A stretch of 64,000 bases of DNA from Mariannaea sp. PMI_226 (lineage: Eukaryota > Ascomycota > Sordariomycetes > Hypocreales > Nectriaceae). Below the pieces are notes generated by a model that did no database searches, was not told where the DNA came from, and saw only the letters and a program-made list of their open reading frames with translations. The stretch is taken from the NCBI GenBank assembly GCA_024336345.1, contig JANFOG010000019.1:310001-374000 (forward strand). Direction: 5' to 3'. Of this stretch, positions 1 to 64,000 are shown one piece after another; the first letter of the stretch is position 1, and every line of letters starts with the position of its first letter. The position numbers were made by a program, and so were the translations under genes.

Positions 1-1211
1 ACTGTTGTCCTTGTGATCGCAGAGGAGCACTGTTCTGATCACGTTTGGCCGCAGCGCTCATAGCAGTTCGGTGGACGTCGAGAGTGTTGGCGTAGCTTCG
101 CCGCTGGCGAGCTAAGCAAAAAGTTGAGAATTCCGGCTGGGGGCAGGGAACATAGAGCCGCTGCCGCCCGGTGTCAAGCCTGTCCTGAGAGAGGACTCGT
201 GGGGTGTAGGGGAACCGCCACGAAGGTGATGGGTATCGCCAACGTAATCAGTGGCCTGACCAGAGAGCATCGCTGGGCTCAGAGGCTCGATCCGCGAGTT
301 GGAAGTTTCGACAAGTCAATAGCGCACGGCGCACAGCATACATACGCATACGGCTTTCGAACTTCGTCTCGCAGTTGCGGGAAAATGCGTTGCTAAGAGG
401 TTTTTTTTTTTTTTTTGGGAAGAGGGGGGGGGGGGGGGGCGGTTTGCAGGCGCAGAAAGTCTGTCTGGTATGTTCAGTACTCGACACCTGAAGTCAAGGA
501 GCAGAGGGCGAGAACGCACAAAAACGATGCGAGGCACGGCACAGAGAGCGTCAGCTGCAGTGAAAAACAGCGGAAGGAGAAAAAGGAACAGTAACAAAGA
601 CCACTGAGATAGCCTCGTGCTGTGGAGTTGCGGCTTGTGCCTGACAAGATGCGGATGCGCCTCGAAGAGCGACAAAGTGGACGGGATCGCGTTCATAGAG
701 GATTTGTGAAAGGATCAGTTGGGAAAACACGTCAGAGATGACGTTTGGGCACTTCTGCCATTGGGGAGTGAGAAAAAAAGGGGGGGCGACGCGGGTCTAG
801 GTCCCGCTAGAACGGCTGACAAAAACTCCCACTGGCCACTGAGTGATCGCCACACTCTTTCCCCTCCGGAGTGATCGGGGGAGCCAACCAGGTGATGTTC
901 TCTTGTGTACTACGTAGTAGTTCACTTACAACTTGCGGTTCATCATTCCCCTAGAGACGTTTTCGGTTCTGATACAACCCTTGTCGAATACCCAAAAACG
1001 GCCTGCTTGACCGGCTTCATCCATAAAAGCCCCTCAAGCACAGACTGACTACACAGGGCTTGATGGCGGGGAGCTGACCACGTACAGCAACTGGCAACAA
1101 GTTTTGATCCAAACCTCTGTAACTAGCGGGGCCCCCCACAGGGAAATTAGACTCGATTTTCAACGCTGCTTACCCCCCTATTTTCCTTCCTTCAACACAC
1201 AACACCACAAA
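1..1211. other. Gene-free leading stretch with T and G homopolymers
   Basis: I see no supportable gene here. A run of 16 T (401-416) is followed closely by a run of 16 G (424-439). The short open frames overlapping them have no recognisable domain. The homopolymers could mark the end of an old retroposed sequence or be assembly-sensitive sites. Confidence 0.5.
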
Positions 1212-1400
1212 ATGGGCCGCCGTGGGCCAGAGCTATCACCTCAATTACGGTCTCGAATTTGTGAGCTTCGAAGCTATGGTCTTTCGCATAGCCGGATTAA
1301 AGCCCAAGAAGCCCTACATCCAGAGGTCCCTCTTGGAACCATTAAATCAACCTTACGGCTCGAAAAACAACGCTGAGATAATCAAAGCAAGCCACGGTGG
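1212..1400 (+). pseudogene. Tc1/mariner-type transposase, N-terminal fragment
   Basis: The frame opens at ATG 1212 (MGRRGPELSPQLRSRICELR) and encodes a helix-turn-helix DNA-binding start typical of fungal Tc1/mariner transposases. The residues around RIKAQEALHPEVPLGTIKST match the second part of that domain. Only about 55 codons survive. The frame stops at 1374-1376 and all similarity ends near 1400, where a LINE-like tail begins. The DDE catalytic domain is absent, so this is a dead, truncated copy. It differs from the other Tc1-type pseudogene near 24-25 kb. Confidence 0.6.
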
Positions 1401-1405
1401 CGACT

Positions 1406-1480
1406 GATGAATGAATGAATGAAATTTATTACGCCCGGGAGGACTAAGCCTCATAGGGCCATGACGCTAACCTATTTTCA
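1406..1480 (-). mobile_element. LINE-like 3' end with (ATGA)n tail
   Basis: Read on the minus strand, GGGCGTAATAAATTT is followed by four CATT units (1406-1423), with an AATAAA-like signal just upstream. The same block, TTTATTACGCCC on the plus strand, recurs at 8191-8202 next to a different short tandem repeat. A conserved 3' end plus a variable microsatellite tail is how non-LTR retrotransposon insertions usually end. I cannot identify coding sequence of this copy, so the length of the body is unknown. Confidence 0.5.
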
Positions 1481-1746
1481 GTTCTAACGATTGATTGAGA
1501 TCACCCAAAAGCCCCACATTATTCCTCGTCCACTGATTGGTCTCGCCTCGCTTGACTCTGATGTGACACGCCTGCTTGAAGGCCAAATTCTCCAAGTGTT
1601 CAGCATCCTATCTTGTTCCCAGCTGGCATCTATCCCATGATATCGTGCGACGAGCCCCAGAAAAACACGCTCTGGCTCGGCCGACATGGCGGCACCGCCC
1701 CCGAGCCGGATCAACGAAATTCATATGGATCAACTATTTTCCGTGA

Positions 1747-1843
1747 TATTCCATACGTATGGAATACTCGCAGGCTGTATGGAATATGGATTAACTGTAT
1801 GGAATATTTGTATTCCATACAACTAATCCATACGGGTATGGAT
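1747..1843. repeat. Palindromic GTATGGAATA repeat cluster, 20-bp period
   Basis: A perfect 20-bp palindrome lies at 1747-1766 (TATTCCATAC then GTATGGAATA). The same ten-mer recurs at 1777 and 1797, exactly 20 bp apart, its complement at 1811, and a related inverted pair at 1826-1833 and 1836-1843. Such clusters resemble the subterminal binding sites of hAT elements. A broken hAT transposase gene begins 340 bp to the right, so this may be its right end. Confidence 0.6.
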
Positions 1844-2182
1844 AGAAAGCCTGTCTTGGAGGCGCCAGTATGAGCGAGGCCAATCGCGCGGCCCGGGTGA
1901 GCCGGGCGAGCCGGTTGAGCCGGGCATCTTTGCAGTTCATGGTGGTCAGCTCTGATGAACGATGCACTTCACCCAATTTCTTATTGGCTAGCTCCTTCCT
2001 AGGTTCGCGACGGAACACATCGCGCCTCGGCATAAAAATGCACATGGGGCATCAGTGGGTAAGCCATTTATAAGTAAGGTAAGCTTTATCCAAGGCTTTT
2101 TCTCTTCTTATAGGGAGCTCATTTGATATCATGGTCTAGATTCGTAGATGTCGCGGCGTGAAAATAGAAGGTTGCGTTATAA

Positions 2183-4497
2183 CTAGGTATACGAGGACAA
2201 AGGAGATGCCCCGGGAGAATCGTCAACTGCTTGATTCTGAAGAGTCAGCCCTCGTTTGCTGTTACGCCAGGCTGTAAACCTATTCCCTGAGGATTTAAGA
2301 CGTTTACTTGCAGGTAATCCAGAGTCTTGATCCTCAGCAGATAAGTCCTTGTATTCGCGTTCCCACAGATCCTGAATAATCGCCTGAGCTTTGACAATCC
2401 ACATGCGCCGCGTAACATCATCACCCCAGAGATTGTCGAATAATGCCCAGCGGTAAGCAGGATGGAAAGCCGCCGCACCGTAGATCACAGGACTATCGTT
2501 GAGGTATTGATAATACTCATCGAGCTTTATCCAACCTAGGTTTATATTAACGGCGAGATGCCCGGAGTCAGGGAGGCCAACGGCAATTTTGTTTTGCGGA
2601 TTCGAGGGACTCGAGAAGATATTCGTACGCGTGAAGAAGATCCCAGCTTGTACCTTCGAGTTGTGGCTTGGTTAGCCATACCAAATTCCAGACTGACTCG
2701 ATCCAGCCAGGACTTACCGGATAATGGGGGCTCAACCTCATCTCCTTGACCTTACCTTTGGTGTTTTCCCTGTCCATCACCCTCCAAGGCTTTGACTACT
2801 AGCTGAAAGTCTAGTAGTATATCGCGGAGCGCCTGCAGCACACGCCAGTCGCCGCTTGAAATCCGGTTCTCTTCCTTCAAAAAGAACGGCATCCTGGCTC
2901 CCTTCCTAACGGAGCCACTTTTCGTAAGATTCGCCTTGTTCCACTCACTCAACGCTCGTTGGATGAAAGGTTCGTAAAACGGCTGCAAAACAAGAGCTCG
3001 GTCGATCATGGCTAGCTGCGAAAGCCAACGGGTAGCGTTATCTAATACAACGCCAACAGGATCATGGTTTTGGATCGCTGGATCGTCGGATAGCTGGGAT
3101 TCGACCTGCTGGACTTTCTTAAGGATATCGGTCCAGATATTGGATCTGTTAACCTCCTGCAATGCAGTTAAAATAAGCCCGAATAAGAAGGTTAGAAAAC
3201 AAAATATAGTAAAAATGAGAACAAAATCGGCTTACCACAGCGAAGTTATGCCATTACCCACTGGACCCCTTTTGCGCCACTGCTCATGTTCCCTCGCCGC
3301 CGTAAATTGGCCATCGTAGATCTGTTGCTGAAACGCGTCTGGATCTTGGCCAAATAGCATGTGTTTCACCACGATATTGACAACATGGCCAATGCACCGA
3401 ACCCAGCGCTTCTTCCAGTCAAATCCTAGCTCACGTCCCAGCTCTTCCATGGTTGTTTTGTTATTCGAGGCATTATCCAGCGTAAAGTAGCCCAGCCTAT
3501 CCCCAATCTCGAACTCCCGGACGATGTCGAAAATCTGCCCAGCGATGTTCTCGCCTATGTGCCGGTCTAGTAGCTCTGGAAGGCCGAGAACGCACTACCG
3601 AGGCCTGTTATCCAAATTCCTGAATACACAAGTAACGCCGTAAGAGCATGCCTGTTCCCGGATCGCCATCCGTCAAACTGGATATGGATTTGGCCTGGGC
3701 TCTTCCGAAGCGTCTCTCGTACGGCCAATTTATTCGCGTTGAACTCTCTTTTGGCGATCGCGCGCACCGTTACATCGGATATGTGAGCTTCTATAATGGA
3801 AACAGAAGGGTTGAGATATTCGAAGACCGCTCGCAGATCAGGATCTTTCGCGGTGGTGAACGATCAATTCGTGTTGACGATCCAGTTTACGATCATCTGT
3901 TGAAACACGGCTTTATTAAACCGCTTGATCAGTAGATTCGTTATTTCTTGATCTCGTGGGGTCTCTGGATTCAATCGCAGTAACGTAGCAATTGAGCGGG
4001 CAGGTGTTGCAACTGGAGATTTCAGGGCCTGCCTTTATACCTGAAGGATCCATTATGCCGTTGTGATCCCTGAACAAGTGGCTCTCGGCGTTCTGCAAGC
4101 CCTTATAGTTGTAATTCTTCGGCCTCGGATCCTTCCATTTGAGACACAGACAACAGACCCAGCGGCATTCCTTCGTTGCGATATTCTGAATGTCGTATCC
4201 AAACCGGTAGACCCATTGACGCGTTTGGCCCTCTCTTTCGGATAAAGTCCAACCTCTGAACAAGCGAAATAGACGTTGTTCGTCTTCTTTTGTTCGTTCT
4301 GGGATCGCCGCCGTCGGTTTCCCTTGCGCAGAGGGCTCGAGAGTAGGGAGCCGAGATTGAGACTGATAGTCGGCCATCGTGATCCGATATTTTGCATCCG
4401 AAGATTTGTCGCCATGTGGTGAAAATGAGCCAAGGTAGTCAAACGCAGTAGCATTGTCTGACAAATAAAGTCCACATAGTCGAAGGTATAGCAGCAT
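2183..4497 (-). pseudogene. hAT transposase, multiply frameshifted
   Basis: Fragments in successive frames follow the order of a fungal (restless-like) hAT transposase. They start near ATG 4377 (MADYQSQSRLPTLE). A BED-type zinc finger has the pattern CCLC then HLFRDH. Next come QFDGWRSGNRHA with the first catalytic Asp (near 3680), a LDNASNN block (near 3470), RCIGHVVNIVVKHMLFG (near 3390), the LDNATRW motif (near 3040) and AAFHPAYRW (near 2470). Frame changes between fragments show it is not functional. The C-terminal hATC dimerisation region is not visible, so the copy is also truncated. It may be bounded by the repeat cluster at 1.75 kb and by inverted CCATATG/CCATGG motifs near 4.8 kb. 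Confidence 0.8.
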
Positions 4498-4639
4498 CAG
4501 CCAACTGATGAGAATTGTCTGAGGAATGCGTTCTCCATGAGTAAATGCACGGGGTCGTGCAGCTCTTTATTCTGCCAGCCAGGCAGCTGCGGTCGCGAGC
4601 AGAATCATAGGAGACAGCTGAACAGCCATTCCGGGTAGC

Positions 4640-6322
4640 TTGATAGATCATAGGGGACCGGCACGCGTTGTCTTAGATCTAGCATATTAGTTAGTAAATA
4701 CTTCAAACTCAACTTATTAACTAGGGGTTCTGTAGTATTTGTAAACCTCCGCTAAAACTAAGGAATATCCACTGCATTCCACAATTTCCATATGTGGGCG
4801 GCTCCCATGGAATGGTAGTAATTCCACAACAGGGTCTGATGGATTGGAATGTATTTGATATGGATCCACATGTGAATACATATGTGGGTTTTCGTGGAGT
4901 GGCTTTGAACCCTGTTTGGTAGAAGTGTAGGGTAATAAAGGTTTAGGAAAGATATATAAAGGGAGAAGCTATAGGATTAAGAGCAGTATAAGGAAATGGG
5001 GGCTATATAAACCCCAATTTCGCTTATCTTTTCTTATATTAGAAGAGATGAGACTAGCCTTTTTGTGTAATGGGCTACTGTGAAACAATGTGCTAATAAG
5101 TAGCTATAAGCTTGATGGTAAGTAAACAAAAGGTGGGGTTTAATAGTAGCTATAGAGGAGGTAGATGTAAGTTAAAAGGGTAAGAGTTAGGTAGGAGATG
5201 GATATGAAAGGCGGGGGTAGGTATAAGTTTAGGGTTAACCCTAGGCCTAGGTTTTCGGTTGATCTGAGTAGTTAAGGGCAAAAGTGAAGTAATAAGTTAT
5301 AAGTATGAAAGTGGAGATAAGGGGGAGTTAAAGGAAGAGGGGCTAGGTAGAGTGGTTAATGGATTAAGAGAGAGGTGGGTAGAGTTCAACAGTAACCGTA
5401 ACCCTAACCCAAAGGGCGGGTTTTCGTTTGAGGAGGGCAGTTATAAGCGAAGTTGTAGTTATAGTTATAAGTAATAATGAAAGTTAAAGGATAGAGTGAT
5501 TGCGGTAGGGGAAGTGTGTAGTGTAAAGTCAAAGGGTTTGGAGGGAGAGTAGTAGCAAGTGTCAGTGTAACCCTACGTCTTAACCCTAAGGCTAAGGGTG
5601 TTTTGGGTTAGGGGTAAAGGTTGAGCAAGAGTGAAGTGAGGGTTGTGAGAGAGAAGACTGGCCCTGGCCCTAACGTGAGGGTTGCCGCCGGGGTTAGTTA
5701 GAGTGTTTTAGAGTTGGGCTGACCTCTGACGTTAGGGTTGTCGCGAAGCGAGGTTGGGTCGCAAGACTAAGCGCTGACGTTAGAGTTGGCGCGAAGGCGC
5801 TACATCCCTATCGTTGGTCCCTTTTTACATAAAAAAGGGAATTGGTGCCCTTTAATTGGTCAGTATCCATGTAAATCATTCTCACGAGAAAATGGTCTTG
5901 TTCCCAGTAACACCGCTTCTATTTTTTCATTCAAAATGGTTATCCCTGTAAGCTCCTTTTTTACATCAAAAGGGATTTGTAACTAGCAGCCCCTATTCTA
6001 TCTTTTCAGTAAAATTAGTGGCGCCGACTTTGCTTTTTCTCAACTCCAACTTTCTAATATGGGTGGCTCAGCAGACTAGACTATACCATATTCAGAGGAA
6101 GTCATCCTCCTAATTCATAATATGAGAATATTAAGAATGCCAAAAGAATAATAATATAAGCAACCAGCTTAATAGATCTCTCTATTAATCATTTACTACT
6201 ATTATCTTTTGTATAATCTACTAGAATTACTTATTAAGGTAGATATATTATTCAAAAGATGCCACTTCGGAGATTTCACCCTAGTCCATTTCAAGGTATT
6301 GAACAAAGTCAAACAACTCCTT
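4640..6322. other. AT-rich gene-free stretch with telomere-like repeats
   Basis: No gene is seen. The left part holds inverted motifs around CCATATGTGG and CCCATGGAATGG (4785-4830), possibly the outer end of the hAT element. The middle (about 5220-5800) has scattered TTAGGG/CCCTAA-type words, described separately. The right part (5800-6260) is AT-rich without repeats I can name. Confidence 0.5.
5225..5800. repeat. Degenerate interstitial telomere-like repeats
   Basis: CCCTAA/TTAGGG words recur in both orientations: AGGGTTAACCCTAGGCCTAG near 5231, CCGTAACCCTAACCC near 5396, TAACCCTAAGGCTAAGGG near 5581, GCCCTAACGTGAGGGTTG near 5667. A longer unit (GACGTTAGGGTTGTCGCGAAG) near 5728 returns in altered form near 5775. 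Fungal telomeres are usually TTAGGG repeats, so this may be subtelomeric DNA or the scar of an internalised chromosome end. Confidence 0.5.
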
Positions 6323-6589
6323 TGTCACGGCCTGATCACTTGCAGGTCACGTGCCTAAGTTACCCCACAATTTTCGACCAATCAGGACACGAGCGACAAA
6401 GCGATCTCGAGCGACGGAGCGACGCTCATCGCTCCATCGCCCATTACCGCTCCCAACGATCCTTCACAGACCCCTTCATCTTAGATAGTATATAAATCAC
6501 AGTCACTACCATTAGATAGCCTACTTAGCTACTCAGCTTTCAATACAACTTGGTTACCACAATCTACTTGTGCATTACCAGACGTAACA
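6323..6589. mobile_element. LTR-like repeat, copy 1
   Basis: The block starts TGTCACGG and ends GACGTAACA, so it has TG...CA termini and is about 267 bp. Its second half, from TATATAAATCACAGTCA to GACGTAACA, recurs almost identically at 29709-29808. A shared leader with CCTATTGCGACCTGG and ACCGATCAGACCGTTAC follows both copies about 75 bp downstream. This fits LTR plus untranslated leader of an LTR retrotransposon. TATATAAA at 6489 could be its TATA box. No gag or pol reading frame is recognisable. Confidence 0.55.
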
Positions 6590-7047
6590 CCCAGTGACAC
6601 GCCTGTCAACGCCCAAAGCAACCGTACTTGAAGTATCCTTGATACTCTCCGCCAACATAAACCTATTGCGACCTGGTTTATCCCTTGGGAACCGATCAGA
6701 CCGTTACATCCTTGGCTACAACATACAGGTTGGCCTCAGTTATTCCACAATCAATCGCTCACTATCATTGCTGCATCAGCAAAACAACCTAAACCAGGGT
6801 GGAATGAAGACTATATCTTAGGGATACGGCAGGACACTCAGGTCCAGAGCTCATCTGTAGTCGAGGCTCAGATCCGAGTAATACTCCGTGGTGTTGACCT
6901 TATGGTTGATCGAGCCAAGTTCACGCTAGCTAAAACGTCATATAGATCTCGGTGCTGGCTGAATACTCGCATGGTGGAGTCCTTCGCCAACTGATTCGTC
7001 GCTCACTCCTTGTTTTTGCATCCACCCATATGCTAGAGTAGCTACAT
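6590..7047. other. Presumed retroelement leader, no gene
   Basis: The first 120 bp match the stretch after the second LTR copy at 29.8 kb. Beyond that I see no domain. A 75-codon open frame at 6594-6821 overlaps the shared leader and has no recognisable product. Confidence 0.35.
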
Positions 7048-7368
7048 CTACGCAGAGCTCAACTGTACTTTCCACAGGGTGCCAATAACATGCTGAAATC
7101 CGGCATCCTGACAGGCTGCAATCAAATGCAGCCCTTCGTCGACGAGCTCATCGTACACAATTTGCCTAGTTCCGCAGGCTGAAAGATAGGCAAAAGACGG
7201 TGCGTGGCCACGAATATTTGTCTCAGGGAGACTTGCTACCTCTAGTTGCCCGTCTCTCAGAACCAGAGAATCGTGAATATAGCGCTCCGCTACAGGACTT
7301 TGCACAGTAGACATAGCGAGAGAATGTTTTCGAAATAACGGTGAGAGGATGGATATAAACTCTCGCAT
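7048..7368 (-). pseudogene. CHAT-domain (caspase-like) protein remnant
   Basis: The minus-strand frame of 106 residues contains FAYLSACGTRQI, then DEGLHLIAACQDAGF and HVIGTLW. This is the C-terminal half of a CHAT domain, a caspase-fold peptidase found at the end of fungal TPR proteins and NLR-like proteins. The Cys of SAC is the presumed catalytic cysteine. The upstream half with the catalytic His-Gly pair and any TPR or NACHT part is missing. The frame breaks just after GTLWKV, so the domain lacks its last strand. Nearby DNA is mobile-element debris, so this is most likely a gene relic. Confidence 0.65.
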
Positions 7369-8170
7369 TTGATATACATAGGCAGAATAGATGAGGCTCT
7401 CTTTTTCTTCATTCTTACGGTAATAAGGGCTAGCGTATCTGTTTATACTCTTAACTACATTCTTTTTTGTAAAAACTATGTGTTCATACTAATGCGTTAT
7501 AGGAGATTCAGCAAACACATTTACAATTACGAAAGTTATATAGTACTTTATTTTACGCATTAGCGACGCATTCTGACAGGGTAGACGCTGGTCTTTCTGA
7601 CGCTGTGGTATTGTCCACCCTACATTTCTTATCATATCCGGGGTTAGAGACCGCCATAAGGCAGAATCATGGGCTTGGATTTCATTTTACCACGGGGCTC
7701 CCAAGATCGGTTGGGCTTAGAGGAGGGGAGTTGGCTAATGGGAGTTCCTTCGTGATGCGTTGAGTTGGTTTGTAGAAAATTCATCTCTTCGCTGCGTCAT
7801 ACCCTGCGTTTTTAGCAGGCGTATCCTCCGTTTGTCACTAACGAAACTTGAATGACGCCCAGTGCAAGGGCTAGAGTGTATGGATTTAGCATTTAAACCC
7901 CGTGAGCCCCAGGCATGAGCTGGTGTGCACGGAACTTTCCATATGCACGATTTAGGCAGTAAGCTATCACTTATCTGGCTTTGGAATGGCCGTTTTCGAA
8001 GTTTTGTGCATATAATGCGAAGCCCAACACCTCTAGCCTGGTCTGCAGCGTCCCGATTCGCTTTCTCATTGGTCGGGGAGCCACACGTTCGGTTACCGGT
8101 ATCTACGGCACAGTACAAGTGTCCGTGCTTCAGGAAACAGGTAAGTTATTTCTTTTGGTTGTTCTAGCTA
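7369..8170. other. Gene-free stretch
   Basis: No recognisable gene. Overlapping open frames around 7735-8118 on both strands show no domain. The AT-rich first 200 bp could encode a 64-residue hydrophobic frame (7369-7563) that I do not believe is real. Confidence 0.4.
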
Positions 8171-8171
8171 A

Positions 8172-8260
8172 ACAATACAATACAATACAATTTATTACGC
8201 CCAATCTATATACATATACAGATGTAGTCTGTAGGCCCATAACCAAATGAGGCGCGGACC
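8172..8260 (-). mobile_element. LINE-like 3' end with (AATAC)n tail
   Basis: The minus strand reads GGGCGTAATAAATTG followed by about four GTATT units (8172-8190). The conserved block is the same as at 1423-1436, but the tandem tail has a different unit. This supports a real element family rather than chance. The element body would lie at higher coordinates; I could not identify reverse transcriptase sequence there. Confidence 0.5.
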
Positions 8261-9769
8261 GGGGATGTCTGCCCACAAAACTAGCTTCCCGCAGGACGAC
8301 CAAGCTTAATTACCCGTTAGAAAATCCTCGAGACTCGAGGGGACACGCCCGAGGGTAACATCCAAGGAGACTGTCCACTCTGTGGGGCAAAACTCCAAAG
8401 AATTAACTTATCCAGAACGCATAGGCTTAATCGTCTGCGATTCCCTCCTGTACCTGTCCCGCCTGGTATTTCGGCAAAATCCGCATAACTAGGCGTGTGA
8501 TACAGCTAGTGGCTGCAGGACGGATGAGAATCAGACGTGTTGACCCTGGTTCACGCAAGCTGTTACGCCTCTGGAAATCCCACAGGGCTGTCCAGGCTTG
8601 TTCTTAAAAAGGAAAAAGAGTACAGATTGGAACTAGTAGCGGACCGCTTTGACCTGTCAAGAGGGAGAAAGACCACAGCGCGACAGAATCAAACTTTCAG
8701 TCATATATCACAGAGCCGGTGGCTCAGCTCGTGCGACGTTGGGAATCATTCAAGGCTACGAGAGCATGACGACATTATCGGTCGATGAGCGCTAGTATAC
8801 CGATGCTCTTTTTCGGGCTCAAGCTTGTGAGCCCCGTCAAGTACCTATTATGACAGAGCGACCTTCATGAGAAATAGAAACTGCTACATCTCTGGCTGGT
8901 GTTAAGACCAGCCCTGGATACATAGCGCCCGGCAGTGAGTTCGGCTATCATCTAAGCGCGACGAGGTTGCCAAGCGCCAGGTGCAGTTGAGCGCCAGATG
9001 AATTAAGCTGGCACAACAAACAATACCATGGGGTCTGAGGTGAATGAGAAAACGTGGCTTCAAGTCCGACCACTAAAAAGACCATCAAGAGTTAGCGCTT
9101 CGACCATGTTCTCAGTCTAACCTCTGAAAGTAACATCTCGAGCGGCTGGCTGCGTGAATACCACGGTCTCCGCGGGGAGCTTTCCTTCCGACTCAACGAT
9201 GATTTCCCCCTTTGTCCTCGGTGGCTCCCCGGGTGCTTGCTGAGTTGTTACACTGCAGCGTGAATAAATTACACGGGCTTCTTCACACCGTTGACGAGCC
9301 CACCAATAACCCGAAGTCATTGGCTCACGACTAGGGCAAGGAGGAGAGATTCTCTCTGCAATGGAGACCATGCCCGCGTGGCATGTGGGAAAATCTCAAT
9401 TCTGTCGGGGAAATTCTGGAACCGGCCTCGTCGCCATGATGGTGACGTTTTTACTCGCCTTTTGTGCAGTCTCGAGCCATCTGTCCATGCATGAAGGGGA
9501 GCTGAGGCCGCCTCCGACAAGCATGATAGCGTGACCAACTTCCGGGACTAGGGGTTTGGCAAGCCAGGGGAGCAGCATTGGTGATGTTCAAGACTGTCAG
9601 ACCTCTAGGACCCCATAACCAAATACATAGATATACGCCCTCATCTCCGTTTCCGCTTCCAGGCCACATAATTTGACAATTTGACCAAGTTCATTGCCTA
9701 TATCTTCTCTTTCAGAGAACTCTCGTTATCTTCTTGATTTCCGCTTCCCGTATTTCTTCACCCGCAAAT
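8260..9769. other. Gene-free stretch upstream of the 7TM-RGS gene
   Basis: No recognisable gene. A short plus-strand frame near 8365 contains CPLCGAK, which could be one half of a zinc ribbon, but it runs into stops. The last few hundred bases presumably hold the promoter of the gene starting at 9770; I see no firm TATA box. Confidence 0.4.
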
Positions 9770-11667
9770 ATGGCCGATTCAGGCTCAGTGGAGGCCAAGG
9801 CTCAACCCCATGCCAACCTCAATGGCCTCGGCATCTTTTGGCTGGTGTTTACCCTCTTATGGACCTTTATCGTCGTGAGCGGCATGATCTTTCTATGGCG
9901 TCGCCGCGACATGGCCATATTGAGAATTCGAGGTCTACCCCTATCATTCCTTTCTATCACGTTGCTCCATCTCTACTGGGGCGCCGTACAGACGGGCTAT
10001 GTCTGGTTCCCTCTCGCGGCACCCGAGATCGAGTACTGGATCATGAGCATCTACCTCCCCTGCGGCATAGCTCTGTTCCACGCCTCCAACAGCCGATTCC
10101 TTCATGTTGCCAAAGCCCAGAAGGAACTCTTCGCTTCAGACTCTGCCTCGATTAAGAGCAAGCGTGCCAACACCAAGTCCTTCTTCCGCCGCTTTCGATC
10201 TCTCAACTACACCAGAAAGATTCTAATCCTTGTTGGCGCGGGTATGATCTGTCAGGTAATGTAGCTTGCATGGTGGTATTCCCATTTCAATTGCTGACCT
10301 GAAGACCAGCTCTTACTTACAATCTTTATGTACCTCATTTCGCGAAAGTTCCATCCCTCCTTCGGCATCCCAGGTACCGAGGTTACAGGAACAGAAGACA
10401 TTCAGAAGTCTCAAATGCGCAGAGGCTGGGAATGGTTGTACCTACTATTTCCCAGAACAAACTAGTACTAATTATTTTTATAGGTGGCCATCCGTCTTTT
10501 GGCAGTTCTTCTGGGCATGGATAGTTGCTCCCTACATTCTCTGGCATGCTCGAAGAATCAATGATACACAGGGATGGAGGATCCAAACTATTGCTTGCTG
10601 CCTTTCGAGGTCAGTATCCCTTAACATAAAGCGGCCGACTCTATACTGACTGCTTAAGTAGTCTTCATGCTACTCCACTGTGGCTTATTGCTTTGTATGT
10701 CCCTGCCATGTCTGCGGTTGACAACTTCTGGATTCCTCCTCAATGGTAAGCTATCTCGGCATCTACGTGATTAACGGAGGTTATAGCGAGCTCACGCTAT
10801 TTAAGGATTGCCCTCTCGATCATGATGCTCGAGATCTTCACAATCTTCCTTCCCTGCTGGGAAGTCTTTAGATACCAGAGTTTGCATCTCGAGGCCCTCG
10901 AGTCAATTGCTCAATGGCAACTTAAGAGGAGTGCTGGTAAGGCCTCAAGGTCAATTACCACAGAATCTACGTCGGCAACTGGCTCATTTCTGACTGCATG
11001 GTCCAAGGGTGGCTCTACGAAGAGCGACTCCACCGCGAGCAGCTCCGGCGTGAGTATCCTCACCATGGAAGCTCTTGAGTACGTCCTTGAGCGAAACCCT
11101 GGGCCTCTTCAGCAGTTCTCTGCCCTCCGGGATTTCTCTGGAGAGAATATCGCTTTCCTGAGAGCCGTCGCTGAGTGGAAGTCTTCACTTCCTCCGGCGG
11201 TTCGCGACCCAATGAAGATCAAGGATAACGAGGTCCAGGAACTTGTCCACGAACGATTCAACAGCGCTCTCCGAATCTACATCGACTTCATCAGCTCTCG
11301 GGATGCCAAGTTCCAAATCAATCTTTCATCCCAGGATCTCAAGAGGCTTGAGTCGGTTTTCGAGTCGTCCGCCCGCATTCTCTATGGCGAGAAGCGCGAG
11401 GTTGATCCCGCTACGCCCTTTGACTCCTTTCCCATGACTACCAAACCAAAGTCGTCTTCTGCATCATGTCACGGTTCCGAGACTGGTATCATGACCGGGT
11501 CGATCAACGAGACGGAAGCCATTGGAAACAAGGCCCTATACTGGGGTGATATCCCCGACGGCTTCGATGCCACCATTTTCTATGACGCTGAAGCAAGCAT
11601 CAAATACCTTGTTTTCACTAACACTTGGCCAAAGTTTGTTAAAGATCAACAATTTCACAATTCCTAA
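9770..11667 (+). CDS. 7TM regulator of G-protein signalling (7TM-RGS)
   Basis: An integral membrane protein ending in an RGS domain, which speeds GTP hydrolysis by G-alpha subunits. Five exons join in frame: 9770-10255, 10310-10434, 10484-10609, 10662-10745 and 10806-11667, giving 560 residues. The introns are 49-60 nt. Intron 2 has an unusual GTTGTA donor, but it restores WEWWPSVFWQ. Start [10 protein letters not shown] is chosen because of its CAAATATGG context and because an upstream in-frame ATG only adds low-complexity residues. Seven hydrophobic segments are visible, from [11 protein letters not shown] in the first exon to [11 protein letters not shown]. The RGS domain spans about residues 362-470 ([11 protein letters not shown] to SARILYG). 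It resembles fungal RgsC/Rgs7-type proteins. No disabling change is seen, and it is flanked by gene-poor DNA. Confidence 0.88.
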
Positions 11668-13739
11668 TGGATTCAGATCATAGGGGATCAAATCTTTTGG
11701 TCCCTCTAAGGAGTGAAAATAAGTCAGTTTCTTAAGATAAAGGATTAATTAGGCTCTCCAGTGAGTTCATTTCATTATATATTACATGGCTACTACGACC
11801 ACACTTCCTCGACCTTCTTTAACTACAATCTACCGTAACCTGCCATTATTTGATTCACGTTAAAAGTAGACGACTACCACCTCGCACGCAATTCTGGGGA
11901 AACAACACAATATTGTAATCCTCTCTCCCCTCCACAAGGTGTCCATCCCTCTTACGCTCTCTGCAACTCGCTGACTCGCGTCTTGTCCCTGTATTGGTGC
12001 CCGAGTCTTTCTGTACGGATACCATCTTGTATCAACGAGTGCTTCCAAGCCTCAACTACGAATTCTACCAGTTACGTTAATTGCGAATTCGCGAGATCCA
12101 TTACCACTAAAACACAGACCAATCTCTTGTATCCGTTTGCCTGACGTACAGCATCGGCTGATATGAAAGAGGGCATTGTTGTTGTAACATCTCCTCAGTT
12201 GGTGTACCTAAATGTATATGGCGCGTGTGGCCAATCACTTTCTTCATGCGAAGGTCTTGTATCTTCTCAGCAGTGGGGTAAATATCTGCTGATCTCCGAC
12301 CATGGCGTGTTACTGTATCCTCGCACTCTTATCTTTCCGTTGCACCTCTGTCCGCCGGGCCTTGACCGAGTATTTAGCGATTCGATACCATGACGTTGAC
12401 TCTTTTTGAGTCTTTGCACTCGCGATAGCTTCCCTTTCCGTTGCTAATTCTTGGGTTGAACGCTTAATGCGAGCCGACCTGAATGGAACATCACATATAA
12501 CCAGAATCTGGGTTCATGACAATTGTTGCGATGCTAGCCACCTTGACGATTATCAACCTAAAAGTTACCATCGGAATAATCCGACGTATCATAATTTGCA
12601 CAGTGGCGTAGGAACTCACACAGCATGCATGACTCCCAAATGAGCAGTTTTCAGTCACCAGCGGGTGGGCGCTAATTCTTGTGCGGCGATCAATAATAAC
12701 CCGGTGTACTGTTTGAGGTGGGTGCTGTATCTGTTAGATTGACACCTGTGTGCCGTTAAAGGGGCGCTAAAATGTGCGATTAATGAACCAACGCCCCCGC
12801 ACGAACAGTGATGAAGCAACAGAACAATAATCAAGGCTTCAATCAATAACGTCATCAATTTTTCACTCGACTATCTAGTATATTCACCCCATCGTGTAAT
12901 CATCATACCCATCGCGTATCGAACAGTATCCTTAATGGCTACAATAATATATCACTACTTCACAGTTAATATGAGCGCTAATAGAGTCTTCTCGACAGTT
13001 GTTGTTAGATCCTTACCATTACATCATTATCATCTAATTTCAAACCATAGCGTCAGCCACAACTGTCAAAAAACTGAGCTTAGTCAGCAAGCTACCTACC
13101 GAAAACCCATGTCGATGAGATACCTGGCGAGTCAAAGCGTCACCCTTTGTGTAACAACAGTAGTACCGTCGTTTGACACTAGGGCGGGGTCAAAGCTCAC
13201 ACCAACCGGTTGAATGACAACCCTTAACCCGCTTGTCTAGTGTTCTAACTCTATACCGATCATAGCCAATTATATCCCTTTTGGCATCATGCTGCACTGT
13301 ACAGTTCAGATACATAGCTGGGCGAGGGGACCCTTGTCGCCGATACCGAACTGGATTTGTTCATGGTATGCTACACGTCAAAGATACACAGCAAAAGTGG
13401 ACCGGAGGGCTCTCCGGAACCCACTTCAGCAACCAGGGTATTGCAGTTTGCCGACGTGTCTGGCTAGCTGATTGACCTACTCCTACAACGGGGGTCAGAC
13501 TTTCAAGGCCCTTAGTTCAACGCGTCTGAGCAAGGAACTCTACCTCTACGGACACAGATCATCCGCCAGTCTGGCGGGCATTTAATGGCCCTTGCCCTTC
13601 TTCTGACGCAGGGCTGCGGCGCCCTGTGAAGGATAAAGTGGTGATTTAGACAGATTAGAGTCATACTGTACCTCAGACACACTAGGTTTACGGCGCATAG
13701 CTTTAGGGGCAAATGACAGCAAGTGGGTACGGAACTATA
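11668..13739. other. Gene-free stretch downstream of the 7TM-RGS gene
   Basis: About 2 kb with no convincing gene. Open frames of 60-92 codons (for example 12935-13213) have no domain and unremarkable composition. The first 100-200 bases should hold the 3' untranslated region of the RGS gene. Confidence 0.45.
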
Positions 13740-13797
13740 GAACAATATGCGGCTTTAGATATCGGTCATCTTATCAATTGATACGACCAGGGCTCCG

Positions 13798-13951
13798 ATC
13801 AATTACACTAAAAATATACGTTTGTCAATCCGGTTAATCAATCGTCCACATACATCAATTACACCATACCTCTGATTAGTCATACATCAATCAACTTTTG
13901 CCTCTGGTGTACGTTGATGTAGTTGATTTGATATAGTTGATTTGGTGTATG
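13798..13951. repeat. Inverted repeat at the edge of the AT-rich block
   Basis: CATACATCAATCAAC (13881-13895) faces GTTGATTTGGTGTATG (13936-13951) as an imperfect inverted repeat around a 40-bp loop. ATCAATTACAC also occurs twice (near 13798 and 13855). It lies where GC-balanced DNA gives way to the AT-rich transposon block, so it may be a transposon end or a small hairpin element. Confidence 0.4.
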
Positions 13952-15100
13952 ACAAGTGGGGCCTGCCAGCAATGAGGTCTCAAGCCAGAATTCCAAGTAA
14001 AGAAATACCCTACATCGCACCTCATGACCATATCAAAAGTATTGCACAACAAGAATTAGCTATTATAGTGATATAAACTAAGCTTTATAATAAATGGACA
14101 ATTGGAAATTATTGCTATATAATTTGATGGGGCTGATGCTAACCTAGCAATTTTCATACCCTTATAGCAGCTTATTAATGACATATTAATCCATTTTCAT
14201 AATATAGTGTGTTGGAGGAAAAATTCACTTCTTTGGCATATGCCGCTTACATTACCTAATGCATTTTTCACCTTGCTTGCCGCAATTTGATTGGCTCGCA
14301 TTCGTAGTCGTAGGCCTTATAAAACAACCGCGAAACAACGTGGATAAGGCATCTTCATACCATCCAATATATCTTGTTTTTGCCCTGACTTCTTGATCTT
14401 TTCTATGACTTATGATTTGTGATACCATTTGATCAAATGGTTCTCTTCATTTCTATCTAATTTGATTCGCTGATTTCCGTTCCTTTCCGGATTTGTGGTG
14501 TGGCCGTTCCGGACCTCCTGTCGCGACCGTTTCGCACATCGTTTTCCTGCATCACGAGACCTGCCTTGTGGGTGTTTTTGGGCGTGGGGTTTTCTCCCAA
14601 CAAAATAGTTGGAGGACTTCTAGCTACTTTAAGTGGAAACTTCGGTAATATTAAGATCTATTGAGAGTTATATGCCATATAGTGCGTTTATTTGTGCTTA
14701 AATATGTATTTCTTGATGCGGGTTAATATGCCAAAAAGGTGAATTTTAATGTAGAAAAGCATTCATTTCCTTAATATATTGAATTTCCACTCTCTTTCCA
14801 CGCGCCGGTACTGCTCCTAATAAAAATCCCAGAATATGGTAGTTATAATAGCCAGGCCCGAGATTATGCATACCTCTACATCCGCTGAGAGTGAGAGTGT
14901 ATTATAGTTGGAAGCAACGCCAACGCCCCCTCTAACTTCGCGAACTTTATTGACATCAGCCATATAAACTCAGGATATACTAGCGGAAGACTCTACAGAA
15001 ATATAATTAAAAGAGGAGTATAATATAAAGCTCTAGAACCTTTTCCCTAGCTGGCTTTGGTTAGAGAGATCAAAAGACACACCATCTTGGGCTTGGGGTT
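13952..15100. other. AT-rich flank of a degraded hAT element
   Basis: No gene is seen. Composition is AT-rich and TpA-rich, as in the degraded transposase that follows. This is probably the 5' part of the same element or another RIP-altered repeat. Confidence 0.4.
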
Positions 15101-17365
15101 ATAAATATAATATTCAGAAGGGAGGTGAGCATTAATGGGTATGTAAGATCTGCATTAACAAGAATCACCGTACTATGGCCTATTTTTATACCAGTGGCCT
15201 TTAAAATGCGAAAAATCGTCTATTTAATAAGTATGCGGTCTTAGCACCCTCAGGAGAGACAAAATCCACTAACTAAAGGAAGGTAAAGAGCAACGGACAG
15301 AGGCATTCCCTACAATCAATTGCTAATATAATAAAACTCAACCTAATGTAACTAAAAGAGCAAGCTCTTATAAATTACATTATTAAAAATTTTAACCAAA
15401 TTTACTTTCAAAACCTCATAATAGAATAGATTATTAGTAATAATCTCGCTTTTGCAATGGTGGAATATAGAGAGCTTTAAGCAATCTTTGAGTATTTAAA
15501 CCCATTAGTTCTCATTTATAATGCTAATCTTACGGGCAATATAACTCACTTGAGAGTTCTTTCCGCATATAAGGAACATAAAAATAAGGTAGTTAAAGTC
15601 CTCTAGCGCAGCCCGGGGCTCATCCATATCTCTTTTGATAAGTGGAGGTCAGGTAATTGCCCCGCTTTATATAGGATTATATACTTCTTTTAAGATAAGA
15701 ATAATAAGCTTGCAAAATTGCCATAAGTATACTAAAGATATCTGTTAGGCATTCTAGCACCAATATTATAGCTTAGGTTCTTAAGGTAATTAATAAGTAT
15801 AGTATTTGGGATAAGATTGGCTACTTTACCCTAGATAATGCTAAGAATAACAATATAGCTATAAATAATATTGGCAAGAATCTGGGTTTTAATAGCAAAA
15901 GGAGGCGAGGTTGTTATTTCGGCTATAGTCTAAATCTCTCCGCTAAAGCACTACTGTTTGAAAAGAGTGTGGATACCTTTGAAAAGTAGCTAAAAGGTGG
16001 GGCTATGTTGACTAAAACTAAATACAAGCTTTAGCAAAAGTGTGGTCCAGTTAGAAAGATTCACATAATCGTGATTAAGATCCATCGCTCAGACCAATTA
16101 ACATACATACTTCAAGATCTACAGCTAGACAATATTAATAAAACATTAAATCCAAAAATGCAAGCAAAGAAGCCTTTATCCATTATTATTAATAATAATA
16201 TATATTAGCTTTCACAACTATATATAATTTGCCATATACTTAAATTACGCCTGTATCTAGCGATTTTACTTATAAAGCGAAAATTGGAGTGGGAACAGGG
16301 GGAAAAGCTAAAATGATCTACCACTGGCAGAAAGCTGCTATTAATGCTATACATCTGCCATCCAGAACTTAAGATTATAAGTAGCGACTGGGATATTCTA
16401 GAGCATATGGTCACCATCTTAGGCTATTATGAAAATACCATTAAGACACTTAAGGGAGATGGTATTATTAGGGAGCGCAAGAGGGGATACTGTAGATCCT
16501 ATGGTAATATATAGGATGTGATTCATAGTTTTAAGTATCTTCTCCAGATTCTCAAATATTATAAATTAGTGGCAAAGGACTTCCTAGAGCCTGAGCATTT
16601 TAAAGTTAGAATAAACATAATATAGGAGAAATTCAAGAAGTATTACTATAAATTCAATAAGACACTAATTTACTATGCTGCCCTTGCTATCCACCCAGCA
16701 TACCGGTGGAACTGATTTATAAACCACTAGGCAGAGTGGCTAGAGTGGATTAAGGAGGTAAAATATATAGTTTAAGAGGTATAAATAAATAGCTATTGTA
16801 ATCTTACTATTGTGGTAAGTATAAAGAACCACAGGCCTGTGGTAAAATATCAAAAATGTTATTATAATGCCTTTAAGGATTATTACTTCCAAGCTTAATG
16901 AAAACTAATGGGAAATAACAGCATTATAAAGCCATTTAAAGACAAGTATGATGTGTGGTAGGCACAATTGAAATATGGAGATAATAAGGTTCGCAATCCA
17001 CTAGAATACTAGCATAAAAGGCGGTTTAAGTACCCTTAACTTTCTTATATAGCATTAGACTTTCTTATTGTACATACAATATCAGCAGAATGTGAGAGAA
17101 TATTCTTAACTACAGGTCTTATGGTGATAACTATTCGGGCCTCCCTTGACGCTTAGATAATTGGAATTTGCCAGGTGCTATATTCCTAGTTGCGCGCAGG
17201 CATTATTAGCAATAAGGGCGCAATAAAGCTGGTATCCTTAATATAGAAAACAGAAAAAGAAGCAGACATCCCAAGGCCTAATGACAACAAGATATCCGAG
17301 AGGGCGTCCGCTTGGCTATTAGAAAAATCAGGTGAGCTGCAAGAAGAAGAGAGAATGTGGGAATA
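15100..17365 (+). pseudogene. hAT transposase, degraded with RIP-like stops
   Basis: Despite many stops, plus-strand translation across frames gives a full-length hAT transposase. A BED-finger relic (WVCKICINKNHRTMAYFY, from about 15136) has lost its histidines. Then come FDKWRSGN with the first catalytic Asp (15633-15656), IGYFTLDNAKNN (near 15820), LNLSAKALLFEKS (near 15930), HPAYRW-like residues (near 16700) and a complete hATC region with ISAECERIFSTTGLMV (near 17080). Stops are mostly TAA or TAG where Gln is expected, and the DNA is very rich in TpA, consistent with C-to-T change by RIP. It is the same broad family as the hAT copy at 2.2-4.5 kb but more mutated. A Fot1-type element starts 12 bp after its end. 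Confidence 0.8.
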
Positions 17366-17377
17366 GCCTTATACTTA

Positions 17378-19237
17378 ACGTACATGATAAGCATGCGGGC
17401 CAGACAAGTATGCGGGCCAAAAATCCCTCATATACATCATAAACCATTTAATCAAATGCTTCTCAACAACTAAAGATATCCCAACTAAATACTAAGGCAA
17501 AAACTATTCTTGCCCTTTAGGCCCTTAAAGGGCCCTAGAAAATAAGCATCCAAAAGGCTGCAACAATCTATAGCATAACTCGGCAGCGAATAGGTCGCCG
17601 GCAATAAGGGATTCAATCTCAAAGCGATTGGGTCCCTCCCTCACACAAGCTATCCAATCTAGAAGAGGATATTATTCTTAAGTTTATTCTTGACCTAAAT
17701 TCACGAGGATTTCCTCCCCGACTGCGTGGTGTTAAAGAAATGGCCAATTAATTGCTTATTGACCAAAATACATCACCTATTGGCAAGCGCTGGGCTTCAA
17801 ACTTCATTAAGCGCCACCCAAAGCTTAAAATACAATTCTTTTGTAAATATAATTATAAAAGGGCTAAATATAAAGATCCAAAGATAATTAGGGATTGGTT
17901 TTAGCTTATGGCTAATATAATTAGGAAGTATGGCATTTAATTAGATAATATCTATAATTTTAATAAAATTAGTTTTATAATAGGCATTATTGCCAGCAGA
18001 ATGGTTATAATAGGTGCAAAAAGGCATTTAAACCCAAAATTAATCCAGCCTGGAAATTAAGAATGGATTATAGCTATTTAAGCTATTAACACAAGAGGCT
18101 GGGCGATTCCACCATTTCTTATTATCGCAGGCTAATATTATCTTACTAATTGGTATTAAGAAAGCAACCTCCCAGGCGATTGGGCTATTGCTACCACCCA
18201 AAATGGCTAAATAGATAATGCAACAGGTCTTGAGTGGCTAAAGCACTTTAATTATCATACAAGCAATCGATCAATTAATCGCTATCATCTTCTTATCCTT
18301 AATGGGCATGAAAGTCATTATTCAGTCTAATTTGAAGAATATTACAAAAACAATAAAATTATCACACTTTATATACCACCTAATTCATCTTATCTACTTC
18401 AGCCTCTTGATATTTCATACTTTGGGCTACTTAAAACAGCATATGGGAAGGAAATAGAGCATTTGATTAGATGCTCTATTACCCATATTTTAAAGTCCGA
18501 CTTCTTCCCAGCCTTTTATAATACACATAATGCTGCTATTATAGAAAGCAATATTAAGGCAGGTTTTAGAGGAGCCGGGCTTGATCCTCTAGATCTAGAA
18601 AATATTATATTAAAGCTTGATATGCGGCTATAGACTCCAATACCATTCAATCAAGAGCTTAAACCTACTAGCCCTTAGGCCTTAAAGACTCCAAAGACTA
18701 TTACTAAGACTAGCTCCCAATCTAAATATCTTAAAAGACAAATTAAAAGGCTTCAAAGCACCTCTCCAGAGTCTATTATTGAAGCATTACAATCGCTTTC
18801 TAAAGGAACAAAGGCTATTATACATAAGATAGTATTAATAAAGGCTGAGATCCAGGATCTTCAATAAGCAAATGAGATATTTAGCAAATGCCGCAAATCA
18901 AAAAGGACTAGGCTACAAGATAGAGGAATAATAACAGTAGAGGCAGGAAGGGAAGCAATCGATCAAATGGAAGCCAATGCGCAAATACAGGCTGAAATGT
19001 CGCAAAGTGGTGGTCGAGGGAAGTCGGCGCGATTGGGCGGAAGGCATTGTGGGACTTGCGGCAAGATTGGTCATAATGTAAGGACATGTCAGGTAGTTAT
19101 TAAGACCTCTGAGGAAGAGGATAGCGATTAGGATGATTTGATTGAATGCTTTATTGTGTTTTTATTTTAGTTTTAAAATAGGATGTAGTAAAAAGTGGCC
19201 CGCATACTTGTCTGGCCCGCATGCTTATTATGTACGT
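17378..19237 (+). mobile_element. Fot1/pogo-type DNA transposon, 1860 bp
   Basis: Terminal inverted repeats of 42 bp lie at 17378-17419 and 19196-19237. They start ACGTACAT and differ at one position. A TA dinucleotide flanks each end (17376-17377 and 19238-19239), the target duplication expected of Tc1/mariner-pogo elements. Each repeat contains two near-copies of GCATGCGGGCCA/GTATGCGGGCCA. The interior holds one degraded transposase gene. The sharp ends contrast with the heavily mutated interior. This is the best delimited element in the window. Confidence 0.92.
17450..19170 (+). pseudogene. Fot1-like transposase, RIP-degraded
   Basis: Plus-strand translation gives a recognisable Fot1/pogo transposase with scattered stops. 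The N-terminal DNA-binding part includes a CENP-B-like segment (GFPPRLRGVKEMAN and IGKRWASNFIKRHP, near 17710-17820). The DDE domain includes LLILNGHESH (near 18300) and IPPNSSYLLQPLD (near 18385). A zinc knuckle closes it: CGTCGKIGHNVRTC (about 19048-19089). Most stops are TAA or TAG at positions where Gln or Trp is expected. It is too damaged to make protein. Confidence 0.85.
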
Positions 19238-19239
19238 TA

Positions 19240-19745
19240 TTTGGAGATAAATTAGGCAACAAAAGAGCAGCTTATGTAGGTATAAGATATCAAAATAGGG
19301 CTATTTAGGTATTTTAATAGATAGTACCACCAGGAAATGCCATAAGGCATATATAAGCAACCAGTTATAAAATATATAATAATAATAATAATAGCTAGAA
19401 AATGTTATAAAGTGAGTAAATTTAGATAATAAGTAAAGAGTAGAATGAATAGGGCGGCGGCAATAAACAGTGAGCTTGACTGGTACATGCAAATGGAAAT
19501 ATAGGAAACCGATGATTTAGTGAATTAGTGGATAGCACATCAAGGATCATTCCCGGTGCTTAATCAACTAGCACTTAATATTTTTATAATACCGGCTATG
19601 GCAACTGACTGCAAAAGGTCATTTAGCCTCGCCAAATTGTCCTTAACGTCGCAAAGGCTCTTGACGAGCCCGAGCACATTGGAGGCGCTATAATGCCTCA
19701 AAAATTGGACCAAATACGGAGCCGTGAAGTTGGGATCTGGGGGTT
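19240..19745 (+). pseudogene. hAT transposase C-terminal (hATC) remnant
   Basis: A plus-strand stretch reads WIAHQGSFPVLNQLAL, then IPAMATDCKRSFSLAKL and LEALQCLKNWTKYGAVKLG. This is the dimerisation domain at the end of hAT transposases. Upstream, ELDWYMQMEI continues the same frame with TAG/TAA stops. It is distinct from the hAT ending at 17365, which already has its own C-terminus. A TAA microsatellite (19376-19393) and AT-rich DNA precede it. Confidence 0.7.
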
Positions 19746-20759
19746 GGTGTCATGAAGTGCGGGATGATGGCGTAGTTGAGATGAGCGGCGGCGAGTAGCC
19801 AGATATGTGACACATTTGATCAAATATACCAAACAAACAAATATAGCTTGAAAATTTCTCAAACAAAAAAATATGACCCCGGATTTGATTTATTTGATTT
19901 GACAGCAGCGCTGCTGGCAATGTGCAGAGAGCTTTCGGTTCGAGGGTACTGGTGGTTACATGTCGATGTGGGTCGGTCGATGAAGAGTTCGTGCGCCGCA
20001 CAGTCCGTCCTTCTTCAACGATGCAGTACGCAGTGACGCGTCTATCGCATTGTCCCGGTGCCGATATTGATCCTCTAGAGTACCATCGGATGGAGGGTCA
20101 AGGCTTGGACGAGCCGTCTCTGAGCCGGTCGCTGAGGGCGGCAGCGCCTGTCTATGACCAAATTCGGGCGCCAAGTACCTTTCAATTGGCGCTCGATATC
20201 ATCCACCGCCTGGTCGGCGATCCATTCATTGTGATATTATCAGTTAGCTCATGATAAAGTCATCAATGAAACAAAAGTGATTCCCTTTTGACTATCCCTA
20301 ATATCGGTAAGTTGGACTGCGCAACTTGTAATGACCTTGCGCGGAAGCTCAGTCATTGTCACGCCAATGGCTCCCATTATCTCTTGATTTTACTCACGAC
20401 TAATATAAAGATCCTTCTCAATGTGTGCAAAATTGAAACCAATGACTACAAGGGCTTCGAAATTCTGCGACTCGCATTGCAACTTTGCATTGAGATGGTA
20501 GGGGTCGAGGTCGTGACACGGCTGCTTGCCCAGGTAATAACGGGCGCCTTCCAGACCACGGCTGGAGCAGCGGTGGATGTGGAATCGCTTCTGCTCCCCG
20601 CGCGACAACAGACTGAGCAAGCGGCCTGGAGAGTGCAATGCGCATCAGAACCAGCCCCCGGGTTAAATAGCTCCGGAGTGCATGCTGCCGCTGTGTTATG
20701 CCTGTTCTTGGCCCATTTAACTAGGTTCCACAGACCCTGCTGTGATAAGGATGCCTTCT
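19746..20759. other. No recognisable gene; long open frame of unknown meaning
   Basis: The longest frame is plus-strand 20288-20782 (164 residues, beginning MTIPNIGKLDCATCND). It has no domain I recognise. A second frame, 19922-20254, precedes it in the same direction. They might be pieces of one gene, but I find no clear splice logic or family match, so I do not call a gene. Confidence 0.3.
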
Positions 20760-21030
20760 CTACTCTTTCGAAGTTAGGCTAAATTCCTCTATAACTGCGA
20801 GCAGAGGGTAGGCACTCGGTCCATGTCCTGGGCGTCCATGTTCCGCAGACCACAGAGGGTGATGGAGGTTGAAGTCACCTAGTACGACGATGTCGCGATT
20901 TGGTTCTAGTTCCCGGATGGCTTCGGTTAATGTGGAGAGCGTGTCGGTTGCCACCCTCGTTGTACACGTTTAAGATCCGCACGTGGTTTGTCAGTTTGGG
21001 TGTGGGGTACGGGCCAAACGGGACGGAGCT
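20760..21030 (-). pseudogene. LINE endonuclease (EEP) fragment
   Basis: On the minus strand, HVRILNVYN is followed after a frame change by LEPNRDIVVLGDFNLHHPLW. GDFNLHHPLW is the hallmark of the endonuclease/exonuclease/phosphatase domain of fungal Tad-type non-LTR retrotransposons, where it nicks target DNA. Only about 90 codons survive, the frame shifts once, and no reverse transcriptase follows. It is a dead fragment. Confidence 0.75.
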
Positions 21031-21309
21031 TATTCAAGTAGAAGCAGGTATTGTGTGGTCACACCACTGAGCATGATGGCATGAAGGCGCATGCAGTGAC
21101 TTAATTAGTGGCATTCCAGGAACAAGAGCCAAATTGAAGCGGGGTAAAGGTAAACGGAAGACTGTGGTTGTGACGTTATCGTAGGCGGCAGTTTTGCCTG
21201 TATTCCGTCATAGGGAAAGGGCACAAAGATCCCAACAAAAACAAAAAAAACCAAGGAGTGTCCTGGGCGATCCTCAGTACATGTGAAACTTAACTTCTTG
21301 TCACTAGTT

Positions 21310-21475
21310 TGTCCGCCCCTATACTTACGCTGACCATTGCCCAGTTGGCCATTGCGGCCTGGTTGTCGGTGAAGATAGCGCACTTTGCCGGATTGGTTTC
21401 TTTCGCGTGTACGTCGAGTAGTATCACTTAAGCTCTGCAGCGTAGACTGTCGAGGTTTTGGACGAGCCATATATT
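21310..21475 (-). pseudogene. LINE RNase H fragment
   Basis: Minus-strand frames give STVYAAELK and, after a frame change, CAIFTDNQAAMANWAMVSV. These match the RNase H domain of Tad-type LINEs; the Asp of TDNQA is a catalytic residue. It lies 5' of the endonuclease fragment in the reading direction, the reverse of the usual endonuclease-RT-RNase H order. The two pieces thus come from different insertions or a rearrangement. Confidence 0.6.
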
Positions 21476-21479
21476 CCTC

Positions 21480-23860
21480 CTTCTCTTTTCTACTGTGTAG
21501 CCTCCTTAGTGTCCAAGGCCTCGAGACGGAAGGTGAATGCCGAGTTGTCTCATTCCGGCAGATTGAGGGTGAAAATCATGGCACTATGAAGCAAAAGTGG
21601 ACTGCTCCAAAGTCCAGAACGCAAGTAAAATCTGGGGTCATGGTGCAGAGGCTTGAATAAGGAAATGTCGCTGGTGATCGCAATCCTAGTGACTGAAATA
21701 CTTTGGAGGAATGGGAGCTCTGTTCTGGGTTGCTTGTCCCCTTCCTCGTAGTGCAACGAGGATTAATTCAATCATAGTGGTGGGTTATGCATGACTTTCA
21801 GGCTAGCCGGAAAGTTATTATGGACCAGCTAATGCCGAGTCAGCTATCCACATTACCATCGGATGTGAAGAACCGCAGACCCACGAACCTTGGCTGCTAC
21901 CTTAACGGCTAGTCAAAACCAGCCGCACTCAGCAAAGCCCACAAACAGGCATGATGGCAAGTCGGAAGAGGACATATGTATTCTAGTCCGTTTACCAGAG
22001 CCAAATTCAGCCAAATACAGCATTCCTCCCAAAGTTTATCACTGAAAGGATAGACTCATACCCCTACCAAAAAAAAAAAAATCGTCAAATTGTAACAATA
22101 GCCACACCCAACACAAAGCAAAAGTATAGGGGCATAATGCAGGGACACTGAGCCGTCCAAGATACTCCCAAGCAGTTGTCGAATTGGTGATGCGTGGCCA
22201 TCCCAGAACTCGAAGGGAGACTTTATGGCTTATCAGATCCGCATTCCGTCATGTGCCTCCCGGGTCATGGCCTCCAAGTGCCAGCTCGTAGTCGTCGGAC
22301 TGGTGACTTTTGTTCCCATCGAAGACCAAGAGGCGATGTCGAGAGATTGATCCTTGAAGTTTTTATTGAATTGCTTCATTTACTTAAGACCTCTCTCGTC
22401 ATTAATACTCTGGATCACTGTAACCAATTCGTAGCTTCCAAGCTAGGCAGTTCAGGGACTTCCACGTCTTTCTGCGTTTATGATGACCATACTACTAGAG
22501 ATGATTACCATACGAAGCCGGTCTTGTCAAAGTGACATAGTGAAGTTGATCCAAAACCATGCTTCGCGATCATATTTTCTACAAGCCAGTAGCAGCTACG
22601 AGTAACGATCCAATCTCCAATTTTACCCCTCTGACAATCCTCCTCATGATCAATACGCATCAGGACCTCTGGGATAGTACACTTGGTCTTCCTGGGATTA
22701 ATTTTTAGTTTGAAGAGTCCGCAATTTCGTTTTGTTGACTCTTCTGTTGCGTGATAGCTTCCGGTCTAATATTTCACGAAGGCTTGTGAAGAAAAAAAGA
22801 CGAGCTACATATTCACTACCCATGTGGATGTCACCACGACTTTCTTCTCCCCAAAGTCCTTTTAAACCTAGACTGCTTTGACAGGTACAAAAGCCGATCC
22901 CTCAAGACAACCAGGTTATCCTTGCGCTCGCGACGCATGAAATGCATCATTATCAAGATGTGCATTTGCATTCCTTTCGGAATAAGCTTGTGGACCGTAG
23001 GCTGGAGTAAGTTCACGTACCTTCAGCCCTGGCTGTGTAGGAGACAGGCTAATTATACAACAGTCCTTATGCGCCATATGGGCTGAAAGAAGAGCCTTAA
23101 TCTCTTTGGACTTCTCTCTGAGATAACGTATCTTGATAGAGAGCACAGTATTCCTTAAGTTCAGCGTTTTTAGTCGAACCTCTACGGCCCGGTTTTTTGA
23201 CTTATAATGAGGGAGGTCGTTGAAACTTCGGTCGCAAGCCATCCGAATCGACGCGCTGGCCTGTCTGTCGTGATCTCTTCAGTAGTAGAAGTCGCTGCGT
23301 TCGAGGCACTGCAGTCGAGGGTTAACACAAGTTTATTAATCTCAGATACCACTCAGCTGACAGGTCTATTGTAGCTTTGCACATAAGTATGTAGATAGAG
23401 AGAAGGTGTTATTTGGCATCGATGAACCCTTATATAACGGCCTTTCCACTGCAAATATACGATGTCCGCATACGCCATGCAAGTATTCCGCTATAATAGG
23501 TTGTTGAAACTTAAGAAACTCAAAATCTCGGTACTCCCGTTTTCATGCCTAGATCACAACTTGCTTTAGCCCCAAGAGGTTGGCCCGCATCCACGCGCTG
23601 CTGCGTGCTAGGTTCTGTCTGGCTCAATATGGGTTTGGCTGACAGCTGACACTTAAAGATGTCTGCCGTGTTGGGACTAGCCTTAGCTCAAACCGTTTAG
23701 CCTAAACTATGACGGGTTTTGATCAGCTGTCACTCCAACCCCCGCTTGCAACCGCACCCTCCACATGTGAGTGGAGTTAAGTGGTGTTCTTTAAAAAACG
23801 CCAGTGGAATTGTTGGGGGCTCAAGCGGTGTCAAAAATTATGGCCCACCAGAAGAACCCG
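21480..23860. other. Gene-free stretch
   Basis: No recognisable gene. Open frames at 22194-22535 (plus, 113 residues) and 22916-23242 (minus, 108 residues, Lys/Arg-rich) have no known domain. A run of A lies near 22069-22081. Confidence 0.4.
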
Positions 23861-23862
23861 CC

Positions 23863-25185
23863 CTACCAAGCAGTCATTTTTCCACCTAATTTTACACAGT
23901 CTTGTAGCCTTCTCGGCATAGAATGAATCCAATGATCAATAGTCTCTTGCTTCAGCTCCTTCCAGCCTTCTTCAGCTAAGTCTTTGAGAGGCTCTATATC
24001 CCAATGTGGATACTGGCGAAAGTTTTCCTTTGGAACCAACCAAGCATTCTGAATAGGGGATAAATCCGGGCTTTTGGGGCAGTTGAAGAAGCTATTGAGA
24101 CCATGCTTTTCCTTCCAAGCTCGTATGGGGTTAATATTGACTCGGGCCGTGACCACGATCGTTATCTTCTTCCAAGACAAAGCTGCGGCCTTCATCAAGC
24201 CATTTGTTTATATAAGGCTCTAAGATCTTTTTGAAATATACTGCTTGAGTCATCTTGCCATTGCTATTCGTAGAAGTCTCATACCAAACTAATGGGCTTT
24301 TAAATTGGAAGCCCACAGCAGCCCAGCAATGCAGCCACTTGAGGTCTTTCTCGTGAGGCTCTTGTCGTTCTTGTAGATTGGAAGGCTCTGAACGGGTCCC
24401 AGGTTTCCGTACTGTCAAATTGCGGTCACATCGAGCCTGCTGGAGCGGTGAGGGCATCGCCAGCTATGACCTGTGTAAGTGAAACACGGCCTATAACAAC
24501 AGCTTCAGTGAGACCATATAGGGCTCAAGCCTCTATAGACAGCCCCATCCATAGAAGATAAATAACCTGCTGTAGGACCTTTCTATAGCTAGAAATCAAG
24601 ACCTTCTGTGCCTTGAAGTTGCCCCTATCCTATGTGACACGTACAATCATAGCTCTTCTTTCATCTCCGTAGCCAAAGTGACATTCATCAGAGAAATAAA
24701 CATCTTCCCAATCTTCCGTCTGGGGCCGTTACTGGAGAGCTTTTTCTGCCCAATTAAGCCGGCGGTTAGCTTCTTCTTGGGTCTTATATTTACCTTGCTG
24801 GGCAAGCCGTTTATAGAGGTCCCTTATTTGTGCAGCTCGCTGGACCGTACGTATAGATATATCTGTATTAGTTCCAGCCTCAGCAGCTACAGAAGCCCAA
24901 GGCACCCGCTTTGCCTCGAATCCTTCGTCTTCATAGAAATACTCCAGCTGGTCAAGGTCAGCTTTGGAAAGCTTCTTCTTCCGACCGCGGGTTTCAGGTT
25001 GGTTGGGCCGCTTATGACGTGTGCAATCCGAAGCTTGAGCTAGAATCCGGTTGCCTGACCGATAAGGGATGTCACAAGAAGGCACAAAGTTCAGTCTTTT
25101 GGAAGGGAAGGCCTTTAGCTCTAAGGAAGTCATATGCCCCTTTGAGCCGGGCCTTCTGAGGGGTCTTGTGGTATGTGTTCGGCAT
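23863..25185 (-). pseudogene. Tc1/mariner-type transposase, split by a solo LTR
   Basis: The gene starts at ATG 25185 (MPNTYHKTPQKARLKG). A frameshift in TELCAFL near 25075 separates the helix-turn-helix start from the next part (PYRSGNRILAQASDC, ETRGRKKKLSKADLDQLE). The catalytic domain follows: VYFSDECHFGYGDE with the first Asp (near 24695), FVLEEDNDRGHG with the second (near 24170), and CPKSPDLSPIQNAW with the third (near 24065). The last two are spaced as in DD34D Tc1 enzymes. A 227-bp LTR interrupts the codons after AMIV; without it the frame reads straight on into RKPGTR. The interruption plus the frameshift make it inactive. Confidence 0.85.
24413..24639. mobile_element. Solo LTR (227 bp), copy A
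   Basis: The block begins TGTCAAATTGCGG and ends CCTATGTGACA, so it has TG...CA ends and the short inverted termini TGTCA/TGACA. CGTAC flanks it on both sides (24408-24412 and 24640-24644), the 5-bp target duplication of an LTR retrotransposon. It interrupts a Tc1/mariner transposase frame. Copies occur at 63016-63241 (226 bp) and, more diverged and inverted, at 26864-27085. No internal retroelement genes are present, as expected after LTR-LTR recombination. Confidence 0.88.
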
Positions 25186-25189
25186 CTTG

Positions 25190-26863
25190 AAGGTTGTAAA
25201 TTGGCTGTGGGAAAGGGTGTGTTGAGGATGGGCTGTTTTGGTGGGCCATTTTTTTTTTTTTTTGACACCCGCTTGGGGCTGCCGTTGACATTGATCTGGC
25301 AGTTCCACACCATCCACGCAAACAGTTTAGACTAGTGCGGTAACTAAAACTGCAAGTAGCCACCTGCCTTAGGACTCGGCATCTGAACTACCGGGCCCCA
25401 CAGAGGCCAGGTAATAATTCTTCGCGGGGAAATGGAGGCAGAATAACGCGGAAAGCAGGGGCTTGGGTTGTTAGTAGTTCATTCTGATAAATCCCGGTCT
25501 CTTAGGGAGCCGAAATGTGGTGCAAAGTTGCCGGAATCATGGGCTCCAGAACTCACCGCGAAACTCACTTGGGCTTGTGTCATCTCCGGGCGCTTCGACT
25601 ACGGCACAGAGAGACCCGAGCCGGAGGAAAGAGAAAAGCGAGATACCGTTTGTCGTGCCTGTATCAGGCCACTTTTTCGATAGGACGTCCCACTGCCGAC
25701 TTAGAGTAAGGTGACGAAATCCCCCTTTAGTGACAATATTGACCGAGGATATATCCTTTGCTTCTGGGAACCGATCGGATAATCATGTATGGACCACGTC
25801 GACGGCGAATTAGACTTGAGAGTCTTAATTACGATATCAGGAATTGCACAAAGTCTGTTATATCTAGGCGGATGATGGTTGCCTGGCTCTACTCGGTCAA
25901 AGCCCCAGAACGTTATTACTTCGGAAAGCAGAATTAGCCCTGTCAGTGTTCTGCACAGAAAACATTCAGAAAACAGAATGCACCCCTGTCAATGGGCTGG
26001 GACACTCAAGTCAATGCACTCGGCTTTAGTGATCACTTATCTGACATTCGTTGCTGGCAACTGTTGGCAACTCACTTTAGATGAAGACCTGGTTTGCTGG
26101 CAACCTTACAGTACGCATGGACCAGAGTTTCTGGGGTTACTGGCAAATGGGTGGCCAGCAACATACATGCTGTAAATGTCGCTGACTCGGCCATAATTAT
26201 GCGTCTATAAATTCAGCGCCCTTCCAGCCCTCCGTTAAGGCATTAACCATATGCTTTGGAACGTGACATCGCGTTTCTTTCAGGTATTTTTAGGAACAGG
26301 AGAGGTTAACCAAGCATAGAATGAGAGGTTGTTGCAATCCACCCCCAAATCCATTTTCTCGTCGAGGTTGCTGACAACTTCTTTTTCGTTGTGCCGTTAA
26401 ATTCTTAAAAGGAATATGATCGAACGAGGTCTAAACTCAACTATAATCCCTATCCTCTCGTTAAAATCACATTTCGAATTAGTAACATTAGTTTCCATCA
26501 TTCCGATGACTCATTCCGAGCTCCCGCATTCGTTTCCCAAGCACTTCCGACGTCACGGGAGAATTGCTGCGATAGGTTTCGGATCTTACTACACATAAGC
26601 GTTAGTATCGTCTGAGAATATGTCGTTTTAGTCTAGAAGCCCGGCAAAGAACCAGCTTACGCCAGCTTAGAAACGTCGATGTCGAGGGCGATGATGGAAG
26701 ACAGGCCGGCGAGTCGAGTCCTATGGAGTGATTCTTCGTGGGCATCAATCACCACCTTATCGATCTGCGGGCTTTATACCAAGACTTCTGTTAATTCTCC
26801 CCATATCATTGTAGAGCGGACAAGGTATTCGCCCAGGTTGTGGATCGTCTCTTTGTTAGGATT
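25190..26863. other. Gene-free stretch
   Basis: No gene recognised. A 13-T run near 25251-25263 sits close to the upstream edge of the Tc1 pseudogene. Open frames at 25468-25714 exist in three overlapping phases, which suggests GC-rich composition rather than coding. The 98-codon frame at 25879-26175 has no domain. Confidence 0.4.
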
Positions 26864-27085
26864 TGTTACATAGGATAGGGGCAACTTCAAGGCACAGAAG
26901 GTCTTGATTTTTTAGCAATAGAGGGGTCCTACGGCAGGCTATATATCCCTTATGGATGGGGTTATCCATAGGGGCTCGAGCCCCATACGTTGTCTCTCTG
27001 ATATAGTTACTATAAGTCATGTCTCACTATAGTTGGTGATGCCCTCACTGCTATAGCTAGCAGTGTTGGCGATCCCTATTACCGC
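26864..27085. mobile_element. Solo LTR copy B, inverted and diverged
   Basis: It begins TGTTACATAGGATAGGGGC and matches the complement of copies A and C through CTTCAAGGCACAGAAGGTCT, GGGCTCGAGCCCC and GATGCCCTCACTGC. Divergence is far greater than between copies A and C, and the right end and target duplication are blurred. The right boundary is approximate. Confidence 0.65.
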
Positions 27086-29529
27086 TCGGGCTAGCTGTGC
27101 TTTGCATCGGTCGGCAGCAGGGGCACGGGCTGACCATGTTTGACAGGATTCTTGGGTTATAGGCCATGGCCCTAAGGATTTCTTTGACGAGGACGTTGAT
27201 ATAGTTTCGAACCATGCTGTCGAGTGATGGAGGAGCTTGATTGGCCATTATGGACTCGGGGACGTCAGGTCCAACTGGTGCTGGCATTTCGGGTGATCAT
27301 AGAGCAGTTCGATGTACGAGTCAGGTGCCCTTGGATAGGTGGAGAATATTGCTCGCCGATGCACGCTTTATGGGGCTTTGATATTTGGTTTAGATATCGG
27401 GGCAAGTTCTGCTGTCGACGGTTGGGGAGGAAATCGACTGATGATTTCAAGGTCAGGCCATGGAGGGGTCCTTAGTACCCGAGACGGTCAAGCTTCCAGA
27501 CCCCCAGTGACGCTTGGAGCAAAAAGAAGTAGGTATGTGTTCGTGTGAGTAGAGCAGAGAGAGGAATCTGTGAGCAAAGGTGGGGGCAGTCCCCCGGCGG
27601 TGTGTTGGGATGGAGTGGCCCTTCCTTTGCTGAGAAACGGAGAGTAGAAGGGATCAAATCAGAAAGGGAAGAAAGAATCAAAGAGGCCGAGCCCCTATGC
27701 CGGTCGATGTATGAGGTATCGTCTGGTGCCGGCGATATTGGATATTTTGCTGTAAGAGAAGCATTGCATCATCTTTACAAGCGCCGCCGCCACCGCCGGT
27801 CATGCCTCATATTCTAGGATCTGAGCACCCGCGTCGGCTGAGCAAGAGTTCACTACGTCTAACTTCTTGTGGAGCGTACACAGGTGGCGGAGTTTCGAGT
27901 TTGGATGACGGCGTGGGAAGCTCTTTGGGTGGGAACTTTTTGGGAAGGGCTTTTGTTGTTCGCGATTGGGTCCTAACCGAAGATGGCCTAGGCCTTTCTC
28001 AGTAACTCCCAATAAAGGGTACTTGTTCAAGCTGCAAGGATATAATGATCCCTGCACGCGGCGCGGGCCAAACTATCTCGACGCGGCTCTCCCTCTACGT
28101 CGCCGGACCCTGTCACCCGTCCTTTAACGGTAGTGCGGGCAGAAAAGGACTATGATGCGAAATTCAGGAATCTAACTTAGCCATGTATCTACCGCTACTG
28201 TGGAATCGCCTTCATGTCCCTTTAATCGCGACACTACTCATGTGGTCAGCACCGACGGCATAAGCCTGGGCATGATTTAATTACCATTGGAGTTGTCACA
28301 GTCCTTCGACTCATCTTTTGCGCCAGGCCTGAAGAGATACCTTATCGCCTGGAAATTTCATTTTCAAGCTTGCTCTCTTGGCCCAGATCCCCATGGCCAG
28401 CATCCAAGACGTGCTTGGCCGGGCTTTCACGCCAGGATTCCCTGAAAGGCGAGGAGCCATAGGCTGTACTGCAGGTCTGTGCCGCTAACCGTTGGGGTAG
28501 ATATTCTGTTCAAAATGACCATTTAAATGAGGGCATGACGATGGCATGACGATCCGTTACGGGGATCGCACTTACCGCCTGGGCCTTACGGCATGATAGG
28601 TCCCGCTTTTTTCTTCCTGGAATTGTTGCACGCTGGACCGAAGGGATGCGAGGCATGCAGTGACAAGACGAATGACGGCTGGCAGCAAGTCAAACGCAGC
28701 TATGTGTAAGATTGCGAATTGACGATCTTGCAGCGGGCGCTAAGCAGCGGGCGATGTGTTGCGGAGGTGAAAAGGAGGTGGTGATTGCAGGTGAGATCCT
28801 TCCACAAGGTAAATCACTCTCCCCTGAGGGACAGGTGGGGGAGAAATGGGTGGATATCCAGGCGTTACGACTATGCTTAGTGTTTTCCCACATGACTGCC
28901 CGGAGTAAGAGTATAGGTTCTATTATGTTATCGCTGTTTTTTTTATGTATGTTGAAGATTCTATAATATCGAAACCCTTAGACACACTTTTGGCCTTATT
29001 GTTCTCTGTCTAGCTCTGGAAAAACAAAAAAAAAGGTGGTGTCAACTGGTAGCAAATTTGCAAGCACCAACTTTACAGGTTGATTTAGTCAAGCTAAGGT
29101 GGCTGGCTGACTGGGGGTTGCGGCGGCACATGATCCGCAGGGATCCGTTTTGAGAGGTGCTCGAGCAGTACTCAATGCTCAACTCACCTACGTTGTGTTG
29201 CTCAAGGCATCCATCCTGACAAGTCATTGGTTCTTAGTCAGACGCGTGCCGATTCTGCTGTTACACTGCATCTGACAGCTCGTGGTGCTGTGAATCAATT
29301 TGTAGACCAGCCTGGTTCGGGCCTGGTTGCTATCAACAATTTACCCCCCCGCACTTACCTCCGACTGTCACTAAGCCCTTTTGGAACGCACATTCCTACC
29401 CAAAACCCAGAACCCGAAGCCGAATATTAATACCACATAGGTCCAACAGCGTAACTTTGCACAAAGTTTAGGTGGGATTGCAATTGCTGAGACGAGGGAG
29501 AGAGCATCTTAGATGCCTAGCAGATAGAG
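27086..29529. other. Gene-free stretch
   Basis: No recognisable gene. The minus frame 27057-27287 begins MPAPVGPDVPESIMANQ and seems to extend upstream with two stops, so it could be the relic of an unknown gene. Frames at 27545-28057 have no domain. Nothing else stands out. Confidence 0.35.
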
Positions 29530-29808
29530 AGTTATACTTAGCAAGGAGGCAGAAGTCGTCTCAGCTAAAGGCCACGTGTTGTCCGGCCCCCACAAATTTC
29601 TCACCAATCAACGATGGATCACCCGGCTCTTACAAGAATCACCAGTGATCCAGAACGATCATCCATGCTCGCAACCCAAGTACACGATCAGCTCAAACCA
29701 TAGCCGGTATATAAATCACAGTCATTACCATTAGATAGTCTACTTAGCTACTCAGCTTTCAATACAACTTGGTTACCACAATTTATTTGTGTATTACTAG
29801 ACGTAACA
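29530..29808. mobile_element. LTR-like repeat, copy 2
   Basis: From TATATAAATCACAGTCAT (29709) to GACGTAACA (29808) it is nearly identical to the end of the LTR at 6323-6589. A weaker match around CCACGTG and ACCAATCA extends it leftwards. The leader CCTATTGCGACCTGG and ACCGATCAGACCGTTAC follows at about 29868-29911. The start is uncertain because the first third has diverged. Confidence 0.5.
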
Positions 29809-30430
29809 CTTCTCTTGTGCCTTGTATCGCCTAGTGTAATCGCCCCAGTCGTCTGCCAACATGAACCTATTGCGACCTGGTCCATCCCTTGGGGACCGAT
29901 CAGACCGTTACGCTTATAATAGAACTCGGTTCTAGTATCCTACTTAAAATCATTAGTTACTTGCTGAGAGATAAGATAGAAGGCTAACTATATACTAGGC
30001 AACTCGCAAAATCACTAAAGTCCACGTTAGATATATTAATTAAAGAGCTACTAGGCAACAGAGAAAAGATAGTAGTCTTAAGCGCACTTAAGGTACAAAT
30101 ATTACTACTCCTAAAGATAGATAGGATAAGCCTAGATAAGTTTTATACAAAACTAGAATACAAAGGCTTATGAGTGTCAAATCCAAGCTCATATACTAGA
30201 CATAGTTACAAAGTTTAATATATTCTAAAAAAAAAAATATATATAAGAGTGTTGCTACTAGTAATATGCTTCTTATTTATAGTACTAATTTTAGGTTCTA
30301 CAAGCACTCACTCCAAAGGCTTAGTATAACAACTTAGCACAATAATAAGATTATTATTACTTATCTAACTTACACCTATCTAATAAATTATCTTTCGTTT
30401 TAGTTTAAGTTAGTTTTCAGTTCCCATTTA
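29809..30430. other. AT-rich retroelement remains
   Basis: After the shared leader, about 500 bp of TpA-rich DNA follows with no open frame. It is likely a RIP-altered retroelement interior. I cannot assign gag or pol. Confidence 0.35.
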
Positions 30431-32061
30431 TCGGCAAACTCGTGCCCGCACTGCAATACCATGTCCGTGCGAGAAGGCTGCTAAGCAGATGGCAGAATAG
30501 CACTGCCAGACAGAAACATAGAACCACTGTTTCTTCCCGCTCTTCGGCGCCAAACCACTTCAGCCTCCTCGAAATCAAGGAGAGGGAAGGTTCCATCTAT
30601 CACTACCATTCAATTAGCGCTTGGGGAAAATGGCGATGTCAGGGTATGCAACAAACACCAAGGCCAAAAATCAAGGGCTGATTTCTTAGCAGGCCGCATG
30701 TGCACAAGAGTTTTCTCAGCTCCGGTACATGGAGAAGGTTTGAATCCCCAAGACGGTGATGCGAGGCTCGTCCCAAACTGATGATGATCAGGAAGCGCTG
30801 CGACAGAACCATGCGCATAGCTGTGGTCCGCTTGTCATCAGGCATGCGCGGCGCCGTATGCTCAGTCGACCTATTGTTTCCAGAGAAGATAGGTATGATT
30901 CGGGAAAATTAAGGGCCGAGGCTGTAAGCCTCTTGGGTTCAGCGTGGGCAAGTAAAGCATCGGTCGTTGCGCCGGAGCGGTGAAGGAAGAAACGGGTAGG
31001 CAAGGAGAGGGAGCAAGACTACCCAGGGGAAAGGGGCAAACGGTGGAAGGTATGATAGAATTTTTATCCATGAGCAAGCGATTAAAAAGTCGATAAATAT
31101 TGTGAGTATGGTGTTGCAAAAACTGTACAGAATGTAGGGAATCGAGCCCCCGGTGCCGTTTTAGTCGAGGCCATAAATGGTTGTCTTTTTGCCTAGCTAG
31201 TAAATCTAATCTGTAATTCTTATGTACAAGGTTGGGACAATGAGTGGCTAATTTGGGGTCTAGGCCGTGTATTTATGCACAAAACATCCCATACCCGCGC
31301 ACCTAATTTCTCCATTGTGCCTTGCACTAACGTCGACCGACCCGTTATGGTGTCTCAGGTGAGGGAACTCAAAGCTAAACCATAGATACCTTAACATCGC
31401 TTGATATCTACTACAATACGCTATGTCTTTACACTGCTCACATCGCTTGATCTCCTCCGTTTATCAAAGTATCATCTCCTTTCATCGGCATCATGTAGAC
31501 AACTGGGTAACTTAGTCTATGCAAGAATCAACTCATCTAATCTATTCCAACCAATACAATAATAATTATTTCAAATACTATAATATATAATTTCCTACCA
31601 TAACTTGAGATGGAATTTATATTAATTTTCTAAGATTTTCTGATATTCCTATCGAATCTATAGGGTAGGCTTACTCTCTTGTAAACAGTGGTGTCACAAG
31701 GCGCCTGACCCATAGGGATACAGTGATAGTATTGATAGGGAACATTAGAGTATCCGTACAGCTAATTTACTAGTTATTATTCCCAAGCGTTCCCCAAGCC
31801 TCCTTCCTGTTGAACGGGCAACGGGCTTTTCCTCTAGGGTAGGCTCCGCCCGACACATGTGCGTTCAACATCTCTAAAGCTACATTCCAGGCCCCAAAAG
31901 CTACCGGCTTGACACCCCTGCTCGTGTGGGTAAAATCTAACAATATTTCAAGCGTCAACCTCCGTCCTTGACCAAATTCCCAAGCAACCAACACTCCACA
32001 TAGTCATAGAACGCCCCTGCAATATAATTTAATAAACAGACCTTGCGCGAATGCTGTTCAC
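30431..32061. other. Gene-free stretch downstream of the MHYT gene
   Basis: No recognisable gene. Short frames at 30442-31119 occur on both strands without domains. 31500-31770 is AT-rich. The last part should contain the 3' untranslated region of the minus-strand gene ending at 32062. Confidence 0.4.
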
Positions 32062-34885
32062 TCAACGGCTCTTAACAAATTCCGCGAAAAAGACATCCAC
32101 AAACGATACGATATTGTTGAGGTCGCCGTTTCGGGTCTCAATGTGGGATACCTGAGACACAGCCGAGACTTTAGCTCCTCCATGTCCCATGGGCCTCAGC
32201 TCAATCTCTGATGCTGTCAACGACATGCGGTGCGCACTGAGCGTCTTAGTACCTATGGGACTCTGGACTTCTGATGGCTGCTGATACGCTTCTGTGTCTG
32301 AGTGAACCCCTTTAATATTAATGCTGATCTCTTGGGACACCATGATACCGCTATACGATGGTGGCGGCTGCTGCGAGTTCTCTTGAGAGGAATATGGCCC
32401 AGAGTCGTCCATTATACGTATCGGCTGTGAGCGGTTATCTCTTCCAGGCGAACGAAGGTTAGTCGTTGTCTGGACAGATTCGGAAGACAATAATGGGTGT
32501 CCGCTCATCGATGACGCCGACTTCTCTGCGCTTCCAAAAAACCGCAACTTCGATGAGAGGCCTGATTGTTTGTCTTCAGGTCCATCAGTAGGACAACCAA
32601 TTCTCTTAAAAATGGGCCAAAATTCCCGGTGCACGTCCTCCATGAACCCCTGATGGAATTGGTCCGCTACCTGGCGCATCCTGAAGAAGCTCAGAGGCAC
32701 CAATTCGCAGTTGGGGCTTGATAGTATTGAATGGATCGGCATTACCAGCCGCAACGCTATCATGAATGTCTCTGCTTGGCCGTCTCCGTCTCGGAAATGC
32801 AGACGGACAATAGTCGGGGTAAATGTGGCATCTTCGAAGAAAGGTTCTTGAATCCACTCGCGCAGAGCTTCAATCGCATCACCAAGTTGCACGGCGAACT
32901 TCGTTTCTTGAGAGGATCGACGCGAAGTACAATCTCGCAGACTCTGACGAAGCTCCGTTACGGTCAAACCATGGAGCTGCTTCAAAAATTCCGCCTGCCA
33001 TTTCTCGATGCTCTTTATGGGCAGAGCCATGGAGGGAAGAAGGTTTCTAGTGCCTTTTCGCACGACCACATAGAATCCAAGTTTGACTCGCGGTCGGATT
33101 GCGAATAAGCCCAGGTGGACACCAGGCGGGATTCGATCTTGCTGATCTGCATATGCTGCCATGTCCCACATTTTCGCCTCAAATTCGGGAGATTGGATCT
33201 GCATGCTGGATCTGATAATGTCACAGACCTGGTGCAGGTCCGCAAAACGGTAGCCAGAGGATACCAGCCGGTCTGCCTCGCGATCTGTGTCGACCCGGCG
33301 AACCAAAAACATGAGCGACCCACGGCTGTATTCTTGCTGGCAGTTGAGACCTTTTGTACCAACGTCAGTCGTACCAGGGTCGGCCTTGATTGCATTAACG
33401 TCAATTGAGAAAGGCCTCGGTTGATGTTGTCCCTGTGTTCGCTTGGAACCCGACCCTGTCTGGAGGATCTCGTCCCAAAGAACTCCAACAGAAGTAAGGT
33501 CCTCCCGCAGCCGATTGCCCAGTGCCGCGGCGGCAACGCAAAATAACTCACGGAAGATGATATCGTATTCTTCAATTAACTCGCCATGGTCGTTGATGAG
33601 CCGAACGCCGCGTTTTCCATTCTTGCTATAACCAGAGTCTGGCATTTGAGTTAAGTGATAATTCATACTGTTGATAAGTCTTGAGATCCCGCTCCAGTTT
33701 CTCGAGGCCTGGAACATCCAATGGAATAATGAATGGGCGATGGTGAAGCCTTCCTTCGTATTCTGACGTTGTTAGAATTATTTACGAGAAAGTACTACCA
33801 GGTGCCTACCTTTTCCAAGAATGAATCCGCCACAACTGTACAGGGAATGAGTCCATCTGGATCAACAAGTACCCTCCCGTCTTTGTGAAATACAGCGGCG
33901 GCCAAGGTAATCTGTTGCGCCCGAAGGGCAGACCTCCGCATGTTCCTAGCTCGGAGAATCGCCAATCCAGCCATGATGACACAGGAACCGAGAGACTATT
34001 TTAACATTAGCGACCCTACGGCCGTGAACCTTCGAAGTTATGCGCAATAGACTAACCAGAAAGATAACAATAATCACGGTTGCGCTTCGAGACAGTTTGT
34101 TTTTCTTCGATTTGATATTGACTAGTCGATACCGCGTCCCAACAGCGGCACACCAGTGCATCCCAGAAACAGCCCCCGCCAGCACGACGGCAGAAATCGT
34201 TCGCTTCCGCCATGAGGTGGCCCACATAGCTCGGAAGACAAAGAACATAGCTAGAGCCACAATACTGGCAACAACAGAAATGGTCGCAGCGCCCACGACA
34301 TATGCCGGTCGATAGATGCACACATAGTTGGTGATAGAAGCGTTTCCAAGGTAGTGCATTCCACATATGGTAGCTCCGCAGAGAATACCGCCGACTGTGA
34401 CTCTCCACCAGGAAACACGATTGTTTGTGCCGACGGCGACAAAGGCAGCAAGGAGTACGATGATCGGTACGAAAAAGGAGATTGCAGTAAAACCGGTCGA
34501 GTATTCTACCTGTAACTCGGGCTCTCCGTTGGCTAGGTTAATGGCTGTGTTACCGATGAAATGCTGGGAACAGTAAGCAAATATCTGACAACTCTTCGGT
34601 CTGCCTACGCACCATGCACCAAATGGAGATGCCGCCCATGGTGACGGCCGAGCTCAGAAGGAGGAGGCTGATTCAGTCAGCTAGATGTTCCTGCGATTTT
34701 CAGTGATATGAGACAGCGGCATACTGGTTAAAGAGCCCTTTGAGCCCGGTCCGGCGGTTGATCAACTCGAGGGTCGAGGCAGCGCCTATGAAGCTGACGA
34801 TGTAGCTGAGAACGACAAAACCGGCATTGTAGCTCTGGGCCACAGCCCGGCCCTGGTATTCACGGAGGAGATCCTCGGACGACAT
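32062..34885 (-). CDS. MHYT-domain integral membrane sensor protein
   Basis: Five exons on the minus strand join in frame: 34885-34725, 34667-34613, 34563-34057, 33995-33810 and 33762-32062, giving 869 residues. Introns are 47-61 nt with GT-AG ends. The N-terminus has seven hydrophobic segments and three MHYT-type motifs: WCMHFIGN (M72), CGMHYLGN (M141) and SGMHWCAAVG (M207). MHYT is a membrane domain whose Met and His residues are proposed to bind a metal and sense O2, CO or NO; in bacteria it occurs in CoxC and CoxH of CO-oxidation clusters. The cytoplasmic part (about 600 residues) has no enzyme domain I can name and ends in a low-complexity Ser/Pro/Gln tail, so its output is unknown. The divergent neighbour 2.3 kb away encodes a HoxX-like CO synthase. 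No damage is seen. Confidence 0.88.
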
Positions 34886-37185
34886 TAAGGAACTTTACGG
34901 CTAGCAACTTCCGTCACAGTAACCGTCCATGAAAAGAAGATCACTACTGGGCTAGACAACCGCACTTAAGTATGCGGGTAGTTCTCAACATAATATCCTC
35001 CTTCCGATGTGACGTTTCATGGGAGCCCTACTGGCCTAGGACGTAGGCCAATGAACAACGCGCATTGCGCATTTCTTGTTGGCTCGAATCTCATGTCGAT
35101 TGGTGCCTTGGTACCTGAAAAATGGGAAATTGAGTTCTGCTTCGAGAGCGCAACTTTTTCTCCGGGACTAGATTTCCAACAGAATGTTCTTGCACGTGAG
35201 AAGTCCAGCGAGAACATCTTTACCATACAATGATGTTGTCATTGGGAGGGACATCGTGCAGGATGTCGTGGAGCGACCCAGGTAACGCACTAAGCTCTGG
35301 CATGAACATCTTGATGGCCATTGGCGAAGCTGTCGTTCATCTCCATGCATACCATGTCTCTAGGCTCAAGGGGCCTAACGGACCATGTTTGCCCACCTGA
35401 GAGGCGGAGAGGAGTAGAGACGAATGTGGCTAGCTGAGAGACCCCTGAGGCTAGCTGCCACCCTCGGTAAGGGACTGCTATGTATTTTGAATGGGCCAAA
35501 AGGAGAAGAGTTGCTGAAGCGGCTGTAATTGGGTCAATCGATGTGGGGGCGCGAAGTTTAAATTGCTAGATGATGCTTGATGACGCTGGCTGGCTTACTG
35601 AAATCCTGCATTCGATCCCTTTGCTTCTCGAGGGATGCACCCATGGTTATCGATGCTGAGACATCCTCAGTAACCCCCCCCCCAAAGCCCGACAATTGGT
35701 AGTGTATGGAGGCTTGAACATGTTAGGCAGGTAATGTCATAGCTTCGCTATCTCTGACCCTCACGCTCGGAGAGCCATCCATGGCGCTGATTACGCGACG
35801 AGAACTGAGACACCAATCCGTGTATGAGGGAAAAATCGTCCTCCGTCCATGTCTCAGCCTGCCTCTGGTCCCTCCGGGGGGATGGTGGGGGAGAAGGCGG
35901 ACAACTTGCCTGGTTCCACTGAGTATCCTGTCCTGACGCAATGATCTAATACAGTGAGATATACTTTGTCTCTCACCTTCATGAAGACATTTCTAACCAC
36001 TATTTTACGAAGCCTACAGCATCGGAGGGTGTCGGGGACTTTTTTCCTGCACTCTTTTCTCATGTGTATCCTCAATAGGTACCAGAGCTGCTCGCAGACC
36101 GCTCAACCGCCCTGCAGCCGCTGCCGTCTCAGGAGCCGCTATGCCAGCAACAAATGTCAGCTCACACACCGGAATAAGACGGCAGACCAGCTTTTGCTAG
36201 ACAGCAGCTCAGACCCATCTGGAGGCATCCTGAGGCTGGATATCCGATAAGCATGACTTAGCTCGTCTGAGAGTTCATTGGCGTAATGAGCGTTGCCAAT
36301 CTGTTCCGGCAGGAATCACCAAGCGCACCGTGTTAATATGCTGACGAAATTCGGAGTCATAGTCATTTCCATCCGATGCAACTTCATATTTTCTCGCGTC
36401 ACGCCTCAAACCTATCCTACTTACAGATATACTTGGCGGTGATTGGGGCAGGGGGCCAGAGAACCTCTTGGGGTTTGGACGCTTTGACCCTCACCCTGGT
36501 TGGAATAGCCTGGATTATAGCCTAGGTCTATTCCTTGCCAGACGACCGAGTTGCCCATAGTAACCTAATCGTACCACTCCAGGTAGGTCCATCTTCAATT
36601 AAACGCCGATCATGTTTAGGGGCATCCCCACACTGAACAAGCTTAACTGATTGCTGGCTGCTGCCCCTGTCTTTCGAAGGCCTGGGCCGCCCGCGCTAGT
36701 CTCGTCAGAACGACCGGTAGGATTAGACCTTGCTGATGCGCCCTCCAAGCCTCGCGATGCCCCAAGCATATCATGGAGGTTCGCAGATCCATCTGTGCTG
36801 TGATCGGATATGGCCTGAATTCCACCCGTAGCCGGCTCAACTTTTGTAAAGCTGAATGACCGGCTGTTAAAGCGATGTTGCTGCAAACTCAAGTCGGACT
36901 ACACAGGACCAATCGAGTGCGTGTTAAGAAACATGGCCGGTGTACTAACGTCGGCATCTTGCGTCATAACACTCTAATGCACCGACTCTACTTCTATGCC
37001 CGAGGCCACCCCTTACTTCGTCTCACTCTTGAGACTGCCTTTTGACTCTAGATCCGGGATCTATAGGCTACGGACTCAGCACCATGTCCACGTATATACA
37101 CGGCGGGTTTGTCCAGTAAAACCCCTGATGGGCTAAGACTGTCCGCCACCCTTCCTGTCAATCTTCGTCCTCTTGATTCCCGACT
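34886..37185. promoter_or_regulatory. Shared divergent intergenic region, MHYT and hoxX genes
   Basis: About 2.3 kb separates the two start codons, long enough for two promoters. A run of 10 C lies at 35674-35683. Short frames (for example 35954-36250 plus and 36599-36892 minus) show no domain, so I see no third gene. I cannot name individual binding sites. Confidence 0.4.
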
Positions 37186-39561
37186 ATGAAGATCCTCTTT
37201 CTTTGCACAGCACACAACTCGTTCTCCCAGCAGCTTTTTCTTGCCCTGTGTCGGACACATTCAATCACTATCGAATATGCCCTTTCTGACCAGGTCATGG
37301 TCGAGGCCGCAACACTTGCCCAGCCAGACATTATCATCTGCCCCTTCTTGACCTCTCGCGTTCCCTGTGAGATATACACGAAGTACCTCACTCTCGTTGT
37401 CCATCCTGGACCTCCAGGGGATGCCGGCCCCAGTGCCATCGACTGGGTTCTCATGGGCGACGACGGTACGGTCTCGGAGTTCGACCAGCTTCTCCAAGCA
37501 CAGACCTGGAGCCGGACTGGCCGCTCTCACTGGGGTGTCACTGTACTACAGGCCGTTGCAGAGTTGGACGCCGGCCCAGTTTGGGCATTCGAGCAGTTTG
37601 AAATTAATATCGACGCACCAGGAGTCACCAAGTCGACGCTTTATCGTGGACCCGTCACGCGGGCTGCCATAACCGCCACCCTAGCTGCTCTGGACCGCAT
37701 CTTGACGGCAGCCAACCAAAATACATGCTCTTACGCATACACGCCGTCACACCCAGCGGGATATGAGAAGCACTGCCTGTCGGCTACGTCGTCGGCAATG
37801 CTACCGCAAACGCAGTCAAACTCAGACTCAGTTTCGACATTGATTCCGCTCTCAGGACCAATGACAGTGTCTGCCAGCCGCATCTTCTCTCGCCTTCTAC
37901 CCGACCCTGCGTATCGTCTTGCATGTGTGACAAAGCAGCTCCCCTTCCTCGGCGGCGCAACTCACCGGCGCCCTCTCCTCAAAGCCGCCCACCGCGGCTT
38001 TGATGTACGCTCAGAAACTGCCCGCGACATCTCACGGAAGCTCCGGTCTGCCGACTCGCAACCAGGTTGCCTCACCCGACTATTTGATGAGGTAAGTCTA
38101 TACGTCTACGGCGGCACCATCGAGGAGGGGCGGAACCTAGTGGGAGGTTACAACACTGAATGCGAGGACTATTGCGACGAGGCCTGGAGACGACTCGAAC
38201 CGGGCCGCATCATCGCATGCAGGGACGGTGCCATCTGCATCGCCACTAGTGAAGGCATGGGCATCTGGATTACTCATGTGAGGCAGGTGAAGCGCAAGGC
38301 CGATGCGATGCTTTGGCCCAAGGTGCCTGCAGTGTATGGATTGCGTAACCTTGGCCTTCTAGATCATGCTACTCTGAGCAAAACGCTCATGCCACGCCCG
38401 ACAGTCGATTGGTCCAAGGCGAGGCACTCAACGCACCAGGAGATTTGGGTTGACTTTGTGACATATTCCAACGCCCGGCACGTCGCCTTTGTGTACTTTG
38501 AGTTTTACAACGGTGCCATGAGCACAGAACAGTGCTCACGTCTTATTGAGGCGCTCGAATTCGTCTCGTACACCCACATCATCGAGAGGCCTCTGAGCGC
38601 CGTCGTGCTCATGGGAGGCGACTCGTACTTTAGCAACGGCATCGCGCTCAACGTCATCGAAGCGAGTCCTGACCCTGCTGCTGAGTCGTGGCGAAACATC
38701 AATCGTATTGATGATGTGGTGCATATATTGCTTGAAGACTTTCCGAGACGTAAGATCTTGACTATTGCTGCACTGCGAGGCAACTGTGCCGCGGGAGGCG
38801 TGGCTATGGCGGCGGCATGCGATGTAATGATTGCAGGCTTAGAGACGGTGCTTAATCCCGCATATCGAGCCCTGGGTCTCCATGGGTCTGAATTTCACTC
38901 CTTGACTTATGGCGGGAGATGCGGGGTCGAGGGCGCGAAGCGCTTGTTGCGAGACATGCTTCCCCTGTCACCTTACGCGGCGAGAGATATGGGGCTGGTC
39001 GACCATACACTGCCTGGCTCGGGAAGCACACTTGATACCAGAATTCGTAATCATGTTGGGGCCATGGTTTGCACCCCCGGATTTCGGTACCTCCCAGGCA
39101 ATTGGAAGGTCGGTGTCGACGTGAGCCCGGCCGGACTAGCGGCGGCTCGAGCCGAAGAGCTAGGTGAGATGGCCAAGGATTTCTGGAGCGCTAGGTCAGA
39201 AAGGTATCACTCGAGGAGGCGGGACTTTGTGCGCAAGGTCAAGCCTGTGCGAACACCGTTGCGGTTTGCGTCGCATCGGCGGCACGGCGGAGTAGAGGAT
39301 GAGGAGGAGAGCGATGCGTTTGACGACGTCACCGCGTTTGAGAAGCTTGCCGTGGAGACGATGGTTAAGTCGAGAATGCCTGAGATGGAGACACAGGCGA
39401 GACAAAATGCATCTCTACCTCTGAGTCCTGCTAGCAGCCCAGGTCAAATGAATTGTTGCAAGAAGGATATGATGACATCATCTCCCTTGCCTAGCATAGA
39501 AGTCAGACCGCAGCGAGACTTGGAATCGGTATTCACTTGCTATTACGACCCGGCGGGTTGA
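37186..39561 (+). CDS. hoxX: HoxX/HypX-like CO-forming protein
   Basis: A single 791-codon exon encodes both modules of bacterial HoxX/HypX. Residues 1-200 resemble 10-formyltetrahydrofolate-dependent formyltransferases: VVHPGPPGDAGPSAIDW (71-87) and WGVTVLQAVAELDAGPVW (116-133) hold the active-site region. Residues of about 420-660 form an enoyl-CoA-hydratase-like domain with oxyanion-hole segments FSNGIALN (near 482-489) and GNCAAGGVAMAAACD (near 531-545). The end YHSRRRDFVRKVKPVRTPL is typical of the family. In bacteria the first module passes a formyl group to coenzyme A and the second releases CO, used as a ligand of the NiFe-hydrogenase iron. Fungi of this kind are not known to have that enzyme, so the use of the product is open. 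Start ATG 37186 fits MKILFLCTAHNSF. The gene is intact. Confidence 0.9.
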   Translation: MKILFLCTAHNSFSQQLFLALCRTHSITIEYALSDQVMVEAATLAQPDIIICPFLTSRVPCEIYTKYLTLVVHPGPPGDAGPSAIDWVLMGDDGTVSEFDQLLQAQTWSRTGRSHWGVTVLQAVAELDAGPVWAFEQFEINIDAPGVTKSTLYRGPVTRAAITATLAALDRILTAANQNTCSYAYTPSHPAGYEKHCLSATSSAMLPQTQSNSDSVSTLIPLSGPMTVSASRIFSRLLPDPAYRLACVTKQLPFLGGATHRRPLLKAAHRGFDVRSETARDISRKLRSADSQPGCLTRLFDEVSLYVYGGTIEEGRNLVGGYNTECEDYCDEAWRRLEPGRIIACRDGAICIATSEGMGIWITHVRQVKRKADAMLWPKVPAVYGLRNLGLLDHATLSKTLMPRPTVDWSKARHSTHQEIWVDFVTYSNARHVAFVYFEFYNGAMSTEQCSRLIEALEFVSYTHIIERPLSAVVLMGGDSYFSNGIALNVIEASPDPAAESWRNINRIDDVVHILLEDFPRRKILTIAALRGNCAAGGVAMAAACDVMIAGLETVLNPAYRALGLHGSEFHSLTYGGRCGVEGAKRLLRDMLPLSPYAARDMGLVDHTLPGSGSTLDTRIRNHVGAMVCTPGFRYLPGNWKVGVDVSPAGLAAARAEELGEMAKDFWSARSERYHSRRRDFVRKVKPVRTPLRFASHRRHGGVEDEEESDAFDDVTAFEKLAVETMVKSRMPEMETQARQNASLPLSPASSPGQMNCCKKDMMTSSPLPSIEVRPQRDLESVFTCYYDPAG

Positions 39562-42500
39562 CATTCTGTTTGCTATTCCTTCGATGGCGGGTTGGTCTCC
39601 ATGGGCTTGACACAGTTTGGGCTAGTGGCGGTTGTTGGGCGCCTCTGCGACGGTGTATCCAGAAGACATTTAGTACGCAGGACTTTGGTTAAAGAATCGA
39701 GATATAATATCCTAGATTAGAGAATTTAAAATTAGCTACGAGATAAAAATAACTTCTGAATGTATTATACAACATACACGCCTGGCCAGTCGTACGGCTC
39801 TTCTCGGCTTGGATAGAGGAAAGTTGGCTAACGGCTTGATAGCAGGGCAATACGTTACTATATCAGTTACAATCAACCTCGCCCTCCTGAATAAGAAAAA
39901 TTACGGTTTTAAAAACCGAATCCAAGCCAGATAAACTACCAATAATTGGTTACTAAACAGCAGGCGAATAGCAACGTGAAACACTTTCTAATCCAATTTA
40001 TCAAGCGTCGTCCGAAACCCCACGCATTTCCTTATTCGGAGGCTTTATCATTTCGTTTCATTTCGCTTTTCTTAATTAATAACGACCGCAAGCCTGCCCA
40101 AAAACTGAGTCTTCTCGAGCGCTGTGTTCCTTGCAACAATGTCATAAGCTCCTCATCCCTAGCCTCCTTGATCTGCTCCTCTCCCAACCCTAACCCTCTT
40201 TGAGCAAGTTTGCAATGCTATTAATGATAACCTTAGGTCGTATTTCGCACTGACTAAAAACTACTTTTGCGACTTATTCGATCGCGTTCCGCGTCTACTA
40301 TACCTCTGCTAAGCGTATTCTAACCCCAGCTTCGATAAGCGTATATGAGCCCTGTAAATAAGACAAACCAAATTCAACCCTACACCCTGGCATAAATTAA
40401 CCCTACTGGGTTTAAAGTGGGTCAAGAAAATCGACTCTACTAGAGTTGATTTCGTCATTAGCTACTAAACTAGCTTGCTAAGAGCTCTAGGTCTAAAAGC
40501 CGACTTTACTGAGATCCCTACTGTCGTCTCTCCACTGTTGATCTCCAAGAGGTCAAATTTGGTGTTGTCTTTGCGTCTCATCACTGGTGCAAAATGTACT
40601 TCATTGCTGTCGTTATCAACATCCAGAGGGTCGGACGTTTCATTTAGTTTATAAGTTGAGGCACTTCTTGATGGCGGTCCCGGGAATGTTTGGGTTTGCG
40701 CTAACTGGCAGTGATCGTTATTAGGTTGGTGCTAAGATGTAGTCCGATCCCTTCATGACTGCCACTCATATTGGTGTCTTCTTATCCAGTATCCAGGGGC
40801 TTGCAAGCAGGGTTATCTAGCAGGCCGTCGGTTAAAAGAGTGGCAGTAGCACAAGGATTTAGGTCTGCGACTTCCTTTCCTGACAGGTCCTCTCTCAATG
40901 TGGTATCATCACTTCATTTCATCGTCACTGTGACGTTTCAGGTCTGACAGGTCGGTCTGACAGGTTGGTCTGACGAGACAGCAAGCTGCTGACCAACGTC
41001 AAATCCTCGCAATTTGATTCGCCAAAATACCCAGCCCAGCCATTTCCTCCACCGCGCACGTACCCAGAGATCGAGATTGTTTGATCTGTGGTACACCTGT
41101 CGCACAAGGCAAGGTAGGGAGGGCAGGGTATGGCTATTGGGCGTTGGTCGCTGTCTTTGTTTGCGCTGCGCCCACTCAGCTTGGCAAAGTGCTCCCTTTA
41201 GTGCCCCCCTCCCTCCCCCCTTTCTCAGCCGTCATCCAGTTGTTCGGTTTCCATATACCCACCCTGGCCGCGGTAACTGACGGCAGCTGCCGCGGCTGTA
41301 ATCGACGCCGTCTAGCAGGGATCGGGTGCGTGCTTGGTAGCCTATGGTACGCCCACGTACGCCAATTTAGGGGGGAGGCTTTCTCCTGTTCCACCGCTCG
41401 ACCGTAAAGTATCTACAGTACTTTTCTCTCCTCTCATTATCTTCATCATCGATACGAACTTCACCTTGCTGGCTTGCATTTACCATGACCCGATGATGCA
41501 ATGTTTAGTTTTGTCTGATGTCAATCCTTCTAGCTTCATGCAGGATGCGGTAACTAAAACCAATGCTTCCCAGCTTTCGTCAGCAGGCGATCCTCATCTG
41601 ATGTTCCTATTGCTCAACTTCTTCAATGGAAATTTGACCCACTGTCCCTACACCTCCACTTGTTTTCTCCCATATCTTCTCATCTCACTTGCCATCTCCC
41701 GTCGCCATACTCGGTCGGTCAAGTCAACGGCACATGCTGCTGATAGCATATATGCCCACCTTGCCACGGTCAATGAAGAGGGGCTATTCTTTGTAGATCT
41801 AGCCTAGAATATGCTACACACCCCACTTCACGCCAGAGCAAGGCCAGAAAATCATTGTGGCTAATGGGGATAAGCCGCATTTCATTCGTAGTGGTGTTGC
41901 TCTTTTGCCTCTGACATTTTGTGAGGTAAGGCTTAAGACGTTCGCAAATTTTACTCTAGATGGAAATAGATCGTCAAAAGCTCTTTAGTATAGGGGGAAC
42001 ACCAGTTCATGGACCATATCATTCCTCGCATCATGTGCCCAACCACTCCTGTGTGAGTTGCTCAGGAGAAGTATTTTCGTATACTCGTAAAGAGTCAAAT
42101 ATGAATCCGGCAAGACGTTATTGATTTCTTGATGTTCACTTTTCATTGCTCTGTATCTACGAATGGGAGGTTGCTCACTCCCACTCTACTACTCAAACGG
42201 TGGCCTTGTCTGTCTATTACGTACCTAAGTCCCCATAACGCGAAATCCCTATCCTCCCCCCTTTCTCCTGCTTTCTGCCATCCATATTGGAGCGTTTCTA
42301 GGATAGCAGGTTGGAAGCTTGCGGTTTGACATGTAGGCACCCCACGCACATACATGCATTGATCCAGAACGGAAAACACACGGGGAGAAAGGGTGAGAAA
42401 TTTCATGTCCAAGCCCCGGGCTGGATATCCAATCGAGAGCCACGTGCCCGACCCAAGAGCTTGAGCTAACTGCCACTTTAAGCTTCCCGCTTTGTATGGT

Positions 42501-43180
42501 AGCATTCAACTTTTACAGTACTGTACACCACATCGCCCTTTAGGGGGGTAAAGAGAGGAGTCTGGAGGGAAGAGAGAACAATGATTTGAAGATGAAAATA
42601 CCACTGCTTATTGGTGTTTTATAGGGCTGGCTACATACCACCCCAATGAGACAACCCCTATCACACCAAGCCGCCGCCACCACGTTCTGCACTTTGGCCC
42701 ATTCCAGCATTTATATGGCATTACCAAACTCACACACCGGCTCTGCCTGGTAACCAATCACTTTGGATGTCTCCGCCAGGTTGTGTTATGTGAGTGATTT
42801 CCGCCGCCGAGGCACAGAGCAGGAGTCGACTCTTTAGACGCATAGCAAGAGAGCAGATCCTGGCAATGCAAGAAAGACGACACCAAGAATGCTGCGAGCT
42901 GTATTTTGAACACCAACTTAATGGCAAAAAGGGGGACATATTCAGGAAAAGCAAGCGCGAGGCACAGAAAGAGGAGGCCCAGACCGGCAAGTAAGAGATG
43001 TCAGAGGCCACCGCTCATGTGATAAGGTCTTATGGTTTATCTCATCGACAATTGCATTTACTAATATGATGTGCTCTTCGTCCTTAATAAATTAACTATT
43101 TGTGTGTGTGTAAACTATTAAAGCAATTGTATTTTAGAAGAAACTGTTCATCCCCCTCTTTTCTGCCATTCAATGGAACC
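39562..43180. other. Gene-free stretch, partly AT-rich
   Basis: No recognisable gene over 3.6 kb. 39.66-40.45 kb is AT-rich and holds AACCCTAACCC at 40186-40196. A 13-bp unit GGTCTGACAGGTY repeats nearly three times at 40941-40974. Frames such as 41334-41807 (157 residues) and 42794-42994 have no domain. The long frame may be composition-driven. Confidence 0.4.
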
Positions 43181-43186
43181 CGCACA

Positions 43187-43277
43187 TTCTTCTTCTTCCT
43201 CCTCTTCTTCTTCCTCCTCTTCTTCTTCCTCCTCCTCTTCTTCTTCTTCCTCCTCCTCCTCTTCTTCTTCTTCCTCC
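43187..43277. repeat. TTC/TCC microsatellite
   Basis: About 90 bp of CTT and CCT triplets on the plus strand. It creates artificial poly-Ser and poly-Phe/Leu frames in different phases, which I do not count as genes. Confidence 0.9.
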
Positions 43278-43526
43278 ATTATGTTCAATATCACCAATCA
43301 GCTAAGTGCGCTATTCAGCTTCAAGTGGATTCGTAATCACCTACATGCGGGCGACACTATGAGTTTATATACACAGGGTAACTTACAGAACAGCCTTGGT
43401 TAAAGCTACAGACCTCAAGTTATAAAACCAGTTAGATCAAATAGATGCTTCCCTAGAAATCCCGACAACCGGGCTAAATCAAAGGCTCCCTATATAGAAG
43501 GTTTCCAATACCATAGAACCTCCAAT

Positions 43527-44888
43527 ATGGCCTGCGAAATCCTGAAGCCCGGCCTCAAAAGGACTAAAGAAAACACCAAGCTCTATACCCAGAAGATGCT
43601 GTTTACTACCTCGCCGCGCCCTGTCCATCTTCAATTAGTGGAACTCCCACCATCACCACCCCCACCACCCCCAAATACACCACTTCCTGAGATCCCCATC
43701 CATGCTCGACTTCTTGTAGCACCAGATTAGGTTAGCCAGAAGGTGCAGGATCGCTAAGTCTCCACCGAGACCTCACCGTGCACTATGCGGAAAGGCCAAA
43801 CAAATGGCTCCCTCCGCCCCGAGCATGTCGCTATACCTCCAAGGACTACATCCACAGCGTTTTTGTCGCGTTCCTATGAGAACCCGCATAAACCCCAGCG
43901 ATTACCTTACCCTAATATAACTTCAACCAAGCAGCTTTATCGACATATTGCTGAGCTTTATTATAACCCATCTAAAGAAAATGAGAAAGTTCTAAGGTTT
44001 TATAATAGATCTATTTAAGAACTCCTTCCACAAGTAAACGGTAGTCACCCAGGTCAAAAGTCATATATCAAGCCTTGCAGTCGAGAGTTTATCCACCCAC
44101 TTGATAAAGTTATCATCGGTAGTTCAGAATTTGCTCGCTCTTCCCCAAGAAGCCATTCTAGTCCCGCACTTTATTCTCCCCAGCTGGAGTACAATTGCGA
44201 TAAGAGTAAACCAATCATCTCTTAGCCATGCCCACCAAAAACAGTTCGACCTGTAGTATCATCAGAAAACTCCACTAAAGTCATTTATCCCCGCTGTCCA
44301 AATGCTACGCCAGCTCAACAGGCTCGCTTTCAGGCCGAGTATGGTTGTCAACGAAGACCTGGTATGAGATTCCAGGAGACACGCTCGAATCACGTCGCCC
44401 GTGGCCATCGGCAGACAGGGGAATCACCTAAACCAGACACTAAGGTCAGCTTGCTTGAAAGTCGGCGAGGAGAAACTTTAGGGTTATGGCCTAAAACTAC
44501 GCCTTATAAAAGGCCAATCCCCATTATCTTAGCGACGAGCAAATTCGCCACCTATCTTCCAATGCGTGAAGCTGAACCTCGTCCTGTCTTTACAAAGAAA
44601 TCAGCCCCCAATCTTCGGAGGCTAGACATGCACGAGGCTCTGCGACTTCATACACTTCCTCAACCTCCTCAAAGTCTTGTGGCCACTCAACCGCCCTCGC
44701 CCTGGGTTAATGCTCCCATGGCTTCCGTCTTCGACAGCGATGACGAGGAAAAATATAGTTGCTTGAACTTCCTCCACAGTTACAGACGCAAGAGCAGCGA
44801 GGGGCGCGAATTCGGCAAGGGCACTTCTGTAGGATTCAAAAGAGGCCGTTCCACGAAAGCCTCGGAATCACACTCTCTTTGGATTTAG
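43527..44888 (+). pseudogene. Unknown gene broken by in-frame stops
   Basis: One reading phase stays open for about 450 codons apart from four stops: TAG near 43728, TAA near 43755, TAA near 44016 and TAG near 44223. Between them it keeps protein-like content, including a proline run (PPSPPPPPPNTPLPEIP), LDDNYNP-like acidic and aromatic patches and an Arg/Ser-rich end (KGTSVGFKRGRSTKASES). No domain is recognisable. The stops could have come from CAA/CAG codons, so RIP or simple decay is likely. It sits between the microsatellite and the MULE, so it could also be mobile-element cargo. Confidence 0.45.
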
Positions 44889-45040
44889 TTACAATAATCG
44901 GAATTAACCCATTTTTCTATACAATTACTCGTCTCCATCCACTAGTATTTAAAGGTGTATGCAATCGAGTGCTCAGTGGAAGGAGAGTTTGAAGGTTCAT
45001 GTTGTAGTTCAATCTACTAGTGTCTGTAACAAGGGCTAAT

Positions 45041-45060
45041 TACTACTACTACTACTACTC
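45041..45060. repeat. Short TAC microsatellite
   Basis: ACT/TAC triplets repeat about six times 90 bp outside the left end of the MULE. Confidence 0.8.
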
Positions 45061-45148
45061 ACAGAATCTGGCCCGTGCACGACGCGAGGTTTATAAAATA
45101 TGCCTTCAATTACACCTTTTTCGTCCGTGCACGCGGATGCGTCTCTCC

Positions 45149-48100
45149 GGCGGCTAATAGGCGGACGGGTACCCGTCCCAATTACTGTATTCGGTATCGG
45201 TTCCTCCGTCATCGGACCTTCCATTTTATCGTGTTCAAAGTATGTAACTCGACTCAGAACTATCGAGGTTTACATATCTACAAATTCAACTAGAAACGTC
45301 CAAAATTTATGAGGCTTTAGCTGCCTTGAATTGTGAGCCTATCGAAATTGCACTTATGGATTCGACAAAAACACGATTACCGGCGTCGTTCGCCGACGAT
45401 TGCCTCCCACCTGAGGGCGAATATGAATCACGGGATGCCTTATTCCAAGCGATCAACGCTTGGGCATCGACAAGGGGCTACGCATTTACTACTGGAAGGT
45501 CAACCAAAGAGAAAACCGGCAGGCAAACGATGACATATATGTGCGATCGTCGCCGCAACCATCCCATTGTTTCAAGAGAGCGTCGACGGAAAACAACGAC
45601 TCGAACAACTGGTTGCGAATTCTCGGTATTAGGGAAAGAGTCTCGAGATAAGAGTACCTGGATTCTACGGCATCGTTCCGACAACCGGTTCTCACGGCAT
45701 AATCATGAACCAAGTCAAGACACGACCGCCCACCCGATACTTCGAACACTCTCCAAAGAGAATCTGTCCCAATTGACAAGCCTTACAAATGCCGGTGTCG
45801 CCCCAAAAGAAATCAGAACGTATATGCGCCAAAATACAGACACAATTGCAACACAGCAAGATATCTATAATCGTATTACAGACGTCAGACGAGAACTTTG
45901 CCAAGGACAAAACAGCATCAATGCACTTGCTGATCAATTGTTTAAAGAAGGATTCTGGAGCCAGTTCCAAACTGATCCGGACGGTCGAGTTAAAGCTGTT
46001 CTATTTGCTCACCCTGATTCCGTGGCGTACCTCCAATCCTACCCAGATGTACTCATACTAGACTGCACTTACAAAACGAACAAATACAGAATGCCGCTTC
46101 TAGATTTGATCGGCGTTGACTCCTGTCAACGATCTTTTTGTGTTGCATTGCGCTTTTTTGAGCGGCGAATGCGAACAGGATTATTATTGGGCTTTAGACC
46201 GGTTCAGATCACTGTGTGAAAGTCGCAAGATCAGGCATCCTTCAGGCGTCTTGACAGATCGCTGTGTAGACTGTATGAACGCCGTCGCTACATGCTTTCC
46301 GTCATCCAATCCGCTTCTGTGTCTTTGGCATGCCAACAAAGCAGTTCTTCGTTACTGTCAACCCCGATTTACACGCCAGTTCCAGGAGGGTAATCAAGGA
46401 ATCGAAGCCTGGAAAGAGTTCTGTAACCATTAGCATTCGATCGTCAAGTCACAAAACGAAGTGATATTCCATGAACGTGTATTGGAGTTTGAGCAAAAGT
46501 ATATTCCTGACTATAGTGAAGAAGTAAGGTACGTCAAGACGAACTGGCTTGATCAATACAAAGAGAAGCTGGTAAAGGCTTGGGTTAATCGGCATCTTCA
46601 CTTTGACAACGTCGTCACTTCACGGGTCGAAGGCATTCATTGGTTACTTAGGAGTCATCTTAAAGTATCGACATTGGATCTATTCGAAGCTTGGAGGTCA
46701 ATCAAACATGCATTGCTTAACCTACTCGCCGAGTTAAAGTCTAATCAGGCTAAACAGCATACCCGGACGCCTATTGAACTCTCTGGGGTCTTGTATAGTG
46801 CTGTACGAGGTTGGGTGTCTCATGAAGCTTTACGGAAAGTCGAACAACAGCGGAAGCTACTGTTTAGTACAGATCCGCTCCTCTCGCCAACCTGTACAGG
46901 ATCTTTTACACAGTCTCAAGGCCTGCCTTGTGTTCACAAATTGGAGTGTTTCTTGGCTCAGGAACAGGCTCTGCAACTCGAAGACTTCCACCCGCATTGG
47001 CACCTGCATCGAAAAGATTCCCCACAACCACTCCTAGAACCACGCCGGCGCATCGATCCAGCCATCACCACTTCGTCCTTACCGCTATCAAGCGTTCGAA
47101 GAGAACTCAGTGGTTTCGAAGTCATCGAGAACGTCAGAGCTACAAGAACGCCTCCTTTGTGCAGCAAATGTCATATACTGGGTCACACAAGGATTTCGAA
47201 AGATTGTCCATTAAGGTATTCAGAACTTAGAGCATTACCGACTGTTTTTTCGAAGCTACCAAAGGCTCAATTACAACATTTGCGGTGGATACCAGACCCA
47301 GCATCAGAGCAGCCGCTTCTACCTTCGACGACATTCGAGCAGATACACTGGCATTCGGTCATCACTCCGGAAGAGTTTGAGTTCGAGTCTGAGTCTGATG
47401 TAGTTTCGGAACACTCGCTACTATTAGTCATCGAATCGGGGCTTGGTGCTGAGGAAGCAACCGCTAACGAACCATCTGCAGAGCCACTCTTTCAGCCGGC
47501 CGCAGAACCTACGCCTCGGTCGCCTACAATCCCCTCCAGCAGATTATCACCGCCTCCATCTTTACAAGATTCAGCCTCATCTCTGCCTCTCAAGTATAGT
47601 GATCCGCGGGCAATTCACCAGAGATACGTTGCGTCCAGGGATGCTTGGTATAAAGCCCAAGGCCGTGGGAATTTTGTGGGCAATCAACAGTATCGAAAGG
47701 CAATGGAGCTGCCCTTGAGATATTCTAAAGAAAGCTTCAAGTGGTGTCTTGATTATAAGCAGATGGGGAAACGCTGTACTACCTCGACAGGCTCAAGGGA
47801 GTGGACCAAAGAAGAGATGATGGCTTATCTGGACTGGGATAAGATGGAGACGGATCGTGTTGAAGCCAGAGTAGCCCAGGATGCGGAAAATGGGCGATTA
47901 TTCAGTGGCATAAAGGGTATGCGTGAGATTTGGGAAATGGCACAGCAAGATATTGATGAGCAAGAAGCCTTGTATTCCGCTATAGAGCAGGAGGAAAGCT
48001 GTATTATAGTTCAGCCATAGTACTGTTGAAACTTATCGAAGACCATTCATATGCTTCAACTCTACATCTATAAGGAGACTGAAAAGTGGCTGTATTACAA

Positions 48101-48274
48101 AACCTACTGAGGAGTGTTGCATACCTAAGAAGTTGTGTTTGTAGACTTCAAGTGTAGTTGAACACGACGCGTGAGGGCAAGTCCGACAACGGAGGTGGGC
48201 GATACCGAATACAGTAATTGGGACGGGCCCGTCCAATTTTAGAGGGACGGGTACCCGTCCGCCTATTAGCCGCC
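45149..48274 (+). mobile_element. Hop-like MULE DNA transposon, about 3.1 kb
   Basis: Terminal inverted repeats are GGCGGCTAATAGGCGGACGG... at 45149-45200 and its complement at 48200-48274. Homology continues inward through CAATTACTGTATTCGGTATCG. The right copy carries about 23 extra bases. Both ends contain the perfect palindrome GGACGGGTACCCGTCC (45163-45178 and 48245-48260); the extra segment adds a second, GGACGGGCCCGTCC (48221-48234). No clear target duplication is visible. The interior holds one mutated MULE transposase. Confidence 0.85.
45326..48020 (+). pseudogene. MULE transposase with one frameshift and one stop
   Basis: The frame starts near 45326-45356 with a FAR1/WRKY-like DNA-binding segment (ESRDALFQAINAWASTRGY, then C and H residues to FSRHNHEPS). 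The MULE domain follows: VLILDCTYKTNKYRMPLLD (first Asp), GVLTDRCVDCMNAV (second Asp) and TSRVEGIHWLLRSHL (Glu). A SWIM-type C/H motif (CTGSFTQSQGLPCVHKL, near 46900) and a zinc knuckle (CSKCHILGHTRISKDC, near 47160) come next. A frameshift in the T run at about 46150 and a TAG at 46431-46433, probably from CAG, break it. Only two lesions suggest fairly recent death. Confidence 0.88.
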
Positions 48275-48518
48275 CGTGTTTTTTCCTACTAGAAGCGATT
48301 ATATGAATGACATCCAATCAAGAAAGCTCGCAATCTCAATGAATCATCTCCTTTTGCTTACCTCTCCTTTTTCCTTCTTATTCTTTTTCAAACCCCTTAA
48401 TTATTCGCTTTCTTTCTCCATAATATGTCTCTCTTTATCTGCTGACCAAAATGGATACAAAAGATCTACCAAAGCACTTGCTTAACTTACCCAATTCCAT
48501 TTATGGGTTGATTTCAAA

Positions 48519-50001
48519 GTGCAACTTGTTATTTGTGTTGACCCTTCCTGTGATATGCACTTAGCATTGGTAAAGACCACACACTTGCCCCATCGCACCT
48601 ACGAGATAAACATGGAGTCCTGGAAGAAAAGAGAAAATGATAGACAGCCTTACTTAACGCCTCAACCTCACAGATCCCAAGTCTGTTCCCCCATGCTCAG
48701 ACGGCTCCCTCAAGCATCCAGCACTAAAAGTATGGCGCGGTTTCGCCTGCCGCGGATGCCCCTCACGACAATCCACCTTGCCACCTTGAAACGACACGTC
48801 AGGGATCCCTCGGTCACAAACTGCACAAGTATGGATAGAGCCGTGGCCGCGCAGTGCGATGGAAGGGTCCATAATGAGGCGTACCTCTTTGAGTATGTCT
48901 ATCTACAGACATGGGCAACCGGGTCCAAGCAGAGATATTGGAGTATCAAGCAAGATGATGGGCGCACAACGCGGCCGCGCGGAGGCGAGAAGGCCGAGAG
49001 CCGCAAATCCGTCTACGAGCGCGAAGATCAAGCATGGAAGCAACTTCAAGAGACCTTTGAACACCAAGAGCGAATTCTGAGGTATCTCAAGAACACATAT
49101 TTACCGTTGAAGAAAGAATGGGCATGCTGCTATACTCGCCATTATCGGAACTTCGGTTTGATTACAACAGCACCGGCCGAGTCAAACCATCATTCTCTGA
49201 AGACCTACCACTACCCCTTCGGTCTGACCTCCCTGATGTCGAAGAAGCCACAGCCAGTCAGACAGTGGATAAACGTCAGCTATATAAAGACAAAATACAA
49301 CAAGCAAGCACCACCATTCGGAACCAGTTCTTAGGAAGAGAGTGGCTTAGCCAGCTGCCTCTAAGTGTCACATGTTGAGCTAGACCAGCTCAACGAGATC
49401 CACAGGCTTATGGAATCAGTCCGGATCTCCAAGAAGCCTTTACTAGCGTGTACAGGCCCTACGAAGGCTCAATACGGCTTGCCTTGTGCTCACATACTCC
49501 TCGAGTTAGCTGGTCAAGATAAGCCACTAAGAGGGAAGACTTGGATCCATTTTGGCACTCAAACGATCTCGAGAAATTGACGACCCTCTTCTTCAAGTAC
49601 AGCGTCCTCCGATGGGAATATCCCAGGGTCGACTACATAATAGTGAACAATTTGACAACGAACGTGCGATTCCCGATCATCAACTTGCGCCTCAAAAGTC
49701 AACACGAAGTGGCGTTCAGAGGTCAGCGCGTCGGAACTACTCTCAATTCGAGCTAGGGTCAACTCTTGACGAGGAAGACGCAGCTGACCTACTAGACCAT
49801 CGGCGAAAACGGCCTAAGGTTGCTGCTAGAGTCACAACTCGAGTTACTCGTCAACAGGCAAAGGGACAGAGAGGCAGGAACAATGCAGCTAAACAGCATC
49901 ATTCTCCAGACGTGGAGGAGGACGATAAAATAACGGACATTTTGCTTGCGAAGGGACAGAAAAGCGGAAGGCAACGGAAAAGGTTGGTGATAGCATTGTA
50001 G
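48519..50001 (+). pseudogene. Chimeric remnant: C2H2-like part joined to MULE C-terminus
   Basis: The left part (48519-49050) has QLVICVD...C, ALKVWRGFACRGCP, LKRHVRD in a shifted frame, and YVYLQTWATGSKQRYW. These look like the paired zinc-finger region of fungal DUF3505-type proteins, though I am not sure. From about 49020 it matches a MULE C-terminus: YLKNTYLPLKKEWACCYTRH, FGLITTAPAESNHHSLKTYH, then AQYGLPCAHILLEL (SWIM motif, near 49470) in another frame, and a basic tail ending at 50001. Several frameshifts exclude function. It is not the same as the MULE to its left, which has its own complete C-terminus. Confidence 0.5.
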
Positions 50002-50486
50002 TTGCACCGGATTAAGTAGCAAAATACTACTCAGGCACTGTGAGAAGGCCTTGATACGGTGGAAATACTGGAGACACTGCTTTGCAGCAAATTTCACCGG
50101 GCATTATCGGAGACTGCTGTGGCTGAATTGGGGGGGGGGGTGCGTCCGAAAAGAGATTGGGTGCGTCCAAGTAAAGACTGTCATGTTAAACAGTAAGGTA
50201 CATCTCCTGGGTCAAGGCTAGATTTTGTGGCAGGCCAGACCTTGCGGCAGGCTGGACCCCGCGAGGGACAACATGACCTCTTGTCGCAAGTTTCGCTTTT
50301 CTCTCTCTGGGCCAAACATAAAAATTATTCCAACCAGTGCGGAAGGAAGAAGTGCTGACCCAGATGTGAGTTTCAGCTCTCGCCGCACTGCGATACCCAA
50401 CGGTCTGCTGAGTTCAAGCAACTAAATAGTAAGGACGCTCGAATCTGAGATTTCATCTCAATCTGCAATTTTTGTATAGGCCAGTC
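50002..50486. other. Gene-free stretch
   Basis: No gene. A run of about ten G near 50131-50140 is followed by a repeated TGCGTCC (near 50141 and 50162). Confidence 0.45.
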
Positions 50487-50707
50487 TCAAAGGGGAGAGC
50501 TCTGTCTTGCAAGTTTCTCGCGGAGAGATCGAATCGTGCACCAAGGCATCCTCATGGAGCTCCCAAAAAGAAATGATAAGACAACTATAATTATACCAGC
50601 AGCGCGCAACAACGGGACACCGCATAATAATAACGATACCGACCAGGTATCTGAAAGTTGAGACGTCTTGAATCCGAGCTCTTTGATAGCGGCGAGACAG
50701 TAGCATG

Positions 50708-51355
50708 TCATGTTGCGTGGGTACAACTTAAAATACCAGCTACCTTCTTAAAATTTGTTACAAATACACAACGAAGCCGTCTTGCAGGTGGAACTGCCGG
50801 AAGACAAGAACACAAATTTCGGTCTTCGTTTGTCGCTTGAGAGTCTAGCTCTGAGGCACGTGATGAGCGCGCCGATGGCCTCAACCAGACGCGACTTTTA
50901 CAACTGGGTGATCGTGGTATTGGGTCCGATTGCGGTAGGTGGTTCGTCGGCTCCCTGGCATGGAATAGAGCGGCCAATGAGTCATTTAGCAGGTCGTATG
51001 AGCATCGACAAGCCTCACGAAGTTCAGAAGGATGAGGCGGAGGAATAGATGGGAGACACAGTAGATGCTCCCGCTCCCGTTCAGGTATGTTGAGTTGTCG
51101 CTCGCCCGAGGGGTGGATGTACAGTTGCATCAGCTTCCGCCATACCACATCGGCTGCGCTACTGTTGTTGGATGACATAGTGTTGTTTTTTGCCAACGCT
51201 TCATAGCATGTAGCATAACGATCAGCGTCGAAAACGAACTGAAGAACCTCAAGGCAGCGGTGTCGGTTCAGGTGAGCCGCGAAAGCCCGCAAAGTCCATG
51301 GTGGCGAGGCGTTATTCAAAAGAATATCATCGAGCGTCGGCAGCTGGGCATCCAT
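50708..51355 (-). CDS. Small RGS-domain protein
   Basis: The frame from ATG 51355 encodes 215 residues. Residues 5-130 form an RGS domain: LPTLDDILLNNASPPWTL, LNRHRCLEVLQFVFDADRY, LYIHPSGERQLNIP and PPPHPSELREACRCSYDLL. Such domains accelerate GTP hydrolysis by G-alpha proteins. It is a paralogue of the RGS gene at 54314. Downstream of residue 130 there is a Ser/Arg-rich tail, and the overlapping frame 50487-50726 encodes a strongly hydrophobic segment (SLLLCGVPLLRAAGIIIVV). The true C-terminus may therefore include a membrane segment reached by an intron or lost by a frameshift, so the 3' end is uncertain. Confidence 0.7.
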   Translation of the reverse strand: MDAQLPTLDDILLNNASPPWTLRAFAAHLNRHRCLEVLQFVFDADRYATCYEALAKNNTMSSNNSSAADVVWRKLMQLYIHPSGERQLNIPEREREHLLCLPSIPPPHPSELREACRCSYDLLNDSLAALFHAREPTNHLPQSDPIPRSPSCKSRVWLRPSARSSRASELDSQATNEDRNLCSCLPAVPPARRLRCVFVTNFKKVAGILSCTHAT

Positions 51356-51371
51356 AGGCGTTAATCAGGCG

Positions 51372-52603
51372 TTGCGAGGTAGGCAGGATGTGCAGTTGAC
51401 CATGAATCAGACGGCAGAAGCATTTGAACATTGCTTGGGGCGAAGTTGGACAAAAATCTCACTAGGAAAAGTAGCTTGTATTTTGAGCCAGAGGGGAGGC
51501 AAGTGGTCGTTAGAAAGGGGCTTACTGCTCTTTGGCCTCGAACCATCGGAATGTTGGAATAGGTCAACAAGCCATGTTGCGCGAGACTCGGTCTGTCATC
51601 TTTTATGTCGTCAAGGGCTTCAAACGGGTAACTGTGCCGTGGGTAATCTCAATTCCATTCGCCGAGAAGCGCCGATCACGACTTGTACAATATCTTTGCG
51701 GCATGGGCCAAGAAGCTACTTTAAAAGCTATCCTAAAATCGCATGCAGTACCTATAAGCCAGATTGCTTTTGGGCCACCCAGCAGGCGCGGTTAGAGCAC
51801 TGTGTATTAAAACGTGGCGCATGTAGTGAGACGTTGAGGAGGAAGCCGGAGTAAGAGCTCCGGGGAGCCGTCCACCTGCATGCCTGTCGGCCTGTCGGCC
51901 TGTCTCGGCCGCCACACTTATCAGAATTGACCCTAATGAGGTGCATACATTATTATCTGAGCAAGTATTGGTGTTCTGCGGCGAAGACTGAGGCTGATCC
52001 AGTTGACTTGCCTTGGTGCACACATCTTCAGTTAATACATGAATCACTGGAAACGATTGTATTTGAAGGTTCCGTTGACAATTTGCGGCTTGCAATAGCT
52101 TCATCTGGAAATGGACTTGAAACCCTGCCGGTGCAAGGAATCAGGTTCAGATAAGACGATAGGATAATTTAACCTGCTGATATTAGCAAACTCCCAAAGT
52201 TTACTGGCCAGAAGATGGTGCTTGAAGGACTTTAGTGCAGTAGAGGAGCTGTTCATATGGCGAACCACGAAAGGTTACAATTTGCGTTTGTAACATTTGA
52301 TTCAATAGTTACTTCGGGGGGCGAAGACAGAGCAGAACTCCAACCTGGATGGGGTCATGGAAGAGTGAGTGCACAATAACGGCATATGTTGGCGAGGTAG
52401 ACGTCGACTCAGCGTCATTGGCATGTCAGGTCCAGAGTCGTCATTGGCTTAGACATAACGATTTGCCTGCTGAGGAACTGAGAACCATCCATCAGTCACC
52501 GCCGTATTGAGACGTATCTGTTTAATGTTCCCAAGACATAAGGGAACCCCTGCAGAATTCTCCATCACTTCCTGCGCTCTATAACAGAAATCCCAAAACA
52601 ACA
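51372..52603. other. Gene-free stretch between RGS and RING genes
   Basis: No recognisable domain. The longest frame, 51372-51854 (plus, 160 residues), has no family signature. A CCTGTCGG triplet repeat lies at about 51889-51905. The right part should contain the RING-H2 promoter. Confidence 0.4.
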
Positions 52604-53447
52604 ATGCCTATCCAATACGACTGGGAGACCCCTTGGACTGTGAACATGAGAACCAACACCATTGCTTTGATCGAAGACATCTCACCTGAAGAGCTGGAGT
52701 GTCTTTCGCTGCTCATCTTGTTTAGCGCTTTGTCCGTTATAGCCCTAATGGTCTTCCTTTCTTGGTCTGTTTCTCCTCGCATGCGCAATGGGCTCCCCAA
52801 GCGTATTTCTCACTCGACAGTTAACAGAGATAATAGGTTTGTCGTGCAGCGACTGGAACATGACCGGGGGGACGTTCATCGGGATGATCTACAGCCTGGT
52901 AGACATCCTTTTTCAATTGAAAACTTAGACCAAGCAATTCCAGCCCGGATATACAAGAAATGGGACGCTGACCAGTCCAGCGCACTTCTCCTTTGGTAGG
53001 GCTTCTAAAAGATAATAAGAAAAAAAATAGGAAAAAAAGACCCGCTGACGTCAGGATTCGATTGGTAGCGCCATTTGTTTACAACCGTTGCGGGAATGGG
53101 ATATAGTCCGTCACTTACCGTGCGGTCACATTTTCCATTCGAATTGCATCACGGAGTGGTTCTTGAAACAGCACGACAATTGTCCACTTTGCAAATTCTG
53201 CTACATGCCATGCTTAGCCGCCAGAGGCAGTCCCACCCAGGTGCTCGAAGCTCCAACGATACTTCCTCATGGAATGGATCCGGTTGTGGCTGACGTGTAT
53301 TTTGATGATTTCATCTTTACGCTCATCACTGCCACGCAGATTGCAATCACGACACGACCATGTACGTTGCAACTGATGCCCCGACGCCGACCGCCAGAAG
53401 CGCCATTGGAATTCCATCCTCGGTACTCAGACCATATTTTTATGTGA
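52604..53447 (+). CDS. Membrane-anchored RING-H2 E3 ubiquitin ligase
   Basis: Two exons, 52604-52995 and 53069-53447, give 256 residues. A 73-nt intron (GTAGGG...GGTAG) is inferred because it joins TG to C and creates the first zinc pair CAIC. An earlier CAG acceptor would break the frame. Residues 31-54 (LECLSLLILFSALSVIALMVFLSW) are one membrane segment. The RING-H2 domain covers about 131-172: CAICLQPLREWD, LPCGHIFHSNCITEWF, NCPLC, with all eight zinc ligands. Such proteins bind an E2 enzyme and ubiquitinate membrane or nearby targets. The conserved linker AIPARIYKKW precedes it. The gene lies between two small RGS genes; a functional link is unproven. Confidence 0.82.
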
Positions 53448-54313
53448 TAATAGCTCCCGGACATGGAGGGAAACAGCCTGACGGCCTCTTGTAGGGTTGG
53501 TCGATAAAAGCACTCGTGGTGGTCTGATGGCTTGTTTTTAGGCTTTCAACGCCTTGCTAGTTGTAGATAACACCTGTCGGAAAAACGCGCCCCCGGAGAT
53601 GGGAAGAAGGGTATTTTTGCTTCGCCACCACACGGTAGGGAGAGGCATGGTCTGATGCGGAGTTTGACATGTGCGGGTTAAAAATGAACTTTAGGTTTCC
53701 TTCATATATCCAGTGCGAGCCATGTTCACCATCACGTCAAGCTCCGGTCATCAAGTCACAGAGCGGCGCATCTCCGGTCTCGGCTTGATGCGGAACTCCC
53801 CACGCCCTGAGTAATGAAGTGGCTCCTAGCTGGACAAGCCTTTGTCATGTAACGCATCCAGGCCTGAGGTCTCTGGAGCTGGAGCGGCCGCTAACTCGGC
53901 GTTAAGGTAGGTGGTGGGTAGTGGTGATGGTGGCGGTGACATACGCTCAAGCTTTGGTTGGTTATCGATGTATTTTCCTATCGATACCTTGGCTTCCGGT
54001 GAAAACAAGGGCATTGACCATGGAGATCTCTCGACAGCTTAAAAAGATCATCTCCGAAGAGCGGGTCCAGTGGAGACAATCCCTTGAGAGTTTATGAACT
54101 GGGGCCTGAGTGTGGGAGCGTCGACAAGCGTCCAAACAAATGGGCTGGAGTTTTCTACCCGAAAACCAAGACACAGTCCTCCAATAAAGAGGAGCCTGAG
54201 CCATCCCGAGCATGTGGGCGGGAGAAGAGGTATTCATCCTATAAGAAGGGAAAGGCCTACGTTGCGACAGGGTTAGATTACAAGCTGTTCCTCATACCGA
54301 AGACACATTTATA
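53448..54313. other. Gene-free stretch
   Basis: Short frames on both strands (53826-54314) have no domain. The last 150 bases probably hold the promoter of the RGS gene at 54314. Confidence 0.4.
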
Positions 54314-54895
54314 ATGCAATCATTACTTGAAGTGATCTCTAATTTAAATTCAGACGCAGGGGGATTTGATGATTTTACAGCCTATCTTTCAAAAAATCAT
54401 TGCCTAGAAACCCTTCAATTCGTCCAAGACGCATCGAGATATCGAGCTTATTACGCAGAGATAGTCGAGGATAAAGAAATCCCTTGGGCATATCTAATAC
54501 GCCATTACGATTACCTGCAGGACCTATGGGAAGATCTTCTCGGCACTTACATCCTCCCTAGCGGACATCGCGAGATCAACCTTCCCTCTGAAGTTAGGGC
54601 TCGACTTCTTGGATTACCTTCTTCTGCACTTCCTCCACATCCTTCGGAATTGGATGATGCCGTCAAGATCGTCCTTGAGCTCATGGAGGACTCGATCCTA
54701 CCTGGGTTCCTGAAGCCTTATGTGTCGCTGGATGAACCTGGAGACAGTGGTGGTGGCTGGAAGGGAATTTTCGGCAGACTTCAACGGAAAATCCCAACAC
54801 CCGTGTCAGAACGGGGCTACGAGGACTCTGGGTCGCGGACTTCCGGTTCGAGAGAAGATGGTGAGGCCACTCTTTGTAAACCCGCCGCTTCATAG
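54314..54895 (+). CDS. Small RGS-domain protein
   Basis: A 193-residue frame from ATG 54314 with no internal stop. Residues 5-135 form an RGS domain: FDDFTAYLSKNHCLETLQF, QDASRYRAYYAEIV, TYILPSGHREINLPSEVR and LPPHPSELDDAVKIVLELM. It matches the minus-strand RGS gene at 50.7-51.4 kb block by block, so the two are paralogues. A Gly/Ser-rich tail follows. No membrane segment is seen within this frame. An additional downstream exon is possible but not supported. The role is presumably G-alpha regulation in the cytoplasm. Confidence 0.75.
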   Translation: MQSLLEVISNLNSDAGGFDDFTAYLSKNHCLETLQFVQDASRYRAYYAEIVEDKEIPWAYLIRHYDYLQDLWEDLLGTYILPSGHREINLPSEVRARLLGLPSSALPPHPSELDDAVKIVLELMEDSILPGFLKPYVSLDEPGDSGGGWKGIFGRLQRKIPTPVSERGYEDSGSRTSGSREDGEATLCKPAAS

Positions 54896-56504
54896 GAAGC
54901 GCCCCCCGCATCAACTCACAGCCATCTACTGCGGCCCCTGGGAGAGTTGTTCGACCATACTGTCCGCGGAGTTAGGGGTATGAGGTGGTTGAAGCCGCCG
55001 CTAGAGAGTGATGGAGCAGCAGACTCTGAGATCGATGCTAAGGACGAGCAGGTCAGGGCAAAGTTTTGGAATTAGCTCGTTGGTGATGGTCCTAGCGGAG
55101 TATTCGATGGCTGCAAATCAGTGCCTTGGAGGATATCGCCAGTAGAATAGCGAAAATGAAAATGAAGGGTCATCGGGATTCAGTCGGAACTCACCGGATT
55201 GAATCTTTTTACGCGGGCTCGAGGCCAAGACTCTCCGGGGTTAGAACTAAATACATAAATGGTTTTACGGAGCGACGACTGTGAAGGTCAAGGGTTTTTG
55301 CGCGTTAATGCACATACCGGGATTAACGGCTGCCAAGGTAATCAAATCGGAAAATGTCTCACTATGGACGAATTGCTACCATTGTGAGAAGGCGCCCGTT
55401 GCTTGAGATCTAGAACGTCGGTCCCCATTTTTTGAGTTTTCAGTACCGAGCCACATCGATGCTACAGTAATGTGCCGAATTACACAGAATCTGGCCGTGC
55501 ATGTATCGTGGCTTCCAATGGGGGCAAGATCCTCTGTTAGATACGTACAAATACGACAGGGTGAGTGTAAAGTGTGGCCCAGAATGTGGTGATGTTATTG
55601 ATTGTGGACATGATTCATGTCTTCTTTTTTTTCCTTTTTTTTGATCAGCCTGTCAGGGGGAGAGGGGTTCAATTCCCCCTCCTTTCTGGATACAAGAATA
55701 ATATTGTAATAAAGGAAAATGGAGCCCATTCCCAGCTGCCAATCTAACAAGCGACAACCCCACTATAACAACTATGCGGAGTATATGCCCGCTACAAGAA
55801 CAAGTAATCATACCACGCCATTCTGAGGTCAATTGAAACACTTTATGGCAACCAGCGTTTCGATGAACTCTGTAAATTCCCGCTTTCAGTTATTCTGATG
55901 CTGTTCAATTGCTTATACAGGTTTCAATCTTTGAAAACATGCACCTCAATAGAATGGGTGTAAAAGAGATATATAAGCGCGATACCTACGTGAACGCCTC
56001 AAAACCATGGTACGGTGGTTAACCTCGGATAGTGTCATTTGAAACAAGGGTTATGCGGTTACCGGGATCAGCTCGACGTCTGAACCTATACATGCATCTG
56101 GTCCCTGACCCTCGTATCACAAATCAACAGTCGAATGACGCTTTTTCTGCTGTCCTTCGTCAAGATGAACTCATAATGACTTTCGCTCGCCCCCACCCGC
56201 CCACCACATCTAAGCCGTTAGGGCAGGATACGACGCTCAGGCTTCAATCTGCTTGCAACGATCGACCTCAGGCTTCTGGTTGGGGTGGAATCAGCGAGGT
56301 GGGAGCTTAGCAGCTTGGACTAGCGTTGGTAAGTTGAGTCTCGGCCCCTCGAGTCTCCTTGCAGGCTGGGTGACTTTGACGGGCAGCCGAAGACACCGTA
56401 ACTATATAATCCCCTTCTTAACCTTAGGTGATTTCATCGTATCGGTACCGCGCGTAGTCGCCACTTGAAAACACATACTTGCTTCTACCCATTGACCGAT
56501 CATT
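54896..56504. other. Gene-free stretch
   Basis: No gene recognised. The T-rich stretch 55625-55642 is followed by a T-arm-like sequence that I do not accept as a tRNA. The frame 56032-56310 has no domain. Confidence 0.4.
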
Positions 56505-57640
56505 ATGAAAATCACATCTATTCTTGCGGGCCTCTTTATCCTCGGCAGCGTTGCCGCTTCACCTCTGTCTGATAAAGACCGGCTAGAATGTCTGTATTTC
56601 ATTTAACGGTTCAAGCTATCCTGCTAACTTCCGCAGCCCGGGACAAACCCAAATGCCTGTATAAAGATAAGCATTGTTGTAATGTCAAGGACTATTATAA
56701 CCCCGGACCATGGAAATAGCGGACAATAGGGCCATCGCCACACCCACTACGTCCGGCCCCCCCCGGGAATATCCAGCAAGCTATCAACAAGGCCTCTCCC
56801 GGCGATACGATTGTCGTTGCCGCGGGTACCTACGCCGAGCAACTCTCACCATCTCTAAAGACGGCATCAAGCTCATCGGCAAGGGCGCCGTCCTGGTTCC
56901 TCCCAAGAAGACTGTCAAGAATATGTGCTCGGGCCTCAGTGGTCCCAAGACTGAGGCTGGCATCTGTGTGCAAGGGAAGGGCATCAAGATGGACAAGTTC
57001 GTCATCGAGCACCGCAAGGTTCTGTCAGTGGAGAGGCCTGTAAAAGACGTTTCCATCATCGGCTTCGAGGTCCGCAAGTTTTCTGGTATCAACATTGCTA
57101 TCATTGGTGCCAGGAATACCCGTGTTAGCAAGAACACACTCACTGATGGTGCCAAGTATGGCACTCTCACGGCTGGCTCGACCAAGACGGCAATCGAGGG
57201 CAACAAGGTCTTACACACGGGCCTAGGAGTTCAGGGGATTGCTATCTGCATGGATAATCTCTCCGATGTCCATGTCTAGAAAAATACAGTCACCGACTAT
57301 GGCGTCGGTCTCTGTGTCCAAACAAATGGGGCAGATGTGCACCACAATATGGTCTCGCAGTCCTGCTTTGGCATATTTGTCGATCCAGGTGTTACTGGCG
57401 CCAAGATCCGTCACAATCACATCGGCCCGAGTAACCCTGCCTGCCAGATCGCTTGGGGAATTATCATTGACGGTGCGGTCGGTTCCAAAGTTAGCGATAA
57501 CCTACTCCTACTGTACAAAGGCCCTCTCGTTTTCTGTCGCTATTTTCCAAGTCCGTGCGCCTTCTCTCGCCATAAAACCACATTCCTGTCCGTGCACACA
57601 GTTTTCGCTGATGCAAAACAACATATCTGTCCGTGCGTCC
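56505..57640 (+). pseudogene. Secreted parallel beta-helix protein, broken
   Basis: ATG 56505 begins a clear signal peptide (MKITSILAGLFILGSVAAS). A 47-nt intron (56590-56636, donor GTCTGT) leads to a Cys-rich segment (CLYKDKHCCNVKDYY). TAG at 56717-56719 then stops the frame. Beta-helix coils follow in other phases: IQQAINKASPGDTIVVAAGTY, then after a frameshift near 56850 TISKDGIKLIGKGAVL, TRVSKNTLTDGAKYG and GNKVLHTG. Another TAG (57277-57279) precedes KNTVTDYGVGLCVQTNG and KIRHNHIG. The repeat pattern is that of right-handed parallel beta-helix (pectin-lyase-fold) proteins, often secreted polysaccharide lyases. The end is lost after about 57510. Two stops and a frameshift make it a pseudogene. 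Confidence 0.72.
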
Positions 57641-58828
57641 TGTAAAAAGCAAGCCCACCTAGCAACCGACCGACCAGCGTAACCACAGCCAGCGCAGCTG
57701 TAACCGCAATGCTGTTGTTTATATTGCGCAGTATTGCTGGGTGAAAAAATATTTTTTATTAACTTTATTGTTAATTATTGAGATGAGAGTTCTTCTCGGG
57801 TTTATATCTCTAGTTGATTTCATCTAGGACTTTGAACTTCAAATCTAGGACTTTCAGACAGTCTGAATCCTGAAGAGAAGGGGGATCCCCGGATTTTCCA
57901 ACACTTCCTGGCCAATAAAATCCTACTGGAATATCATTACGGTCGAGTTGTGGCAGCAAACTGCTACAGCCGGTTATGTTTTGGCCAGCTCGGGGCTGAG
58001 GCTATCCTCCAAACTGGTAGTGTTAATCAATTCTTGAGAAAGATATTCCGGGGTCTCTGGGTACCTGAAATGGTAAGTCCATATACCCACTTTTGGCCAG
58101 CCCCCCCATTTGGCCATAGTGAAAATCACAGTACGAATTCTCGTGCACCTATTTTAAACAGTCCTCCTGCTATCAATAATGAACCTCTATACAATCAGCT
58201 ATGACAGTAGATACATCTGAGTCATTTAAATCATCCTTTCAATTTGAACCCCTGCGGCCTCTTGTTGCGCCTTGTAGATTGCCTCAATGTTGGCAAACTT
58301 CGAATTGGGGCTAGTTTGAACCTTCTCCTTGGTCTGGCGGCTTCAAGCTTTAATTCTAGGCTTTGAATTTTTAGCTGTGCATTAGCCACAAGTGCTTCTT
58401 TCTCCTCATATCCCTTGTTGATCTATGAGATTGTGCAGGCGGCCTACATAAACTAAGACGCCGCTTTGGTGATAGCATGTATGACAACCCAATTGTCATT
58501 TATTAGAAGTTCATATCTATAGTAGATAAAGATATAAATCAGACCAAAACCAATGGTATACTACCCAATGTTAGCCAAAGTTCTTTCCCCCCCCAAAAAA
58601 AAAACGCACAGTGAACAAATTGGCAACCAGTGACCGCTAACCAATAGTAATACAATATGTTCGGAATAGTGGGTCTAGAATAGAATTCATATCACTACAC
58701 AAAACCCTCCTTAGATATATTAATCTTAATCTTTATTACTGTCTCGACATTTCTGAGATGAGCCACGCCAGTACAATGGATCATAGCCATAACGGCAACA
58801 GGGCGCTGGTTAAAATGCCTAAAGGGAC
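57641..58828. other. Gene-free AT-rich stretch
   Basis: No gene recognised. CTGTCCGTGC-like words recur three times just upstream (57557-57635), inside the ruined end of the beta-helix gene, hinting at an inserted repeat. The frame 57950-58204 has no domain. Confidence 0.4.
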
Positions 58829-59689
58829 ATGATACACAACCATCGCTACAGACAGTTTTCTCGCATCTTTAGAGAAAGAACGATCGCGCACAGTGCATTA
58901 GTCGGATCCATGTCATCTGGTCAGCAAGATAAATCCAAAGGCGCCAATGGGATCGCCAAACGAAGCTTTCCTGCCGAGGCCAGCCCATTGCTGGTGCGGG
59001 CGACTCTAAGAGCGGTCGAGCGCGCCATTTCGGAAACCACTTCGGGAACTATGGTTCAGGCAACTGATAGGCGCATTGAAAGGGTGGCAGATGAAGACCC
59101 GAGGAGTAGTGGCCAATCGACGCCTGGGGTTGAAAAGGGTCATGAGCACGTAGGAACCAAGACACGGAGACAGATGTTGACTGGAAGAAAGAACACCATA
59201 ACAGTAGGAAAGCGAATAGAAGAGCCAGTTGGCGGGGCTAGAACAATTGTGTGTGCCGAACCTGATGCAAAAATGGGAGATGGTAGGGAAGAGCTGCATC
59301 ACGGTGTCGAAAATGTCATCAGTCACCGCATCAGAAACAGCACTCAAGTGAAGCTCAAGATCAGGCGGACCGGATGCTCGAGGCTAACGTGTGTGGACGA
59401 GCACATCCTTCAGCAAGACTGCCCGAAGAAGCTCTACAACTACTGGGAATCCATAGGCGGCCGCCGGAAAGCAACCGGGATACATCTATTCCACATCTTT
59501 CAGATCCGCCGGTGGCGGGTGAAGGACAACGAACTACTATTTCTGGTGCAATGGGTTGGGTACCCACCAGGTGATTCAACATGGGAGCGTGCCTGCAGAG
59601 TCAAGATACTCGCAAAAGAGATGCATTCGGCGTATTTGAAAACCCATTGGGGAGCAAGACGAGCTTGGGACAGGAGGCGGGGAACTTGA
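58829..59689 (+). CDS. Chromodomain-like protein
   Basis: An uninterrupted frame of 286 residues. ATG 58910 (MSSGQQDKSKG) is an alternative start giving 259. The first 170 residues are charged and probably disordered. The C-terminal 60 residues look like a chromodomain: HIFQIRRWRVKDNELLFLVQ, then WVGYPPGDSTWERA and a helix AKEMHSAYLKTH. Chromodomains bind methylated histone tails; the aromatic residues of WVGYP and STWE fit that fold. It may be a small heterochromatin-type protein, or the chromodomain tail of an integrase that has been cut off. I see no integrase residues upstream, which favours a host gene. Confidence 0.6.
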   Translation: MIHNHRYRQFSRIFRERTIAHSALVGSMSSGQQDKSKGANGIAKRSFPAEASPLLVRATLRAVERAISETTSGTMVQATDRRIERVADEDPRSSGQSTPGVEKGHEHVGTKTRRQMLTGRKNTITVGKRIEEPVGGARTIVCAEPDAKMGDGREELHHGVENVISHRIRNSTQVKLKIRRTGCSRLTCVDEHILQQDCPKKLYNYWESIGGRRKATGIHLFHIFQIRRWRVKDNELLFLVQWVGYPPGDSTWERACRVKILAKEMHSAYLKTHWGARRAWDRRRGT

Positions 59690-62235
59690 GGGGTATTGAA
59701 TTGCGAATGTCGCCTTATACGTTTTGCTTAAATGAAAAACCACCCGCCCCTCCTTTTCCTTCATAAAATCAAATATATCAACTTTAGCTCCTTTGACCAC
59801 AATGTCGGACAAACAGACATTGACATGGTTTAAACCAAGCAGTAGGACCTTAAGGTTAATATTGTATTTATGGACGGTTTCATCATCCCGGCATACCGTA
59901 TGACGTCTTTGATTGAGGAGACTGTCCCGCGGTTCCTTTCCACCTGGATCGAGTGCAAAGCAGATTTGGCCCGATACAGGCAAGTAGCAGCGCCGTCCCT
60001 ACGACATTCCCTAATTCTGATTTTATATTTATTTCTCGTGCTCCTATGAGCCATGCAACCGCCCTTGTACACTTTTTCTTGCTTGGTCGAATTCTGCTCC
60101 ATTCATGCTCTCTCATTATGTGCTTGGTCCCTCTTACATTGTCAACTTTTTCCTTCCCCTTATTTCAATCTCAGCTACAACAGCTCTGCCACTCTTATAG
60201 CAGGCTTCTTTTCATTCAAGACTCCATTATGAATGGTCGTTTAGATGACCCTTTGGCCCTGTCGTGGTTCAAATCTTCTGGCGCATTAGGAGATGCTCAT
60301 GCCAAGTACGTCAAGGTCGATCCCCCCAGCTCGACAGGCACTATGCAGACGACGAGTGACTATTTCAGTCTGTAATGCCACTTAACACCCAGAACAACAA
60401 TTGAATACTTGATAGTCGCCTGATGAACGGGGAAAAGTCTCTACGCTTCACCTTACACTACAGTATAAGTAGATTCGTGGATTTAGTAAGCCAGATATCC
60501 AGGGTTCACACTTCATTTCGCAACTACACACACGAGTAGTGCATTAATAATCTATAAATACAACTCTTACATAGCATGGACAAAAAGGTCAAAAACAAAC
60601 CAAGCGTTTTGCATGCGCAATGTATTGTTCAATGCGAATAATCCTCTATCACCTATAATGCCGCACGCAAGTGCTTTGCTATGCGCTATGAGCAACTCGT
60701 AGCTGCGTCCTCTTTTGAAGATAAATCATATTATTGTATTTCAGGATTAGTCTACATATTAGGTCTTTGTCAATGACTTGAGAATGCAGATCGGGGACAA
60801 AATAATGCAATTTCGTCAATGACTGTATTTCGTTTTAGCCACGTAGTTCCACTCAAGATTTTCATGCAACTTGCTCAAATCGTCTTGATTTGGAGTTCTG
60901 ACAGCTGAAAAATGTGGAATAATTTCAATTTATTCTCAGTTAATCTCCTCTGACCCCGTGTAGGTATGCTTCTATACTCGCTTGGCCGTTCTCGTCCTCC
61001 ATACTTCAAGACTATCGCTGCGCTGAGCCTCCTGCCCTAAACCATCTTGAACATATCGCTCCCTTGGCTCTTTTCTCGTGTCTCTTTTCTCTTCTCTCAG
61101 TCTTGGCAGCACAGCGGGTCTCATCCATCATTTTTCGTAGCCGTAGTAACGTCGCTCCTCTGCCACCTTGGGAGGGCCATCTTTTGGAGCCTCTGAGCGG
61201 CTATTGATAAAGAACAAGACACCTGAATCGGGAAGCCGAAGTTGTTGACCGCGAATTTTCCCCAATGTAAAGGTGTCGGTTGCTCTAGCTAGCTTGGAAC
61301 GTTCCTACGGAAATAACCCCTATTTCCTCGGGCCGACTATAGAGCCGGCTTGCTGGTCTGCTTACAGAAGTCAATGGCCATAATGGCCAGGTCTCACAGC
61401 GATTTGACGAGTGCAAACCCTTACTTTCGCTTCTAGATCAGGATTCTAAGTAGCATGGATCTGCATCCGGTATCGCATCCTAGTTTCTAATCAAGGGACT
61501 TGGCTTTCCAAGCCATCTAGGTGATTAATTAGTATCTGCCAAGCATTCTCTCTTTCCATTCTAAGTACCTCTATTTCAATTAGTTTGTATTTTAGCCGGA
61601 AAAAATACAATATATCAATCAATTTAGGGCAAATAGGAAGACTGTGAAGAGAGACAGTCGCTATGTTGGTTCTTAGGGCAATCATTGTGAAACGCTCGAA
61701 AAGCTCTAATTTCTCAACACTAAGGCAGTCAGAACCGAGTTCATAAGATCTCTACACATGGTAGATGAGACGGGGCCTTTCCAGAAAACCGAGCCACTCC
61801 GCAATACACCAAAGAGTATCATGAAATTCTAAATCGTCTACAACGGTAGACCCAGTTTATTTCAATGAAACCTCCCCTTGAACCAGTTCGTTGAACTTGA
61901 GTATCACAATCTCAATCGATCGGTGTCTAACCTTGGCGAGCATCTCCTTTCTGAATGGTGATGATGAGAGCACTGCCATTAGCACCGATCCTAGTCTTTT
62001 GGGTCATGCTAGCAAAATTAAATCTTTTTAGCACGATTGACATTGAACAAAGAATGATGGACTTTACGAAATACATCCAAGGTACCGCAAGAAAATCCAA
62101 GGCCATTGCCGTTAGGTTTTAACTTCATTTCTGAGTATCTTGCTGCCAAAGCAATTCCAAACCCACTTCGATCGAAAAGATTTCAATATGCTGAGCGATA
62201 TAGTACTAGGGTGCAAAATCTTTGATGCAAACACA
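59690..62235. other. Gene-free stretch
   Basis: No recognisable gene over 2.5 kb. A 48-codon frame at 60229-60375 (MNGRLDDPLALSWFKSS) could be real but has no family signature. The rest is AT-rich with many stops. Confidence 0.4.
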
Positions 62236-63330
62236 CTATACTTCGAGCTGCCGGAGGGTTGATGATAGCTCTTTGGCAGAGATTCTCTCATCTGCAACTG
62301 GTTCCAGGAGCATGGCTGTTATTTTTTCGACAGGATTTGAACCGAGTTTCTCGCGCAGGACCTCAACCTTCTTCAGCCAGCTTGCCATGGCTCTAACAGC
62401 ACCTGGCTGTTGAGGGATATCGAAAAGATTCCATATGTCCTCGTGGCATCTGGAAGTGGAATAGCCCGAAGAAGGAAGAGGAAAGTGACGCCCAGACCGA
62501 ACATGTCGCTCTTGGGACCGCGTTTTCGTTGCATATATTCTGGAGCAACATACCACGGAGTACCACCGAGACATAATGTCTTGTCATTTGTCCTGGAAGC
62601 CAAGCCAAAATCAATCAACCTAGCCCCTACTTCCTTCTTGTAGAGAATATTAGATGGCTTGATATCGTTGTGAACAATACCCTTGTCATTCAGATACTCT
62701 AATGCTGAAGCCACATCGATTAATATTCGTCTCGTATCACTAAAGCCTCCTTTGAAGTTATTCTTTTTATCTCGCCATTGGCAGAGGTCGTGGCATTCGG
62801 AGTATTCTCTATACAACGCCAAAAATCGAGCATCGGAGCCCTGAAGTTTGATGATTGCTGGCTATCGAGGTATATTAGCTTATTTACGGCTCTCTGTGGA
62901 TAATGTAACGGACATGATCTAGTTCATGATGAATAGACACTTCATTCTCCCACATTCGTGCTAAATTTGAAGCCCACTGATACTGAGAAATTTTTCTCGT
63001 GCGGATGAATTTCATTGTCAAATAGCGGTCAACACCAAAGCTGCTGAGCGGTAAAGGCATCGCCAGCTATGATTGCGTAAGTGAAACACGACCTATAACA
63101 ACAGGAACAGTGAGACCATATAGGGCTCGAGCCCCTATAGACAGCCCCATCTATAGAAGATAAATAGCCTGCTGTAGGACCTTTCTATAGCTAGAAAACA
63201 AGACCTTCTATGCCTTGAAGTGGCCCCTATCCTATGTGACATTCATAACGACAGATCCTAAGGAAGAGTGCCGACCGTGGACAACTGATGCATTTCCTTT
63301 CGCCACGGCAATGTCACGTTCATGCAACAG
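62236..63330 (-). pseudogene. Serine/threonine kinase-like gene split by a solo LTR
   Basis: The minus strand shows a glycine-loop-like region (AVAKGNASVVHGRHSS, near 63290), then the insertion at 63016-63241, then MKFIRTRKISQYQ with the ATP-binding Lys. A 52-nt intron (62913-62862) separates NEVSIHHELDH from AIIKLQGSDARF. The C-lobe has IVHNDIKPSN (HRD region), ARLIDFGLAS (DFG) and TPWYVAPEYM (APE). A frameshift near 62450 shifts the end into another phase (IWNLFDIPQQPG... STLRQLEV, stop at 62236). The LTR lies between the codons around the catalytic Lys and its ATGAA duplication copies Met-Lys codons. An upstream FHA-like part near 63.7-63.9 kb is possible (HYIFGWSSCIDSN) but doubtful. The gene is dead. 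Confidence 0.8.
63016..63241. mobile_element. Solo LTR (226 bp), copy C
   Basis: Starts TGTCAAATAGCGG, ends CCTATGTGACA, and is flanked by TTCAT on both sides (63011-63015 and 63242-63246). It is highly similar to copy A at 24413-24639 in the same orientation. It interrupts the kinase pseudogene at its ATP-binding lysine. Confidence 0.9.
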
Positions 63331-64000
63331 CGTATAGGTCTCTGTCCGCTTGGGTCTTGAGGTCAAAGGTTGGCTTTCCCTTTCCGAAACGCTGACGTTT
63401 CTATGGATGGTTATCGAGTTCTCGGTTTCTCCGTTTCAAGCTAATATGCTGAGCAATTGCTACGCTTAGGATGTATCTTCTCTGGAGGATGAGAAGGTCT
63501 ATGTCGACATGGAGCTTCCCTGGGACCGCAGCGATTCTCCGTAAACCAGGCGTAAGGGCAACGGGGAGCCTTTGCCTCGAAATATTTCGATTTCGTTCGT
63601 CAGGCTTGCCCTCGGTCTTTAATGGCACGATTTCCAAAGAAGAGCTTAAGGTTTGAACGACCAAGCCGTCACTCCCCGGGTATAAAAAAGTGAAGGTGGA
63701 AACTACCGAGGGTAAAACAAAAACCAGGCTCCTTAGATGATTGTGATAGTATCACCTCTTTCGACGTCTCCGGCAATCGTAACCGAGACATTTGCTTGAT
63801 TTTGGTTGGAGTCAATGCAGGAAGACCAGCCGAAGATATAATGACTCTTGCGTCCGGTGGGATGTCTTGGAGTGACAGGTTCTGCACGGATGGAAGATCG
63901 ATCAGCTCCCGCTCTTCCCTGGCCGTTGCTTTTCGAGGTTGGCGACGGCCTCAGGTGAAGGGTTAGCTGGAGAACCATCCACAGAACTGTTTGAAAAGGC
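63331..64000. other. Upstream part of the kinase pseudogene or unknown
   Basis: Minus-strand frames 63401-63664 and 63669-63978 lie upstream of the kinase domain in three phases. HYIFGWSSCIDSN near 63840 faintly recalls an FHA start, which would fit FHA-kinase fusions, but the match is weak. The window ends here. Confidence 0.3.

Follow-up and report, generated by a model that had tools for sequence, protein, structure and literature searches.

A divergent HoxX-like and MHYT gene pair in Mariannaea: a possible source and sensor of carbon monoxide

The gene pair at the locus

The window considered here is a stretch of 64,000 nucleotides from the assembly of Mariannaea sp. PMI_226, a fungus of the Nectriaceae (42.2 Mb in 25 contigs), corresponding to C11:310001-374000. 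It contains a pair of intact, divergent genes, one encoding a HoxX/HypX-like protein and the other an MHYT-domain protein. The features are as follows, in window coordinates.

37186-39561, plus strand: HoxX/HypX-like gene, one exon, 791 amino acids
37402-37404, 37420-37422 and 37567-37569, plus strand: H73, D79 and D128, proposed catalytic residues in the N part of the HoxX-like protein
38863-38865 and 38890-38892, plus strand: Y560 and E569, proposed catalytic residues in the C part
34886-37185: intergenic region, start codon to start codon, 2.3 kb
34885-32062, minus strand: MHYT protein gene, five exons, 869 amino acids, with the ATG at 34885 and the stop codon ending at 32062
34885-34725, minus strand: MHYT exon 1
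34667-34613, minus strand: MHYT exon 2, with M72 at its end
34563-34057, minus strand: MHYT exon 3, with H73 at its start, M141-H142 at 34354-34359 and M207-H208 at 34156-34161
33995-33810, minus strand: MHYT exon 4, the last helix and the beginning of the tail
33762-32062, minus strand: MHYT exon 5, the cytoplasmic tail
32572-33354, minus strand: MHYT tail residues 440-700, with a predicted fold that may be Nudix-like, the part folded alone
31870-39620: duplicated block with both genes, second copy at C9:389154-396902

These gene models agree with the preliminary description, which had reported two intact genes facing away from each other across 2.3 kb, and the positions that it gave for the three Met-His motifs (M72-H73, M141-H142 and M207-H208) are exactly right in the five-exon model, in which an intron separates M72 from H73.

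In a sample of ten open reading frames (ORFs) from the neighbourhood there are a MULE-type ORF (45248-46216), a chromodomain ORF (58823-59686) and two RGS-like ORFs. Three RGS-domain-like ORFs were noted in all, at 10771-11664 and 54245-54892 of the window and at 8127-9176 of a 10-kb section, L020 (C5:95001-105000), near a second MHYT gene described below. Between 14001 and 20000 the GC content of 2-kb windows falls to 34-38%, compared with 42-56% elsewhere in the window, and at 14-19 kb the TA/AT ratio is near 1, resembling RIP-affected repeats.

A second copy within the genome

The pair lies within a single 7.75-kb block that occurs twice in the genome, the two copies being 91.0% identical, and weaker similarity extends leftward in pieces from 30379. 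All four genes of the two copies are open. Between copies, dN/dS is 0.246 for the MHYT gene (dS 0.127) and 0.295 for the HoxX gene (dS 0.141), whilst the intergenic region is more diverged than most coding parts. Introns 2, 3 and 4 of the MHYT gene differ by 1, 4 and 1 bases, intron 1 is of equal length and the exons remain in frame; the five-exon model is thus supported, since the C9 copy keeps the exon frame while intron lengths vary. RIP was considered as the source of the differences between copies and rejected. Changes of C to T or G to A, from C11 to C9, number 231, against 149 in the reverse direction and 197 transversions, which is a mild bias, and the frames are all open.

A further segment of the window, 40850-44312, matches C9:375001-378282 in inverted orientation at 77-97% identity, about 11 kb from the duplicated pair, and represents a larger, rearranged duplication.

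Searches of the same genome found other HoxX places on C9 at 75 kb, on C19 and, in degenerate form, on C20, together with one further MHYT gene, on C5. Among the best candidates scored, no match to the other family was seen near those three HoxX places or the C5 MHYT gene. The place on C20 (L025, C20:45001-55000, at about 6080-7070) is a stop-ridden, HoxX-like C-terminal half with some 79-82% DNA identity to the window gene. On C9 (L021, C9:68001-78000), some 3 kb separate a HoxX ORF of a second lineage (7226-9418, minus strand) and a cyclin-like ORF (3439-4104, plus strand); two HoxX matches in other fungi (P0106, P0118) bear cyclin names, which suggests that the HoxX-cyclin neighbourhood is old. 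In the neighbourhood of the C5 MHYT gene (L020, ORF 4296-6233, plus strand), an ORF resembling FAD-dependent glycerol-3-phosphate dehydrogenase lies some 2.7 kb downstream of that gene. This neighbourhood too may be old, because single gene models in Dactylonectria, Fusarium beomiforme and F. austroafricanum (P0156, P0169, P0174) combine both domains.

The HoxX-like enzyme

The closest solved structure to the HoxX-like protein, by phmmer, is Aquifex HypX/HoxX (6j0p, E 7e-90), the match spanning a formyltransferase-like module at about residues 1-171 of the query and a crotonase-like module at about residues 335-699. Pfam reports ECH_1 (5e-13) and Formyl_trans_C (2.7e-5); Formyl_trans_N was not reported at E values up to 1. 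The two HoxX modules first described for this chain are therefore both present. The HypX/HoxX proteins of aerobic [NiFe]-hydrogenase maturation in Aquifex and Cupriavidus likewise fuse these modules, whereas the Mariannaea protein has an additional linker and C-terminal tail.

In HypX, His74, Asp80 and Asp109 have been proposed to act in formyl transfer, and Tyr416 and Glu426 in decarbonylation (PMC6802093). Their counterparts in the Mariannaea protein are H73, D79, D128, Y560 and E569. None of the five varies among the 24 fungal HoxX sequences aligned, which were picked from 120 listed matches, and they are kept, in the same order, in 80, 80, 80, 78 and 79 of 80 bacterial relatives. HypX is described in a review as yielding CO from formyl-THF through formyl-CoA (PMC12134894); a passage of the 2019 HypX paper notes that results from direct experiments were still lacking at that time (PMC6802093).

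HoxX-like proteins are common (2,752 database matches). Many of the 120 listed are fungal, and several of the 120 are named hydrogenase maturation factor hoxX. HypD (PF01924) has no match in the 42.2-Mb assembly, which makes hydrogenase maturation an unlikely role for the Mariannaea protein. Its gene adjoins an MHYT gene and not hyp genes. In one paper the name hypX denotes a gene of a tyrosine-catabolism cluster.

The MHYT protein and its tail

The MHYT domain (PF03707) is recognized in the fungal protein with an E value of 2.8e-16 and 59.7 bits, against a cut-off of 21. Its three Met-His motifs are located in transmembrane helices and, among 60 fungal MHYT relatives, the pairs are kept in every row with letters at those positions. 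A close point of comparison is CoxC of Afipia carboxidovorans, an MHYT-LytTR regulator of CO oxidation, the MHYT domain of which responds to CO and requires copper (PMC11347149). The seven-helix domain and its three conserved motifs are common to both proteins. CoxC, however, ends in a LytTR DNA-binding domain, for which the fungal protein has no match, and it governs the use of CO, whereas the fungal MHYT gene adjoins that of a putative CO maker.

At E values up to 1, Pfam finds MHYT alone in the 869-residue protein, with neither LytTR nor any other output domain. Foldseek matches nothing to an 865-residue model of the whole protein at an E value of 0.001 or better. Of 44 NCBIfam families, the 25 listed all fall far under their cut-offs. 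As far as Pfam sees, the earlier view of the tail as having no recognizable output domain holds. Fungal MHYT proteins nevertheless share a conserved tail, one part of which has a confidently predicted fold. In the predicted structure, residues 440-700 bear a tentative resemblance to a Nudix fold, with a Z value that may reflect only a common arrangement. The Nudix box has the form GX5EX7REUXEEXGU. None of 61 sequences carries it in complete form; there is only a partial motif, REWIQE, at residue 604, which reads REWIEE in the C9 copy.

Other fungi also have MHYT proteins. The tail and the Met-His pairs are common to this family, though in 18 named species its listed members lie off the contig of any listed HoxX. 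An 'MHYT domain signaling protein' occupies a single table row for Aspergillus fumigatus (PMC3576715). Taphrina is reported to have an MHYT histidine kinase (PMC4007546), which by Pfam the Mariannaea protein is not.

Linkage in other fungi

Linkage outside Mariannaea was assessed by comparing 120 listed HoxX clusters with 152 listed clusters of MHYT proteins or MHYT tails (P0267, which has no figure, was left out). Two clusters were taken to share a contig where the base counts of their longest contigs are identical; species names also agree where given. The fungal evidence outside Mariannaea is accordingly one of contig sharing, not of gene order. Six contigs are shared: those of Mariannaea (544,418 bases), Thelonectria olida (252,119), Dactylonectria macrodidyma (2,130,175) and D. 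estremocensis (1,568,072), along with two from Logan (12,960 and 25,698 bases). As a yardstick for chance, near misses of 1 to 20 bases occur in 12 of 18,240 pairs, a rate at which about 0.3 exact matches would be expected. The two Logan contigs are strong cases, whilst contigs of megabase length are weak evidence. Both Logan matches surfaced only when the tail exon alone was the query, as was expected, since introns would split the MHYT gene in intron-free gene predictions.

The two families have matching trees. In the MHYT tree (46 chosen rows) the window copy, the C9 copy, Thelonectria, both Dactylonectria species and Ilyonectria form one clade with an SH-aLRT of 100, and a matching group is found in the HoxX tree (39 chosen rows). 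The placement of each Logan tail mirrors that of the HoxX from its own contig. Ilyonectria has no HoxX partner among the listed proteins. As the linked fungi all belong to one clade, they count as a single origin, in which linkage has been kept despite divergence to about 70% protein identity.

Linkage is not general in fungi. Among 18 other named species with both proteins listed, paired by eye (from Fusarium, Colletotrichum, Verticillium, Xylariales and Pseudomassariella), none shares a contig; this is not proof of distance, since a few clusters mix strains and some contigs are short. The fungal family thus appears to work unlinked in most species. The preliminary description had set its proposal against the case in which the genes are unlinked in all related genomes. 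The proposal was not refuted in this way: the pair shares a contig in three further Nectriaceae species and on two Logan contigs, and the association recurs in bacteria.

Linkage in bacteria

Genome contigs were scanned around the best 80 of 469 relatives found with the fungal HoxX alignment. At five of the 80 loci HoxX has an MHYT ORF on its own strand and no more than 1 kb away, these being in Methylomicrobium sp. RS1, an uncultured Methylococcales bacterium, Marinagarivorans algicola, an uncultured Pseudomonadales bacterium and Nocardia terrae, which represent three separate branches of the HoxX tree. No MHYT was found near HoxX at the other 75, in flanks of up to 10 kb and shorter for some. 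MHYT counts and genome sizes (79 of the 80 genomes, 34 of them with MHYT) put the expectation within 2 kb, a limit chosen post hoc, at 0.05 cases; the Poisson probability is 3e-9 for five cases and rises to 2e-5 when the five are treated as three lineages.

Three bacterial orders were then surveyed. These surveys are not unbiased, because they centre on genomes whose linkage was already known and five of the 11 rows in the search profile (A5) are the linked sequences; of the 16 adjacent genomes in the surveys, four overlap with the original five. For the order of Methylomicrobium sp. RS1, which we take to be Methylococcales, 201 genomes were drawn, of which 59 have HoxX, 16 of those also MHYT, and 9 the two adjacent. 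Nine of the ten top-scoring HoxX proteins there are linked, the tenth (G124) belonging to a genome with no MHYT match. The order of Nocardia terrae, presumably Mycobacteriales, contributed 298 genomes, 24 with HoxX and 23 of those with MHYT; the six adjacent cases are the six top-scoring HoxX proteins. Among 293 genomes of the Marinagarivorans order, 13 have HoxX, five have MHYT and one shows adjacency. Taken together, 16 of the 44 genomes holding both have them adjacent, against 0.10 expected.

The arrangement differs between lineages. Methylococcales loci consist of hoxX, a protein of about 285 residues (receiver-like in both that were scanned), an MHYT protein of some 645-670 residues (about 930 in one) and a receiver of about 120, mostly with a protein of about 450-510 residues after the receiver. 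At one such locus (L039) the MHYT protein has the composition MHYT-PAS-HisKA-HATPase and is followed by a receiver and a receiver-kinase. This operon resembles the fungal setting in that HoxX stands beside MHYT, with no HypD in the flank scanned, but its MHYT carries fused PAS, HisKA and HATPase domains with receivers after it, and in Pfam the fungal tail has no match to any of these. In genome G127 (L113, G127:C13), two consecutive MHYT genes (7443-9419 and 9857-11821) stand behind one hoxX, the second in the place of the 450-510-residue protein. What follows hoxX in the Nocardia order is a stand-alone MHYT protein with about 280-320 residues, and the flanks differ; the Marinagarivorans MHYT protein is also stand-alone. 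All three Met-His pairs are kept in the 17 linked bacterial MHYT proteins aligned.

HypD occurs in the flank of none of 17 linked loci, which are related within lineages and so are not 17 independent cases, as against 30 of 75 unlinked loci (21 of the 45 with full flanks). It is present somewhere in 40 of 50 genomes searched, including three of the five linked genomes, in which it sits on a separate contig.

A possible carbon monoxide source and sensor

Linkage in several lineages supports a functional tie between the HoxX-type enzyme and the MHYT-type sensor. Chance neighbourhood in one genome is rejected, given that the block is duplicated, that contigs are shared in other fungi and that adjacency recurs in bacteria. 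The idea that fungi acquired the pair ready-made from bacteria by joint transfer is unsupported: fungal HoxX forms a long separate branch, with a place beside Aquifex that has a support of only 16; MHYT position and fusion vary between lineages; and Fusarium, Verticillium and Colletotrichum members of the window HoxX lineage lie off the contig of any listed MHYT.

Most simply, HoxX would be the source, and MHYT the sensor, of a single molecule. The HoxX-like enzyme would transfer the formyl group of 10-formyl-tetrahydrofolate to CoA and then decarbonylate formyl-CoA to CO. The MHYT protein, with copper probably held by its three Met-His pairs, would detect CO, or the balance of CO and O2, as a seven-helix membrane protein. 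A conformational change would then be passed to the cytoplasmic tail, part of which has the appearance of a non-catalytic, Nudix-type ligand-binding fold. Since its substrate would be formyl-folate, the pair could plausibly report the state of the one-carbon pool, a gauge that would be especially attractive in methanotrophs. That the two genes form a functional pair in which one product makes CO and the other senses it, signalling through the Nudix-like tail, is a reading we put forward tentatively, at a little short of an even chance. The preliminary description had CO both made and sensed by the pair; the functional tie in that proposal is backed by linkage, whilst CO production, CO binding by the MHYT protein, the route of the signal and its purpose are what we infer for these proteins. 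Signalling by CO is offered as a strong and testable hypothesis.

The wider form of the proposal, which is possible but held with some reserve, is that HoxX-MHYT constitutes a dedicated and recurrent module for self-made CO, independently assembled in methanotrophs, Nocardia relatives, Marinagarivorans kin and Nectriaceae. The association would have arisen several times away from hydrogenase maturation genes. HoxX, freed from hydrogenase maturation, would make CO from formyl-folate and a copper-loaded MHYT would read it, the output being a two-component relay in methanotrophs, which fuse MHYT to a histidine kinase, and a Nudix-like tail in fungi.

The nearest rival, which we consider unlikely, is a functional pair in which MHYT senses O2, NO or copper and controls the making or activity of the HoxX-like enzyme, CO not being the signal. 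The linkage fits this equally well, and the data do not separate it from a CO source and sensor. CO need not be the ligand of the fungal MHYT protein, because CoxC, besides needing copper, also answers to O2, as an antagonist (PMC11347149). The MHYT proteins NbdA and MucR have been linked to NO or nitrate (PMC11347149), and HypX is described as a CO route under oxic conditions (PMC12134894). Against this, control by O2, NO or copper leaves unexplained why the repeated partner is a putatively CO-making HoxX, and the stand-alone MHYT proteins of the Nocardia-order and Marinagarivorans loci have no visible output with which to control a gene.

It is improbable that the fungal linkage is neutral, the pair co-travelling in a repeat-rich region through segmental duplication and shared descent. 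Transposon-type ORFs do surround the pair, the 40850-44312 segment is duplicated and inverted near the C9 copy, and the linked fungi represent one origin; yet the linkage persisted as protein identity fell to about 70%, dN/dS between copies is below 0.3 for both genes, and separate recurrence in three bacterial branches is not accounted for. Finally, the HoxX-like protein might be a formyl-CoA or other acyl-CoA enzyme and the pair unconnected with CO, in keeping with best bacterial segments just 28-38% identical to the query, the long fungal branch and a faster-evolving linker and C-terminal tail (dN/dS 0.50 and 0.55 between copies), but the invariance of all five catalytic residues in the fungal alignment, including the decarbonylation Tyr and Glu, speaks against this, and we hold it about as improbable as neutral linkage.

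Significance

CO is accepted as a gas signal in animals, where it arises from haem breakdown. No paired genes for a non-haem CO maker and a CO sensor are known to us. No literature joining MHYT with HypX, MHYT with HoxX, or HoxX with fungi and carbon monoxide was found in a search that had most subscription journals outside its coverage, nor was any found on hydrogenase maturation factor HoxX in fungi; the papers that turned up on fungal HypX, and on formyl-CoA and carbon monoxide in fungi, seem from their listing to be unrelated.

If the proposal is true, the pair would be the CO counterpart of an NO synthase paired with an NO sensor. The finding points to a possible role for the many fungal proteins that bear the name hydrogenase maturation factor hoxX, in this case where the genome has no HypD match, and to a candidate source of ligand for MHYT sensors. 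The HoxX-MHYT kinase operon of methanotrophs provides a tractable bacterial version, open to standard two-component assays. Should the CO reading hold, the pair would represent an undescribed way for cells to signal with carbon monoxide of their own making.
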